Under the pieces are notes generated by a model that did no database searches, had not been told where the DNA came from, and saw nothing but the letters and a program-made list of their open reading frames with translations. From the NCBI GenBank assembly GCA_026874595.1, contig CM049306.1, positions 103,367,142 through 103,431,141 on the forward strand: 64,000 nt of DNA, in the 5' to 3' direction. Origin of the DNA: Sipunculus nudus (Eukaryota > Annelida > Sipuncula > Golfingiida > Sipunculidae). Within the stretch, counting starts at the first letter, position 1, and each line of letters begins with the position of its first letter. A program made the translations under genes and the position numbers. This document shows, one piece after another, positions 1 to 64,000 of this stretch.

Positions 1-262
1 GCTTATTACTGCTGTCATTGCATTCATGTTTGCTCAAATATATCACAATTTTCAACCCCTCCTAAATGAACTACTATATTTTACTCTATTAATCGATCAG
101 TCAGGTAATTTCATTTATCATTTACTCACATATTACATTACATTCCTTTATAATAGCCCAACATGTCCATGATATTCATAAGCTTTATCGACTCGATATA
201 GTATCACAGTGGAGAAACATAGTCCAATCACGATCAGCTGAGCGCTGTGACCCATGGGTCCC
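1..262 (+). repeat. 3' end of the palindrome-ended interspersed repeat, truncated by the window edge
   Basis: This stretch is nearly identical to 24710-24986, the 3' end of the 3.2-kb element further on. It ends in the palindrome GACCCATGGGTC (249-260) followed by CCTTGTT. It lies in a COG5 intron. The rest of the copy is left of the window. Confidence 0.8.
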
Positions 263-1258
263 TTGTTACAAATTATTTTCTCCATTTTTGAGACCTTTAA
301 AGATGTGGTTATCTGTCAACAGGGTACAAATTGTAACAACTGGACCTAGAATCTTTCTTTCTTGTCATGCAAGGAGGCCCATGAAAAGTGTCAATATGTG
401 TCAATGCCATGAAATTAGGTCTCTGTTACCCATATCCTTCAAGCTATAGGACTCCAAAGTATCCCTCAGAATAATGGAAAATTTGATACAAAAGCTTCTT
501 TGCATGGATACTGACTATTAAATGTTTTTATTAGTTTTTGCAGACTGGTGGAGCCACCTGTATTTGTTTAAAGTTTACGAATTTTTTCTCTATTTTTGAG
601 ATATATTAATACAGACACAATCTCAGCCTGTTGGTTAATCTGTTTGATGCCTCAGTTGAATGGTTATATACTACCATTCAGATGATAAAATTTCCTTTTG
701 CAAATCTCTTCCCAGTCAGCTGAGCGTCATGACCCATGGGTCACTTGTTATTAAAAACCTATTTTCACACTTCAGGACTGCCTAATATCAAAACTACTCA
801 TCTGTTTTTCCTCATATTTACCATGAATATTCCCCTATATAGTTCCTATGTACATGCCAGAAATTATGTCTGTATTATATAATTTAAAAAAGTTATGGGC
901 CCAAACATAATGCATTTTGTAAAAAATCAGGAAAGATATTTGATCACTTAACACAAAACATGTTAAAGCTATGGACTTTTTTTCCAGTAAAATAACTTTA
1001 ATTAATCAAAATTAAATTGTATACCCAAAATTAGATCAAAATCTTTAAAATTTTTTTAAATATTAACAAAAATAAAAAATTGGTACCTTAAATTTTGCCC
1101 AACTTTGACCATGGCACGTTTTTTTCTTGTAAGTACTGTGGATTTAATTTTCACAGCATGTTTATGTTAGCATTTTGTCTGTTAACACCAAAAATTTGAA
1201 ACCAGTTGATCAAAAACTGTAGATTTTATTTAAGTTTTCAAGCACCATGTAACATATT
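263..1258 (+). repeat. Further copies of the same repeat family (intronic)
   Basis: A second 3' end of the family is at 731-742 (GACCCATGGGTC then ACTTGTT). From about 755 to 1258 the sequence follows 22040-22460 in the 3.2-kb element, sharing phrases such as ACTTCAGGACTGCCTAATATC and GTTATGGGCCCAAACATAATG. This block is cut at 1259 by the DIRS insertion and a related block resumes at 3903. No coding exon is seen. Confidence 0.7.
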
Positions 1259-1278
1259 GTTTTATTACGTAATCATAA

Positions 1279-1437
1279 TTGTGAGCTGTTTCTGTATTAA
1301 TAAGAATTTTCTCTGTTAAAGTTTATACGCCAGAGTAAGCCAACCGAAAATTTTCCCTTATTGGGCCTATTATCGCCCATCCCGCCTCGTTCCCGTGTAT
1401 CTAGGTCACACTTTCGTTTCCTGTAATCACATTTTTC
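1279..1437 (+). repeat. DIRS left inverted terminal repeat
   Basis: The sequence runs from TTGTGAGCTG to CTGTAATCACATTTTTC. It is the near-perfect reverse complement of 3697-3853 over roughly 158 bp with few mismatches. Confidence 0.9.
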
Positions 1438-1899
1438 TTCTGGCGTCAGCCATGATGGACGTGTGATCACGCTCTGCGTGATTCGTCCACTGTTTTGGTT
1501 TGTACAGTCGGGTTTGCCAACTGAATTGTAAGTAGTGATTCATTTTCCCTTCCCGCCATGGAGCCCTTTACTGTTCTTCTTGTGGTTAATTAATCCCCAC
1601 TTGGCATTTCACCCCCCTTGTTTCACTTGCCGTTCAAACAATGACATTTGCCGGGGCCCTGCCGATCCCTGCTTCTTTTGTCAGCCTTGGTCGTCTGACA
1701 CATGGGCCATGTTCCATGCCTGGTCCCATAACCCGGTTGTAGGGGTTCCCCGTACACGGTGACCTTATCTGGCCCCGTTGTTCCCCCGGGGGGGGGGGGG
1801 GGGGGATCCTACCATGGGTGGCCGCAACACGTCCGTGTTACGTTCCCCATACACATTAACCTGTGAAGTTACTTCCCTGGTATATCAATATTTTTCCTC

Positions 1900-2330
1900 T
1901 TATTTTCTTCATCATCTCTCCATCATTCTCCTAGACCTGCGTGCCTTCGGTCGTGCGATCTCCCGCTGGTCCCCCCGCTTGCTTGGCCGTCTCATTCCTG
2001 TCCGGACTGACAACACCCCGGTCGTGGCGTTTTTCCGCCGGCAGGGCGGTCCTCGGTCTCCCTCACTGATGCAGGAGACCTCCCTTTTGTTCGATCTATG
2101 CTTCCCTGGGCCTCGCTTTGTGCGTCGCCTCTTCCGAGCCTGTCACCCATTCTTGCCGCCGCCTTTTCCCATCGCCCTGCGTCTCCTCCTCCGCCGGTGC
2201 TCCTTCCGGTTGTTCGGTGTTTTTTTGCTCGCCTGGGGCAGCCTGAATTCGATCTGTTTGACTTTCCGTCCACCTCCCCGTTTCTCGAGCCTACCGCGAC
2301 GCGTCTCCGTCTCCCTCACGCGGTCTCCCT
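1900..2330 (+). pseudogene. DIRS RNase H domain remnant
   Basis: The frame covering 1778-2332 contains VRTDNTPVVAFFRRQGG at about 2002-2055, the RNase H signature of DIRS-type polyproteins, preceded by a helix-like run with LDLRAFGRAI. A second frame at 2098-2517 contains GQPEFDLFDF at about 2236, resembling the conserved segment that follows RNase H in this group. Moving between frames implies frameshifts. The preceding reverse transcriptase core with its catalytic aspartates is not seen, so the piece is a fossil. Confidence 0.75.
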
Positions 2331-2689
2331 GACTCCCCACCGTCCGTGTGGTCTCGCTGGTTTCTCCTTGCGTTTCCGGTCCCTCACCGCGTGGATGGGA
2401 CGGCTCTACTTACCGTCGTTCCCACGAATCCGTCGCCCATTTCGGTCGTGCCCTCTGTGCGCCTGCTGCTCTCCTTGCCTTGGCTCCCCGTCGCAGTTCT
2501 TCGGCCCGCCTCTCTGACTCCCTGTTGGCGTCTGCCCGCGAATCTCTCCTTTCGATCCATCGCTCGCGGCGGTTTTTGGATTTTCATGTTTCCTGCAGGA
2601 TAAGCATTTATCCTTTCTGTCTCTGCGTGGCTCTCGTGCCGCCCGGCTGTCCATACTCAGTCCGCTGGGTCACGATCGTGTCCTTCCTC

Positions 2690-3370
2690 ATCAGTTAGTG
2701 ACGGATTTTCTCATGCGGGTCCATGCCCGCGCGTCTCGTCCTCGCTTTGTCGTGCCTTCCTGGCGCCTGGATGTTGTCTTCCGTCACCTCCGCGAACCCC
2801 TTCTGTGCCTCTGCGTTCGGCACCTCTTCTGCTGGTCGCCGCTCTGTGCTTCATGCCCTCGTAGCCGCCTCACCCTTTCCTCTCCATTGCGGCAGACGTT
2901 GCGTCTGCCACCTTCCCTTCCCTCTGGTCTTTCTCAGAAGTACCGTCGTTCGATGATCCTCCGTTAACCTGGCCCGTTCCGGCCCTCCCTCACTGCCAGT
3001 ATCGTTACGGGGCTCACGTTCGCCCTGTTCGTGCTTTCAGTTACTCTCTTCAAGCTCCTCATTCTTCACAGAGGGGGGGGGGGCGCAAGAAGTTGTTTAT
3101 TTCAACGAAAGTCACTAAATCACTCCATGAAATTAACCCTATCTCCATTAGTGCCTGGCTAAAAGTTCCCATTGTCTCAGCGTATGAATCTGCTTCTCCG
3201 TCATCATTGGCGCAGCTTCACGTCACGCTCATGCCGTCCCGGCCATTTCTCCGTCTTTGGCCCCTTTATCGGGGATTTCCCAGTACCAACTGGTCATGAC
3301 AGGCTCTTGGATGTTGCCTTCTCACTTCCCCTCTTCTATCTGTCGGATGTCATGTTACCAGCTTCGGTCC
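2690..3370 (+). pseudogene. DIRS tyrosine recombinase remnant
   Basis: Successive frames carry pieces of a DIRS recombinase. PSWRLDVVFRHLREP is at about 2758-2802. ASAFGTSSAGRRSVLHALV in another frame at about 2809-2865 resembles the conserved ALASGRR-ELHAL segment. LFISTKVTKSL and ISISAWLKVPIVSAYES are at about 3091-3195, before the catalytic histidine region. FYLSDV is near 3336. Several frameshifts and the lack of one intact frame show it is inactive. The family call comes from motif order, not from a search. Confidence 0.7.
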
Positions 3371-3544
3371 CTTCTTCCTTGGGCCCTGTGATTTCGGCAG
3401 GTGAGGTCCTCCTGTTCTCCAGACCGTCCTCGCCTCCTACATCTGTTCCGGCGACAACGTCTTCATCTGCTTCCTCGCTGCTGTGCTGTTCTCCTTTTTC
3501 CGTCGTTCCTGGTAGGTATCCCCTCCCAAAGGTTTATTTGTTAT

Positions 3545-3657
3545 ATTCTCATTAATATAGAAACAGCTCACAATTATGTTTACGTAATAAACCCCCCCAT
3601 TCCCTCCCTGTGAATGGTGGTTTTGTTAGTAAATTGTTGTGAGCTTTTCTGTATTAC
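3545..3657 (+). repeat. DIRS internal complementary region
   Basis: The left half (3545-3592, ending ACGTAATAAAC) is complementary to the outer left end of the element. The right half (3592-3657, CCCCCCCATTCCCTCCCTG onward) is complementary to its outer right end at 3830-3902. In DIRS biology this region is thought to template joining of the two ends during replication. Confidence 0.85.
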
Positions 3658-3696
3658 AAACAATGCTCCCTCCCAGTCCATTTCCTTCCGCCTTCG

Positions 3697-3853
3697 AAAA
3701 ATGTGATTACAGGAAACGGAAGTGTGACCTAGATACACGGGAACGAGGCGGGATGGGCGATAATAGGCCCAATAAGGGAAAATTTTCGGTTGGCTTACTC
3801 TGGCGTATAAACTTTAACAGAGGGAATTCTCATTAATACAGAAAAGCTCACAA
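3697..3853 (+). repeat. DIRS right inverted terminal repeat
   Basis: Reverse complement of 1279-1437. The element continues outward to about 3902 with a GGGAGGGAATGGGGGGGG tract that is mirrored in the internal complementary region. Confidence 0.9.
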
Positions 3854-3902
3854 CAGTTTACTAACAAAACCACCATTCACAGGGAGGGAATGGGGGGGGT
3901 TT

Positions 3903-4640
3903 ACATCAACTTGTGTTATGCAGATTGCAAGAGCTCAGCTCCCCATCTTCAGCTCTCAGTTCCTAAAATTTGGCATACAATTAGATGTCTCCAAAACCCC
4001 CTACCATGCCAAGAATTTGGTCACTAGGACTTAATACCTTCGAGATAATAATGAAAAACTTCATTTTTCCATTAAAAACCCATTGTTACACTTCAAGACT
4101 GCCTAATATCAAAACCACTGATCTAACTTTAATCATATATAATATATATATTTTTCTATACATTCTCTAAACACATGCCAGAAATGATGTCAGTATTGCG
4201 TAATTGTTTTAAGTTATGGGCCCAAACATAATGCACTTTGTAAAAAATCAAGAAATATATTTACTCCCTTTACAAGGGGATTGCTGAAGCTAGAGATTTT
4301 TTGTCAGGGATTTAACATTATTTAATCAAGATTCAATTGAATACCCAAAATTATTTCTGAATTTTTCAAACTTTATAAGTTATTAGTATAAATATAAAAT
4401 TAGTACCTTAAATTTTGCCCAACTTTGACCATGGCACGTTTGTTTCCTGTGAGCACTGTTGATACAATTTTCATATCATGCACGCAAAAGGATTTCAGCT
4501 TTTTAGTTTAGAAAGCAGAAAGAAATTGGCCAAAAATTGTAGCTTTTATTAATGTTTTTATGAGACCATGTCAGACCTTGATCCTCTCAAGCCCCTCTTG
4601 AGTCACCTGTATGTTGACCATGTTGAACTTTCAGCAAATT
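3903..4640 (+). repeat. Repeat block resuming after the DIRS insertion
   Basis: This stretch resembles 22570-23190 of the 3.2-kb repeat, with shared phrases TTAGATGTC, CTACCATG, CTTCAAGACTGCCTAATATC, ACCACTGATCT and GTTATGGGCCCAAACATAATG. It is the right-hand continuation of the block ending at 1258. No exon is seen. Confidence 0.7.
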
Positions 4641-6137
4641 ATGCATGCTTGACGCGAGGCATTCACAGGGGCAGCCAGGCAGCTTATGACCAGCCACAGT
4701 TGATCCAGGTGTCCAACCCAACTCATCTAGTAGTTTTAACCAACAACATAACAATAAACAATAAATTAATAAATTTTTATTGATTTTAATAACAAATTAA
4801 AGAAAAATAGAAAAGGAATTTGTTAGTTTATAATAACAGGAAATTAACTTGCAGTTACTGATGATATAAGAATCTTGTATCGATTGATAGAATGTCACAT
4901 ATTCCAAATAACACCATGCAGTATTTTTCAGTTCAATTTTAATGATAAAAAAGTAAATCATATTATTCATTACTAATCATTAGGGATCATATGAAGGAAA
5001 TTAATGATAGACAAAGATGCAGTTGATAATATTAATCTAGATTCCTACTGTGTCTTATGCGTACATTGATGTGAAATTAGTCCAAAATGAATATATAAGT
5101 TTTATTTTTTTTTAATATAAATAAAAGCCATAAAACCAGGTACTTATGATCATTATTTAAATGTGTGAATTCTGTATATTCTGGATTCTCAACATCATTG
5201 TTTGGTGAAAACTATATAAATACCAGACTTGGTGCAAATACTTTGCAATTGAAAATTAAATATGAATATGAATATGTACTCCATTATAAAATTTCTTGCA
5301 TAAAGAATGGGAATTCAGGTAAAAATGAAAGTATATGAATACCAGTGCAAATACTTTCAAAATGTATTCATGAATGCATTCATGAATATATTCTTTAATA
5401 TTATTTTAATAATCATTTCAGTTATATTTTATTTGAAAAAAATCATACTATTCTCTTATTATTTTTAATAAAAATTATATTTGGGACAATATTTGTAATT
5501 TTTTTAATAAATAGTTAAACTCTTATATTATATGTTCTGCTTATAAGTTATATGGCCAAGTCAAAATCTGTGTGACAATAGTACTCCATTTTTCAATAAT
5601 ATAAATGAAATCAATCCTCTTCCCTGTCTCCAAAGGTATTATCAAAATCATACATAAGCTAAACAACAACAACTCATAATACAGCTTATTTTTATTACCA
5701 CACTAAACCTGCATGTGCCTCATTTCTAAATCATATTTTTTATCATATATAACAGTTGGGCGCCGTGACCCATAGGTCCCTTGTTTTTGGTAGGTGGCAC
5801 AACCTACATACACATTTCGGCTGCAGACATCCATGCTAATATGCAACACACCTCACTCTATTTCCCCTTGTTACTCAATCCATGCCTTACTTCACCCGTC
5901 CCACTCTTATTTTGGCGGATACACGTAGTTGATAATTATCTTTGGTGATAGTGTGCCTGAAACAGATGAAAGGTTGACTGGCTTTCAATAAAATTTGATT
6001 CCTGATCAGTTAAAATTTTATCTTTGAACACCTACTTTTTTTAGCAATTTATTTAATCCAGATTAAATGTTTTCATGTTTAGAATTTTATTGTAATCAGG
6101 CAGACATATGTATCAACAGGAATGTTTTTCTTTGTAG
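4641..6137 (+). other. AT-rich intron sequence upstream of the first visible COG5 exon
   Basis: The sequence is AT-rich and has no convincing coding segment. It contains a diverged 3' end of the palindrome family at 5767-5778 (GACCCATAGGTC). It ends in a polypyrimidine stretch and TAG acceptor at 6135-6137. The N-terminal COG5 exons must lie left of the window. Confidence 0.7.
5753..5945 (+). repeat. Interspersed repeat end shared with 57.9-58.04 kb
   Basis: ATCCATGCTAATATGCAACAC, CTCAATCCATG and CCCACTCT-ATT-TGG-GGATACA occur in the same order here and at 57930-58030. These are two copies of one interspersed repeat in introns of different genes. Confidence 0.7.
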
Positions 6138-9100
6138 GGTGTAATCAATAAATTGAGTGCTGCATTCTTTCAGAATCAAACCCAAGTGGCGACAGCCCTG
6201 CAGGTATTCCACAACCTAAATTGCCTGCATGTGACTGTAGATCGTGTTGTTGAACTCTGTGAGAAAACCCTTCACCAGAATGTCCGGAGTGCTTTAGATG
6301 TCCAGGCCATATCCCAGCAAGGTAACCAGGGCAGAGGTAAGTTGTAGAAGGACAGCAGCCCCAGGACAATAACTCATAGACAGTACCCATGAAGTTCCTG
6401 GGTAACTTATCAGAATTCATCTCCACAAATTAATACATAAGGGCATTCACTTAAAAATTGCACTTGCATATGTAAGGGAAACTTTGAAGGACTTTATCAG
6501 TGATATAATGGATACCCTCAAAAGACCTCTTAAATTTTTAGCGAACCTGTGAGCTTATGCGATGGTGTGGCGTCGTCCGTCGTCTGTACGTTAACCCATA
6601 CTAACTTGAAAACGGCAAGAGTTAGCATCACGAAATTTTATGCAAAAAATTAATCATCTGAAAAACTCTATCGGATTTTGCTTATTTTTTGGCTAACTGC
6701 ATTTTCTTAGATTTTATAGGGAAAAAGCTAAAAAAGCTTTTAAAATCTTCTTCTCTGAAACTGTTCAGCCATATTGTCCAATATTTCACAGAAATGATCC
6801 CTGGAACAATCTCTCTCAAGTTTGTTCGAATGGTTTAAGTTCGGTGATTTTTGGCTGAGTTACAGCTAGTTGAACTTAGTCATCTGTCCAAAAAAGCATA
6901 CTAAAATTACAATCTTAGAAACGGCTGGAGCTATAATCACCAAATTTTATGCCAATGTTGGTCACATGAGTCGTATCTGAAATTGAGGTATTGGTGGCGC
7001 CACCTGCATCGGCCCTTTTTGTACGGGGGTTATCAGTGCGTGTATCATACTGCCAGCTACAAAAAAACTTCTTCTCTGAAACCGTATGGCCAAATTGTTT
7101 AATATCCCACAGAAATGATCCCAGGGTAGTGCTTTCTGAAGTTTGTTCAAATGATCTCAGTTCAGTGACTTTTGGCTAAGTTATGGGAAGCTGAATTTAG
7201 TCATATACCACAACAGCCCATTTTAGCTAAGTGGCTACAAAAATCTTCTTCTCAAAAACCACTAGGCCAAAGTCTTAAATCTCACACATTAATTATCCTT
7301 AGATGTTGATAATTCAAGTTTGTTCAAATTGGTTTTGGTTCAGTGATTTTTGGCTGATTTATGGGTAGCTTAACTTAACCATTTTGCTGTATTTTCCCAT
7401 ATGAGTTATAAACCTGCAAAACATTTTTAGACTGACGCCACTGAGGCCAATTTGTTTAATATTTTACAAGAAAAGTCCCCTGAATAATTCTTATAACGAT
7501 TATCTTTTATGGTTCCAAAAAATGAATTATGGCTGAATTATAAAGATTGAATTAAGTCAATTTACCATATATGGTAGCTATGTAAAGCAGATTCATCTAG
7601 CCTAGCACCAGTTTATCAGCATCCCTTACATTATGCCTCTAGACCTTCAGATTACAGGTTATCTATGGTTAATATTGACAAGAATGTTTTTTAAAAGCTT
7701 TTAAAAAATGTAGATTTATGATTTTAGATATTCTTCATACCAGGCAATGTTAACAATCACAGGTATACAGCTCTCTGTGGGTATAAAAAGACGGCTATAC
7801 ATAGATTATAAATTATTGGTATCCATACTCAACTTAATTCAAGATTTTGCCATCAGTGAGATGTATCTGTATTATAATTTTGCATTCAATATGCATCTGT
7901 AGTAATTTTAAGTGAGTCTGTAAGCTAATTTAATGTTGTGGCGGCGTCCATAGTCCATCTTCTGTAAGTTAACCCATACTATTAGAAAACGACTGGAGCT
8001 AGCATCATGAAATGTAATGTAAAAAATTAGTCATCTGAAAAACTCTGCATTTTCTTAGATTTTAATGAGAAAAAAATTTAAAAACCTTTAAAAATCTTCT
8101 CCGACGAAACGGTCAAGCCTAATTGTTCAGTATTTCACAGAAATAATCTTTTATATCATATCTTACAAGTTTGTTCGAATGGTTCAAGTATGATATAAAA
8201 GATTAAAAAGTATTTTAGCCAAAGTCTTTCAGTATGTGTAAACAGATTTACCAACAGGCCAAGATTGTGTCTGTAATTTTAAATAGGTTAAGAAACTGCC
8301 AACTGTTTCAGATTTGGCAACAGATCAAGAGTTCATTCAGTGCAGCCAGATATAGGTCAAGAGTTCAATCAGTGCAGCAAAGCACAAGGCATGTGATCAC
8401 CTCATGGGTGACATGTGAACACCTCATGGGCACCATGTGGTAACCTCATAGGTAGCATGTGATCAACTCATGAGTATCATGTGATCACCTCATTTGTGTC
8501 ATGCCCCTCAGGGCTGCATGTGGAACCAATCTGAGAGCTTATGCAATGGTGTGGCTACTATTTCAGATTAGGCAACAGGTCAAGAGTTCACTCAGTGCAG
8601 CCAGGTATAGGTCAGGAGTTCACTCTGTGCAGTAGCTGCATTCTATTTATAGCAGTGGTAGACTGCCCAATGCATCAGATTTGGCACCAAAGTTCAGCCT
8701 GGATCTATTTATAGCTTTGGTAGACTGCCAACTGTGCCAGATTATGCAACAGGTCAAGAGTTCACTCAGTGCAGCCAGGTACAGGTCAAAAGTTTACTCA
8801 GTCTAGCCAGGTGCAGGTAATGAGTTCACTCAGTGCAGTAGCCTGAGCAAGCAATTTGTCACAGTTCACTAGGGGCAACTGCCTTTCTCACCTTAGCCTG
8901 GTCAGCCCCATGCATCAGACTCAAGCTAAGTTTGATGTATTGGCCTAATATAATGACCTGTCTATGTATCTTTGATGGCTTTCTCACTCACAAGACAGTT
9001 GTCGCCACCTACAATGACTTTTGCACAGTTTGTGTCCCTGTGTTTTCTCAGGAGGGGTTTGATATATCAGTCTGAAATTTGGCATATGTATATATCTCTG

Positions 9101-12100
9101 ATAGCTTTGTTGTATACAAGACTGGTGGTGCCAGCTACAATCATTTTTGTGTTGTGTGCACCCATGCCAGAATTTCAGCAGTGATCTTTGTGTAATTGTT
9201 TCATATTCAAAATAGTTAGTACTTGCATTGTTCATATACATGAAAAGTAATGGTCCAGCATTGAAGCATTATACCTGGTGTATTTCCCAATGCACAGGTT
9301 TGCATTAGGCCTTGTTCTTCTTGCAGTTTACAGATTTATTACAACAATATACTTTAATATATATCTCCAAATAGGCATCATTCATGCAATTTATGAAATC
9401 ATTCAGGAATATTTTTCCTCATTTCTTGGAGGGAGTTTTAAATAGAACTTTTAGATGAATTTAACTTTAAAAATAGCACTGTATTAATATTATTATTTTG
9501 TGAGTACAACGTACAGTGAACTTTGTCACCCTTTAACTATTCTATTCCTCCGACAGTACTCTGCTTAATTAACTTACCTCAGTTCTTGGTCAGATAATGC
9601 CTATATAACTAGTACATAGTGCTGTATCAAGTTATCAACTGTCTGTGTATTACAGGTGGGCCTGGCAGAGCAGCCATGCCAGCTCCAGGAAACACGGCTC
9701 AGTTCAGAGCTGTCCTGTGGACAAACATGGAGAAATTGATGGACCATATCTACTCCTCCTGTGCCCAGGTATCAAAGTTAATATAGATGATAAGTCTGTT
9801 TCATGCTACTCTGGCTGAACATTTTTTATCACTTAGCTATACCATGTTTAAACTTAAATTTACATGGAATGTTGTTACGGGGTGACATAAAAGTGGACCA
9901 AACTGTCTTGCTAGTGAAGCTTGTTTTTCTAGCAATGTGGTTGGCACGCTGGACTTGTGCGCCACCGTTATGGGTTCGAATCCCAGATTGACCAAGAATT
10001 TTCCCCTGAACAATTTGTCTTCGTAACAATGTTTTGTGTTTATAATTAGGATTCATTATCATAATAATTCAGAAAGGTTGAATTTAATGCAGCAAAATAC
10101 AGAGTGCATTATTAAATTTTAATATCAATTTATTACTATTTGAGACTAATTAATTATAAATTAGTTGATGTAACATGAATATTTCTTTAAACCATGATGA
10201 AACATTTCTATATGATAATCATATAATATTTTCAGGTTCAACACCTGCAGAAGGTGTTAGTTAAGAAGAGGGACCCGGTGACCCATGTGTGTTTCATTGA
10301 TGAGCTTGCTAAAGCTAAGGTGAGACAAAAACATCACTCATTTTTATGTCAATAGTTAAAACATACCACTAATCAATAAAATATGACCAATCTTGTTATG
10401 TTAAAGAAATTTACATTTGATTAAAGAGAATGTTGACAAAGATGCCATTCCATAAATCAGATGAAAAAAATTTTCTTTAGATCCTATCATGATCACACAA
10501 CCCTCAGATATGACTACATGTGATGGTTTTCAATATACTTGATTTCCTGAGGTTTTACTTAATCTTATTGAAAAAGAAAAACAAGATCTCCTTCTTAGCT
10601 GACTCATGCTATTGCTTAAATATTCTTGTTGATCCTCTTCACACACTAACTGTGGGGATTATGGTATTTCTCCTCCAAACTAGTTTTCCCTCAGGATTTC
10701 AGGGTATGAAAAAGTGACAATACTTGAGAGAGGAAAACCAACAACTTTCCTTTTTGGCAGTGATAAGCTGGTAACCTTTGTTATAATTGATGGTGGTGCC
10801 ACTGGACTTTTGTCATGCAACTCCTGTGCAACACCTTGTTGGATGCCTTTTATTGGAACAATGTCAAGTATGCTATTTCCCAAGTTTACCCATAAATCCT
10901 GAGAAACTTGACATTGTTTGTGAACAGGCTATTACAGCATCATCTATCAGTAAGCAAGAACAGGTAACATGCAAGTGTTGTTATGCACTATAATAATCTA
11001 TAATCTCAGTACAGTTCAGTGTATGTAGATTTTTTATGTATATACATACCAGATGTAATATTGTCTTTATGTTTATTTTTTGTAAATCAAATTGGTATCA
11101 ACTTTTGTGAAAATGTATATTTTATGTACCTGATAATGATAACAGTTATGATAATGATATTAGTAATTATTATATTAATGATTACACTACTTCTGCTGCT
11201 ACTAATTTAATAATAAAAATGTTTTGATTGTTTTTTGATGCAGGGGGCTGATGTTAATATCATGAAGATATTCTGGATGAATATCACTCAGATGCTGAAA
11301 CAAGAGCTGGATGGAGCAGCTAACTGTGAGTTTGCATAGACATTTAGCAGATGATTTGTTCTGTAGGGGCCAAACTCTGCATCAGTATGTGGCGCCACCT
11401 GCCTGATGTATTAGGGACTAATGTAATTTGTTTTGTATAATGCATGTTGAAACATGTTTCCTTTTTATACTCATGCAACAGTTATTTTGGAATTTTTTAT
11501 TGATAATATACACACCAACTGAATATCTGTTAATATTTGTCTGTTTGTAAATGGTTATTGTTTAGCAGGATTATTCTTTAAAAATTATAAAACAAATATC
11601 ATATATCAAGAATTAACAGTTAAATAGTTACAGAATATCTGGGTTAAAAAAATCCCTTTTGATTAAATCCTCTACCTACTGCAATCATATTCCTCCACAA
11701 CCCATGATTACAAGCTCCAGAAACCAAAGGCTCTACATTTAAAACAGTTTCCCAGATTCAAATACTGTATGTTCTTGGATATCTCTTTGGTTTCTAAGTA
11801 TTTTGAAGTTCAGCCTTGACTGAGTTACTGTGCTCTCCGCAAAGTGCCCTCTAATTCAGTACTGTTTAAGTGAATGGTTCTAATTCATCAGATCTAGACT
11901 ACCACAGATTTTCTTGTTTACAGCATCAACATTCCTGAGACAGTCCTTTGAGGGAGAATACCCCAAGTTATTACGTTTATATAATGACCTCTGGAAAAGA
12001 CTGCAGCAGTTCAGCAGTAATCTACAGGTGACTGCCAGTCTTGGTGGGGGCGTTGTAGCAGATGCCCTTGATCAAGACCGGAGGAAAGATGAAACAGACC

Positions 12101-15100
12101 TGTTTGCTGAAGGATCAAAGGGCACAGACTATGAGTAAGTGTTCCTCAAGAGGCAAGTGTAACAGTTCATTTCATAAAAGATTTCATTACCTGTTCTATT
12201 GTCAACATAATTAAGTCGAGAAGAAAAAAATTAAAGGAATTTTTATCAATTTAAACTTAATTCATATTGAGTACATACCAAATGAATCTATGCTTATTAG
12301 CCTATTTAATAATAATATCATTAATTACAAAGCATGTTCTTGACAATGTAAACACATTTGAATGTGTAAATTCATTTATTTTACTGATGTAAAGAAAGAT
12401 AAACAAAATATATAACATTAATTAGGGCCTGCTTGACAAGCGGTGCCCTATAGTGATCACCATGTCAGTCCGTCTTTCCGTCCTTCCGTCAGTGACATTT
12501 TCTTTCTTGCGTGATAACTAAACAACAACCTACTGCTTTTTTCCCAAATTCACAGGGAAGATTGATACCCATGAGGGCTCCAGACCTATCGAATTACAGA
12601 CCTGGCGGAATTCTAATATGGCTGCCACTGCCTAATTGCTGATTTTCTTTCGTGTGTGATAACTAAACACCAACATACTTCAGCTTTTCCAAATTTACAG
12701 GGATGATTGGTCCCTATGAGGGCTCCAGACCTATTGAATTACAGACTTGCTCAAAATCAAATATGGCTTTAGAACTGACTACATTCGGTGATTTTCTATT
12801 GTACACATTATTTCAGACATATCTTCTTTAATCCAGTATGCGCTTTTCCTATGCATATTGATAAAAACCTGTTTCTGTTTGTGATATTTTTTCAAATTTA
12901 ATTTAATTTTTCACCCATATGTAAACTAGTCCAGCACTAGCAGAAATGCGGGGCCCTCTGAGGACTAGTTTGGCTGAGAATTTTTGTATTTACTTGTGAT
13001 TCATTTCATCTGAAATTAAGACATAAAAATGTTATAATATCAGCATGAAGAAGTTATTTCAATGCTTGAGTTACTGTATATCAGCATGGAAGAAAAAATA
13101 TGTGCAGAGTAGAAAACATGAATTACTAGAGAATAGATCAGAAAATATTTCTCGAGGCCAAATAAGACCCTGGAGAACAGATGACTTTTATTAGAGACCA
13201 AATATGAGACCTTTTTAGTAGACCCAATATGACATTTGGCCTTAAATCCAAAGGTGAGACTGCTGTTGTTACAAGGATTTTTAGCTCAGCTGACTGTAAG
13301 TCATCTGAGCTATAGCAGTTAGCAGTCTGCAAGCTATTTATAGATACAGACACAATCTTGGCCTGTTGGTAAATCAGTTTATACATGCTAAAATGCCACA
13401 GGAATAATCCTGAAAATGCCATGTTGTGGCATTATTTTCTTTTAAATTCAGTTCAAACATTTGTGATTTTAAAATGATAAAATATAAGTGTATGCATAAT
13501 ATGACCTGATATGAGATAAGCTCTGGATAAATAATGATTGCAACTTAGAATTCTGATATTTTAACCTATGTCAGATTTTTTTATTATAAATTTATAAAAA
13601 GTTGTAAATAAAAAATGAATTTGATAAAAACTATTAATGGAAAAAGTGGATATGCTAAAAAATAGGCTTTGATATAAACTTAAATGCATTATTCCCTTTA
13701 AAGTGAAATAAAGGTATTAGTCTATTCTTTCCACTTGCCTGTCCATCTGTAAATTTTTCATATGCATCACAGTATCTCACGACTTTTACTGTTTTTCTCC
13801 ATGACAGTCTTGTCAGAGTATTAGTTTTGCATTCATATATTTAGAACTCTACTATTAACAAGTTGGAGGGCCCCTTTCCTCTTAGCTTCTCATATGCTTA
13901 TATATATGAAATTTCATAGAATATTTTGCATATTTTGCATTTGAGTGCTGAGTGCTGTGACCCATGGGTCCCTTGTTTTTTCCCTGTTATCCCTTTGGTA
14001 ATGTGGTATCTTTGGTAAATGACTGATTTCATTGCAGACCAGAGACTGTATTCAGGGACACCCTTTCTACATTTGAAACTGCCTATCTGTCAAGGTCCTT
14101 GTCAAGGTTGTTTGATCCTATTAACCTGGTATTTGCAACAGGGGCACTGAATGCACCAACAACAGAGGAGATTGATAACATATCTAAAACTATTTCCAGG
14201 TGAGTGGCGTATATCACACTTCATGAAATAATGTGTCCAGGTATATACATGATTCTCTTTGACATTTTTATGCATGCAAATGTCATGGTAAGCTTATCAA
14301 TAAATTTGTTAACAAAAAAAAATTTTATGAAGGTAATATAATGTGAAATTAAGACAATGATTGTACATAAATACCTATCATTTTAAGTAGTCTCAGCATA
14401 TAATGTGAAATATTTAGCAGTCATTAATTTCCACTTAAACATACAAAGATGAATAAAAAAAATTAGTGAGCAAAACAATGGTGCATTGTTTATTGTCACA
14501 TAGGTTGAATAGTCATTCAGTTTTATGTATATAGGAAATGATATTTTATCCAGAGTTGACAAGATATACAGAGACCCCTATTTAATTGCTTTGGAATGAT
14601 GTTAAAATAATTATTGTTTCTTCTACTTCTCAGTGAGCTAAGTGTGGCTGCTGTGGACAGTGGGCTGAGTGTCACTGTGGCAAAGAATGTCGCTAAAACT
14701 GTACAGCTTTACACTGTAAAATGTGAACAGCTTGTAAGTAATGCCCTTTTAGTATCTGCTCCTTCATCTTAGATTTATTTCTGTAGGCAGAGGGTTTATC
14801 TTTATTCTACTAATTTATGACATAACCTGTTTACGGCCTCCATGTAATGCTGCTTGGTATTCATATAAACTGATTTATTAATTATGTTTAGGGTTTTGGT
14901 TCATTGCTTAGTATTATGTTAACTTCTTCGCTCTTGTGGTAATGTTCCAGTCAGTGTGCTCATATGAAGTTTTGAGATAAAATTTCATTGGAAAAATTAT
15001 GGATGTGGAGAATTTTCAGCATTATAAATAATAAAGTATAATAGCATATAATAATAAATAATATAAAAATATAAATAATAGCATAATAAAGAATTATTTA

Positions 15101-18100
15101 TCACACTAATATAAACTGGAAGCATGAGGGAAAAATTTCTTCTTTTGAATTACATCACAGATAAGTTAGCTTAAAAGCTAGTAAAAGTAAGGATAATGGA
15201 CTGCCATCATAAAAAAATGCCTCTTATATGGAAAGACTAGTTTGCATAAAATTGCACTTATGATTTTGTATTTTTATACCAGCTGTCAACAGATGGAGAA
15301 GCAAGTCAAGTGATTGGAAACCCGACACCAGGCCAGCAGCGAAATGTGGCTGTTGTGAATGCACTATACCAGCTACATCAAGCAGTTTCTAAGGTCAGAG
15401 GTCACTGAGGTCTCATGGTTATTACGCTGAAATTCTAGACAGCTGAGAAGTTCAAATGTGGCTAATTCAAGCAGATGTGACATAAATTTTTGAAATGACT
15501 AAAGCAAGCTAAATTGTCTATATACCTTTACATTATATTTAATCTGTAACATGAAATCCAAGGACAGGAAGCATAACCAGTTCAATTATCATCCAGTAGT
15601 TATAATACAATACAATTAGCTGAATAATCTCAAAATATGATAAGTTGTTTCTAACTGGATAGAACTTTTATCTGAATCAACATATGTCCAGTAGAAATCA
15701 CACATGTTGATTGTTGATATAAATGCAAAATGTAAATGATTTATGACAGTATCTTTCCAATACTTCATGCTTTAATCACTCATCTCCTTCTACAGGTTGT
15801 GTCCAATCTGCAAAATTTCCCAACATCAGGAATAGCATGTATCCAAGGAGCCCTTGAGGTAAGATCTGTTACTCGTATTCTATTATCTGAGCAATAGATC
15901 AAAAATGGTTTTCATATAGAAACATTAAAAGTTATTTTTAGAAAAATGCCACGCAATGAATTGTTCTGTGAACCTCAGGACAAAAACAAGTGGACCATGA
16001 CACTCGGCTGAATTTGACATACAGGTGCACATTTATTAATTATTGATGTTATAATCTGGTGAAAAATATATGATAAGGGACCTTGAACAATGGGTAAAAT
16101 GACTTCCAGAGTGCTAAAATTCCTGCTTTTTGCCCATAGTTCTTAGAAAATAGGTTACAACAACCTTATCTAGGCTTTCCAAGACGATTTTACCAGGAAC
16201 CCCCTAGATGCTTACAGCTAAGAAAGAAGTTCCTGCATCCAACTGTGCACCCAAATTTGTGCCCTTCTGATACAGTAATAAAAACACATAGCGTAGAGAA
16301 TACAGGTCACAGTTACATTATTTCAGATTTCCAAGGAACTTTTACAGGAACCTCTCTGGATCTTAATCAGATTAGAAGTTTCTAGGTCCAACTGTAACCA
16401 GTCATGCAAATCTGTCCTCCAGGGTTCTCAAATTATGTTCTTTCACATATCTTTGCAGAATATAGGTCACCATGACCTAATTTACCTAGGACCCCCTGAA
16501 TATCATGATAGAAGATTATAGGCCAAATGGATACAATTAGTGCCCAGTGTGACTCACCAGGTGCTCAAAATCATGTTTTCAGCCCATAGTTCGCAAAATA
16601 TAGGTCACCATAACCTAGTTTCAGGTTTCCAAATAGATTTGCCTAGGCTCTCCCTGGACATAGAGTTAGACATTTTTAGGCCTTACAGTTATGGTTTGTG
16701 CCCTATTAGCTATATTTGAAGATCTCAGAAATACAGAAAAAATGCATAAAAATTAGAAAACTTAAAGGTGGCACTACCAGTCTTTAAGAACTATTGAAAC
16801 TCTTTGTGATCAATATGCATGGAAAGAATCATAGTGCATTAGTTACTCAGATACTGGAGTTTTTTGTTGTTGTTTTTTTTTTAGTCAGTCAGTGTTTGAT
16901 TCCTTTGTGAAGTAGGAAAGAGTACCGATTATTAATATTAGACGACTTTTTCACCTAAAATGATGAACAAAAAAAAATCTTACATTTTCCATTTATTTGT
17001 AGTAAAACATCCAAGTTATTTCCTTTTTGTACTGATTCCAAGAAATTTTTTTATTTCCAGGAAGTAGTAACACAGATGCAGAATGCCATCCAGCCTCTCC
17101 TGACATCCATTGCTGACGCTCTGGAGGCCATTATTCTTACCATACACAATGAAGACTTCTCAGCGTATGTATACTCTGTAGAGACTGACTGATATATTAA
17201 ATAAGCACCATCTGAACTGGAATTTACAGTGCTAAACAAACATATGTATGTTCAGTGATTATTGTAAAAGTAAATCTTGCATTTTTTTTAACATTTACAG
17301 AAGTTTATTTGGAAATGAGTTATGACAATGGAACAGAATACTGTGCAGGAATATGTGCTGAAATAAAAAAAAAAACTACAATCATTAGATCATTGGATCA
17401 TTCTTGCCTTTATTTAAATTTGAATGCACATAGTAATTCCTAATTGTGTGTACTGTTGTTATGAAAACTGTTTGTTTTAATCCTCTATTGATTAATTACA
17501 TTGTATATGTAACAATATATCAGCTTTTATTTTTCAATAGGCAATATCCCTATTTATGTAGGCTCTATAAATTCCATATTTATAAATCCTTCCCTTACTT
17601 AAATGGACTATACAGGTATGAATGTTGTGTCAGTGTATGTATGGAGTGAAGATACCAGTATGATTAAGCAAAGTTTGAGTGGATATAATGCCACACTTTG
17701 TTCCTACAGGCCTCAGCCATCTAGCCGACCTAATGAGGATGCCCAGTGCTCTCTGTACATGAGGGAACTACAGCAGTTTATAGCGCGAGCCCAGGCATCT
17801 TACCTAGCAGACTTCCTGTGTAAAGATTTTATTATGGACAGGTAAGATTATGTTATTGTAATGGGGTAAAGTACACAAGGTTATTCAGGCTTGTGTATAT
17901 AATGGTAATTTAGGTGCTGTCCATGCAATATGTCTTGAAAAATCATTAAAATTAATGACATTTTCAGTTAGTAATTAACATCATATTTTGTAAACAGTTA
18001 AAAAAACAGGTAGGTGTCATTCAGATGGGGCTTAAAGATTGCTTAATTTAACAAGAATCTGACAGCACTGTACAGAACAGTAAGAGAAACCAATGTCATC

Positions 18101-21100
18101 CTTATTTTGTGTAAGGACTTTTTCAACGAAAGATTAACTTTCTGCAAGCACAGCATTTTTATATAAATCTTTATCAAAGGGAGTTAAAACAAGTCAATTT
18201 TAATTAAACAAATTACTTTATCATTATAGAAAGTGCATAATGTGATGTGGAATGAGGGTTTGATTCAAATGGGATTCTGTACATTAAAATGCAAAGCAGA
18301 GGTTTCTTATAAATAAACGGCAAAAGTGATTTAAATTTATCAAATGCAGATTTGAAAAATTATTACCGAATGCATTGCATTTGCAAATGTATATCAAGAT
18401 ATGTAACCATGTTGTGGCTCAACTTAAGTCTATGAAGCCGTTGAAACTAATCATGGTAGAACAAACTATTGTAAAATGTTTATATGATCCTTAATGAAGG
18501 TTTTGTTATGTTTATTATCCCAAGAGAAAACTTCGAACTACATTAACATTTGAAAATAAAAAAAGTTTTCAGCTGTGCATTTAAATGCTTTGTTTCCTGT
18601 ACATATGATTTTAAGTGCAAATGTGACATAACAATGCAATGCATTTGAACCAAAGTCTACAGAGTATTACAGTCTAGCCTCTCTTTCAGCATACATCCGA
18701 TTGCTTGCCACAGTATTGAGCTGTTTGTCAGACATGCCAGTCTGGTGCGCCCCCTGGGGGAGGGAGGTAAAATGAGATTAGCGGCAGATTTTGCTCAGAT
18801 GGAGTTGGCTTTGGCACCTTTATGTCGCCGAGTAGGGGACCTTGGTAAACCATACAGACTGCTGAGAGCTTTCAGGTAAATCAAACTCCCACCTTTGGTT
18901 CAGAATGATTTATGAGCTTGTGTTAGTCTTACAAATATTTAATGGGGTTATTGGCTCTCAGGTTTTCACTCTAATAGCAGAATATTTATGTATAGTTAGA
19001 TCAGTATTAAGATAAGAACATTCATTCAGTCAGGATGCTTCTACATCAAACATACCCTGATAGAAGATCTAGTGAAATAACATATAACAAATCTTCATAA
19101 ATATTATGTAAAGGTATCTGAATAAAAAGTTCTTAAATACAACAATGCTGAGATACCATATGTAAATAAAGGCAGGTTGCTCGTCCTTTAAATTTAATCA
19201 ATAAATCATTAAATCTTCAAGATAAAAACAGCAATGTTTTCTTGATTCCAAAGAAAAATTTATATAATTCTTGTTCTATGGTAAGTAGGGAATGTTAGTG
19301 CTTTGTTGATTGAACAGCTGTGCCAGTACTGGAAATCAGGCAAAATATTACCTGTCAGTGATCACAGGAATTAGTAAAGGAAGGTTCTTATTTGAAGAGT
19401 TACGAAAGAGAATATGTTGCACACTTTCACTATGTTGTATGCTCATTGAGTTGCTCAGCTATGCAGTTCATTTTAATTACATGATATGATTTTGTTTTGA
19501 AGATAACTAAGGATCAGGCCATTATTACTGTCAGACTGGTAATTCTTATATATATAATGCAAAGAACCAAATATATTTAGTCAGAAATAGGTCATTGTGA
19601 CATCATTTAGCATCTGTGAGGCTTGTACAAGACGGATATATTCTCAAATCTTCATGTTATAATTTATTAACAGTGGCGTGCAATACATGTCAGCTATATT
19701 CTTTATGTAGACAGCTGTACAGTTGAACTGTAATATATGAGTGTTTATATATTATGGCTGGTTGATGTGTTTTTATACTGTTATATTGTATTATGATTTA
19801 AAATTACTTCAGTGATAGATTGTTAACAGTCAGAGTTAGGCATATTACATGATAAATACTTTTTTGTCTGTGGATTTTAACCTTTTTCCTTCCATTTCAG
19901 ACCACTACTGTTCCAAACTAGTGCCCATGTAGCTACCAGCCCAGCCCTGGGTGAAATCATTCCTCACAGCACAGCCATACAGTTCCTGTTTGCCCGGGCT
20001 CCGCAGGAGCTCAGATCACCACACCAGGTTAATATCACACATTAAGGCGGTAAAAGAGATGGGGATCAACATACAAAATAGGAGGGCAAAGCAGGAACAT
20101 CAATAGGAGGGGGGGTGATGGGGGCAATATATCCCCCCTCCCCTTCACTATTGAGCAAGGGGGGTGGGTTGGTCAGTGTAATCATCCCCCCTCCCCTTGA
20201 TATTCAGAGAAAAATATTTATATGTTGCAAATTAAATATATCTATATTTTGAATTATAGACTTTGGTTCATTTTCTGAGTTTACTATGAAATAATATAAT
20301 CTAAAACTGGTTTAGAATTAACATATACTGTAATTGACACCATTGGGGCAAAGCATGGAAATGTGCATTTTATCTTTCTGTATTTTGTTATTTTGTAAAT
20401 TTTTGAAGTTTTTGAATATTAACCAACAAAAGTAAGGGTTAGTATAAAATTGAGTTTAATTGTTTGGGTAATGTTTGCACTTATTTATATTTTTTTTGCC
20501 TCATACTCAATCACAGTAATATTTTATTTTTTACGGGGATCCAAATCTGAAGTTGAACTAATGTAAAGATAAAATGTAATCACACTTAGTCTTCCCTTTG
20601 TATAGTAAAATTTATCTAATGTTTGTTAAACTGTTAATACAAGAATTTTATCCACTGTAGAACTCTCTTTATCAACCCACTCAGGATTTTATTTAAAATA
20701 CATTATTTTTCCTCCCCTTCAGAAAGATACAATCCTATTTATTCCTTAGACAGTAGTAACACAGACTGCTGAGAGGTTAGTAAATAAATGTATTGCAGGC
20801 TGCTAACTGGTCAGTATCTCGGTACTCACAGTGGCTGGATGACCATCCGACAGAGAAGGATCGGTTGACCCTCATCAAGTAAGTGAATATGATCCTGATA
20901 CATATTCTAATTAATGAAAAAAACATATGTACATAATTTGTTCATTTCTTTCTTCTTCTTTCTTCATAAAGCAGCCAATCATTTTTAGTTTCATACGTTT
21001 CTAACTGTCCGAAATAACCACAGCCTTGTTATTGCAGTCAGTATCATAATATATGCAACAGAGCCTCACACTACCATGCAAACAAAATCTGCACACTTGG

Positions 21101-21384
21101 TTATTAGCTTTTTGCACATATGACAATTTAAACATAAAAGAAAAAATATTGTATGCTCTTTTATACATATATTGAGTTTGATTGGAAATAAATATATTAA
21201 ATAATATATTGGTAAAAATAAAAATTTAACTGCTCCCTAACAAATCATACCAGGTTTCACTTAAAAATGAGATAGAGAGGAAATATGGCCACGCAAACAA
21301 TTTTGAAATTTTAAAAATTATTCTTTGTGTATTTATTTTGACATGGCATATACATATGCACCCATGTTTTCACACACGCACACA

Positions 21385-21450
<66 letters not shown>

Positions 21451-21630
21451 CACACATGCATTAAAAGCATATGTACAAACATACGCACACTACATACATA
21501 TTTATTCTGTTTCAGAGGAACTTTGGAGTCATATGTGCAGGGTGTGCGTGCACGGGAAGGACGAGAATTTGCTCCGATCTACCCAGTGATGTTGGAGCTG
21601 TTACAGCAGGGACTACAGGCCTGTACATAA
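6138..21630 (+). CDS. COG5: Conserved oligomeric Golgi complex subunit 5, C-terminal 15 exons
   Basis: COG5 is a subunit of the peripheral Golgi COG tethering complex, which acts in intra-Golgi retrograde vesicle traffic and glycosylation enzyme recycling. Coding exons: 6138-6336, 9656-9768, 10236-10319, 11244-11325, 11924-12134, 14038-14199, 14634-14733, 15283-15393, 15796-15858, 17061-17164, 17710-17841, 18690-18875, 19901-20027, 20799-20878, 21516-21630 (stop TAA). All junctions are GT-AG, and reading phase is kept throughout, giving about 622 residues against about 840 for the vertebrate protein. Diagnostic conserved stretches are [63 protein letters not shown] (nearly identical here), WLDDHP-EKDRL and [12 protein letters not shown]. 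The N-terminal quarter lies left of the window. The donor after exon 13 (GTTAAT at 20028) is weak but phase-correct. No truncation or frameshift is seen. Confidence 0.96.
6540..8210 (+). repeat. Interspersed repeat copies in COG5 intron (two related copies)
   Basis: The block at 6546-7560 starts GAGCTTATGCGATGGTGTGGCG and then has GTCCGTCG and GTTAACCCATACTA. A related shorter block at 7913-8210 repeats GTTAACCCATACTA, AACGACTGGAGCTAGCATCA and CATCTGAAAAACTCT. Internal monomers with TCTTCTCTGAAAC, GGCCAAATTGTTTAATAT and TTTGGCTGA recur several times. No exon is seen. Confidence 0.6.
8320..8860 (+). repeat. Diverged tandem motif GGTCAAGAGTTCACTCAGTGCAG
   Basis: The motif TCAAGAGTTCACTCAGTGCAGCC and variants recur about eight times on either side of the 22-bp array, with intervening text such as CTGCCAACTGT-TCAGAT-TGGCAACA. 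It is an old, irregular array in intron sequence. Confidence 0.55.
8391..8510 (+). repeat. Short tandem repeat, about 22-bp unit
   Basis: About five diverged units of the form CATGTGATCACCTCATGGGT lie in a COG5 intron. Confidence 0.7.
8940..9190 (+). repeat. Interspersed repeat related to 57.2-58.0 kb
   Basis: Phrases TATGTAT-TCT-TGATAGCTTT, GTGCCACCTA and GATATATC-GTCTGAAATTTGGCAT recur in the same order at 57540-57900. This is non-coding intron sequence. Confidence 0.5.
9925..10005 (+). repeat. tRNA-derived SINE head or tRNA-like fossil
   Basis: GGTTCGAATCC at 9973-9983 is a perfect RNA polymerase III B box. An A-box-like AGCAATGTGGTTGGCACGC lies about 42 bp upstream, which is tRNA spacing. 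The acceptor stem and anticodon arm do not pair properly, so this is not a functional tRNA gene. A tRNA-derived SINE in the COG5 intron is the likelier reading. Its tail is not clearly defined. Confidence 0.5.
12425..12970 (+). repeat. GTCC-type interspersed repeat with internal 125-bp duplication
   Basis: It starts near GGGCCTGCTTGACAAGCGGTG and ends near GCGGGGCCCTCTGAGGAC. Two internal units share TGATAACTAAACA-CAAC, CAGGGA-GATTG, CCCATGAGGGCTCCAGACCTA and GAATTACAGAC. It lies in the COG5 intron between exons 5 and 6 of this window. Confidence 0.6.
13282..13977 (+). mobile_element. Short (0.7 kb) copy of the palindrome-ended element
   Basis: The copy begins with the same 5' hairpin as the 3.2-kb copy (13282-13312, TAGCTCAG ... 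CTGAGCTA). It ends with GACCCATGGGTC (13959-13970) plus CCTTGTTTTT. Between them it matches 23750-24310 of the long copy and lacks the rest, so it is an internally deleted derivative. It has no coding capacity and ends 60 bp upstream of the next COG5 exon. Confidence 0.75.
16080..16720 (+). repeat. Degenerate tandem repeat, unit roughly 150 bp
   Basis: AATATAGGTCAC-AT-ACCTA, TTTCCAA-A-GATTT and CCCCCTGGA-type phrases return about four times at roughly 150-bp spacing (near 16150, 16295, 16455 and 16605). It is intronic with no open frame. Confidence 0.5.
20104..20210 (+). repeat. Paired G-run and C-run tracts
   Basis: Runs of G (GGAGGGGGGG, TGGGGG, AAGGGGGGTGGG) alternate with two copies of TCCCCCCTCCCCTT. 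The runs could fold into hairpins or G-quadruplexes. They lie about 80 bp after a COG5 exon with a weak donor. Confidence 0.6.
21385..21448 (+). repeat. (TA)n microsatellite
   Basis: About 30 TA units, bordered by CA-rich sequence on both sides, lie just upstream of the last COG5 exon. Confidence 0.95.
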
Positions 21631-21726
21631 ATAACAGTATATGATGAATACATCAGCCATGCAAGGACAAACAGAAGAAAAGGATGAACCCATGGTATCA
21701 TTATCACAGACCTGAAGCTGTTAATC

Positions 21727-21732
21727 ATTAAA
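21727..21732 (+). promoter_or_regulatory. Candidate COG5 polyadenylation signal ATTAAA
   Basis: ATTAAA lies 97 bp after the COG5 stop. No AATAAA occurs between the stop and the repeat that starts at 21808, so this is the best local candidate. It is inferred only. Confidence 0.4.
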
Positions 21733-21807
21733 TATTTCACACTTTACTTTGTTGCTTATGTTAATGTAATGGTAGTATCAATCACATCACTCATTATACA
21801 GTATATT

Positions 21808-24800
21808 TAGCTCAGCTGACTATAAGTCATCTGAGCTATAGTCGTGGTCCATTATCCATCGTCCGTCCGTCTGTCTGTCCGTCCGTCAGTCTGTCCGGAT
21901 GTCCGTCCGTAAGACTGGCACGTTTCGACACCATTGGACCTACGAATCTGAAATTCGGCATACAGTTAGATGTCCCCAAAATCTCCTACCATGCCGAAAA
22001 TTGGGTTATTAAGGAAAAACCTCCATTTTTTATTAGAAATCTATTTTCACACTTCAGGACTGCCTAATATCAATACAACTCATCTGGTTTTCTTCATATT
22101 TACCATAAATATTCCTAAATATAGTTCCTATGTACATGCCAGATATTAAGTCAGTATTATATAATTTAAAAAAGTTATGGGCCCAAACATAATGGACTTT
22201 ATAATCAGGAAGATATTTGGTCACTTAAGACCAAAAGTGTTAAAGGTAGGGACTTTTTTCCAGTAATACAACTTTAATTAATCAAAATTAAATTGTATAC
22301 CAAAAATTAGATCAAAATCTGTTAAATTTTTTTAAATATTGGCAAAAATATATAATTGGTACCTTAAATTTTGGCCACGGCACATTTTTTTCCTGTTAGT
22401 ACTGTGGATTTAATTTTCACAGCATGTATACATAATGATTTAATCTGTTAAAATCTGAAATTTGAAAATAGAAGCTGCAAAATTAGGCTAGTTATTGAAT
22501 TTTTTTTAGGCTCTTGTTGTATTCCCTTACATTGTCAAGCAGTCCACTGTAGGTCATTCAGTGCACATATCTATGCTCCCCAGGCTGTTGGCATAATTTT
22601 AGATGTCCCCAAAATCTCCTACCATACTGAAAATTGGGTCATTAGGACTTTGTTCCTTCAAGATATTAAGGAAAAAAACCTCTGTTTTCCATAAAAAAAA
22701 GCCATTGTTACACTTCAAGGCTGCCTAATATCAAAACCACTGATCTGTTTTTGATTGTATTTAGTATTCACATTCTTCATACATTTTCTATGAACATACC
22801 AAAAATTAGGTCAGTATTGGGTATTATTTTGAAGTTATGGGCCAAAACATAATGCAATTTTTTAAAAAATCAGGGATTATATTTACTCACCTAACATGAG
22901 AATTGCTGAACCTAGAGACTATTTTTCAGGAATATAACTTTATTTAATCAAGATTCAATTGTTTACCCAAAATTAGATCTGAATTTTGCAAATTTTTCAA
23001 GTTATTAGCATAAATAAAAAATCAATACCTTAAATTTTGTCCAACTTTGGCACTGTTTTAATTTTCACAGCATATATACATAAGGATTTAATCTTTTAAA
23101 ATCTGAAATTTCAAAGAAATTGATTGGAAAGAATAGCTTTTATTCACGTTTTCATACACCATGTCAAGTGTTGTTTACATCTAGCCCACCTAGTAGTACA
23201 GCCTTCACTTGCATTATGTAACCCACCCCAGGCAGCTTGCCTTGGGTCAGCTTGGCCACTACCAGCAGGCTTCCCCTCTGCCCTGCACTCCCCCCCCCCC
23301 CCCCAGATGGTGCATAAACTAGATGAATGTTATTATTTTCTTTATTTGATTCATTCTTATTCTAGGCTATGCTACATTTTAGATTTTGTATCGTACCACC
23401 AGGGTTACAATGATTAATGTGTACATTTAATTGTGTCCACAAAGTGGTGTATTGCTATGAAAGTGTGGATGTTCATCAGATAAGTAATTCCTTACTTCAA
23501 AAGAGTAAAAACTTCACCAGGTGTGAAATTTACTATTAATTCCAGTAATAAATTAAAACTGGGATAGTAATTAGCACAATGATATTGTTTGTCCCTCATT
23601 CAACCAACAGTGTGTATACTATATTTGAAAAGATGTTTTATTTTATCAAATTTACTGAATCTTTTATTTTATTTTGGTGAATAAAATTAAGCATGTACTG
23701 AAAACTCCAATGTGCAAAACTTTTTAATAGTGATTCAAGGAATATTCTTGTAGATGCCATGTTGTGGCATTATTTTCTTTTAAATTCAGTTAAACATTTA
23801 TGATTTAAAAATAATAAAATATATGTGTATGCATAATATAACCCAATATGAGCTACACTCTGGATATATGATGATTGCAACTTTTGCAACAATTCTAATA
23901 TTTTAACTTATAGTTTCAGTTTTTTACTCTGTATATATAATGATTGCAACTTTTGCGACAATTCTAATATTTTAACTTATATTTTCAGTTTCTTTTATTA
24001 AAAATTTATAAAAACTGTGAATAAAAAAATGATTCAGATAAAAACTTCTTAATGGAAAAAGTGGATATGCTTAAAAAAATTGGATTTTATATAAACTTAA
24101 ATGCATTATTCCCTTGAAAGTGAAATAAAGGTATTAGTCCATTCTGTCCACTTGCCTGTCCATCTGTAAATTTTCATATGCATCACAGTATCTCAAAACT
24201 TTTACTGTTTTTCTTCATGACAGTCTTGTCAGAGTATTAGTTTGCAATCATATATTTAGAACTTTACTATTACCAAGTAGGAGGGCCCCTTTCCTCTTAG
24301 CTTTTCATATTATATAAATGAAAAACATTACAATAGAATATTTCTACATCCACCTTCGTGCTGCCCTCACTTTTCCCTTCTCCGAACCTCATCCCAAAGT
24401 CAGCCTCAGTAAGCAAGAACAAGATGAATTAGATATATTCATACTTTAATATTTTGTATAACTGTTCGTCCATAGGTACCTATTTACATGTCAGAAATTA
24501 TGTCAATATTGTGTTATATGTAGACATAGTGGGCATCACAATAATGTACCTTGTCAAGACTAAAGAGATATTGTGTTATACAGTCACAAATTCATAAAGC
24601 ACTTCATCAGCATAGTTAATCATAACATCATATCTGTCAAATTGAAAGCTTGCAGACTACTATACACTTTAGATCCTTCAACAAATAGCCTTATCATCAT
24701 TCTACTACTGCTTATTACTGCTGTCATTGCATTCATATTTGCTCAAATATATCACAATTTTCAACCCCTCCTAAATAAATAAAAAATAAACCACTATATT

Positions 24801-24991
24801 TGACTCTATTAATCCATCAGTCAGGTAATTTCATTTATCATTTACTCACATATTACATTACATTCCTTTATAATAGCCCAACATGTCCATGGTATTCATA
24901 AGCTTTATCGACTCGATATAGTATCACAGTGGAGAAACATTTATAGTCCAATCACGATCAGCTGAGCGCCGTGACCCATGGGTTCCTTGTT
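21808..24991 (+). mobile_element. Full-length copy of a palindrome-ended, apparently non-autonomous repeat (3.2 kb)
   Basis: The 5' end (21808-21838) is a near-perfect hairpin: TAGCTCAG-C-TGACT, loop ATA, AGTCA-T-CTGAGCTA. GTCCGTCC runs follow. The interior contains two related blocks (about 21930-22470 and 22570-23190). The 3' end is TCAGCTGAGCGCC then GACCCATGGGTT (24973-24984) and CCTTGTT. A 10-bp subterminal inverted match links GCTCAGCTGA near the 5' end with TCAGCTGAGC near the 3' end. At least four more 3' ends lie in the window (249, 731, 5767, 13959). No transposase or Rep/helicase frame is visible. A rolling-circle (Helentron-like) or foldback nature is possible, but the class is unproven. 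Confidence 0.65.
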
Positions 24992-25230
24992 CACCTCACT
25001 CATCATATGATACAGAGGCAGGTTTGATAAGGTTCCTTGTTCACCTCACTCATCATATGATACAGAGGCAGGTTTGATAAGGTTCCTTGTTCACCTCACT
25101 CATCATATGATACAGAGGCAGGTTTGATAAGGTTCCTTGTTCACCTCACTCATCATATGATACGGAGGCAGGTTTGATAAGGTTCCTTGTTCACCTCACT
25201 CATCATATGATACGGAGGCAGGTTTGATAA
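24981..25230 (+). repeat. 50-bp tandem repeat, five units, including the element's tip
   Basis: The unit starts GGTTCCTTGTT and ends GGCAGGTTTGATAA. The five units are nearly identical, with ACAGAGG changing to ACGGAGG in the last two. The first bases of unit 1 are the 3' terminus of the preceding element, so the duplication started across that junction. Confidence 0.9.
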
Positions 25231-26404
25231 GGTTGTGGGTGATATCAAGTTAGCACCATCGCAGTCCTTCCACAGAATAGCATCTTGTAACCATAGGAAC
25301 AATCTCCATCAGATATGTCTCTGCACTATAGTACAGTATTTCTTTCTCTCTCATTAATTTAAGCATCAGACATAGCAGAAAAGGAGGACCATTTTATATA
25401 GATAATTTCAATCATATTTAATGAAGTGATCATCATGGTCATGACTACAGGTGTTGAAACACATTGTCCAGATAGCATGACAGAGATTAAAGGAAGTATC
25501 AAGACAGATAAAAGCATGAAGTCACTGATAACTTGGAACAACATTCCACAGGACACTGGGAAGAAGCAACGGTGATGGGCCTTTAAAATTGTGAATGATA
25601 GTTTGTATATTTATGCACAAGATGTGGAGATATGTTTACAAAGCTTTAATAGGTTATCCAAGGTAACTTAATCCTGTTCCAGAGCTTAATTAATACCTGA
25701 TTGAAAAGTCAAAGAATCATTTATAGATTTTGAAACGTAGAGTATCATGACTGGAGTTCTAAAGGGGCTGGACCATTGACTTTTTTTTAAAATAAATCCC
25801 AAGTTATTAAAGTCATACCTTAAGCTAAGGGACGTTAGGGCTTTTTTAAGTTCAAATTCTCTCTGCCTTAATTTCTTTGAATATCAAGTGTTAGCCAGCA
25901 AATGATATTATCAAACTAGAGAGTCCTTGATTATGAGATTAATCAATTTCTTTCATATGCTTGTTCTGTTTTCTATTCTTTCATTTACAATTTAGATTTC
26001 ACAAAAGCAAGTGTTAAGTGGTATGGTGCACATTATAATAAAGCCATGGGTTGATAAGGGGTTAATGGGGACAAGATCAAATGCCAGGTGAAACTTTCTG
26101 CTTCAAAACTGTGATGATACATGTATATATAAATTGTATTGTTTGTAAGATGGTAATGTAATAAAAATATATAATTTATAAGGCTTGTGTTATCTTGTCT
26201 GACCATGAAAAGTAGCTGGATTATGTGTTATGAGTGCTAAAACTAAATGGCTTTCCTCATGTTCAACAATATACAGTTCATGTCAGGATTGTACATTTTG
26301 AGACATGAATGGCTGGGCTTTGGCAGTTGAATCTGCAAGGGTTCTGATGAACAGTTTGAGCAAATTACTTCAAATTAGTTAAGTGTACAAGGTATGGGGG
26401 AACA
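25231..26404 (+). other. Intergenic AT-rich sequence, no gene seen
   Basis: No supported exon, RNA or repeat family was recognised between the 50-bp array and the 54-bp satellite. Open frames are short and without recognisable motifs. Confidence 0.6.
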
Positions 26405-29400
26405 TCCAGGTCTTTCAACACCCTATAAGCCATACCCAGGTGCCGACTAATCAAGGGATTACAAGTCTTCAACACCCAGTAAGCAATACCAATGAGCCCA
26501 CTAATCACTTGATTACAGGTCTTCAAGACCCAGTAAGTAATACCCGGGTGCCCACTAATCAAGGGATTAGCAGTCTTCAACAGCAAGTAAGTAATACCAA
26601 TGAGCCCACTAATCACTTGATTACAGGTCTTCAAGACCCAGTAAGTAATACCCAGGTGCCCACTAATCAAGGGATTACAAGTCTTAAACACCCAGTAAGC
26701 AATACCAAGGAGCCCACTAATAAAGGAATAACAGGTCTTCAAGACCCCATAAGTAATTCCCAGGTGCCTACTGATCTAGGAATAACAGGTCTTCTAGAGC
26801 AAGTAAGCAATACCCAGGTGCCCACTAATCAAGGGATTACAAGTCTTCAACACCCAGTTAGCAATACAAAGGAGCCCAATAATCAAGGGATTACAGGTCT
26901 TCCAGAACCAGTAAGTAATACTCAGGTGCCCACTAATAAAGGGATTACAAGTCTTCGACACCCAGAAAGCAATACCAAGGAGCCCACTTATCAAGGGATT
27001 ACAGGTTTTCAAGACCCCGTACATAATACCCAGGTGCCTACTGATCAAGGAACAAGAGGTCTTCAAGAGCCAGTAAGCAATACCCAGGTGCCCACTAATC
27101 AAGGGATTACAGGTTTTCAAGACCCAGTAAGTAATACCCAGGTGCCCATTAATCAAGGGATTACAAGTCTTCAACACCCAGTAAACAATAACAAGGAGCC
27201 CAATAATCAAGGGATTACAGGTCTTCAAGAACCAGTAAGAATACTCAGGTGCCCACTAATAAAGGGATTACAAGTCTTCAACACCCAGAAAGCAATACCA
27301 GGGAGCCCACTAATCAAGGGATTACAGGTTTTCAAGACCCCGTACATAATACCCATGTGCCTACTGATCAAGGAACAACAGGTCTTCTAGAGCCAGTAAG
27401 CAATACCCAGGTGCCTACTAATCAAGGGATAACAGGTTTTCAAGACCCAGTAAGTAATACCCAGGTGCCCATTAATCAAGGGATTACAAGTCTTCAACAC
27501 CTAGTAAAGAAAAACAAGGAGCCCAATAATCAAGGGATTACAGGTCTTCAAGAACCAGTAAGTAATACTCCGGTGCCCACTAATAAAGGGATTACAAGTC
27601 TTCAACACCCAGAAAGCAATACCAGGGAGCCCACTAATCAAGGGATTACAGGTTTTCAAGACCCCGTACATAATACCCAGGTGCCTACTGATAAAGGAAC
27701 AACAGGTCTTCTAGAGCCAGTAAGCAATACCCAGGTGCCCACTAATCAAGGGATTACAGGTTTTCAAGACCCAGTAAGTAATACCCAGGTGCCCATTAAT
27801 CAAGGGATTACAAGTCTTCAACACCCAGTAAACAATAACAAGGAGCCCACTAAACATGGGATTACAGGTCTTCAAGACCCCATAAGTAATACCCAGATGC
27901 CTACTGATAAAGGAATAACAGATTTTCTAGAGCCAGTAAGCAATACCCAGGTGCCCAATAATCAAGGGATTACAGGTCTTTAAGACCCAGTAAGTAATAC
28001 CCATGTGCCCACATATCAAGGGATAACAAGTATTCAACACCCAGTAAGCAAAACCAGGGAGCCCACTAATCAAGGGATTACAGGTCTTCAAGACCCCGCA
28101 AGTTATACCCAGGTGCCTACTGATCAAGGAATAACAGGTCTTCTAGAGCCAGTAAAACCTTACCCAGGTGCCCACTTATCAAGGGATTACAAGTCTTCAA
28201 CACCCAGTAAACAATACCAATTAGGCCACTTATCACTTGATTACCGGTCTTCAAGACCCAGTAAGTAATACCAAGGTGCCCACTTATCAAGGGATTAGAA
28301 GTCTTCAACACCCAGTAAGCAATACCAAGGAGCCCACTAATCACTTGATTACAGGTCTTCAAGACCCCGTAAGTAATACCCAGATGCCCACTAATCAAGG
28401 GATTACAAGTCTTCAACACCCAGTAAGCAATACCAAGGAGCCCACTAATCAAGTGATTACAGGTCTTCAAGAACCCGTAAGTAATACCCAGGTGCCCACT
28501 AATCAAGGGATTACAAGTCTTCAACACCCACTAAGCAATACCAAGGAGCCCACTAATCAAGGGATTACAGGTCTTCAAGACCCCGTATGTAATACCCAGG
28601 TGCCTACTGATCAATGAATAACAGGTCTTCTAGAGCCAGTAAGCAATACCCAGGAGCCCAATAATCAAGGGATTACAGGTCTTCAAGACCCAGTTAGTAA
28701 TACCCAGGTGCCCACTAATCAAGGGATTACAGGTCTTCAAGACCCAGTTAGTTATACCCAGGTGCTCACTAATCAAGGGATTACAAGTCTTCAACACCCA
28801 GTAAGAAATACCAACGAGCCCACTAATCAAGGGATTACAGGTCTTCAAAATCCCGCAAGTTATACCCAGGTGTCTATACTGATCAAGGAATAACAGGTCT
28901 TCTAGAGCCAGTAAGCAATACCCAGGTGCCCACTAATCACTTGATAACAGGTCTCCAAGACCCAGTAAACCCCTACCCAGGTGCCCACTAATCAAAGGAT
29001 TACAAGTCTTCAACACCCAGTAAACAATACCAATGAGCCCACTAATCACTTGATTACAGGTCTTCAAGACCCAGTAAGTAATACCCAGGTGCCCACTAAT
29101 CAAGGGATTACAGGTCTTCAAGACTCAGTAAGTAAAACCCAGGTGCCTACTGATCAAGGAATAACAGGTCTTCAAGACCCCGTAAGTAATACCCCGGTGC
29201 CTTCTAATCAAGGGATTACAAGTCTTCAACACCCAGTAAGCAATACCAAGGAGCCCATTAATCAAGGGAAAACAGGTCTTCAAGACCAAGTAAGTAATAC
29301 CCAGGTGCCTACTGATCAAGGAATAACAGGTCTTCTAGAGCCAGTAAGCAATACCCAGGTGCCCATTAATCACTTGATTACAGGTCTTCAAGACCCAGTA

Positions 29401-32400
29401 AGCAATACCCAGGTGCCCATTAATCACTTGATTACAGGTCTTCAAGACCCCGTAAGTAATACCCAGGTGCCTACTGATCAAGGAATAACAGGTCTTCTAG
29501 AGCCAGTAAGCAATACCCAGGTGCCCACTAATCACTTGATTACAGGTCTTCAAGACACCGTAAGTAATACCTAGGTGCCTACTGATCAAGGAATAACAGG
29601 TCTTCTAGAGCCAGTAAGCAGTACCCAGGTGCGCACTAATCACTTGATTACAGGTCTTTAAGACCCAGTTAGTAATACCCAGGTGCCCACTAATCAAGGA
29701 ATTACAAGTCTTCAACACCCAGTAAGCAATACCAAGGAGCCCACTGATCAAGGGATTACAGGTCTTCAAGATCCAGTAAGTAATACCCAGGTGCCCACTA
29801 ATCAAGGGATTACAAGTCTTCAACACCCAGTAAGAAATACCAGGAAGCCCACTAATCAAGGGATTACAGGTCTTCAAGACCCCGCAAGTAATACCCAGGT
29901 GCCTACAGATCAAGGAATAACAGGTCTTCTAGAGCCAGTAAGCAATACCCAGGTGCCCACTTATCACTTGATAACAGGTCTTCAAGACCCAGTAAACCCC
30001 TACCCAGGTGCCCACTAATCAAAGGATTACAAGTCTTCAACACCCAGTAAACCTTACCCAGGTGCCCACTAATCAAAGGATTACAAGTCTTCAACACCCA
30101 GTAAGCAATACCCAGGTGCGCACTAATCACTTGATTACAGGTCTTCAAGACCCAGTTAGTAATACCCAGGTGCCCACTAATCAAGGGATTACTAGTCTTC
30201 AACACCCAGTAAGCAATACCAAGGAGCCCACTGATCAAGGGATTACAGGTCTTCAAGACCCAGTAAGTAATACCCAGGTGCCCACTTATCTAGGGATTAC
30301 AGGTCTTCAAGATCCAGTAAGTAATACCCAGGTGCCCACTAATCTAGGGATTTCAAGTCTTCAATACCCAGTAAGCAATACCATGGAGCCCACTAATCAA
30401 GGGATAACAGGTCTTCCAGATCCCGTAAGTAATACCCAGGTGCCTACTGATCAAGGAATAACAGGTCTTCTAGAGCCAGTAAGCAATACCCAGGTGCCCA
30501 CTAATCACTTGATTACAGGTCTTCAAGACCCCGTAAGTAATACCCAGGTGCCCACTAATCAAGGGATTACAAGCCTTCAACACCCAGTAAGCAATACAAT
30601 GAGACCACTTATCAAGGGAGTACAGGTGTTCAAGACCCCGTAAGTAATACCCAGGTGCCTACTGATCAAGGAATAACAGGTCTTCTAGAGGCAGTAAACA
30701 ATACCCAGGTGCCCACTAATCACTTGATTACAGGTCTTCAAGACCCGGTTAGTAATACCAAGGTGCTCACTAATCAAGGGATTACAAGTCTTCAACACCC
30801 AGTAAGAAATACCAGGGAGCCCACTAATAAAGGGATTACAGGTCTTCAAGACCCCGTAAGTAATACCCAGGTGCCTACTGATCAAGGAATAACAGGTCTT
30901 CTAGAGCCAGTAAGCAATACCCAGGTGCCCACTTATCACTTGATAACAGGTCTTCAAGACCCAGTAAACCTTACCCAGGTGCCCACTCATCAAAGGATTA
31001 CAAGTCTTCAACACCCAGTAAACAATGCCAATGAGCCTACTAATCACTTGATTACACGTCTTCAAGACCCAGTAAGTAATACCCAGGTGCCCACTAATCA
31101 AGGGATTACAGGTCTTCAAGACTCAGTAAGTAAAACCCAGGTGCCTACTGATGAAGGAATAACAGGTCTTCTAGAGCCAGTAAGCAATACCCAGGTGCCC
31201 ATTAATCACTTGTTTACAGGTCTTCAAGACCCAGTAAGTAATACCCAGGTGCCCACTAATCAAGGGATTACAAGCCTTCAACACCCAGTAAGCAATACAA
31301 TGAGACCACTAATCAAGGGATTACAGGTCTTCAAGACCAAGTAAGTAATACCCAGGTGCCCACTAATCACTTGATTACAGGTCTTCAAGACCCAGTAAGT
31401 AATACCCAGGTGCCCACTTATCAAGGAATAACAGGTCTTCTAGAGCCAGTAAGCAATACTCAGGTGCCCATTAATCACTTGATTACAGGTCTTCAAGACC
31501 CAGTAAGTAATACCCAGGTGCCCACTAATCAAGGGATTACAAGCCTTCAACACCCAGTAAGCAATACAATGAGACCACTAATCAAGGGATTACAGGTCTT
31601 CAAGACCAAGTAAGTAATACCCAGGTGCGTACTGATCAAGGAATAACAGGTCTTCTAGAGCCAGTAAGCAATACCCAGGTGCCCATTAATCACTTGATTA
31701 CAGGTCTTCAAGACCCCGTAAGTAATACCCCGGTGCCCACTAATCAAGGCATTACAAGTCTTCAACACCCAGTAAGCAATACCAAGGAGCCCCATAATCA
31801 AGGGAAAACCGGTCTTCAAGACCCAGTAAGCAATACCCAGGTGCCCGCTAATCAAGGGATTATAAGTCTTCAACACCCAGTAAGCAATACCAAGGAGCCC
31901 ACTAATCTAGGGATTACAAGTCTTCAACACCCCGTAAGCAATACCAAGGAGCCCACTAATCAAGGGATTACAGGTCTTCAAGACCTCGTTAGTAATACCC
32001 AGGTGCCCACTAATCAAGGGATTACAAGTCTTCAACACCCAGTAAGCAATACCAAGGAGCCCACTAATAAAGGGATTACAGGTCTTCAAGACCCCGTATG
32101 TAATACCCAGGTGCCTACTGATCAATGAATAACAGGTCTTCTAGAGCCAGTAAGCAATACCAAGGAGCCCAATAATCAAGGGATTACAGGTTTTCAAGAC
32201 CCCGTAAGTAATACCCAGGTGCCTACTGATCAAGGAAAAACAGGTCTTCTAGAGCCAGTAAGTAAAACCCAGGTGCACAATAATCACTTGATTACAGGTC
32301 TTCAAGACCCAGTAAGTAATACCCAGGTGCCTACTGATCAAGGAATAACAGGTCTTCTAGAGCCAGTAAGCAATACTCAGGTGCCCATTAATCACTTGAT

Positions 32401-34570
32401 TACAGGTCTTCAAGACCCAGTAAGTAATACCCAGGTGCCCACTAATCAAGGGATTACAAGCCTTCAACACCCAGTAAGCAATACAATGAGACCACTAATC
32501 AAGGGATTACAGGTCTTCAAGGCCAGGTAAGTAATACCCAGGTGCCTACTGATCAAGGAATAACAGATCTTCTAGAGCCATTAAGCAATAACCAGGTGCG
32601 CAATAATCACTTGATTACAGGTCTTCAAGACCCAGTAAGTAATATCCAGTTGCCTACTAATCAAGGGATTACAAGCCTTCAACACCCAGTAAGCAATACA
32701 ATGAGACCACTAATCAAGGGATTACAGGTCTTCAAGACCCCGTATGTAATACCCAGGTGCCTACTGATCAATGAATAACAGGTCTTCTAGAGCCAGTAAG
32801 CAATACCCAGGAGCCCAATAATCAAGGGATTACAGGTCTTCAAGACCCAGTAAGCAATACCAAGGAGCCCCATAATCAAGGGAAAACCGGTCTTCAAGAC
32901 CCAGTAAGCAATACCCAGGTGCCCGCTAATCAAGAGATTATAAGTCTTCAACACCCAGTAAGCAATACCAAGGAGCCCACTAATCTAGGGATTACAGGTC
33001 TTCAAGACCTCGTTAGTAATACCCAGGTGCCTACTGATCAGGGAATAACAGGTCTTCTAGACCCAGTAAGCAATACCCAGGTGCCCACTAATCACTTGAT
33101 TACAGGTCTTCAAGACCCAGTTAGTAATACCCAGGTGCCCACTAATCAAGGGATTAGAAGTCTTCATCAGCAAGTAAGCAATACCAAGGAGCCCATTAAT
33201 CAAGGGATTACAGGTTTTCAAGACCCCGTAAGTAATACCCAGGTGCCTACTGATCAGAGAATAACAGGTCTTTTAGAGCCAGAAAGCAATACCCAGGTGC
33301 CCACTAATCACTTGATTACAGGTCTTCAAGACCCAGTTAGTAATACCCAGGTGCCCACTAATCAAGGGATTAGAAGTCTTCAACAGCAAGTAAGTAATAC
33401 CAAGGAGCCCACTAATCACTTGATTACAGGTCTTCAAGGCCCAGTAAGTAATACCCAGGTGCCCACTAATCAAGGGATTACAAGTCTTCAACACCCAGTA
33501 AGCAAAACCAAGGAGCCCACTAATCAAGGGATTACAGGTCTTCAAGACCCCGTAATTAATACCCAGGTGCCCACTAATCAAGGGATTGCTGATCTTCAAG
33601 ACCCCGTAAGTAATACCCAGGTGCCTACTGATCAAGGAATAACAGGTCCTCTAGAGCCAATAAGCAATACCCAGGTGCCAATTAATCACTTGATTACAGG
33701 TCTTCAATCCCAGGTGCCCACTAATCAAGGGATTACAAGCCTTCAACACCCAGTAAGCAGTACCAAGGAGCCCACTAATCAAGGGATTACAGGTCTTCAA
33801 GGCCCCGCAAGTAATACCCAGGTGCCTACTGATCAAGGAATAACAGGTCTTATAGACCCAGTAAGCAATACCCAGGTGCCTACTAATCACTTGATTACAG
33901 GTCTTCAAGACCCAGTTAGTAATACCCAGAAGCCCACTAATCAAGGGATTACAAGTCTTCAACACCCAGTAAGCAATACCAAGGAGCCCACTAATCAAGG
34001 GATTACAGGTCTTCAAGACCTCGTTAGGAATACCCAGGTGCCTACTGATCAGGGAATAACAGGTCTTCTAGACCCAGTAAGCAATACCCAGGTGCCCACT
34101 AATCAAGGGATTACAGGTCTTCAAGGCCCAGTTAGTAATACCCAGGTGCCCACTAATCAAGGGATTACAAGTCTTCAACACCCAGTAAGCAGTACCCAGG
34201 TGCCCACTAATCACTTGATTACAGGTCTATAAGACCCAGTAAGTAATCCCCAGGTGCCCACTGATCAGGGATCACAGGTCTTCAGCACCCAGTAAGCAAT
34301 ACCAATGTGCCCACTAATCAAGAGATTTCGGGTCTTCAGCAGCCAGTAAGTAATACCCAGGTGCCCACTAATCAAGGGATTACAGGTCTTCAGACCCAGT
34401 AAGCAATACCCATGTGCCCACTAATCAAGAGATTTCGGGTCTTCAGCAGCAAGTAAGTAATCCCCAGGTGCCTACTGATCAAGGAATAACAGGTCTTCTA
34501 GACCCAGTAAGCAATACCCAGGTGCCTACTAATCAAGGGTTAACAGGTCTTCAAGACCAAGTAAGCGATA
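26405..34570 (+). repeat. 54-bp satellite, about 150 units, with 216-bp higher-order repeat
   Basis: The base unit reads GGTCTTCAAGACCCAGTAAG, then TAATACCCAGGTGCCCACTA, then ATCAAGGGATTACA. Four unit types recur, often in the order A (GACCCAG...CAAGGGATTACA), B (CAACACCCAG...CAAGGAGCCC), D (GACCCCG...CCTACTGATCAAGGAATAACA), C (CTAGAGCCAG...CACTTGATTACA), giving a 216-bp cycle. Because 54 is 3 x 18, long frames open on both strands: GLQDPVSNTQVPTNQGIT-type 18-mers on + and LKTCNPLISGHLGITYWV-type on -. The + frame is broken by many stops and frame changes (phases 1, 0, 1, 2, 1, 0, 2, 1, 0, 1 along the array), with the longest uninterrupted stretch at 32919-34232. I treat it as a satellite rather than a gene. 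Each common unit also carries a perfect GTAAGT. Confidence 0.85.
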
Positions 34571-34725
34571 CCCTGAGCCTGAATTTCAATGGAGACGGGA
34601 CCTGTCTGAGAGCTAAGTTAGAACTCTCCATGCCTAATGGTTATGATTATCAAGGTGATGATATCCAACCCGACGCCACCCTGATGCTCATCATGACTAA
34701 GTTGGTTGTGCTAAAGTATGTCTGA
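34571..34725 (+). other. Non-repetitive open tail continuing from the satellite frame
   Basis: The last satellite units (from 34414) stay in frame with a unique, polar and then hydrophobic tail of about 50 residues, DTLSLNFNGDGTCLRAKLEL and onward, ending at a stop at 34725. It could be chance or the remnant of a repeat-protein gene whose repeats expanded. No family is recognised. Confidence 0.25.
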
Positions 34726-35077
34726 TATAATGCTATGTACCCTTATTTAAAGACAACAAAAAGATTACCAAAAAAAAGCCAAAGTCTGCATATGTATTAG
34801 ATAAATACAAGACAGAAACCATATAATATACATTTATTTGAACAGTTTTGTTGTTCCTCTCTGTAAAGTTGTGGTCCATTTAATGGTGATTATAAAGAAG
34901 CATCCCACTGTGTCATCATTGTTCTGGAAATTTAATACCCCTGTGAATAAACATATCAATATAGGATAAACATTGAATCAGATCTAAATTCACCTTGTTT
35001 TGACCAGGTTTGGTCTCTTCAAGCAGATTTGTACAGCTGTTAATTGTATCTATTTCATAAATGTCCCTCTAATTTGC

Positions 35078-35121
<44 letters not shown>

Positions 35122-35349
35122 TTATTTATACACACACACACATCCAAGGCATTAACAACCAGGATTCAACCCAGGAAGTCTTATTAGATAAAGAAAACCT
35201 AAACACGGTCCCGAGATCCAGAAAGGGAAGGGTCAAGTTTTTAAAATTAAAACCATGAAAAAAAGGTTGTTGAGGGTCAAAAGGAGAGGGTTCTGACTCC
35301 CTGGACCCCCCCCCCCCCTCCTCAGGATCCACCACTGCATTGTATCAAG

Positions 35350-35804
35350 CAGTGATGTAGTACTCGAGTCTGACTTGGACTAGGGGGTCCTTGACTCAGA
35401 TCAACTTGTACTCAGACTCTGATGAGGACTCAAGAAATCCATCTAAAGTCCAACAATATATGGACTTATGTACATGGTCACATATAATAAAGACTCATGT
35501 GTATCTGGGAACTACCAAAAGAATATTACAAAATAATATGACACCTGGTATATATACCAAGCTTTCCAGATCAGGAGCTCTAAATCTAATTAATCATTAT
35601 AGTAAAGGCATGCTTGAACTAACTTCAAAATGTACATGATAATCTGAAATTTACATTCCAAATTGTTTTTATGGATATTTGTACTGGACTTGGACTCCAG
35701 CTTTAAATGACTCACACTTGAAGAAAATGGACTTGGGACTCGAACCTCAAGGACTCAGACTTTGGTGGCCTGGTGTGGATGGTGTGGACTGGACTACATC
35801 ACTG
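35350..35804 (+). mobile_element. hAT-type MITE, 455 bp, with target-site duplication
   Basis: The 12-bp terminal inverted repeats are perfect: CAGTGATGTAGT at the left and ACTACATCACTG at the right. Flanking 8-mers GTATCAAG (35342-35349) and GTAACAAG (35805-35812) match at 7 of 8 positions, as expected of an 8-bp hAT duplication. The interior repeats ACTTGGACT/GGACTC motifs and has no transposase frame. Confidence 0.8.
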
Positions 35805-38800
35805 GTAACAAGCTATGGTGAGATATATATTCCCTTTGGTTATTATCAAGTACAACCCACTTTGGTCAAGCCTTAGAGGTTTTCTGCTGAACAATTTGAC
35901 AAGGACTATGCAATACATTTGTGGTACCATACCTAGGTGTATGAACAGAGACAACATCATAACTACCTCTCCAGCTGTGTTTTTATCAATATTGCGACTT
36001 GTAATGTGGATAATGTATCACTGACTGGCTAAGGTACTAAAGCAGGCTGTATCAAAACTGCAACACATAAGACAGGTACTGCCACCTGGTTGCAAATTAT
36101 AAAACTAATTCATGGTTCTTTAACCATCATGGTCATGCTTGAGTGTAGGAGCTGGCACAGAGGTTAGAGAAGTTACATCTATAAAGGGAAAATGCAATTC
36201 AAGACCACAAACAAATCTGCCAATCAGACCAATTTCATGTCATGTTTTTACAACAAAAACATCCCATACCTAAGCCATTCATGTTTGATGTAAATCTCTT
36301 TCATTCCCAATGTACACTGTCTTTAACATTTAAATGAAACAACAATTCAGCAGTACCACACTGTCATTATCAGCAGTTATGATAACTGCATTCAGCAATA
36401 TGACAAACCTGAAAAGGTTCTGATATTTATATCTTGCATACTACTGGAATCCAAAAAAGTAGGTTACAGTAGAAATATGGTTTAAATGACAGTGAGTGCT
36501 GGTTTTCTATTTGATGCTATATTTTCTTAGTATTTGATACATTTACAATGTGCTCCTCATATACACCTACTTGAATCAAGATACCTGTAAGAGAAGTTAG
36601 TCTTCAATATATATATAGACAATGTATAATAAATAATCAATATAATTTATATACAGATTTGTTTAATGAGCAATAAAAGGGGAGAGATAAGTAACAAATT
36701 TAACTCAAGCAGAAATTGAAAAAGTGTTGTAACCATGGTGACACAGTGGGCCACATGTACAAATCTTAAACTCCTTTTCCTACATGACAGCAACCATATC
36801 AGACTTGATGAAAGTGCTCATAAAATACAAAAATAATTTAAATTCATAGCTACAATTCAGTTTACAAACAACATCATCATTTATAATGTGACTATAATTA
36901 ACAATAATCAGCGGTGATTGGGTTGTGGCTATCACAACAGTGTGCACCCATGTCACCTGCACACATAACTTTGTGCACTTTTGGATAAAAGACTATAAAA
37001 TGCCCAAATTCAAATCAATTAACAAATATCTGCAAGGCAGATATGGCTGAAATTACCTCTTATCTGCAACATGAGAAACCATGTCTATCGTTGTGCTGCA
37101 TTGACAAATATTTCAGTACGGATACCAACGACTTGTAATGCAAACTTATTCTTCTAAACTATAACACTACATATGGAATATTGTAGAGAAGCTTTCTTCT
37201 CTCATCCGAGATTATCTTGTTTCATGATAAGCATGCATTTACAAATATGAAAATGAGTATATGTTTGTATCAACATTCATTTTTTTTAACAAAATGCACA
37301 ATTTAAAACCTAAAACAAACTTCTTTCTTCCAAGCTCATTTCTCTTGAATCACACAATATACAGTATGTCATTAATTAATAAGAATAAGATTTGAATAAA
37401 ATAGGCGTGCCTCACTAATTTGACCAATGTCACATGACACCACAGGGTCACATGATACAACTAAATCACATCACAAGGTAACAAAGAAAAAGTACATGAC
37501 AAAAATATGGCGGATCTCTTCCAGTAATCATTGTTACAAATAAAAATGTGGGTGCATGATGCTATGATTGTGCTGATATATGTCTTATCAAATGAAAAAA
37601 ATTATAATATTTTCAACTTGGTCCAACAGAATTAAAAAATTACCTCAATGCAATAATATGCTACTTTTTTAATATAAATGCCATGTCTTTGTTAAGAAAT
37701 ATACACTTCTAAATTAAAATAACAACATAATGACCCATCAGTATCTGATGACAAATGTACATGCTTCATGTTGCCCAATGCTTCTTGGTCATTCTAGTGT
37801 AAAGCATATAATTTCATCTTAAACTTAATTTTTGTGTTTTACTTTTTATGACTCCCTCTAAAACCAAAACATCAAGATAACAAAGGCCCCACTTAAAACA
37901 TGAAACCAGTTTTGATTCCACTAATACTAGTTCTCTAGGATTATGCTTTGTATTTATAAGTTCAATTTTAATGAACAAACTATATGTAACACTCCAGATT
38001 GATATATCAAAAATAATAAAAATGTTTAGAGCTATCAGGGATCTATACCTGGGCTACCTTAATATGTGATTTGTGTTTTATTATTTTTGACAGATCAATT
38101 TTACTGTAGTTATTATCTAAATTTAGCTCCAGCGCCAACACGATCAACATTTTGATTTAAACCAGACTAAATGACTGTTTAGATGTCCAGCTTTAATGAT
38201 GTAAGGCTAATAAAGAAATGATGGATTTCACTTATAATATGACAGAACTGGCTCTATCCTGTTCCCCATCACCATAATGTCTGTTATTATTATTATTATA
38301 GATTGGATGTCTTTGGTGAAATGGAAATCCGATCTAGAGGTAGCTAGCTTGGCAGATTCACCAAAAACAAGTTTTGGTTTCACAATAATAATACAGAACC
38401 ATAACCTGTTTCTCATTTTTAAGTGAGGCCTATTTAGAACCTTAATCCAATCATCATCGCTCACTGTTCCGAACTGTAGTATTATTAACACTCTGAAGCC
38501 AGATTTCATCCTCCTGGCTAATAAAACTTGTTTGAGATTCCCGTTTAAAATCTGTTCATGGCTGACAAAAAATACACATAGAAAAGCTACATATGGGAAT
38601 GATATGGGAAGAAATCAGGCACAAATTTACACAAGATTAATAAAACACATTTCCAGGGCTACTGGCATATGAAAGGAACTGGTAATTCTTAACTTGAAAA
38701 TATATATAAACACACACATATATATATATTTATACAAATAGTACATGAACTACTGTTGTCTCAAAGATGCTGCTTGCTGAAAATAATTCAAATGACCACA

Positions 38801-39809
38801 TCTGCTCCATAATCTGCATAAATCAGTAATTAATAAGATACTTTTCCACAAAAACTACATCAGCTTATCACAGCTTTTGACGGTCTGTCAGCATGCTGCC
38901 ACTTTATTTCCTTTCTACCAACCAATATTTTGATTATAATTTTAAGAGAGCAACAAAAATTACAATTTATTTTATGCAGGTTGTCATAGACAGAGATGGT
39001 CAAGGACTGTTTGTACGCAAATAGACAAATGTAGCTTAATTTGAAAGGAGCCAATTAACTTTTTAAAACAATAAAAACTTAATAAAAAAGATGATTCACA
39101 CAACCTGCAATATTGCTGAGATGAAGTTTACTACTATCACTTATTATTAAAGTGTTAATTTGGCCCTTAAATTATGAAAAATTATAAAAATTCAGCAAAC
39201 TTGAGGTGATCGAAAGGACTATTAAATGTCATAACTTAATTTAATTTGCCCATTATGCATACAAGCTATAAATTGGTGTAGATGGTGAGATGATTTTATA
39301 ATGATCTCCTGTATTTCTATGTTGCAATAAATAATATGGTGGTGCCTTACATCTACATTTAGTGATTCCATCACATTTAAAATATCATTTCTTGAATGAA
39401 CAGTAAACTACACTGTTCATATGACTATATGGTAATACAATAAATACTAGGATTCGTATCTATGTTTATATACAGTATTCAGGCAGGGCAAGTTTGAAGT
39501 TAACATAATCATTTTGCTCTGTTTTACAAAAGTAAGAACTCATAGGAAACAAGCTGCAAATAGGAATGCTTCAATAAATCTTTTACTTCCACTGTTCAAG
39601 AATGCTGATTCAACCCACTGTGAACCTGTTCATCTTTTTAAAAATTCTCATAAAACAAGTATATTTCATGTCATGTATTCATAATATAATGCTTTTTCAT
39701 GTGTCTAACAAAACATGTTATCAACCACTTATTCTGTATTTTCTAAAAACCTGCACAAAAATGACATGAAACTAAATGAAAATTGTGCTTTTCTTCATGC
39801 AATATGTAC

Positions 39810-39815
39810 TTTATT
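39810..39815 (-). promoter_or_regulatory. Candidate polyadenylation signal AATAAA for the zinc-finger gene
   Basis: AATAAA on the - strand lies about 285 bp after the stop codon at 40100. It is the nearest clear candidate noted, but other signals further downstream are possible in this AT-rich sequence. Confidence 0.35.
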
Positions 39816-40099
39816 GTACAAACTAATAATCCTATATTCTTAATACATCTATTTGGGTAGTAACAATATAAATTAACAAATACACATTCCCAAAATACAC
39901 ATTTGTTCATAATACATACAACAAAATTGCATTTTGAAATAAACTTGCCTAGTCTCTCTTTGAAAAATTTCTGTTCTCTGTAAATTCTAAGACACCCAGG
40001 CTTGACAGTAATTATCATTTGTGCACATTACAGTCGACTTATACATGACATGACACCAGGTAACCTTTTACATACATTAAGTCACTTAATGCCCAGAAA

Positions 40100-43000
40100 C
40101 TATGAAGGTGTGGATGGCAGGTTGATGGGTCCTCGGGTATCATGCTGATGGACTGTGTCCAGGTGGATTTTGACGGTGGAAGCTCGTGTGAAATGTTTAT
40201 CACAGAGTGGACATCGGTAGTTCTTTTCCTTGGTGTGGGTCACCATGTGGGAGTCCAGGCTACACTTCTGCCCAAATGTACGGTTACATATTTTACACAC
40301 GAGGGGAAGCATGCCTCCATGGCAATACTTCCTTTGGTGATAATCGAGAACGTTCTTGCTGTTGAACTGACGGAAACAGTCCAGGCAGATATACCCCAGG
40401 GGTGTTTTACCATACACCTGCTGTCCCTTGTGCACAATTTCAGGTTTGAGACCTGGGTACATTCCAGGTGTCCACAGCTGCCCAAGAGAAGGAGTTCCAG
40501 GAGTAGCAGCAAACCCAGATCCAGGACTCCCTAACCCACCAAGAGGAGTCTGACTGGAGTCCATGCTTGTGGTTTTTGGAGTCACTGCAGTAGACTCATT
40601 CTCCGATGGTTCATCCTTCATTGGAGTTGCTGCACTGGGTTTTTGCTGTGCTTCACCCTGCGATTGATCCCCTGTCTGTCTGGATGGTGACCAGGCTGGC
40701 ATGGCCTGGGTACTGCTGCTGCCTTGTGACACTGCAGAGATGACACTTGGAAGACTTGGCAGAGGAAGTGTGATGTTTCCAACACTGGCTGGTGGTGAGA
40801 TCTGGGCTCCAAGACTTCTGTTGATTGGTAGGTTTCTGGACAGGCTTGAAAAGCTTGGCAGAACCTGACCCGAGGGCATGACACCAGGAAAGAAAGATGG
40901 GTACATCATCCCCAAGGAATGGTCTTGTGACTGTGTCGTTAAAAGATTTGGAAGCTCTCCATTCACACTGCTACTGCTGCTTGCCACTGAAGTAATTTTT
41001 TTGTCAGCAGATGGAGAAGTAACCACTGCTTGGCTGCTGCCACCATCAGGATCTGCAGCAGTCCCTTCTGCTGTTGTAAAGCATAAATCAGCACTGGTCT
41101 TTTTTATTTGCTGCTCTGCAACCAAGTGTGCTCTGACTGAAACTGCAGCTGCACTGCTATATAAAGTGTCAGATGTAAAAGTCTGGTTGGGAGAAACCTG
41201 CTGCGTGTCACCCCCTGGTGTAATGCCTTTATTTGATAATATGCTTTCATTTTTACTGTTTGTGCAAGCATTAAAATCCACTAATCGATGGGCTGCTGTG
41301 AGAGCATGCATGGGTGGGTATGTGAACTTTGGTTCTTGTTTAAAGGTGTCAACATTTTCTTGCTGCTTTAACAAATTACTAGGCCTGGTAGCAGCAATGA
41401 CAGACCCACTGTGAATGTCACTGTTCAGGCCAGAACTGATTTCAGCAGTAGCACTGTCTGTTTCTTTTGACATTTCAAGTTTCCCATCTCTGTTTGCTTG
41501 TAACAAGCCAGTCTGGTCTGGTTTAAGCGAGTTCTCTCCCTTACTAATCAGACAGTTTGTTTCAATGACAGATGCTCTTGGTCTGGTGAGAGGTGACACT
41601 TGCTTGTCATGACTTAATGTGTCACCTGACAAAGTTGGTAGGCCTTGAATTATTGAAGATGTAGAAGGAGGAATCCTCTCATGCCCAGGTCCTAGTTTAA
41701 ACCCATGGCTGCTTTCTTTACTATTTGCACTTTGATCAACTCGTGACTGATGAAGCAGCATTTGGTTCTGATGCTGGTTGTTCATCATGAGGTTCATCAA
41801 GTTGATACCCATGAGAGACGCCAGCCCTGGTAACAATAACTGCTGACTCATCGTTGCTACATTCACTGCTTGTAGGTACAATGAGCTTACACCAGCTCTC
41901 ACAGTTTCCTTAGTTACAGTTTCCTCTTCAGACAGTCCATCATCATGACAATCACCACCAACTACACCTGAAGGTGACAGATTTTTTGTTTCATCTTTTA
42001 CTGGGTTATTCTCTACATCACCTACAACACTGCTGTACTCATTATGACTGGGTGGCTGTCCATTAAGAGTTGCAGCCAAAGAAGGCAGTAAGGCCAGTAA
42101 CTGTGCATAAACCGTGTTTGCTTGTTGTATGACCTTATGTATGTGGGTAAGTGAATGCTGGGCTGCATCACCAGTTGTATTGTTTCTGTGTGACTGTCTT
42201 TCTGAGGAGTTTAATCCTGATGAATCACCAACACTTTTAACAGTGACACCAGTGGTAATATTTTCATCAATTTGATCCTTATTGGTACATGTATTAACAC
42301 TTTCACTGTGTGTAGGTGATAAATTAGGTGGCGATTCCTGTTGGTTGCTTGTAGAAACATCCATACTGTTAGCAACCACCGAGGAGACAGATGTATCTAT
42401 CCCACTTGGCAAGCTACTAACCATTTTACCAGCTTCATCAGTGTGGTCAGATTTAATATGACTGTTCTGTGCAAGACCTTGAGTTCCTACACCAGACCTC
42501 AGAAGGTCAGTTGGTTTCAGTGTATTACTGACACTTGAGAAAGGAAGGAGGCCCGGATGTTGAGGCATTCCCATACTTGTTGATGATGCAGGAACTCCAG
42601 TAAGTGATAGAGTAGGATCAATTCCCTGGCCAAAAGGTAATGCTGCACTAGATGCCTGTATAGGCAGTTGCTGTTTGGCTAGACTTGAGAGTACTGCCAG
42701 TTGATTAAGTCCAGGAACTCCTAAACTTGTGGATGATAATCCAGGACTATGTAGGTTCATCAAGGAGTTGGCTCCTGCCGTACCCATGAGGCCACCCATC
42801 CCTGGAGGCATGAAGGGCAACATTGAGTATGGCATGAGTCCCGGCAGCAACGGTGAAGCCAAACTGTTCCCTGCCATGCTTAGTGCCAGCTCTGACAGAA
42901 GTTGACTCTGACCTGCTTTTATGCTTTGTTTGGTGACTCGATGGAGAATTTTATGGCACAACCTGATATGGCGATTTAGGACATCGAGTCTTGAAAATTT

Positions 43001-45067
43001 CTTTGGACAGCCAGAGACTGGACACTGAATTTCTTCTGTGGCTCCATGGACAGCACTGTGTTTTTCTAAATGATCTCTTTGTGGAAATAACTGCCCACAC
43101 TCCTTGCACATAAATGGCTCAAGCCCCCCATGGTATTCCTTGCGCATGTGGTATGTTACCTTGTTGCGTAGATTACATACAAAGTTACAATCTGGACACT
43201 TGAACATCTTAACTACATGACCACTTTCCTTTTGATGGCGACTCAGTTCCAAGAAAGTCCTGAACACTATATGACAGGTGCCACAGACATGATGAAAATT
43301 GAATTTGCGGTAGGGCTTGTCAGTTTTTCTTGGCCTTTTATTCACTCTTTTGTTCAATATAGGGAAGGTACCATATCTCAAGGTACTGGGACTGGGAGTT
43401 GGCAGATGTTGCGCGTTTTGATTTGGGGTAACAAAATATTTTGACAAATCTGGCATTACACCACTCTGAGACCTTGAAACATTATCACTCATATCAGTAA
43501 CTTGGTCTCTGCTGTCTGACTGTTCTTGTGCAGCATCAGCACTGCTGGATGCAATCACACCACTGTTACCAGCCTCTGATGAATCATTTTTATCTTGATC
43601 ATTATCACCCAATTCATTCATATTTTCTTTCCTTTCCTCTGATTTATCCTTCCACATGTTCCATTTCATTTGATTAACATTTCCAAAATCTCCATCCATC
43701 TCTCGTTCATCATCTCCCTCCTCTTCATCATCATCATCTTCATCTTCATCCACTTGAAGCCCTTCTTGGTCTCCATCTTGGTCGTCATCTGTGGACATGT
43801 AGTCCTCCTCATCATCACTGTAGGGATAATCATCATAGAAGTCACAAGAACCACTGGTACTGTTCTGCCAGTTTTCACTATTAGTGACCCTTTTTGAGAG
43901 TGTATTGGGATCAGAACTATTTCCTTTACTCGATTCAGAATCCACAATGGATTCTTGGGCAGCTTCTTTTTGGCCTTCTGTCTGCTGCAAGTTTTGAGTG
44001 CTACCAGACGTTCCAGTTGGTATGTCACATGGCTGTCTATTGTGGCCTTGGAGTCTACTTGGACCCACACTGGTATGACTGATGACACTTTCAACAAACC
44101 TCTCATTCAGACTCTCCCTTGGTTTGATCTGATCATTAACTGTGATGATGTTTGATTTTCTAGTTTCTGTTGGTGAAATATTCTGCACTGGTTGACTGAT
44201 TGTCTCTGTTTTTTGTTGACCTATGTCTCTTGAGAATTGATGAATATTTTCAATTAGTTGTGAACTTGTAATTGGTCCAGGGACTTGCTGAGCAGACAGC
44301 ACTGTTGTCTCTACTTTTTGTTGTTCTCTCACTGCCCCTGACAGCAAATCTCTTGATAATTTCTGCAGGCTCTCATTTAGATGAGAACTTATACCTGGGT
44401 TGGAGACATGAACAGAACGAACATCAATTTCTGCTTTCTGTTCACCTTTGACCCTAACTGATGGTTGATCATTTGAGAAATGATGTCCAGACTGAATGGT
44501 TGTTACTGTTTCCTGATGACCTTTGACCCTACTTAACAGACTGTCTCTTGTGTAATGCTGAATGTTTTCATTCATATGTGAATTTGAAGCAGAGGCTGGT
44601 GTACTTTGTCCCCTTCCTAACAGTTGTTCACTGGCTGACTGAAACACACTTGTAGCACTCAATGCTGGTGCCATATTTGCAGTCTGTAAATTCACATGGC
44701 TTCCCAATGTCAGAGAGTCAATATAATGTCTGTTTGATTGTGATGTTAAATATCCAGGCACTACACTTTGGCTTACGGCATGAGGCAAAAAGCTGGTCCC
44801 CTCATGCATATTCATGAAGGGATACCTCACATGTTCTTGAATATTCATGCCGCCTGTATTCTGAACTGTGAGAGCACTTTCTTTGTTGCTTGTAACTGGG
44901 TTTGTAGGGCAGCTAGCTTGGTAGAGTGAACTTGTTGTGTGGACAAACAGCTCTGGGTTGTGGGGGTTGGCCGCTGTGCTGTAGCTGCCTGGTTTCTCCA
45001 TCCTCCCCATGCTGTAGCTGGACAGGTCCCCTGATCCACCGGAGAAGAAGTCTGGGGGAGCTGCCAT
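40100..45067 (-). CDS. Large C2H2 zinc-finger protein, seven fingers in two clusters
   Basis: A 1655-residue protein is encoded in one exon. Four C2H2 fingers sit near residues 593-704: C-x2-C-x12-H-x5-H, the same again, C-x2-C-x12-H-x3-H, and C-x4-C-x12-H-x4-H. Three more are near 1558-1640. The linker THTKEKNYRC between the last two resembles the TGEKPY linker. Residues about 405-465 form a very acidic stretch (DDDQDGDQEG, DEDEDDDDEEEGDDE). The rest is Ser/Thr/Gln-rich and probably disordered. The start at 45065-45067 is 13 bp inside a splice acceptor (TTTTTAG at 45081-45087 on the - strand), so a non-coding 5' exon is expected. The likely role is DNA binding and transcriptional regulation in the nucleus. 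I do not recognise a named orthologue. Confidence 0.93.
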   Translation of the reverse strand: MAAPPDFFSGGSGDLSSYSMGRMEKPGSYSTAANPHNPELFVHTTSSLYQASCPTNPVTSNKESALTVQNTGGMNIQEHVRYPFMNMHEGTSFLPHAVSQSVVPGYLTSQSNRHYIDSLTLGSHVNLQTANMAPALSATSVFQSASEQLLGRGQSTPASASNSHMNENIQHYTRDSLLSRVKGHQETVTTIQSGHHFSNDQPSVRVKGEQKAEIDVRSVHVSNPGISSHLNESLQKLSRDLLSGAVREQQKVETTVLSAQQVPGPITSSQLIENIHQFSRDIGQQKTETISQPVQNISPTETRKSNIITVNDQIKPRESLNERFVESVISHTSVGPSRLQGHNRQPCDIPTGTSGSTQNLQQTEGQKEAAQESIVDSESSKGNSSDPNTLSKRVTNSENWQNSTSGSCDFYDDYPYSDDEEDYMSTDDDQDGDQEGLQVDEDEDDDDEEEGDDEREMDGDFGNVNQMKWNMWKDKSEERKENMNELGDNDQDKNDSSEAGNSGVIASSSADAAQEQSDSRDQVTDMSDNVSRSQSGVMPDLSKYFVTPNQNAQHLPTPSPSTLRYGTFPILNKRVNKRPRKTDKPYRKFNFHHVCGTCHIVFRTFLELSRHQKESGHVVKMFKCPDCNFVCNLRNKVTYHMRKEYHGGLEPFMCKECGQLFPQRDHLEKHSAVHGATEEIQCPVSGCPKKFSRLDVLNRHIRLCHKILHRVTKQSIKAGQSQLLSELALSMAGNSLASPLLPGLMPYSMLPFMPPGMGGLMGTAGANSLMNLHSPGLSSTSLGVPGLNQLAVLSSLAKQQLPIQASSAALPFGQGIDPTLSLTGVPASSTSMGMPQHPGLLPFSSVSNTLKPTDLLRSGVGTQGLAQNSHIKSDHTDEAGKMVSSLPSGIDTSVSSVVANSMDVSTSNQQESPPNLSPTHSESVNTCTNKDQIDENITTGVTVKSVGDSSGLNSSERQSHRNNTTGDAAQHSLTHIHKVIQQANTVYAQLLALLPSLAATLNGQPPSHNEYSSVVGDVENNPVKDETKNLSPSGVVGGDCHDDGLSEEETVTKETVRAGVSSLYLQAVNVATMSQQLLLPGLASLMGINLMNLMMNNQHQNQMLLHQSRVDQSANSKESSHGFKLGPGHERIPPSTSSIIQGLPTLSGDTLSHDKQVSPLTRPRASVIETNCLISKGENSLKPDQTGLLQANRDGKLEMSKETDSATAEISSGLNSDIHSGSVIAATRPSNLLKQQENVDTFKQEPKFTYPPMHALTAAHRLVDFNACTNSKNESILSNKGITPGGDTQQVSPNQTFTSDTLYSSAAAVSVRAHLVAEQQIKKTSADLCFTTAEGTAADPDGGSSQAVVTSPSADKKITSVASSSSSVNGELPNLLTTQSQDHSLGMMYPSFFPGVMPSGQVLPSFSSLSRNLPINRSLGAQISPPASVGNITLPLPSLPSVISAVSQGSSSTQAMPAWSPSRQTGDQSQGEAQQKPSAATPMKDEPSENESTAVTPKTTSMDSSQTPLGGLGSPGSGFAATPGTPSLGQLWTPGMYPGLKPEIVHKGQQVYGKTPLGYICLDCFRQFNSKNVLDYHQRKYCHGGMLPLVCKICNRTFGQKCSLDSHMVTHTKEKNYRCPLCDKHFTRASTVKIHLDTVHQHDTRGPINLPSTPS

Positions 45068-46947
45068 ACTGTCCAGTCACCTAAAAACCACAAAGTTACA
45101 ATACTTTAAGATATGATTTTTCCATTATAACATAAGAAAAATATCTTCATACACATACACCATGCAGGGATTGTCCTAAGCCTAGAAGCCTTATTTCTGC
45201 ACCTTCCCTTCTGAAACGTTTGAGTTATTTTAATATTTACATAAAATTCCACCTTCACATTTTTGATGGTGCAAAAATACTCCTTCCCCGTTAAGGAAGA
45301 GGGCCAAGTCTTGAAAGACAGAATAACTCCTGAACATACATACACACACACAGCATGAAAGGCTAATGTTTGACCTAAAACAATATGATACAACAAATGC
45401 CTCCAAATCAGTTAAACAAATAAGAAAAAAAGTAGCAAAATGAGGCGGCTGCTGTATATGATTATGAGTGACAACACATTTAGACTTCTGATGTTTCCTA
45501 TCCTTGATGGGCTGGTCAAAGAGATGTATTTTAAAATTTTGTTCTACTTATTAATGGGATCCATTCCTGTCAGGAGTCATTACTAAGTAGGGTTGGCACA
45601 ATCTTCCTGGAGGGAAAGGAAGGTTTTCTTCCCACAATTTCTTCCCAGGTAAGAACTTCAATCACAACATACAGGTCAATTTTATTTTTTAAATGACATT
45701 TTTGCCTGTTGTATCAGTACAAATCAAAAGGACTGATTTCACAACCTTTATTATGTAAAGGGCATCCAAACAACCCTTCTGGGTATCAGAATAAAATTAC
45801 TTGAGCATGACTTGGACTGCAAGTCTCACTGTGGGGTTTTTCTTAAGTTGAATAATTACTTAGTATGAATTCATCTCAAGTTCACACAGTCTGCTGGAGT
45901 GAATGTGGTTTGTACAGCTTGTATAGTCTTTAGCTAAGAAAGAAAAGATCACATCAACTAGACTAGTTGTGTACACTCACTCAAATATATCTATTATCAG
46001 GGGATATGTTTTGGTTTTTTTTAGGGGGGGGGGGGGGGGTTATTGATCAACTGGAAATTATTCAGGGCTAGAACTGTCAGATAACAGGGGTTCCCTTTAA
46101 TTATTTTCTTGGCAAGCATGCTCTTCTCATTTGTACAAAAGCCAAGTCAAAGTCCAATACAGAAGCCCTATAGACAGATTTCTATTTTTTTAACTGAAAA
46201 AAAGTAGACATGTTGAATGCCAGATGATCAGCCTTGATTGGCAGCTGTCTCAGGATCTCTTAACACCTATAGGTAAAAACTGCATCATATGGAAATTTGA
46301 TAATCTTTGTTAAAATTGTCCTGTTTAATTTTATTTCTAAATAAACAAGATCTGGTTTCATATTTTAATGGGTTACATACTTGGAAAATACAGATGCCTT
46401 TTATTGAGGCATTGGTGCTGACTCTTGGTGACTCCAGTGGACATCAATTTAAACATAAACAATTAGGGTTTTCTAAAACTCTTTGGTTTACAAAATATTT
46501 TTGTTGAACTCTATTTGACACAATTATGCAATAATACACCCTGGATATATACCACAGAGGACCATTTATCAACTGTTTTTTTAAATAGTTTCTTTTTATA
46601 GGAAGTTATATGTGCGTTTTGTCACAGGAACCATCCACAAAACACTGGTGTTTCAGGCATTTAGGTGGATCTGTGTTAGTTAAACTCAAACAGATTGTTG
46701 TACCGTACTCTTTGTAGCTCTGTCCCACATTTGCATTATAAGAAATTAAGAGTAAACTAAAGCCCTGTAAAAGTGAGACACAGACAAGGTTTTCATGAAC
46801 AATTCTTATGTTAATGCTAGCCTAAAAAAGTTGTCCAGGTCAGAATATTGATCAGAAAGTTATTATTAATACAAACAAAATGACAGGTAACAAACACAAT
46901 AGGGTCTAAAGCACTACTGGTCTGGTTGGCAGTGTGTTCTGGTTGGC

Positions 46948-49203
46948 AGTACTGCCTACCACTGTACCAGACCACCACATGTGATGTTTATGGTCACCCT
47001 CTATGCATCAGTGCAGAGCCAGCCACGCCATACCATCATATTAGATGAATAGCTGTATGAACAGATTAACAGATGTTCAATGTTTTAACAGCTTCCTTGA
47101 TAGACTGGTAACACCCTAAAGCTGTCAGTATATGAGCGGTATCGACTGCATTTTTTATTAATTTATATTCTTTATCTCTGATATGAATTCCTATAATATT
47201 TGTATTATTTCTGATTTTACCTGCTAATATTTCTGATGCTAAAATGAATAAATATGGTGACAAGGGGCAACCTTGTCTTACTTCTTGAGAAAATGTGACA
47301 TACTCAGTAGCCCAACCTCTATTCATGACACAACTTCTGATGTTAGTGTAAAGAATCTTAAACCATTTTTTAAGAATTCTCAAAAATTGTAGATACTAAG
47401 AGTATTCTGAATGTGGGACCATTCTGACAAATCAAAAGCTTTTTCAAAATTAATTGGTATAAAGCAGTTATTTATTTTATGTTTTCTGGCATATGCAAAT
47501 ATATCTGTAATTTTCATATTTTCCCTGATGTATCTGTTTTTATAATGAATCCTGATTGGTCTTAATTTATAATATGAGGTAATATTGTCTATAGTCTATT
47601 TTACAAGTTTTTTGCAGTTATTTTATAATCTGTATTCAACATTGAAAGAGGGCTCCAATTTTTTAAAAGTGAGTGATATAAGCCTTTATACCACAGATCT
47701 AAACAGTGACAAATATTCCTAACAATAACCTAATAAGATGTTATTTAACATATCATTAATAATGCTACAATATATTAAGTAGAATAATAACTGTAGTGAT
47801 GGTATATACCACAGACAATTAAATTCAAACAACCTTGAATGATCACTCCGTGAAGTTAATTCCCTTTGATCTCTTCAGAAGCTTTAATGAGTTTCATGTG
47901 ATGTAAGACAAATTAATCTTTCGTGAGTTGATTGTCTGAGTGGGAATGTGTTATGACAGTACATGAAATCAGGGCTGGTTCTGCCTATTCGCCCCTTGAA
48001 TGGCTAGCAATGGAGAGATCTGGCAAAAACAAAATCCTCTCTGGCTAATTTACTGGCGAGAACTATCTTTCAAATGCCCTTGGGCCTAAATAATATTCAT
48101 ATTTATTTTGTAATGATATAATCAATTCATGATATTTTGAATTCTGCTCAGTGCTAAATATGGATATTTCGCATTTTTCAGAGAATAAGTACTGGCTTAA
48201 ATGTTTCTGAAATGGCTAAAGAAAATTCCTTTTGGCTAAAATTGTGGCTAAAGATTTTTGGAAGTAGGGCAAGCCCTGTGAAAGATTGTTGTTGCTGTAC
48301 ATAAAATTGAAGATATTCATTCATTATTATATCCTTTGGTGTAGGATAAACAACCTTATAATCACCTATATAAGCCCCCCCCCCCCCCCAGATTCCAGGT
48401 AAGTTCACTATACCCAGTTTAGGTTTTCTGGATACTTAGATATTTATCTGTTTGAGTATCACAAATATTGGTTATTCCCTTTCAATAATTCTTATTAACA
48501 ACACTAGTATATTTATATTGCTACACTAATATATATATTTATTGGATAACACCATTTAAATGTATTTAATCTTCCACACAACAGTAATTAAATAAAATGT
48601 TAAATGTTACACTGAATTTGTGATTTTATACAAATTATATTTATGGTTATGATTTATATTAAATATTTGACTACCTGGTTATTGTTATTCTATTGATTAA
48701 TTGGTTTTGTATGTGTATTCCTATGTACTGTCACAACATACTCCCATTCTGACAACCAACACATCAAAGATTACTCACACACAAGGTTAATAATGTGTGT
48801 GTTAAGTTAATTGGCTATGGAATATGTACACCATCACTACAGATATTATTCTACTTCCTCAATACTTGTTATTATTTTGCTAATAAATTAATTATTTCTT
48901 ACTTTTGGTTTACTTTTATCAATTTTAATATAGTTAATTTTATCGACTTTGGATCAGTGGTATGAACACTGATTTCAGATTAAAAAAAAGATACAGCTTG
49001 GTATATATGATCAATTGCAACACTACTATATGGTACTATATGGTAGTGGTACACAGATTAAATATGCCTCCATTTGTTTATATAGCTATTCATCAAACTA
49101 GAAGGTATGGTGTGGCTGACTGTGCACTGATGCATAGAGGGTGACCAATGTACTAACAGCTATACATCACATATAGACTTATAGTGGTCTGGTTGGCAGT
49201 ACT
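46948..49203. mobile_element. Inverted-repeat (foldback-like) element
   Basis: The outer arms 46948-47063 and 49075-49203 are reverse complements with moderate divergence, sharing GGTCACCCTCTATGCATCAG and GATGAATAGCT. Inner arms 47755-47815 and 48823-48870 also match (GTAGAATAATA-CTGTAGTGATGG). The left arm is split by the LINE fragment at 47066-47720, which suggests a nested insertion. No transposase is seen. Confidence 0.55.
47066..47720 (-). pseudogene. LINE reverse transcriptase fragment (L1/Tx1-like)
   Basis: Reading the - strand gives, in order, NWSPLSMLNTDYKI, INFEKAFDLSEWSHIQNTL, ILYTNIRSCVMNRGWATEY and RQGCPLSPYLFILASEILA. At the expected catalytic YADD box the sequence reads NAVDTAHILT. 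The segment order is that of the fingers-palm of a non-LTR reverse transcriptase. Internal stops and the lost catalytic aspartate box show it is dead. Confidence 0.85.
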
Positions 49204-49483
49204 GTTTAAGACCTTTATAAAAAAAACATGTACTTGGACGTGTTATTCAATCTCTCATTTTTTTCTTCGCCATCAAAAAAATTAAATTTCATGCAATTTG
49301 CATGTGTCAGAACATATGTATCTGTCAAGCACAGTCCTGTATGAAAACTCCAGATTGACATAGAAATATAACCTCCTTTTATCGCTCACAGTTTGGCCAG
49401 CCGGCCGTTTTAAGCTAGAACTTCTTGAATATTTTTTACAAACAAGTCGTTTAGATGGTATTGTATTACCAGGGTTACTTACC

Positions 49484-49708
49484 CGCGCTCAGGCTGTGGC
49501 GTCAGGGTCATTCAGAGAGAGATTCTGTATGTTTGTATATGCATTTTGTGTTCTCTTTGCAGAAATGCTACGCTCGTGTACAGGAGGTAGGAAAAGCCCT
49601 TTTGTTTACATGAAACGTCATAGTTGACCTATGACCTCAGGTGCTTGTCAAAACACATGTCACATGGGAAGTTGTCAACGTTCTCCCGGGATTTCCGCTT
49701 TTGCTAAC
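49484..49708. promoter_or_regulatory. Probable bidirectional promoter and first exons of two divergent genes
   Basis: To the left is the strong - strand donor of the zinc-finger 5' exon (exon end at 49483). To the right is the first ATG of the + strand gene at 49709. The sequence between is less AT-rich than the flanks and contains CpGs. It also contains two TGACCT half-sites spaced by one base (49625-49637), a DR1-type nuclear-receptor arrangement, and ACGTCA near 49615. Transcription start sites are not determinable here. Confidence 0.5.
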
Positions 49709-49753
49709 ATGGAAGAGATAGAGGGACTGAGCTATGAAAAAATGTCAAAATGA
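49709..49753 (+). other. Upstream ORF overlapping the main start
   Basis: ATG at 49709 (context ACATGG) opens a 14-codon frame, MEEIEGLSYEKMSK. Its TGA (49751-49753) overlaps the main start ATG (49750-49752) as ATGA. Such an arrangement could allow termination-reinitiation or repress translation. Confidence 0.45.
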
Positions 49754-52700
49754 AGGATGATTCCAGCTTTGATAGCCCGGCCTGGTTGTTTGATTTACAG
49801 AACGAAGCTAATATCAAACTGCCTTGCTGGGAGAAACCGGTGAATAGTGTCAGTGACAAAGGAGTATTTTCTGTAGGCAAGTTCAACATCTGGCAATTTT
49901 TATACAGATTAGTAAACAATGCTTGAAACAAGGAAACTTGTGTTCCTTCCTTTTCTTTGAATAAAAAAAAATCAAAAGAGATGAACCTAAACCTGTGGTC
50001 TACTTGTATTAATTAAAAGATACATCAATTTTGCATATTAAACTAACTGAATGATAGTCATTATTTTTAATGATTTAAAATTTGTTCTATTATAATGATA
50101 TATAACACAAGCATATGATATAACTTATAAGATATCCTATCATTTAGTGCAAATGACATATTTACATATTTTTATAAGTCATATCTTTTGCAAATTAGTA
50201 TTTGGTTGCACAGAAAAAAACAAATGAGTACACTTGTAATGTAATATATCATATAATATGGGTATGAAAAATATAAAATATGAAAACAAATGTAATATAA
50301 CAAGTATTTTTTACCTTATTAGATGATGTAAGGATACTGACCATAATATTTATCAAATTAATTCTATGGCACATTGATTATTTGTAGTTATTTGTAACAG
50401 GTTAGATAGATAGATATATTTTATTCACAACAACAAACACATACAGATCACAATAAAATGGATAAATATAAAATATACATATATCTATCAAAATTATATT
50501 CATAAAATCTGCAAGTGTTAAAAGCCATGAAAAAGGAGCACTAAAAAGTAACCTTACGTTTGTGAGGTATACTTATTTCCATAGTGGACCTTGAAACACA
50601 TTTAACAAGATGGCAGACCATGCATACAATTTAGATAATTTATCATATTAGTTGATTTCAGAATGCTGACTGAGACTATCGAACATGGAAACACTTATTC
50701 ATGTACATATGTCAGTCAGTTACATATATGTAAAACTATTGACTACAGTATTTTAAAAATTACAGTGATAATAATAGTTACATGTATTGTTTAAAACGAC
50801 TGAGTGTTCATAAAAAAGTGACTAAGACATTCATGTAACTGTGAGTTACATCTATTAAATACTGTGACTAAGAGATTCAAGGATAAAAAGTGACCATGAT
50901 TAATAATTATGTAATAAAAATTCCCTTTTCCAGTTCCTTCATTTTCCTAAATAAGTAGTCTTTGCAGTTCATCATAAATAATCTCTTACTGTTTGAAGTT
51001 TTAATACTAGATGGCAATTCATTCCATAATTTTATTCCATTAAATTTAAAACTATATTTACCCTGAGTTTTGACTTGAGGTACAACATAAGCTTGATTAC
51101 TTCTTCGTGTGTTATAACAATGTCTAACAGGTTCCATATCACTAAGGTATGCCGGAGCATGATGAACATGAGTATTATACATTAGACCCAGTGTTAAATA
51201 TTCAACCCTATGTGAAACATCCAACCATTTCAGCTTTTTAAAGTCACTTACTCTTAGGCTTTGTCTATTTGAATAATTTCTGACAAAACGTACCATTTTA
51301 TTTTGAGCAGTCTGAAGCCTAGTCTTCAGTTTTTTATGAAGTCCCCGGTACCAAGTGTTACAAGCATAATCAAAAATTCCCTGTAGTAGTGAAGAGCATA
51401 ACAATTTTCTTTCCCTGAAATTCAAATTTGCATGTTTCCTGTACAGAAATTTTATTCTAGCAAAATAATAGGCAAAACCAGTGGTTTACTTTACTTTGGC
51501 TTACAGCACATTTTCACATACAGAATTTCTACTTGTTTGTCACAGGGCTCACCATACAGGACAGTGTGGTATGTGAACCTGAAGGAAAGCAGGACCAGCT
51601 GGTGATATTATTATTCAGTTTATTAAGAAAGGAAGATGGTTTCTGGCTGAATCCAAACCCTGACCTTCCCTGTCTGGTGAATGATGACGATGTGAAGAAC
51701 ACAGTGCTGCTGAGCAAAGGTAATATGGAGTAGGTCTGTGGTGTATGTAACAATTATACATGTCATATAGAATGGGATCTTGTTAATGGAATGAGAGAGA
51801 AAGAGAGAAAGAGGGAGAAAGAGATATTAAGGGGTCCATTCTGATATCTGACATCTATTAACTTAAGTTAGTTGTTTTGCTTACATCCATATGTTTATTA
51901 TATAAGGGGCCTGCTAAAATAATCCAAACACATTCAACAAGCCTCTGCCAAAATAATTGAGACACTTTCAACTAGCCTCTGCCAAAATAATCCAAACACT
52001 TCAACACGGACATCTGACAACAAGATGAACCAGAATTTTGAAGAGGGAGGCTTTGCAACTTGTGATCTTTAACTTCCTCACATATGCAACAAGTTAAGCT
52101 TACATTACCGGTACATGGTTTTTCAGTCTGTCAATATTGCTTTAGTTTACTTTTTGTAGGTATATAAATAAGCTCATACTTCCGTCTCAGATGTGTTATA
52201 GGAATTACTTATCTGTCAGGAAGTTCACTTGGAGGTATTTTATTAATCATTCTCAAAAGTACATGTATTTTACTGTTGGTCACAGTACAACATGAATGTG
52301 TAATTCTGCAGGATCCACTATCAAGGCTGGAGATCGGTTTATCAGGTTTCATCAGAGGGGGACCAGTCTCAAGAGACTGGGTGTACCAGGGCTCTCAGCC
52401 AATAGGGAGCCTCCTCCTAAACCAAAGAGATCCAATCACAAGCAAGTGTCCTTAAAACAACCTGAGGAAGAGGTAGAGAAATGCAAATAAATATTTGATA
52501 TAATCCAGGAGTTTATAGGAGTATATATCATCTCCTTGATATACTTAGCTTTGTTGTTTACAAAAGCCTTATGGAAAGCCTTACTGTTTGAAGTTTTTCA
52601 AGAATTATTATATAGATGTAATGAATATGTCTGCATTCATAAATGTTACATTCTTGTCTTTAGTATGAATAACATATATTATGGAAATTTAAAAAAAAAA

Positions 52701-55700
52701 ACAAGTCCCTGGTAGCATTTTGGAATTTGGAAACTTTCTCGTGTGAATAAACTCTGCTGCTTTAATAGACCAGAAGAAGGAAAGAATAAATTGAAATATG
52801 GTGTAATGGCTGCTACAAGTGTGAGATGTTTGTTTCACAGTTGAGAGGGCAGGACCTGAGATAAGTATCATGACTCGAGGATGACAACACATTCAAGGAA
52901 AATAAACATGTAATTTAAAGCATTCTATAGTATGATGTTTGAAAGAGTCATAATGTCATTATGTTGTTTAATATTATCATTGTTATCATTATTACTGGTT
53001 CATGTATTATTATTATTATTGTTATATTATTATTATTATTATTATGATAATTATTTTTATTATAATAATAATTATCATTATTATGATTAGTGGTTGTAGA
53101 AGAAGTAGTAGTAGAAGAAAAATATATTTTATATATGAATATTTAATTTATCTATTATAATTGTAAATACTTTTTTGTATTTATTTCTTATGTATGTTTA
53201 GGAGAGTATGTAAAGCATATAATTCTTTCACTATTATTGTTGTTGCTGTTGTTTTTGTATTATTATTATAATTATTATTATTATTTATATAATTATTTTT
53301 GTTATTACAGGATGATGAGGAGACAGACAGGTCACTGTTACAGAGCTTCTGTGTGGTTACTCATGCTACTCTGGATGAGGAGTTACTCAGTCAGCTGAGT
53401 ACCAGTGATCAGATCGCTAATTTAGCAGCATCGTACCTGAGCAGGCAGCTGCTCCACCACACTGACATCGTCCTCTCCACAGTGGACATGGACAAAATCT
53501 ACAGAGTCATGCAGGTAGGCTATCATTGATTAAATTCAAGTATCATTCTATCTTTTATACAGATTTGGAATATTTAAAAAAACCATCAAGCATAATTATG
53601 TAGCCATTAGTTATGTTTAACATTAGTAAAACTCTAAACACAGGGACTTAAATTGTACATAGCTGTAGTTTTTGACTGAATCACAGTCATCATCAGGGCT
53701 TGTGACATGACCACAGAGATCATGTGACAACAAGTGGTTGTAAATCTGCAGGAGTTCTAGGGCCAGGTCAAGGTTCATGGCAGGTCAGTGGCACTAGATG
53801 TTAAGTGCCTCCTTTACTTTTCTTATGACATCAAAGAAATCTTATTCTAGGATCTTGTCCCACTTGTCGTCACATGATCCCTGTGATCATATATATGGAT
53901 AAGTATATATGGATAACTTTATACAGATATTTTTTTTTTATAATTGTATGACCTGTTTTAAGCATAAAAATATATTTTCAGTAAGATGTCTCAGCAAAAA
54001 TTACTATGCAGATTATCATAAAATTTTGAGAGCTTGTTTTAGCTCTGTACAACTTAAATTTAGTCAAATTTAAATTTATTTATGACTTTGTAAATATTTA
54101 TAAGAAACTAATTACAAATGGAAATTATGTATAATTTCTTACAGATTTAAAGCTGTTTGCATCAAGTATAAATATTTTTCAAATGGAAACTGTGTATAAT
54201 TTCTTACAGGTTTAAAGCTGTTTGCATCCAGTATAAATATTTCTTTCAACAGATGCTGTATTTTCTTCATTTACAGGAGATAGCAGTCGATCAGGAGGAT
54301 ATGCTGTTGGAGTTTGCTGTAGATTACAAGAGGTCTATACAGGCCTCACAGCAGCCTGTGACACTACCCTTGACTTCATCAGTAGCTCTCCATGGCCCCG
54401 TGATACACCTGTTAACAAATCTCCTCAAGGCCAGTCTGGTGAGTATTTCCAGGTGTAATCTCTTAAGTTAAAGCGAAATTCATTGGTGACTGATTTCAGA
54501 TCTGGTCTCTTAGTTGTCTTCTGGAGTAATTAATAAACTGATTTATATTTAGCAAATTTGTCCTTTCTGAAAAAAAAAATTCTAGAATTAATAATTCATC
54601 AAACTTGACCCCTGTAATTCCAAATGAAATTTACAATTAAGGTGACAAGAAAAACTATCTGTACTGAGTGTTCCTAGAAATAATTTTACAGAAAAAAATG
54701 TTTTTACTTGATAATTTCTCAGAAAATTTGTTTCAACCGAAAAAAAATTATGATCACTCCACATGGTACAGCAAAGTTGAACAAAGGTTTAACTTCTATG
54801 CATGTTGCCTGTCCTTTTGTCTATCTGTCTTTCTGATTGTTCATGTATGTATTTAAAGTATCAAGGTATATATGAAACATTTCAATGGATTTCACTTACA
54901 CATAGCAGAGAGGAGTATATCAATTTTATTTTTAGATCTTTTGCTGGAAGTAGAAACAAGAGGATTTATTTGCTGACTATGAAGTGAGAAAATCATTGCT
55001 TAGTGACTAAGTATATTTACTTTTTTACATCCTCAGGACCCAGTTGAACACAATGTGTTATGGTTACGTCTACTGTACACCTTTAGCCACTACACACCTA
55101 ATGTGGAGGTGTTCCTGTGTTACCAGACAGCAGGAGTTGTCATGGGAACCATGGCAGCACACTCAGCCCACAGTGAGGTGCAGCACTATGGCTGCCTCAT
55201 ACTGGGTCAACTCAGTACATACAGACCTATGGTTGGACAGAAGGTGTGTTATTGGTTGGTCTATCTAATGTTTTTATGTACAAGTGTATACAGTGGGTCC
55301 ACCCAATGACAGACACATGTTGAACCTGAAATTTTTGCCCATCATAGCAAGATGCCCATATTATTGAGGTTGCAAATGTATTTAACTACTTTATCATGAA
55401 CCACTTCAAGCATTTGTCCATTATAGTAAGATGTCCTTATTATTGAGGTTGCAAATGTATTTACCTACTTTATCATGAACCACATCAGGCATCCATGAGG
55501 TGCCCGTAATAGGGAGGTGTCAATAGAGGGAGGTTTAACTGTATATAGAATAGATTACAGATTGTGTTAATCAGTGCATTTGCAGGATAAAATGTATAAA
55601 TCATTGTTTTATTATAAAACATACTCATATCATTTGTATTACTTTTATTCAGTAAATATTTCCAAAAGCTATGTGTGAATTGAATGAATTGAATGTAAAG

Positions 55701-58700
55701 ATATCTGTGAAATAATAGTCTGCATATTTACAAATGATATCTTTATTTTACTATTTCTGTACACTAGGCATGTTTTGATTACATGCGAGGACTACAATTC
55801 TTTTATTGAAATGAAAGATAAGAAGTATGAGGACAAAATGGAGGCACCGGTAACACCCATGTTACTCATTAAATGTTGATCCAGATGTGATGTGATTGCA
55901 GGGTCCTGTACGTGAGAGTGGTGTGGAGCTCATTGTCAAAGCCATGAAGACTCACAGTCAGGACTTGTCTGTGCTGAGACCAGCATGCAGAGCACTGGCT
56001 AATCTGACTACTGTGACTACCAGTACACTTCAAGATATTATCAATGGAGGTAGCTCAGTACTAAAGCTGGCTTGTTTCTCAGTTACCACACAGGGAATAC
56101 TTATAATATCAGGGTGTTTATAATGTAGATGCTATTCAAATTGTTAAAAAGGAGCATTTGCATTGATATAAATATTTGTTATGAAGTGTGTGTTTAAGCC
56201 AATATCTAGCATAATAAATATCTATTCTTCAAGTAGCTAAATTTTATTTAGTCAGAGCTAGATTTTTAAAAAGAAAAATATGTCATCTTTCGATGCTTCA
56301 CTTTGAGCATGTGTTTTAGATTAAAAGAAAGTTTAAAACTATATATTTTTTTCCATTTACAGAAGTGACAAAAGAACCTGAACACACAGAGAGGAATTTA
56401 GGTATCCTTGAGTTTTTACATACTCATGCTGTAGAAGTTGTCATGGAGACACTGAGGAGCTATAGTGATGATGTCACATTATATTGTGAGTGCAGACGTA
56501 TCCTGAATTTTTTCAAAGGTGACATATCAGGGTATGTATATGCATAAAGCTGACTGATTCACCTTATACCTTGTTTCCATCCTCATTCTACCAAGTCTGT
56601 GGCAGCTTTTCACAGACCTGATATCTATTTCATGAAAAATGAACAAGCCTGCAAGTGTTCTGGCCAAAATCAAAACTGTCAGTCAGAACCAATGAACAAT
56701 ATTTATAAAACAATACACTGTTCAAATGCTATCTGAACAAGAACATGAGTGCACAAAAAATGGGACATGTTTAAATATCTTTATTTGATTGGTCAAAATC
56801 TTGATGCTCTCCCTTCAGTGCTAAATGCCTGTGTAGAACTAGCACCCGAAGTGCTCTGGTAGCTGTGTAAAACAAGTTTACGTGGGTCATTTTATTGGTT
56901 CAATTGTGTTTTTTTATTCATTGAATAGATGCCAGAGTTGATCTGGTAGCTGTGTAAAACAATTTTATGGGAGTCATTTTATTGGTTCAATTGCGTTGTT
57001 TTTTATTCATCAAATAGATGCCAGAGTTGCTCGCTGAATCAAGGTCTATGAAAAGTGGAGCTGCTATAGACTTGGTAGTATGAAGATGCCTCTTTCCTTT
57101 TTATTAAATCTATCTTTTAATGTATAATAAAAAATAATGTTTAAGAAAGTTGAGATCTAATTGTATCTGCCAAAACAAAGTTGTGCAAGTACTATGTTTT
57201 TAACCAGGTTCCACCGCAGCCATGTTCATTTCTCGCAAACTCCTCTGAGACCATTGGACCAATTTATCCAAAATATGACCCCATTATCAGGTCACATGTG
57301 AACTGGTGCCTTACCATTTTGCATTGACCTTTGACCTTTCCTCTCCGCAGTGCATCAATCTGTGCATCTGTTTTCACACATCAACCTACATATTTTCGCA
57401 CTCGTTTGACCAAATGGGCTGAAAATTTGGATGTGTATAGATCTCACATAGCTCATTATCATAGGCAAACTTGTAGCACAACCTGCAACCAATTTTGCAC
57501 AGCATCCTTCTGTTTGTCTGCTGTGAGATAAAACCACTCATATCTCGGCAATGGTTTGAATTATCTGCCTAAAATTTTGCATATGTATACATCTTGAATA
57601 GCTTTCTTGATTTTGTGACAGTTGGTGCCACCTATATTCACTTGTACATGTCAGACATCCATGGTAATATCTCAAGACTGGCTTGACATATCGGCCTGAC
57701 ATTTTGCATGAGTATAGATCTTTCCTAGCTCTACAACTTATACAAATTCAGTGGCCCAACTTACAACCATTTTTGTATGGTGTCCATCTGTTCATCTGCC
57801 TAGGGTGAAAATCAATCATATCTCAGCAGTGGTTTGACTTATCCACCTGAAATCTTGCATATGTATACATCTTGGATAGTTTTCTTTTTCAAATATCAGG
57901 TGTCACCACCTACAGTCATGTTTAAGTGGCAAACATCCATGCTAATATGCAACACATCTCACTCTGATCCTTGCCACTCAATCCATGTCTCACTTCTTCC
58001 ATCCCACTCTGATTATGGTGGATACATGTAGTCGCTTGTCAGCTACCAGTATTCTAGTTTATAATAGTAAATTACCTCTGCTATTATTAATGATACCATA
58101 TTTAAGACCACCTTACTTTGATAAAGAATAACTTCAACTGAGTATTATTTTGTATTTTTATGTTTCAGAAAAGAAAATAAAAGAAGTATTTCTCAGAGGA
58201 TTTCATTTAATGGAAGTAAGCTTGAACCAGAGAAATCAGAACATGATACACTGACCCAGTCAGTGATGATGCCACAAGGTGGTGCCACTGTCACTAAAAA
58301 TCAAACAACTAATTGTGAATATGTCGAACCTACAGGAGTGAATGAAAGTGATCCAGAACATAGCATTGCATCAAATGACACACATGAACCTTTTCTGTTC
58401 ACAGATGATGTGGTATTAAATCAGACAATATGTGATGAAAAGATAAATAACAAACAAGAAGAAACTCCAGAGGTTGACACATCAGTATACATATCAGACC
58501 ATGACCCTGCTAAGAAATCTCATATCAGGCATTCAGTTGATTTTAGCAGGAATTCAGTCACTGATCAAAAACAAGCTGAGAAGCAGCTAACAGAGAAGGA
58601 TTATGTTGGAGATGAGACAGGCAGATTAACTATGCTAGAAAAAGTAGACATGTTTGATGATGAGCCTAGTCCTTGTGATAATTATGGCAGTGGTGAGAAA

Positions 58701-60301
58701 AAAGACCTTGCCAGATCTGTAACCATAGTTACAGAACATGACTGCATTAGGAGGATTACCAGCAAATCAAATTGTGCAGCCCCAGAAGAAACAAATTCAA
58801 GCTTCCATGATAGACTCAGTAAGAAAAGTCTAGATCAGTCAGAAAAAATAGATTTAGAGTTGAATGTAGAATCTACTGCCAAAACTGAATTATCTGTTGT
58901 TACCAGTTGTGACAAAACTTCAAATTCTAGTCCAAAGGTTAAACTTCAAGGCAACAAAGGTGATCACAAGTTGCTGGACAGAGACCATGAATGTGTTGAA
59001 GAACTCATTGTAGATACAAGTGATGATAGTTTTGGTCATCGTCATTTTAGCCCTGAGAAAGTGAATATTAACAGAAAACAGTGGGGTTCTGTCTACAGTC
59101 CTGAGGGTAATGATATCCTAACAACCTCACAGCAAAGTCTGTCCCTGCAAGATTCAATGGATTATGCTGTCATGAGGTCATGTGACATGAACAGCTCCAT
59201 AGTGAGTGATTTTTGTCCAGAAACAGAAGAAGAGATCAGGATGAACAGGATGATGTGGAAATCTGTTGTGAAAGAACTTAAACTTAAGCAAAGCTTCACA
59301 CCAGATGATTCAAAAGAATTTGTGCAGATTGTTGATGATGTTCATAATGGTTCTGGAGTATCTGTAACAAACCATGTAGAAAAAATTCAAACTTTAACCA
59401 CAAATGAGCAGGGACATAATACTTTAGTGGTGCACAGTGCTGCATTTTCTAGAGATGTGAATGATGGTTCTGAAGTTGAAGAAAAGAAAGGTGAGAGTAC
59501 TGTAACAGAAGATGAGGATGTCCCTGAAGGAGAGGTGAACATTCTGGCAGATCTTCTTCTGGACAGCAACTCTGTTCAGAAACATCTGGAAACCAGGTCA
59601 AAGGTAAGAGCAACTTCTTTCAATTGCACAGAAGCACCTGGAAACCAGTGCAAACAAACCTCTGTCATTGTTTATGAATCAGCTCAAGTTTGTTTCATAA
59701 TCATTGCCATTGAATGGTGGAAGTGGTTTTATATTATCTGGGCAGGCAAAGGAAAGGTTAATGCTGAGGTAAACCCACCCAACAGAGACAGCTTATTATA
59801 AAACCATGAGAATTCAGGTGTGGACAGGCTGGTATATTCTTAAGGTCTGTATTTATCTGTAATATATTTCAATATCTATATGAGCTGTTTCTTATTAGTG
59901 ATGATTGTAAACAGTTTACATCTATTTAATTTTGTTTTGCAGGATTTATTTTTGATTAAATGTTAATTTATTTGTATAAAAATACATGAATCATATGATT
60001 TAGCCTTACTCAGGGATGTCGCTAGTTAAGTAACTTGGGAACTGGAGAGGAAAGGATATGTAAAAAGCACAAAGGTATCAGTATCTTTCCAGTTGCTCCA
60101 GTACCTGTGCAATGCTTGCTATGATGAGGGGAGGATACAGTGTATAGAAACCCTGAAGGTGCCCCTGCCAAGCGCCATGATACAGGCAGGTGTTCCCAAG
60201 GAAACAGCTCAGTACATGAAGAAGTTGTACCCTGGATACATCACCTTGGCTGATGCTGACCCTGCTCTAGCACTCAATGTTTTGGAAACTCTCTCAGACA
60301 G
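49750..60301 (+). CDS. Unrecognised protein with armadillo/HEAT-like helical region, 3' incomplete
   Basis: Ten phase-consistent exons: 49750-49872, 51524-51719, 52312-52472, 53311-53514, 54277-54438, 55037-55243, 55902-56049, 56363-56531, 58169-59603, 60093-60301. They give about 1004 residues, and the last exon ends in phase 2, so the gene continues right. Exons 4-8 are rich in leucine helices spaced like armadillo/HEAT repeats (for example LRPACRALANLTTV and LWLRLLYTFSHYTPNVEVFL). Exon 9 encodes about 478 acidic, Ser/Thr-rich, probably disordered residues. Exon 10 is helical again (LLQYLCNACYDEGRIQCIE). The first exon fit is less certain. It uses a weak GTAGGC donor and the acceptor CATACAG at 51517-51523, the only pairing I found that keeps frame. 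The same donor hexamer is used after exon 4. I do not recognise the family. It could be a scaffold-type protein, and no function is assigned. Confidence 0.75.
50402..51490 (-). pseudogene. 5'-truncated non-LTR retrotransposon (CR1/L2-like) 3' end
   Basis: On the - strand, about 51475-50907 encodes the C-terminal tail common to many CR1/L2-type ORF2 proteins: FLYRKHANLNF, LLQGIFDYACNTWY, LKTRLQTAQNKMVRFV, HYNTRRSNQ-like (HCYNTRRSNQAY) and GIKLWNELPSSIK. A 3' UTR follows, ending in ATATATCTATCTATCTAACC at about 50402. The short tetranucleotide tail is typical of such LINEs. The reverse transcriptase core is absent, so the copy is 5'-truncated. It lies in intron 1 of the armadillo-like gene. Confidence 0.85.
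51908..52003 (+). repeat. Tandem repeat of about 36 bp, three units
   Basis: Three units of the form GCCTCTGCCAAAATAATCCAA plus CACTTCAAC, in intron 2. Confidence 0.75.
53004..53060 (+). repeat. (ATT)n microsatellite
   Basis: ATT/TTA trinucleotide runs, with a second such stretch at about 53257-53300, lie immediately upstream of exon 4. Confidence 0.9.
53707..53890. repeat. Small inverted-repeat element
   Basis: Arms 53707-53737 and 53860-53890 are reverse complements over 31 bp with a few mismatches (CATGTGAC-ACAAGTGG). Together with the roughly 120-bp spacer they form a foldback of about 184 bp in intron 4. Confidence 0.7.
54118..54244 (+). repeat. 65-bp tandem duplication with acceptor-like motif
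   Basis: Two copies of a segment with TATAATTTCTTACAG and TTTAAAGCTGTTTGCATC lie just before exon 5. Each carries a TTTCTTACAG that resembles a 3' splice site. Confidence 0.85.
55337..55495 (+). repeat. 79-bp tandem duplication
   Basis: Two copies share TTATTGAGGTTGCAAATGTA and CTACTTTATCATGAACCAC, in intron 6. Confidence 0.9.
56850..57025 (+). repeat. 87-bp tandem duplication
   Basis: Two copies of CTGGTAGCTGTGTAAAACAA, TCATTTTATTGGTTCAATTG and ATAGATGCCAGAGTTG, in intron 8. Confidence 0.9.
57200..58040 (+). repeat. Interspersed repeat shared with COG5 introns
   Basis: It starts near ACCAGGTTCCACCGCAGCCATG, has monomers with TTTTGCATATGTATA-ATCTTGGATAG, and ends with the segment also seen at 5825-5945. 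It occupies the end of intron 8, stopping about 130 bp before exon 9. Confidence 0.6.
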
Positions 60302-63300
60302 GTAAATATAGAGAATGTCACTGCTCTAACACTCATTGTCCTAGAAGCTCTTTCAGATAGGTAAATATAAAGACTGTACCCACTCTAGCACTCATTGTCC
60401 TGGAAGCTCTTTCAGACAGGTAAATATAGAGACTGACCCTGCCTTAGTACTTAACATCCTGGAAGTACTCTCAGATATGTAAATAAAGAGACTGACCCTT
60501 CTTTAGTACTTAACATCATGGAAGTAATCTCAGATATGTAAATATAGAGACTGACCCTGCTTTAGTACTCAACATCCTGGAAGAACTCTCGGATATGTAA
60601 ATATAGAGACTGACCCTGCTTTAGTACTTAACATCCTGGAAGTACTCTCAGATATGTAAATATAGAGACTGACCCTGCTTTAGTACTTAACATCCTGGAA
60701 GTACTCTCAGATATGTAAATATAGAGACTGACCCTTCTTTAGTACTTAACATCATGGAAGTACTCTCAGATGTGTAAATATAGAGACTGACCCTGCTTTA
60801 GTACTTTACATCATGGAAGTAATCTCAGATATGTAAATATAGAGACTGACCCTGCTTTAGTACTTAACATCCTGGATGTACTCTCAGATGTGTAAATATA
60901 GAGACTGACCCTGCTTTAGTACTTAACATCATGGAAGTACTCTCAGATATGTAAATATAGAGACTGACCCTGCTTTACTGCTTAACATCCTGGAAGTACT
61001 CTCAGATATGTAAATATAGAGACTGACCCTGCTTTAGTACTTAACATCCTGGAAGTAATCTCAGATATGTAATTATAGAGACTGACCCTGCTTTAGTACT
61101 TAACATCCTGGAAGTTATCTCAGATATGTAATTATAGAGACTGACCCTGCTTTAGTACTTAACATCCTGGAAGTAATCTCAGATATGAAAATATAGAGAC
61201 TGACCTTGCTTTAGTACTTAACATCCTGGAAGTAATCTCAGATATGTAAATATAGAGACTGACCCTGCTTTAGTACTTAACATCCTGGAAGTACTCTAAG
61301 ATATGTAAATATAGAGACTGACCCTGCCTTAGTACTAAACATCCTGGAAGTAATCTCAGATATGTAAATATAGAGACTGACCCTGCTTTAGTACTTAACA
61401 TCCTGGAAGTACTCTCCGATATGTAAATATAGAGACTGACCCTGCTTTAGTACTTAACATCCTGGAAGTACTCTAAGATATGTAAATATAGAGACTGACC
61501 CTGCCTTAGTACTAAACATCCTGGAAGTAATCTCAGATATGTAAATATAGAGACTGACCCTGCTTTAGTACTTAACATCCTGGAAGTACTCTCCGATATG
61601 TAAATATAGAGACTGACCCTGCTTTAGTACTAAACATCCTGGAAGTACTCTCAGATATGTAAATATAGAGACTGACCCTGCTTTAGTAATTAACATCCTG
61701 GAAGTACTCTCAGATATGCAAATATGGAGACTGACCCTGCCTTAGTACTTAACATCCTGGAAGTACTCTCAGATATGTAAATATAGAGACTGACCCTGCT
61801 TTAGTACTTAACATCCTGGAAGTACTCTCAGATATGTAAATATAGAGACTGACCCTGCTTTAGTACTTAACATCCTGGAAGTACTCTCAGGTATGTAAAT
61901 GTAGAGACTGACCCTGCCTTAGTACTTAACATCCTGGAAGTACTCTCAGATATATAAATATAGAGACTGACCCTGCTTTAGTACTTAAAATCCTGGAAGT
62001 ACTCTCAGGTATGTAAATATAGAGACTGACCCTGCTTTAGTTCTTAACATCCTGGAAGTACTCTCAGATATGTAAATATAGAGACTGACCCTGCTTTAGT
62101 ACTTAACATCCTGGAAGTACTCTCAGGTATGTAAATATAGAGACTGACCCTGCTTTAGTACTTAACATCCTGGAAGTACTCTGAGATATGTAAATATAGA
62201 GACTGACCCTGCTTTAGTACTTAACATCCAGGAAGTACTCTCAGGTATGTAAATATAGAGACTGACCCTGCCTTAGTACTTAACATCCTGGAAGTACTCT
62301 CAGGTATGTAAATATAGAGACTGACCCTGCCTTAGTACTAAACATCCTGGAAGTACTCTCAGATATGTAAATATAGAGACTGACCCTGCCTTAGTACTTA
62401 ACATCCTGGAAGCACTCTCAGGTATGTAAATATAGAGACTGACCCTGCCTTAGTACTAAACATCCTGGAAGTACTCTCAGATATGTTAATATAGAGACTG
62501 ACCCTGCTTAAGTACTTAACATCCTGGAAGTACTCTCAGATATGTAAATATAGAGACTGACCCTGCCTAAGTACTAAACATCCTGGAAGTACTCTCAGAT
62601 ATGTAAATATAGAGACTGACCCTGCTTTAGTACTTAAAATCCTGGAAGTACTCTCAGATATGTAAATATAGAGACTGACCCTGCCTTAGTACTTAACATC
62701 CTGGAAGTACTCTCAGGTATGTTAATATAGAGACTGACCCTGCCTTAGTACTAAACATCCTGGAAGTACTCTCAGATATGTAAATAAAGAGACTGACCCT
62801 GCTTTAGTACTTAACATCCTGGAAGTACTCTCAGGTATGCAAATATAGATCGACCCTGCCTTAGTACTAAACATCCTTGAAGTACTCTCAGATATATAAA
62901 TATAGAGACTGACCCTGGTTAAGTACTTAACATCCTGGAAGTACTCTCAGATATGTAAATATAGAGACTGACCCTGCCTTAGTACTAAACATCCTGGAAG
63001 TACTCTCAGATATGTAAATATAGAGACTGACCCTGCCTTAGTACTAAACATCCTGGAAGTACTCTCAGATATGTAAATATAGAGACTGACCCTGCCTTAG
63101 TACTAAACATCCTGGAAGTACTCTCAGATATGTAAATATAGAGACTGACCCTGCTTTAGTACTTAACATCCTGGAAGTACTCTCAGGTATGTAAATATAG
63201 AGACTGACCCTGCCTTAGTACTAAACATCCTGGAAGTACTCTCAGATATGTAAATATAGAGACTGACCCTGCTTTAGTACTTAACATCCTGGAAGTACTC

Positions 63301-64000
63301 TCAGGTATGTAAATATAGAGACTGACCCTGCTTTAGTTCTTTACATCCTGGAAGTACTCTCATATATGTAAATATAGAGACTGACCCTGCTTTAGTACTT
63401 AACATCCTGGAAGTACTCTCAGGTATGTAAATATAGAGACTGACCCTGCTTTTGTACTTAACATCCTGGAAGTACTCTGAGATATGTAAATATAGAGACT
63501 GACCCTGCTTTAGTACTTAACATCCAGGAAGTACTCTCAGGTATGTAAATATAGAGACTGACCCTGCCTTAGTACTTAACATCCTGGAAGTACTCTCAGG
63601 TATGTAAATATAGAGACTGACCCTGCCTTAGTACTAAACATCCTGGAAGTACTCTCAGATATGTAAATATAGAGACTGACCCTGCCTTAGTACTTAACAT
63701 CCTGGAAGTACTCTCAGGTATGTAAATATAGAGACTGACCCTGCCTTAGTACTAAACATCCTGGAAGTACTCTCAGATATGTTAATATAGAGACTGACCC
63801 TGCTTAAGTACTTAACATCCTGGAAGTACTCTCAGATATGTAAATATAGAGACTGACCCTGCCTAAGTACTAAACATCCTGGAAGTACTCTCAGATATGT
63901 AAATATAGAGACTGACCCTGCTTAAGTACTTAAAATCCTGGAAGTACTCTCAGATATGAAAATATAGAGACTGACCCTGCCTTAGTACTTAACATCCTGG
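60302..64000 (+). repeat. 59-bp minisatellite derived from an exon end and its splice donor
   Basis: The unit reads GACTGACCCTGCTTTAGTAC, TTAACATCCTGGAAGTACTC, TCAGATATGTAAATATAGA. About 62 copies run to the window edge. The ancestor is visible in place: the exon 3' end (GACCCTGCTCTAGCACTCAA ... CTCTCAGACAG) followed by the donor GTAAATATAGAGA. The first two copies after the exon still read like the exon and keep CAG-or-TAG|GTAAAT, while later copies have ATATGTAAAT. Since 59 is not a multiple of 3, no frame opens. Confidence 0.95.

What the first reader, a model, noticed from the sequence alone, without database searches (positions are those of the whole stretch)
60093..64000. Minisatellite born from a splice donor: exon 3' end plus intron start amplified about 62 times
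The unit is a recognisable copy of the last 40-odd coding bases of an exon followed by its GTAAATATAGA donor. A gradient is visible: the copies closest to the exon keep exon-like sequence and a plausible donor, while later copies carry ATATGTAAAT. The exon is thus followed by dozens of decoy 5' splice sites. This could give alternative exon ends, U1 titration or length-dependent splicing.
Basis: partly seen in the sequence, partly recalled or inferred. Interest (0 to 1): 0.8.

Follow-up and report, generated by a model that had tools for sequence, protein, structure and literature searches.

The report
Minisatellite copied from a splice junction
The last 46 bases of a predicted exon and the first 13 of its intron have been copied head to tail into an 83-unit array inside that intron, a large example of a known kind of repeat (a mirage minisatellite) in which most copies no longer carry a good splice signal.

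Summary
Exon 60093-60301 is the third-last exon of an armadillo-repeat gene model (splice sites and phases agree; no RNA data). From 60256 its last 46 nt plus 13 intron nt form unit 1 of an 83-unit, 59-bp array that runs 1,155 nt past the window and fills about 4.84 of 4.99 kb of the intron. The genome search found this locus only.

Corrections: the pattern is a step, not a gradient. Units 2-3 and, at the far end, 78-83 are diverged, exon-like copies; units 4-77 are a homogenised subfamily of donor-weak type (TAT|GTAAAT). 26 of 82 downstream units hold a strong U1 match; 18 of these are new CAG|GTAT sites. Any downstream donor would include an in-frame TAA at 60303-60305. A near-identical 22-unit block pair points to recent turnover. 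GATGCT lies exactly one period apart across the ancestral junction, suggesting microhomology-mediated duplication.

This is a known kind: 'mirage' minisatellites of amphioxus; functionally close is the human IFI6 minisatellite with multiple donors. The unit number, the setting (probably not amphioxus) and the donor-weak core are the new points. Use of decoys is untested; a mostly silent intronic minisatellite is the best reading.

The parts
58125..59603 (+). Open frame that holds upstream exon A; only its 3' end (59603, AAG|GTAAGA) was placed, its start was not
   Evidence: stop-to-stop frame; donor end; 1,479 nt to the donor, so phase 0
60093..60301 (+). Exon B, 209 nt, phase 0 in and phase 2 out; its last 46 nt (60256-60301) are the exonic part of unit 1
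   Evidence: joins in frame to exon C (L005:1293-1444) and exon D (L005:1738-1877, TGA); 166 aa without a stop; no RNA evidence
60302..60314 (+). Presumed used donor CAG|GTAAAT and the 13-nt intron part of unit 1; in-frame TAA at 60303-60305
60252..60257 (+). GATGCT; the second copy is at L005:1152-1157, 9 nt after the donor of unit 83. Within one unit the spacing is 59, the period
   Evidence: a run of 6 or more across a fixed boundary at +59 occurs at 0.26% of 51,510 control positions
60315..60432 (+). Units 2-3: exon-like edge copies with donors at 60361 (TAG|GTAAAT) and 60420 (CAG|GTAAAT, same 9-mer as the exon donor)
60433..61848 (+). Units 4-27: homogenised interior copies with no site of 17 or more U1 hydrogen bonds
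61849..64000 (+). Units 28-64 (64 cut by the window end; interior type runs on to unit 77): TAT|GTAAAT copies mixed with 15 units bearing CAG|GTAT in this stretch, 18 of 74 in the whole interior; two near-identical 22-unit blocks (units 26-47 and 48-69)

Best explanation
It is a 'mirage'-type minisatellite. A tandem duplication of the exon B/intron junction, probably between two GATGCT copies 59 bp apart (inferred), gave a short array of copies with live donors, now seen as the diverged edge units (shown as sequence; the order of events is inferred). A copy in which CAG before GT had become TAT was then amplified by slippage or unequal exchange to about 74 units (inferred from the homogenised interior); at least one 22-unit block was duplicated recently, if the assembly is right. 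The intron is normally removed from the donor at 60302 to exon C with the array inside it (inferred from the open frame). Occasional use of a downstream copy, most likely unit 3 at 60420, would keep the TAA at 60303-60305 and give a truncated or decayed transcript (the stop is shown; use and decay are inferred). The main effect is thus a length-variable, mostly silent intron with at most a small load of mis-splicing.
For: Unit = last 46 nt of exon + 13 nt of intron, in register over 83 units. Only locus found. Homogenised core and excluded edges: in a tree of 22 of the 83 units the exon copy and all eight edge copies separate from the 13 interior units chosen with support 0.99. Block 26-47 v 48-69: 18 differences, against 64, 82, 76 and 64 at offsets 20, 21, 23, 24. 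GATGCT one period apart. Only donor 60302 keeps the frame into exon C. 56 of 82 downstream units lack a strong donor, and units 4-27 all lack one. Amphioxus mirages are reported to leave regular splicing intact (PMC3087553 section 16; PMC3902484, one passage).
Against: 26 strong U1 matches lie downstream of the donor, far above first-order Markov sequences of the same composition (mean 3.8, at most 10 in 500 runs), and unit 3 has the same 9-mer as the real donor, so silence is not assured. In human IFI6 downstream repeat units are used as donors (PMC4526556, passage). No RNA, orthologue or population data were available.
Confidence: 0.78

Rival explanations
1. Functional decoy array: downstream copies are used often enough to lower or tune expression, because the extended exon carries a stop and the transcript decays; copy number would set the rate.
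For: 26 of 82 downstream units with strong U1 matches and an immediate in-frame stop. IFI6 precedent.
Against: Only two strong decoys lie within 1.5 kb of the exon (units 2, 3; the next is at 61891). All decoys pair less well in duplex energy than the donors of exons A and C. The amplified core is donor-weak. Mirages of amphioxus reportedly do not disturb splicing.
Confidence: 0.1
2. Ratchet or dual-specific array: the CTCTCAG|GTATGT copies serve as both acceptor and donor, so the intron is removed in steps (recursive splicing).
For: 18 of 74 interior units have CAG|GTAT at a single site that was absent from the founder type. 27 AGGT motifs in the downstream array; their upstream pyrimidine count is typically 9 of 16, equal to the acceptor of exon B. 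Dual-specific sites are enriched in human tandem-repeat genes (PMC10809524).
Against: Acceptors of exons C and D have 13 of 16, and 97 of 235 AGGT elsewhere in the window and L005 (54-bp array left out) have 9 or more, so the copies are not special. The change is one substitution that may have spread by block duplication.
Confidence: 0.05
3. Opposite direction: the array was in the intron first and the exon was extended into its first unit, so the last 46 nt of the exon are the derived part.
For: No orthologue was available to fix the direction.
Against: Unit-like sequence stops inside exon B, and the 13 nt before unit 1 do not resemble the intron part. The native frame is open in all 7 exon-like or consensus copies compared and changes lean to synonymous there (13 of 31, null 9.5, P 0.09; other frames 7 of 32), weak support for a coding ancestor.
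Confidence: 0.07
4. The copy number is in part an assembly fault (false duplication of the 22-unit block or collapse of a longer array).
For: Near-identical blocks of 1.3 kb are hard to assemble; no reads were available.
Against: The blocks differ at 18 aligned positions, including a 2-nt deletion in unit 44, and the whole array lies in one 110.9-Mb contig. The junction origin does not depend on the exact number.
Confidence: 0.1

Closest known systems
'Mirage' minisatellites of amphioxus (Adh3, globin BflGb6 and BflGb9, TnC, PGBD5)
   Same: Tandem repeats that span an exon-intron boundary; many but not all copies keep AG/GT; homogenised core with excluded edges (PMC3087553, abstract passage and section 16; PMC3902484, one passage).
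   Different: 83 units here, against 6 and 3 in the two BflGb6 haplotypes; unit counts at Adh3 were not seen. A donor-weak subfamily makes up the core. Probably a different phylum (weak evidence).
Human IFI6 (6-16/G1P3) minisatellite with multiple splice donors
   Same: Repeat units downstream of an exon end carry donor sites (PMC4526556, passage, and title of Turri 1995 in its reference list).
   Different: There downstream units are used and give three mRNA species; here use is untested and would bring in a stop. The primary paper is not held.
UBC polyubiquitin array of dual-specific AGGT sites
   Same: AGGT motifs in a tandem array (PMC10809524, abstract and second half of Results).
   Different: UBC units are coding, 228 nt and removed or kept in frame; here the units are intronic, 59 nt, and the intron (4,991 nt) is not a multiple of the unit.
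Intron gain or change by tandem duplication across a splice boundary
   Same: Duplication of a segment that holds a splice boundary supplies new splice-site copies (PMC4974935, abstract; PMC2812944, passages).
   Different: Here no new intron need have formed; an existing intron is enlarged.

Membership tests
mirage minisatellite | tandem repeat whose unit spans an exon-intron boundary | tested here: met
   unit = 46 nt exon end + 13 nt intron, 83 units; the exon itself rests on a gene model without RNA
mirage minisatellite | many but not all copies keep the AG/GT signal | tested here: met
   27 AGGT motifs in the 82 downstream units; 26 of 82 units with a strong donor-like site
mirage minisatellite | homogenised core, edges excluded from homogenisation | tested here: met
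   (tree on 22 of 83 units)
mirage minisatellite | length instability between haplotypes or tissues | not testable with these tools
   one assembly only; the recent 22-unit block pair is indirect support
mirage minisatellite | regular splicing not disturbed | not testable with these tools
   no RNA data
IFI6-type multiple-donor minisatellite | downstream repeat units are used as splice donors | not testable with these tools
   no RNA data; candidate donors listed
[quoted passage not shown]
   4,991 nt = 84 x 59 + 35
recursive splicing (ratchet points) | strong acceptor joined to donor at AG|GT | tested here: inconclusive
   donor half good (CAG|GTATGT, 20 of 22 hydrogen bonds); pyrimidine count 9 of 16, not special
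genome-wide satellite | many loci | tested here: not met
   38 matches, all in this array; the tool warns that absence is not proof

The most novel reading that the evidence does not exclude
Growth of the array was gated by loss of the donor: a live-donor mirage stayed short, a donor-weak copy was free to expand to dozens of units, and AG|GTATGT sites that later arose and spread inside it now act as stepwise (recursive or dual-specific) splice points that help remove the long repeat intron.
Probability: 0.05. Interest if true: 0.75.

Novelty: new member of a known kind. Interest (0 to 1): 0.36.

Why it matters
It is a mirage-type junction array of 83 units in what is probably not a cephalochordate. 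Donor-weak and donor-like copies lie side by side at known distances from one real donor, so it is a natural test of how the spliceosome ignores decoy donors and of whether such arrays can grow only after their founder has lost its donor. Many units carry their own variants, so decoy use could often be assigned to a copy in RNA reads.

Tried and rejected
Satellite origin: rejected, one locus found. New protein tails from downstream donors: rejected, TAA at 60303-60305. U1 titration: set aside on abundance grounds, not computed. Structured RNA: Rfam gives no match at gathering score in window 56000-64000 (the part of the array in L005 was not scanned), and 60270-60470 folds no better than shuffles (z 1.78, 196 of 200 shuffles fold at least as well; only this stretch was folded). 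Purifying selection on the copies: comparison with the exon looked strong (26 synonymous codon changes, 12.7 expected, 0 of 4,000 runs; 24 non-synonymous, 34.6 expected) but counts the exon's own changes up to seven times; against a majority ancestor without the exon it is 13 of 31, null 9.5, P 0.09, other frames 7 of 32: inconclusive. Units 78 and 80 (indels) were left out of both tests and the 74 interior units stood as one consensus. Paralogues: the 166-aa tail hits only its own three exons up to E 10. Family of the 169-aa tail query: none in Pfam up to E 1 or the PDB up to E 10. Organism: a myosin exon's top 8 PDB rows are, as I recall the entries (the table names no species), squid and scallop, but the next is only 0.7 bits below the eighth; weak (best 60 of 145 shown). 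Earthworm metallothionein minisatellites (PMC12783039, five passages): intronic, not shown to span a boundary. Literature: 8 searches answered (86 rows listed in all); I saw no paper on this locus or on mirages in molluscs among the listed rows; only open-licence papers are held and not all hits were listed.

Full report
WHAT WAS CHECKED. The window is bases 103,367,142-103,431,141 of contig C1 (110.9 Mb) of a 1.43-Gb genome in 153 contigs. TRF reports 60256-64000 as one 59-bp array with 93% matches. I took the next 9,859 bases as L005 and cut the array into 83 units: 79 of 59 nt, two of 61, one of 60 and one of 57 (the last four were placed by hand-chosen anchors after the automatic cutter stopped at unit 79). 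It ends at L005:1155, that is 65155 in extended window numbering.

THE EXON IS VERY LIKELY REAL. It starts in the phase in which exon A ends (59603, AAG|GTAAGA; frame) and joins in phase 2 to exon C (L005:1293-1444) and in phase 1 to exon D (L005:1738-1877, ending in TGA), giving 166 residues with no stop. Upstream open-frame pieces, joined by me with guessed edges, match the Armadillo repeat family (PF00514, E 5e-5, 23.6 bits, cut-off 20.6). The 169-aa tail query has no Pfam or PDB match, and the genome search found only its own three exons. No RNA or orthologue was available, so the exon is a strong model rather than an observed exon.

THE UNIT IS THE SPLICE JUNCTION. Each unit is the last 46 nt of exon B plus 13 nt of intron (GTAAATATAGAGA in unit 1). 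The 78 downstream units of exactly 59 nt share 42-52 of 59 positions with the exon copy; the best elsewhere in window 1-60255 is 31, and 200 shuffled exon copies reach at most 30 against the array. The last unit runs without a break into the rest of the intron. The genome search found 38 matches, all in this array. The 82 downstream units take up 4,841 nt of a 4,991-nt intron.

A STEP, NOT A GRADIENT. Units 2 and 3 resemble the exon copy (47 and 50 of 59) more than the interior consensus (43 and 44); unit 4 is already interior type (57 to the interior, 45 to the exon). At the far end units 78-83 are again exon-like, with CAG|GT donors. A tree of 22 of the 83 units separates the exon copy and all eight edge copies from the 13 interior units chosen (support 0.99). 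Units 4-77 are about 94% alike on average (alignment columns, shared gaps counted as matches). This is the usual picture of a homogenised interior with excluded edges.

HISTORY. The 22-unit blocks 26-47 and 48-69 differ at 18 aligned positions over 22 x 59, against 64, 82, 76 and 64 at offsets 20, 21, 23 and 24, so a 1.3-kb block was duplicated recently, or mis-assembled. GATGCT occurs in exon B at 60252, 50 nt before the donor, and again 9 nt after the donor of the last unit; within one unit that spacing is exactly 59. A run of 6 across a fixed boundary at that spacing occurs at 0.26% of 51,510 control positions. I infer that the first duplication used this microhomology; most present units read GAGACT there, so two later changes must be assumed. 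The amplified subfamily carries TAT before GT in place of CAG, so its founder had a weakened donor. That is one event and cannot be tested statistically.

SPLICE SIGNALS. Scoring in-register pairing with U1 (5' end recalled; perfect score 22), the exon donor scores 19, TAT|GTAAAT 14 and CAG|GTATGT 20. In duplex energy CAG|GTATGT (-7.8) is slightly weaker than the exon donor (-8.3), and both are weaker than the donors of exons A and C (-9.5, -9.9), which score only 17 on the bond count; the threshold of 17 was taken for that reason. Downstream, 26 of 82 units hold a site of 17 or more: units 2 and 3, eighteen interior units with CAG|GTAT (15 GTATGT, 2 GTATGC, 1 GTATTT) and units 78-83. First-order Markov sequences of the array's composition average 3.8 (at most 10 in 500 runs), and 11 bins of 5 kb in the window hold 1-9 on the plus strand except one with 19 that overlaps the 54-bp array. 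Units 4-27 hold none, so near the exon only two decoys compete. The in-frame codon after exon B is TAA, so every downstream donor would include a stop ahead of two further junctions; by the usual rule (general knowledge) this predicts decay or a protein that ends LSDR.

TESTS THAT DID NOT DECIDE. Coding constraint on the copies is weak at best. The recursive-splicing reading has the AG|GTATGT motif, but its upstream pyrimidine count (typically 9 of 16) equals that of exon B's acceptor, falls below those of exons C and D (13), and is reached by 97 of 235 AGGT sites elsewhere.

WHAT IS KNOWN. Tandem repeats that span exon-intron boundaries were named mirages in amphioxus; they are reported as unstable in length, keep AG/GT in many copies, show homogenised cores with excluded edges, and reportedly leave regular splicing intact (PMC3087553, abstract passage and section 16; PMC3902484, one passage). 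The primary Adh3 paper is not held. In human IFI6, two downstream repeat units act as donors (PMC4526556, passages; primary paper not held; PMC2572611 seen only in its reference list). Dual-specific sites in tandem-repeat genes: PMC10809524 (abstract and second half of Results). Repeats at exon-intron boundaries linked to new introns: PMC2812944 (passages). Tandem duplication over a boundary and intron gain: PMC4974935 (abstract). The array meets the three structural features of a mirage that I could test; two others (length instability, undisturbed splicing) could not be tested. It fails the unit-multiple feature of UBC-type introns.

VERDICT. A real, large junction-derived minisatellite of a known kind, most likely silent for the protein. 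The new points, as far as my searches reach, are its unit number, its setting in what is probably a mollusc (weak evidence), the donor-weak amplified core and the later gain of CAG|GTAT sites. Whether any decoy is used is open and easily tested.

Noticed in passing
window 26407-34573: A second large minisatellite, about 150 units of 54 bp (18 codons, period 54), with plus-strand open frames of 199-485 aa of the type GITGLQDPVSNTQVPTNQ broken by stops or frameshifts, and AGGT twice in the consensus unit. The genome search found it only here (76 matches). Coding or not is unresolved.
   Followed up: partly
L005:799-1037 (units 78-81): The far edge keeps an older two-unit periodicity: units 78 and 80 share an insertion and cluster together (support 0.91).
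   Followed up: partly
window 40100-45076, minus strand: A 1,658-aa open frame without introns that by eye holds C2H2-type zinc-finger motifs; not searched against families.
   Followed up: no
window 47066-47595 and 50907-51485, minus strand: Open frames that by eye look like pieces of reverse-transcriptase-type elements; not searched.
   Followed up: no
window 60433, 62734 and L005 unit 65: Three units (4, 43, 65) read AAATAAAG and so contain AATAAA, a possible cryptic polyadenylation signal inside the intron.
   Followed up: no
window 24981-25234: A five-copy 50-bp tandem repeat with 99% matches, which suggests a very young array.
   Followed up: no
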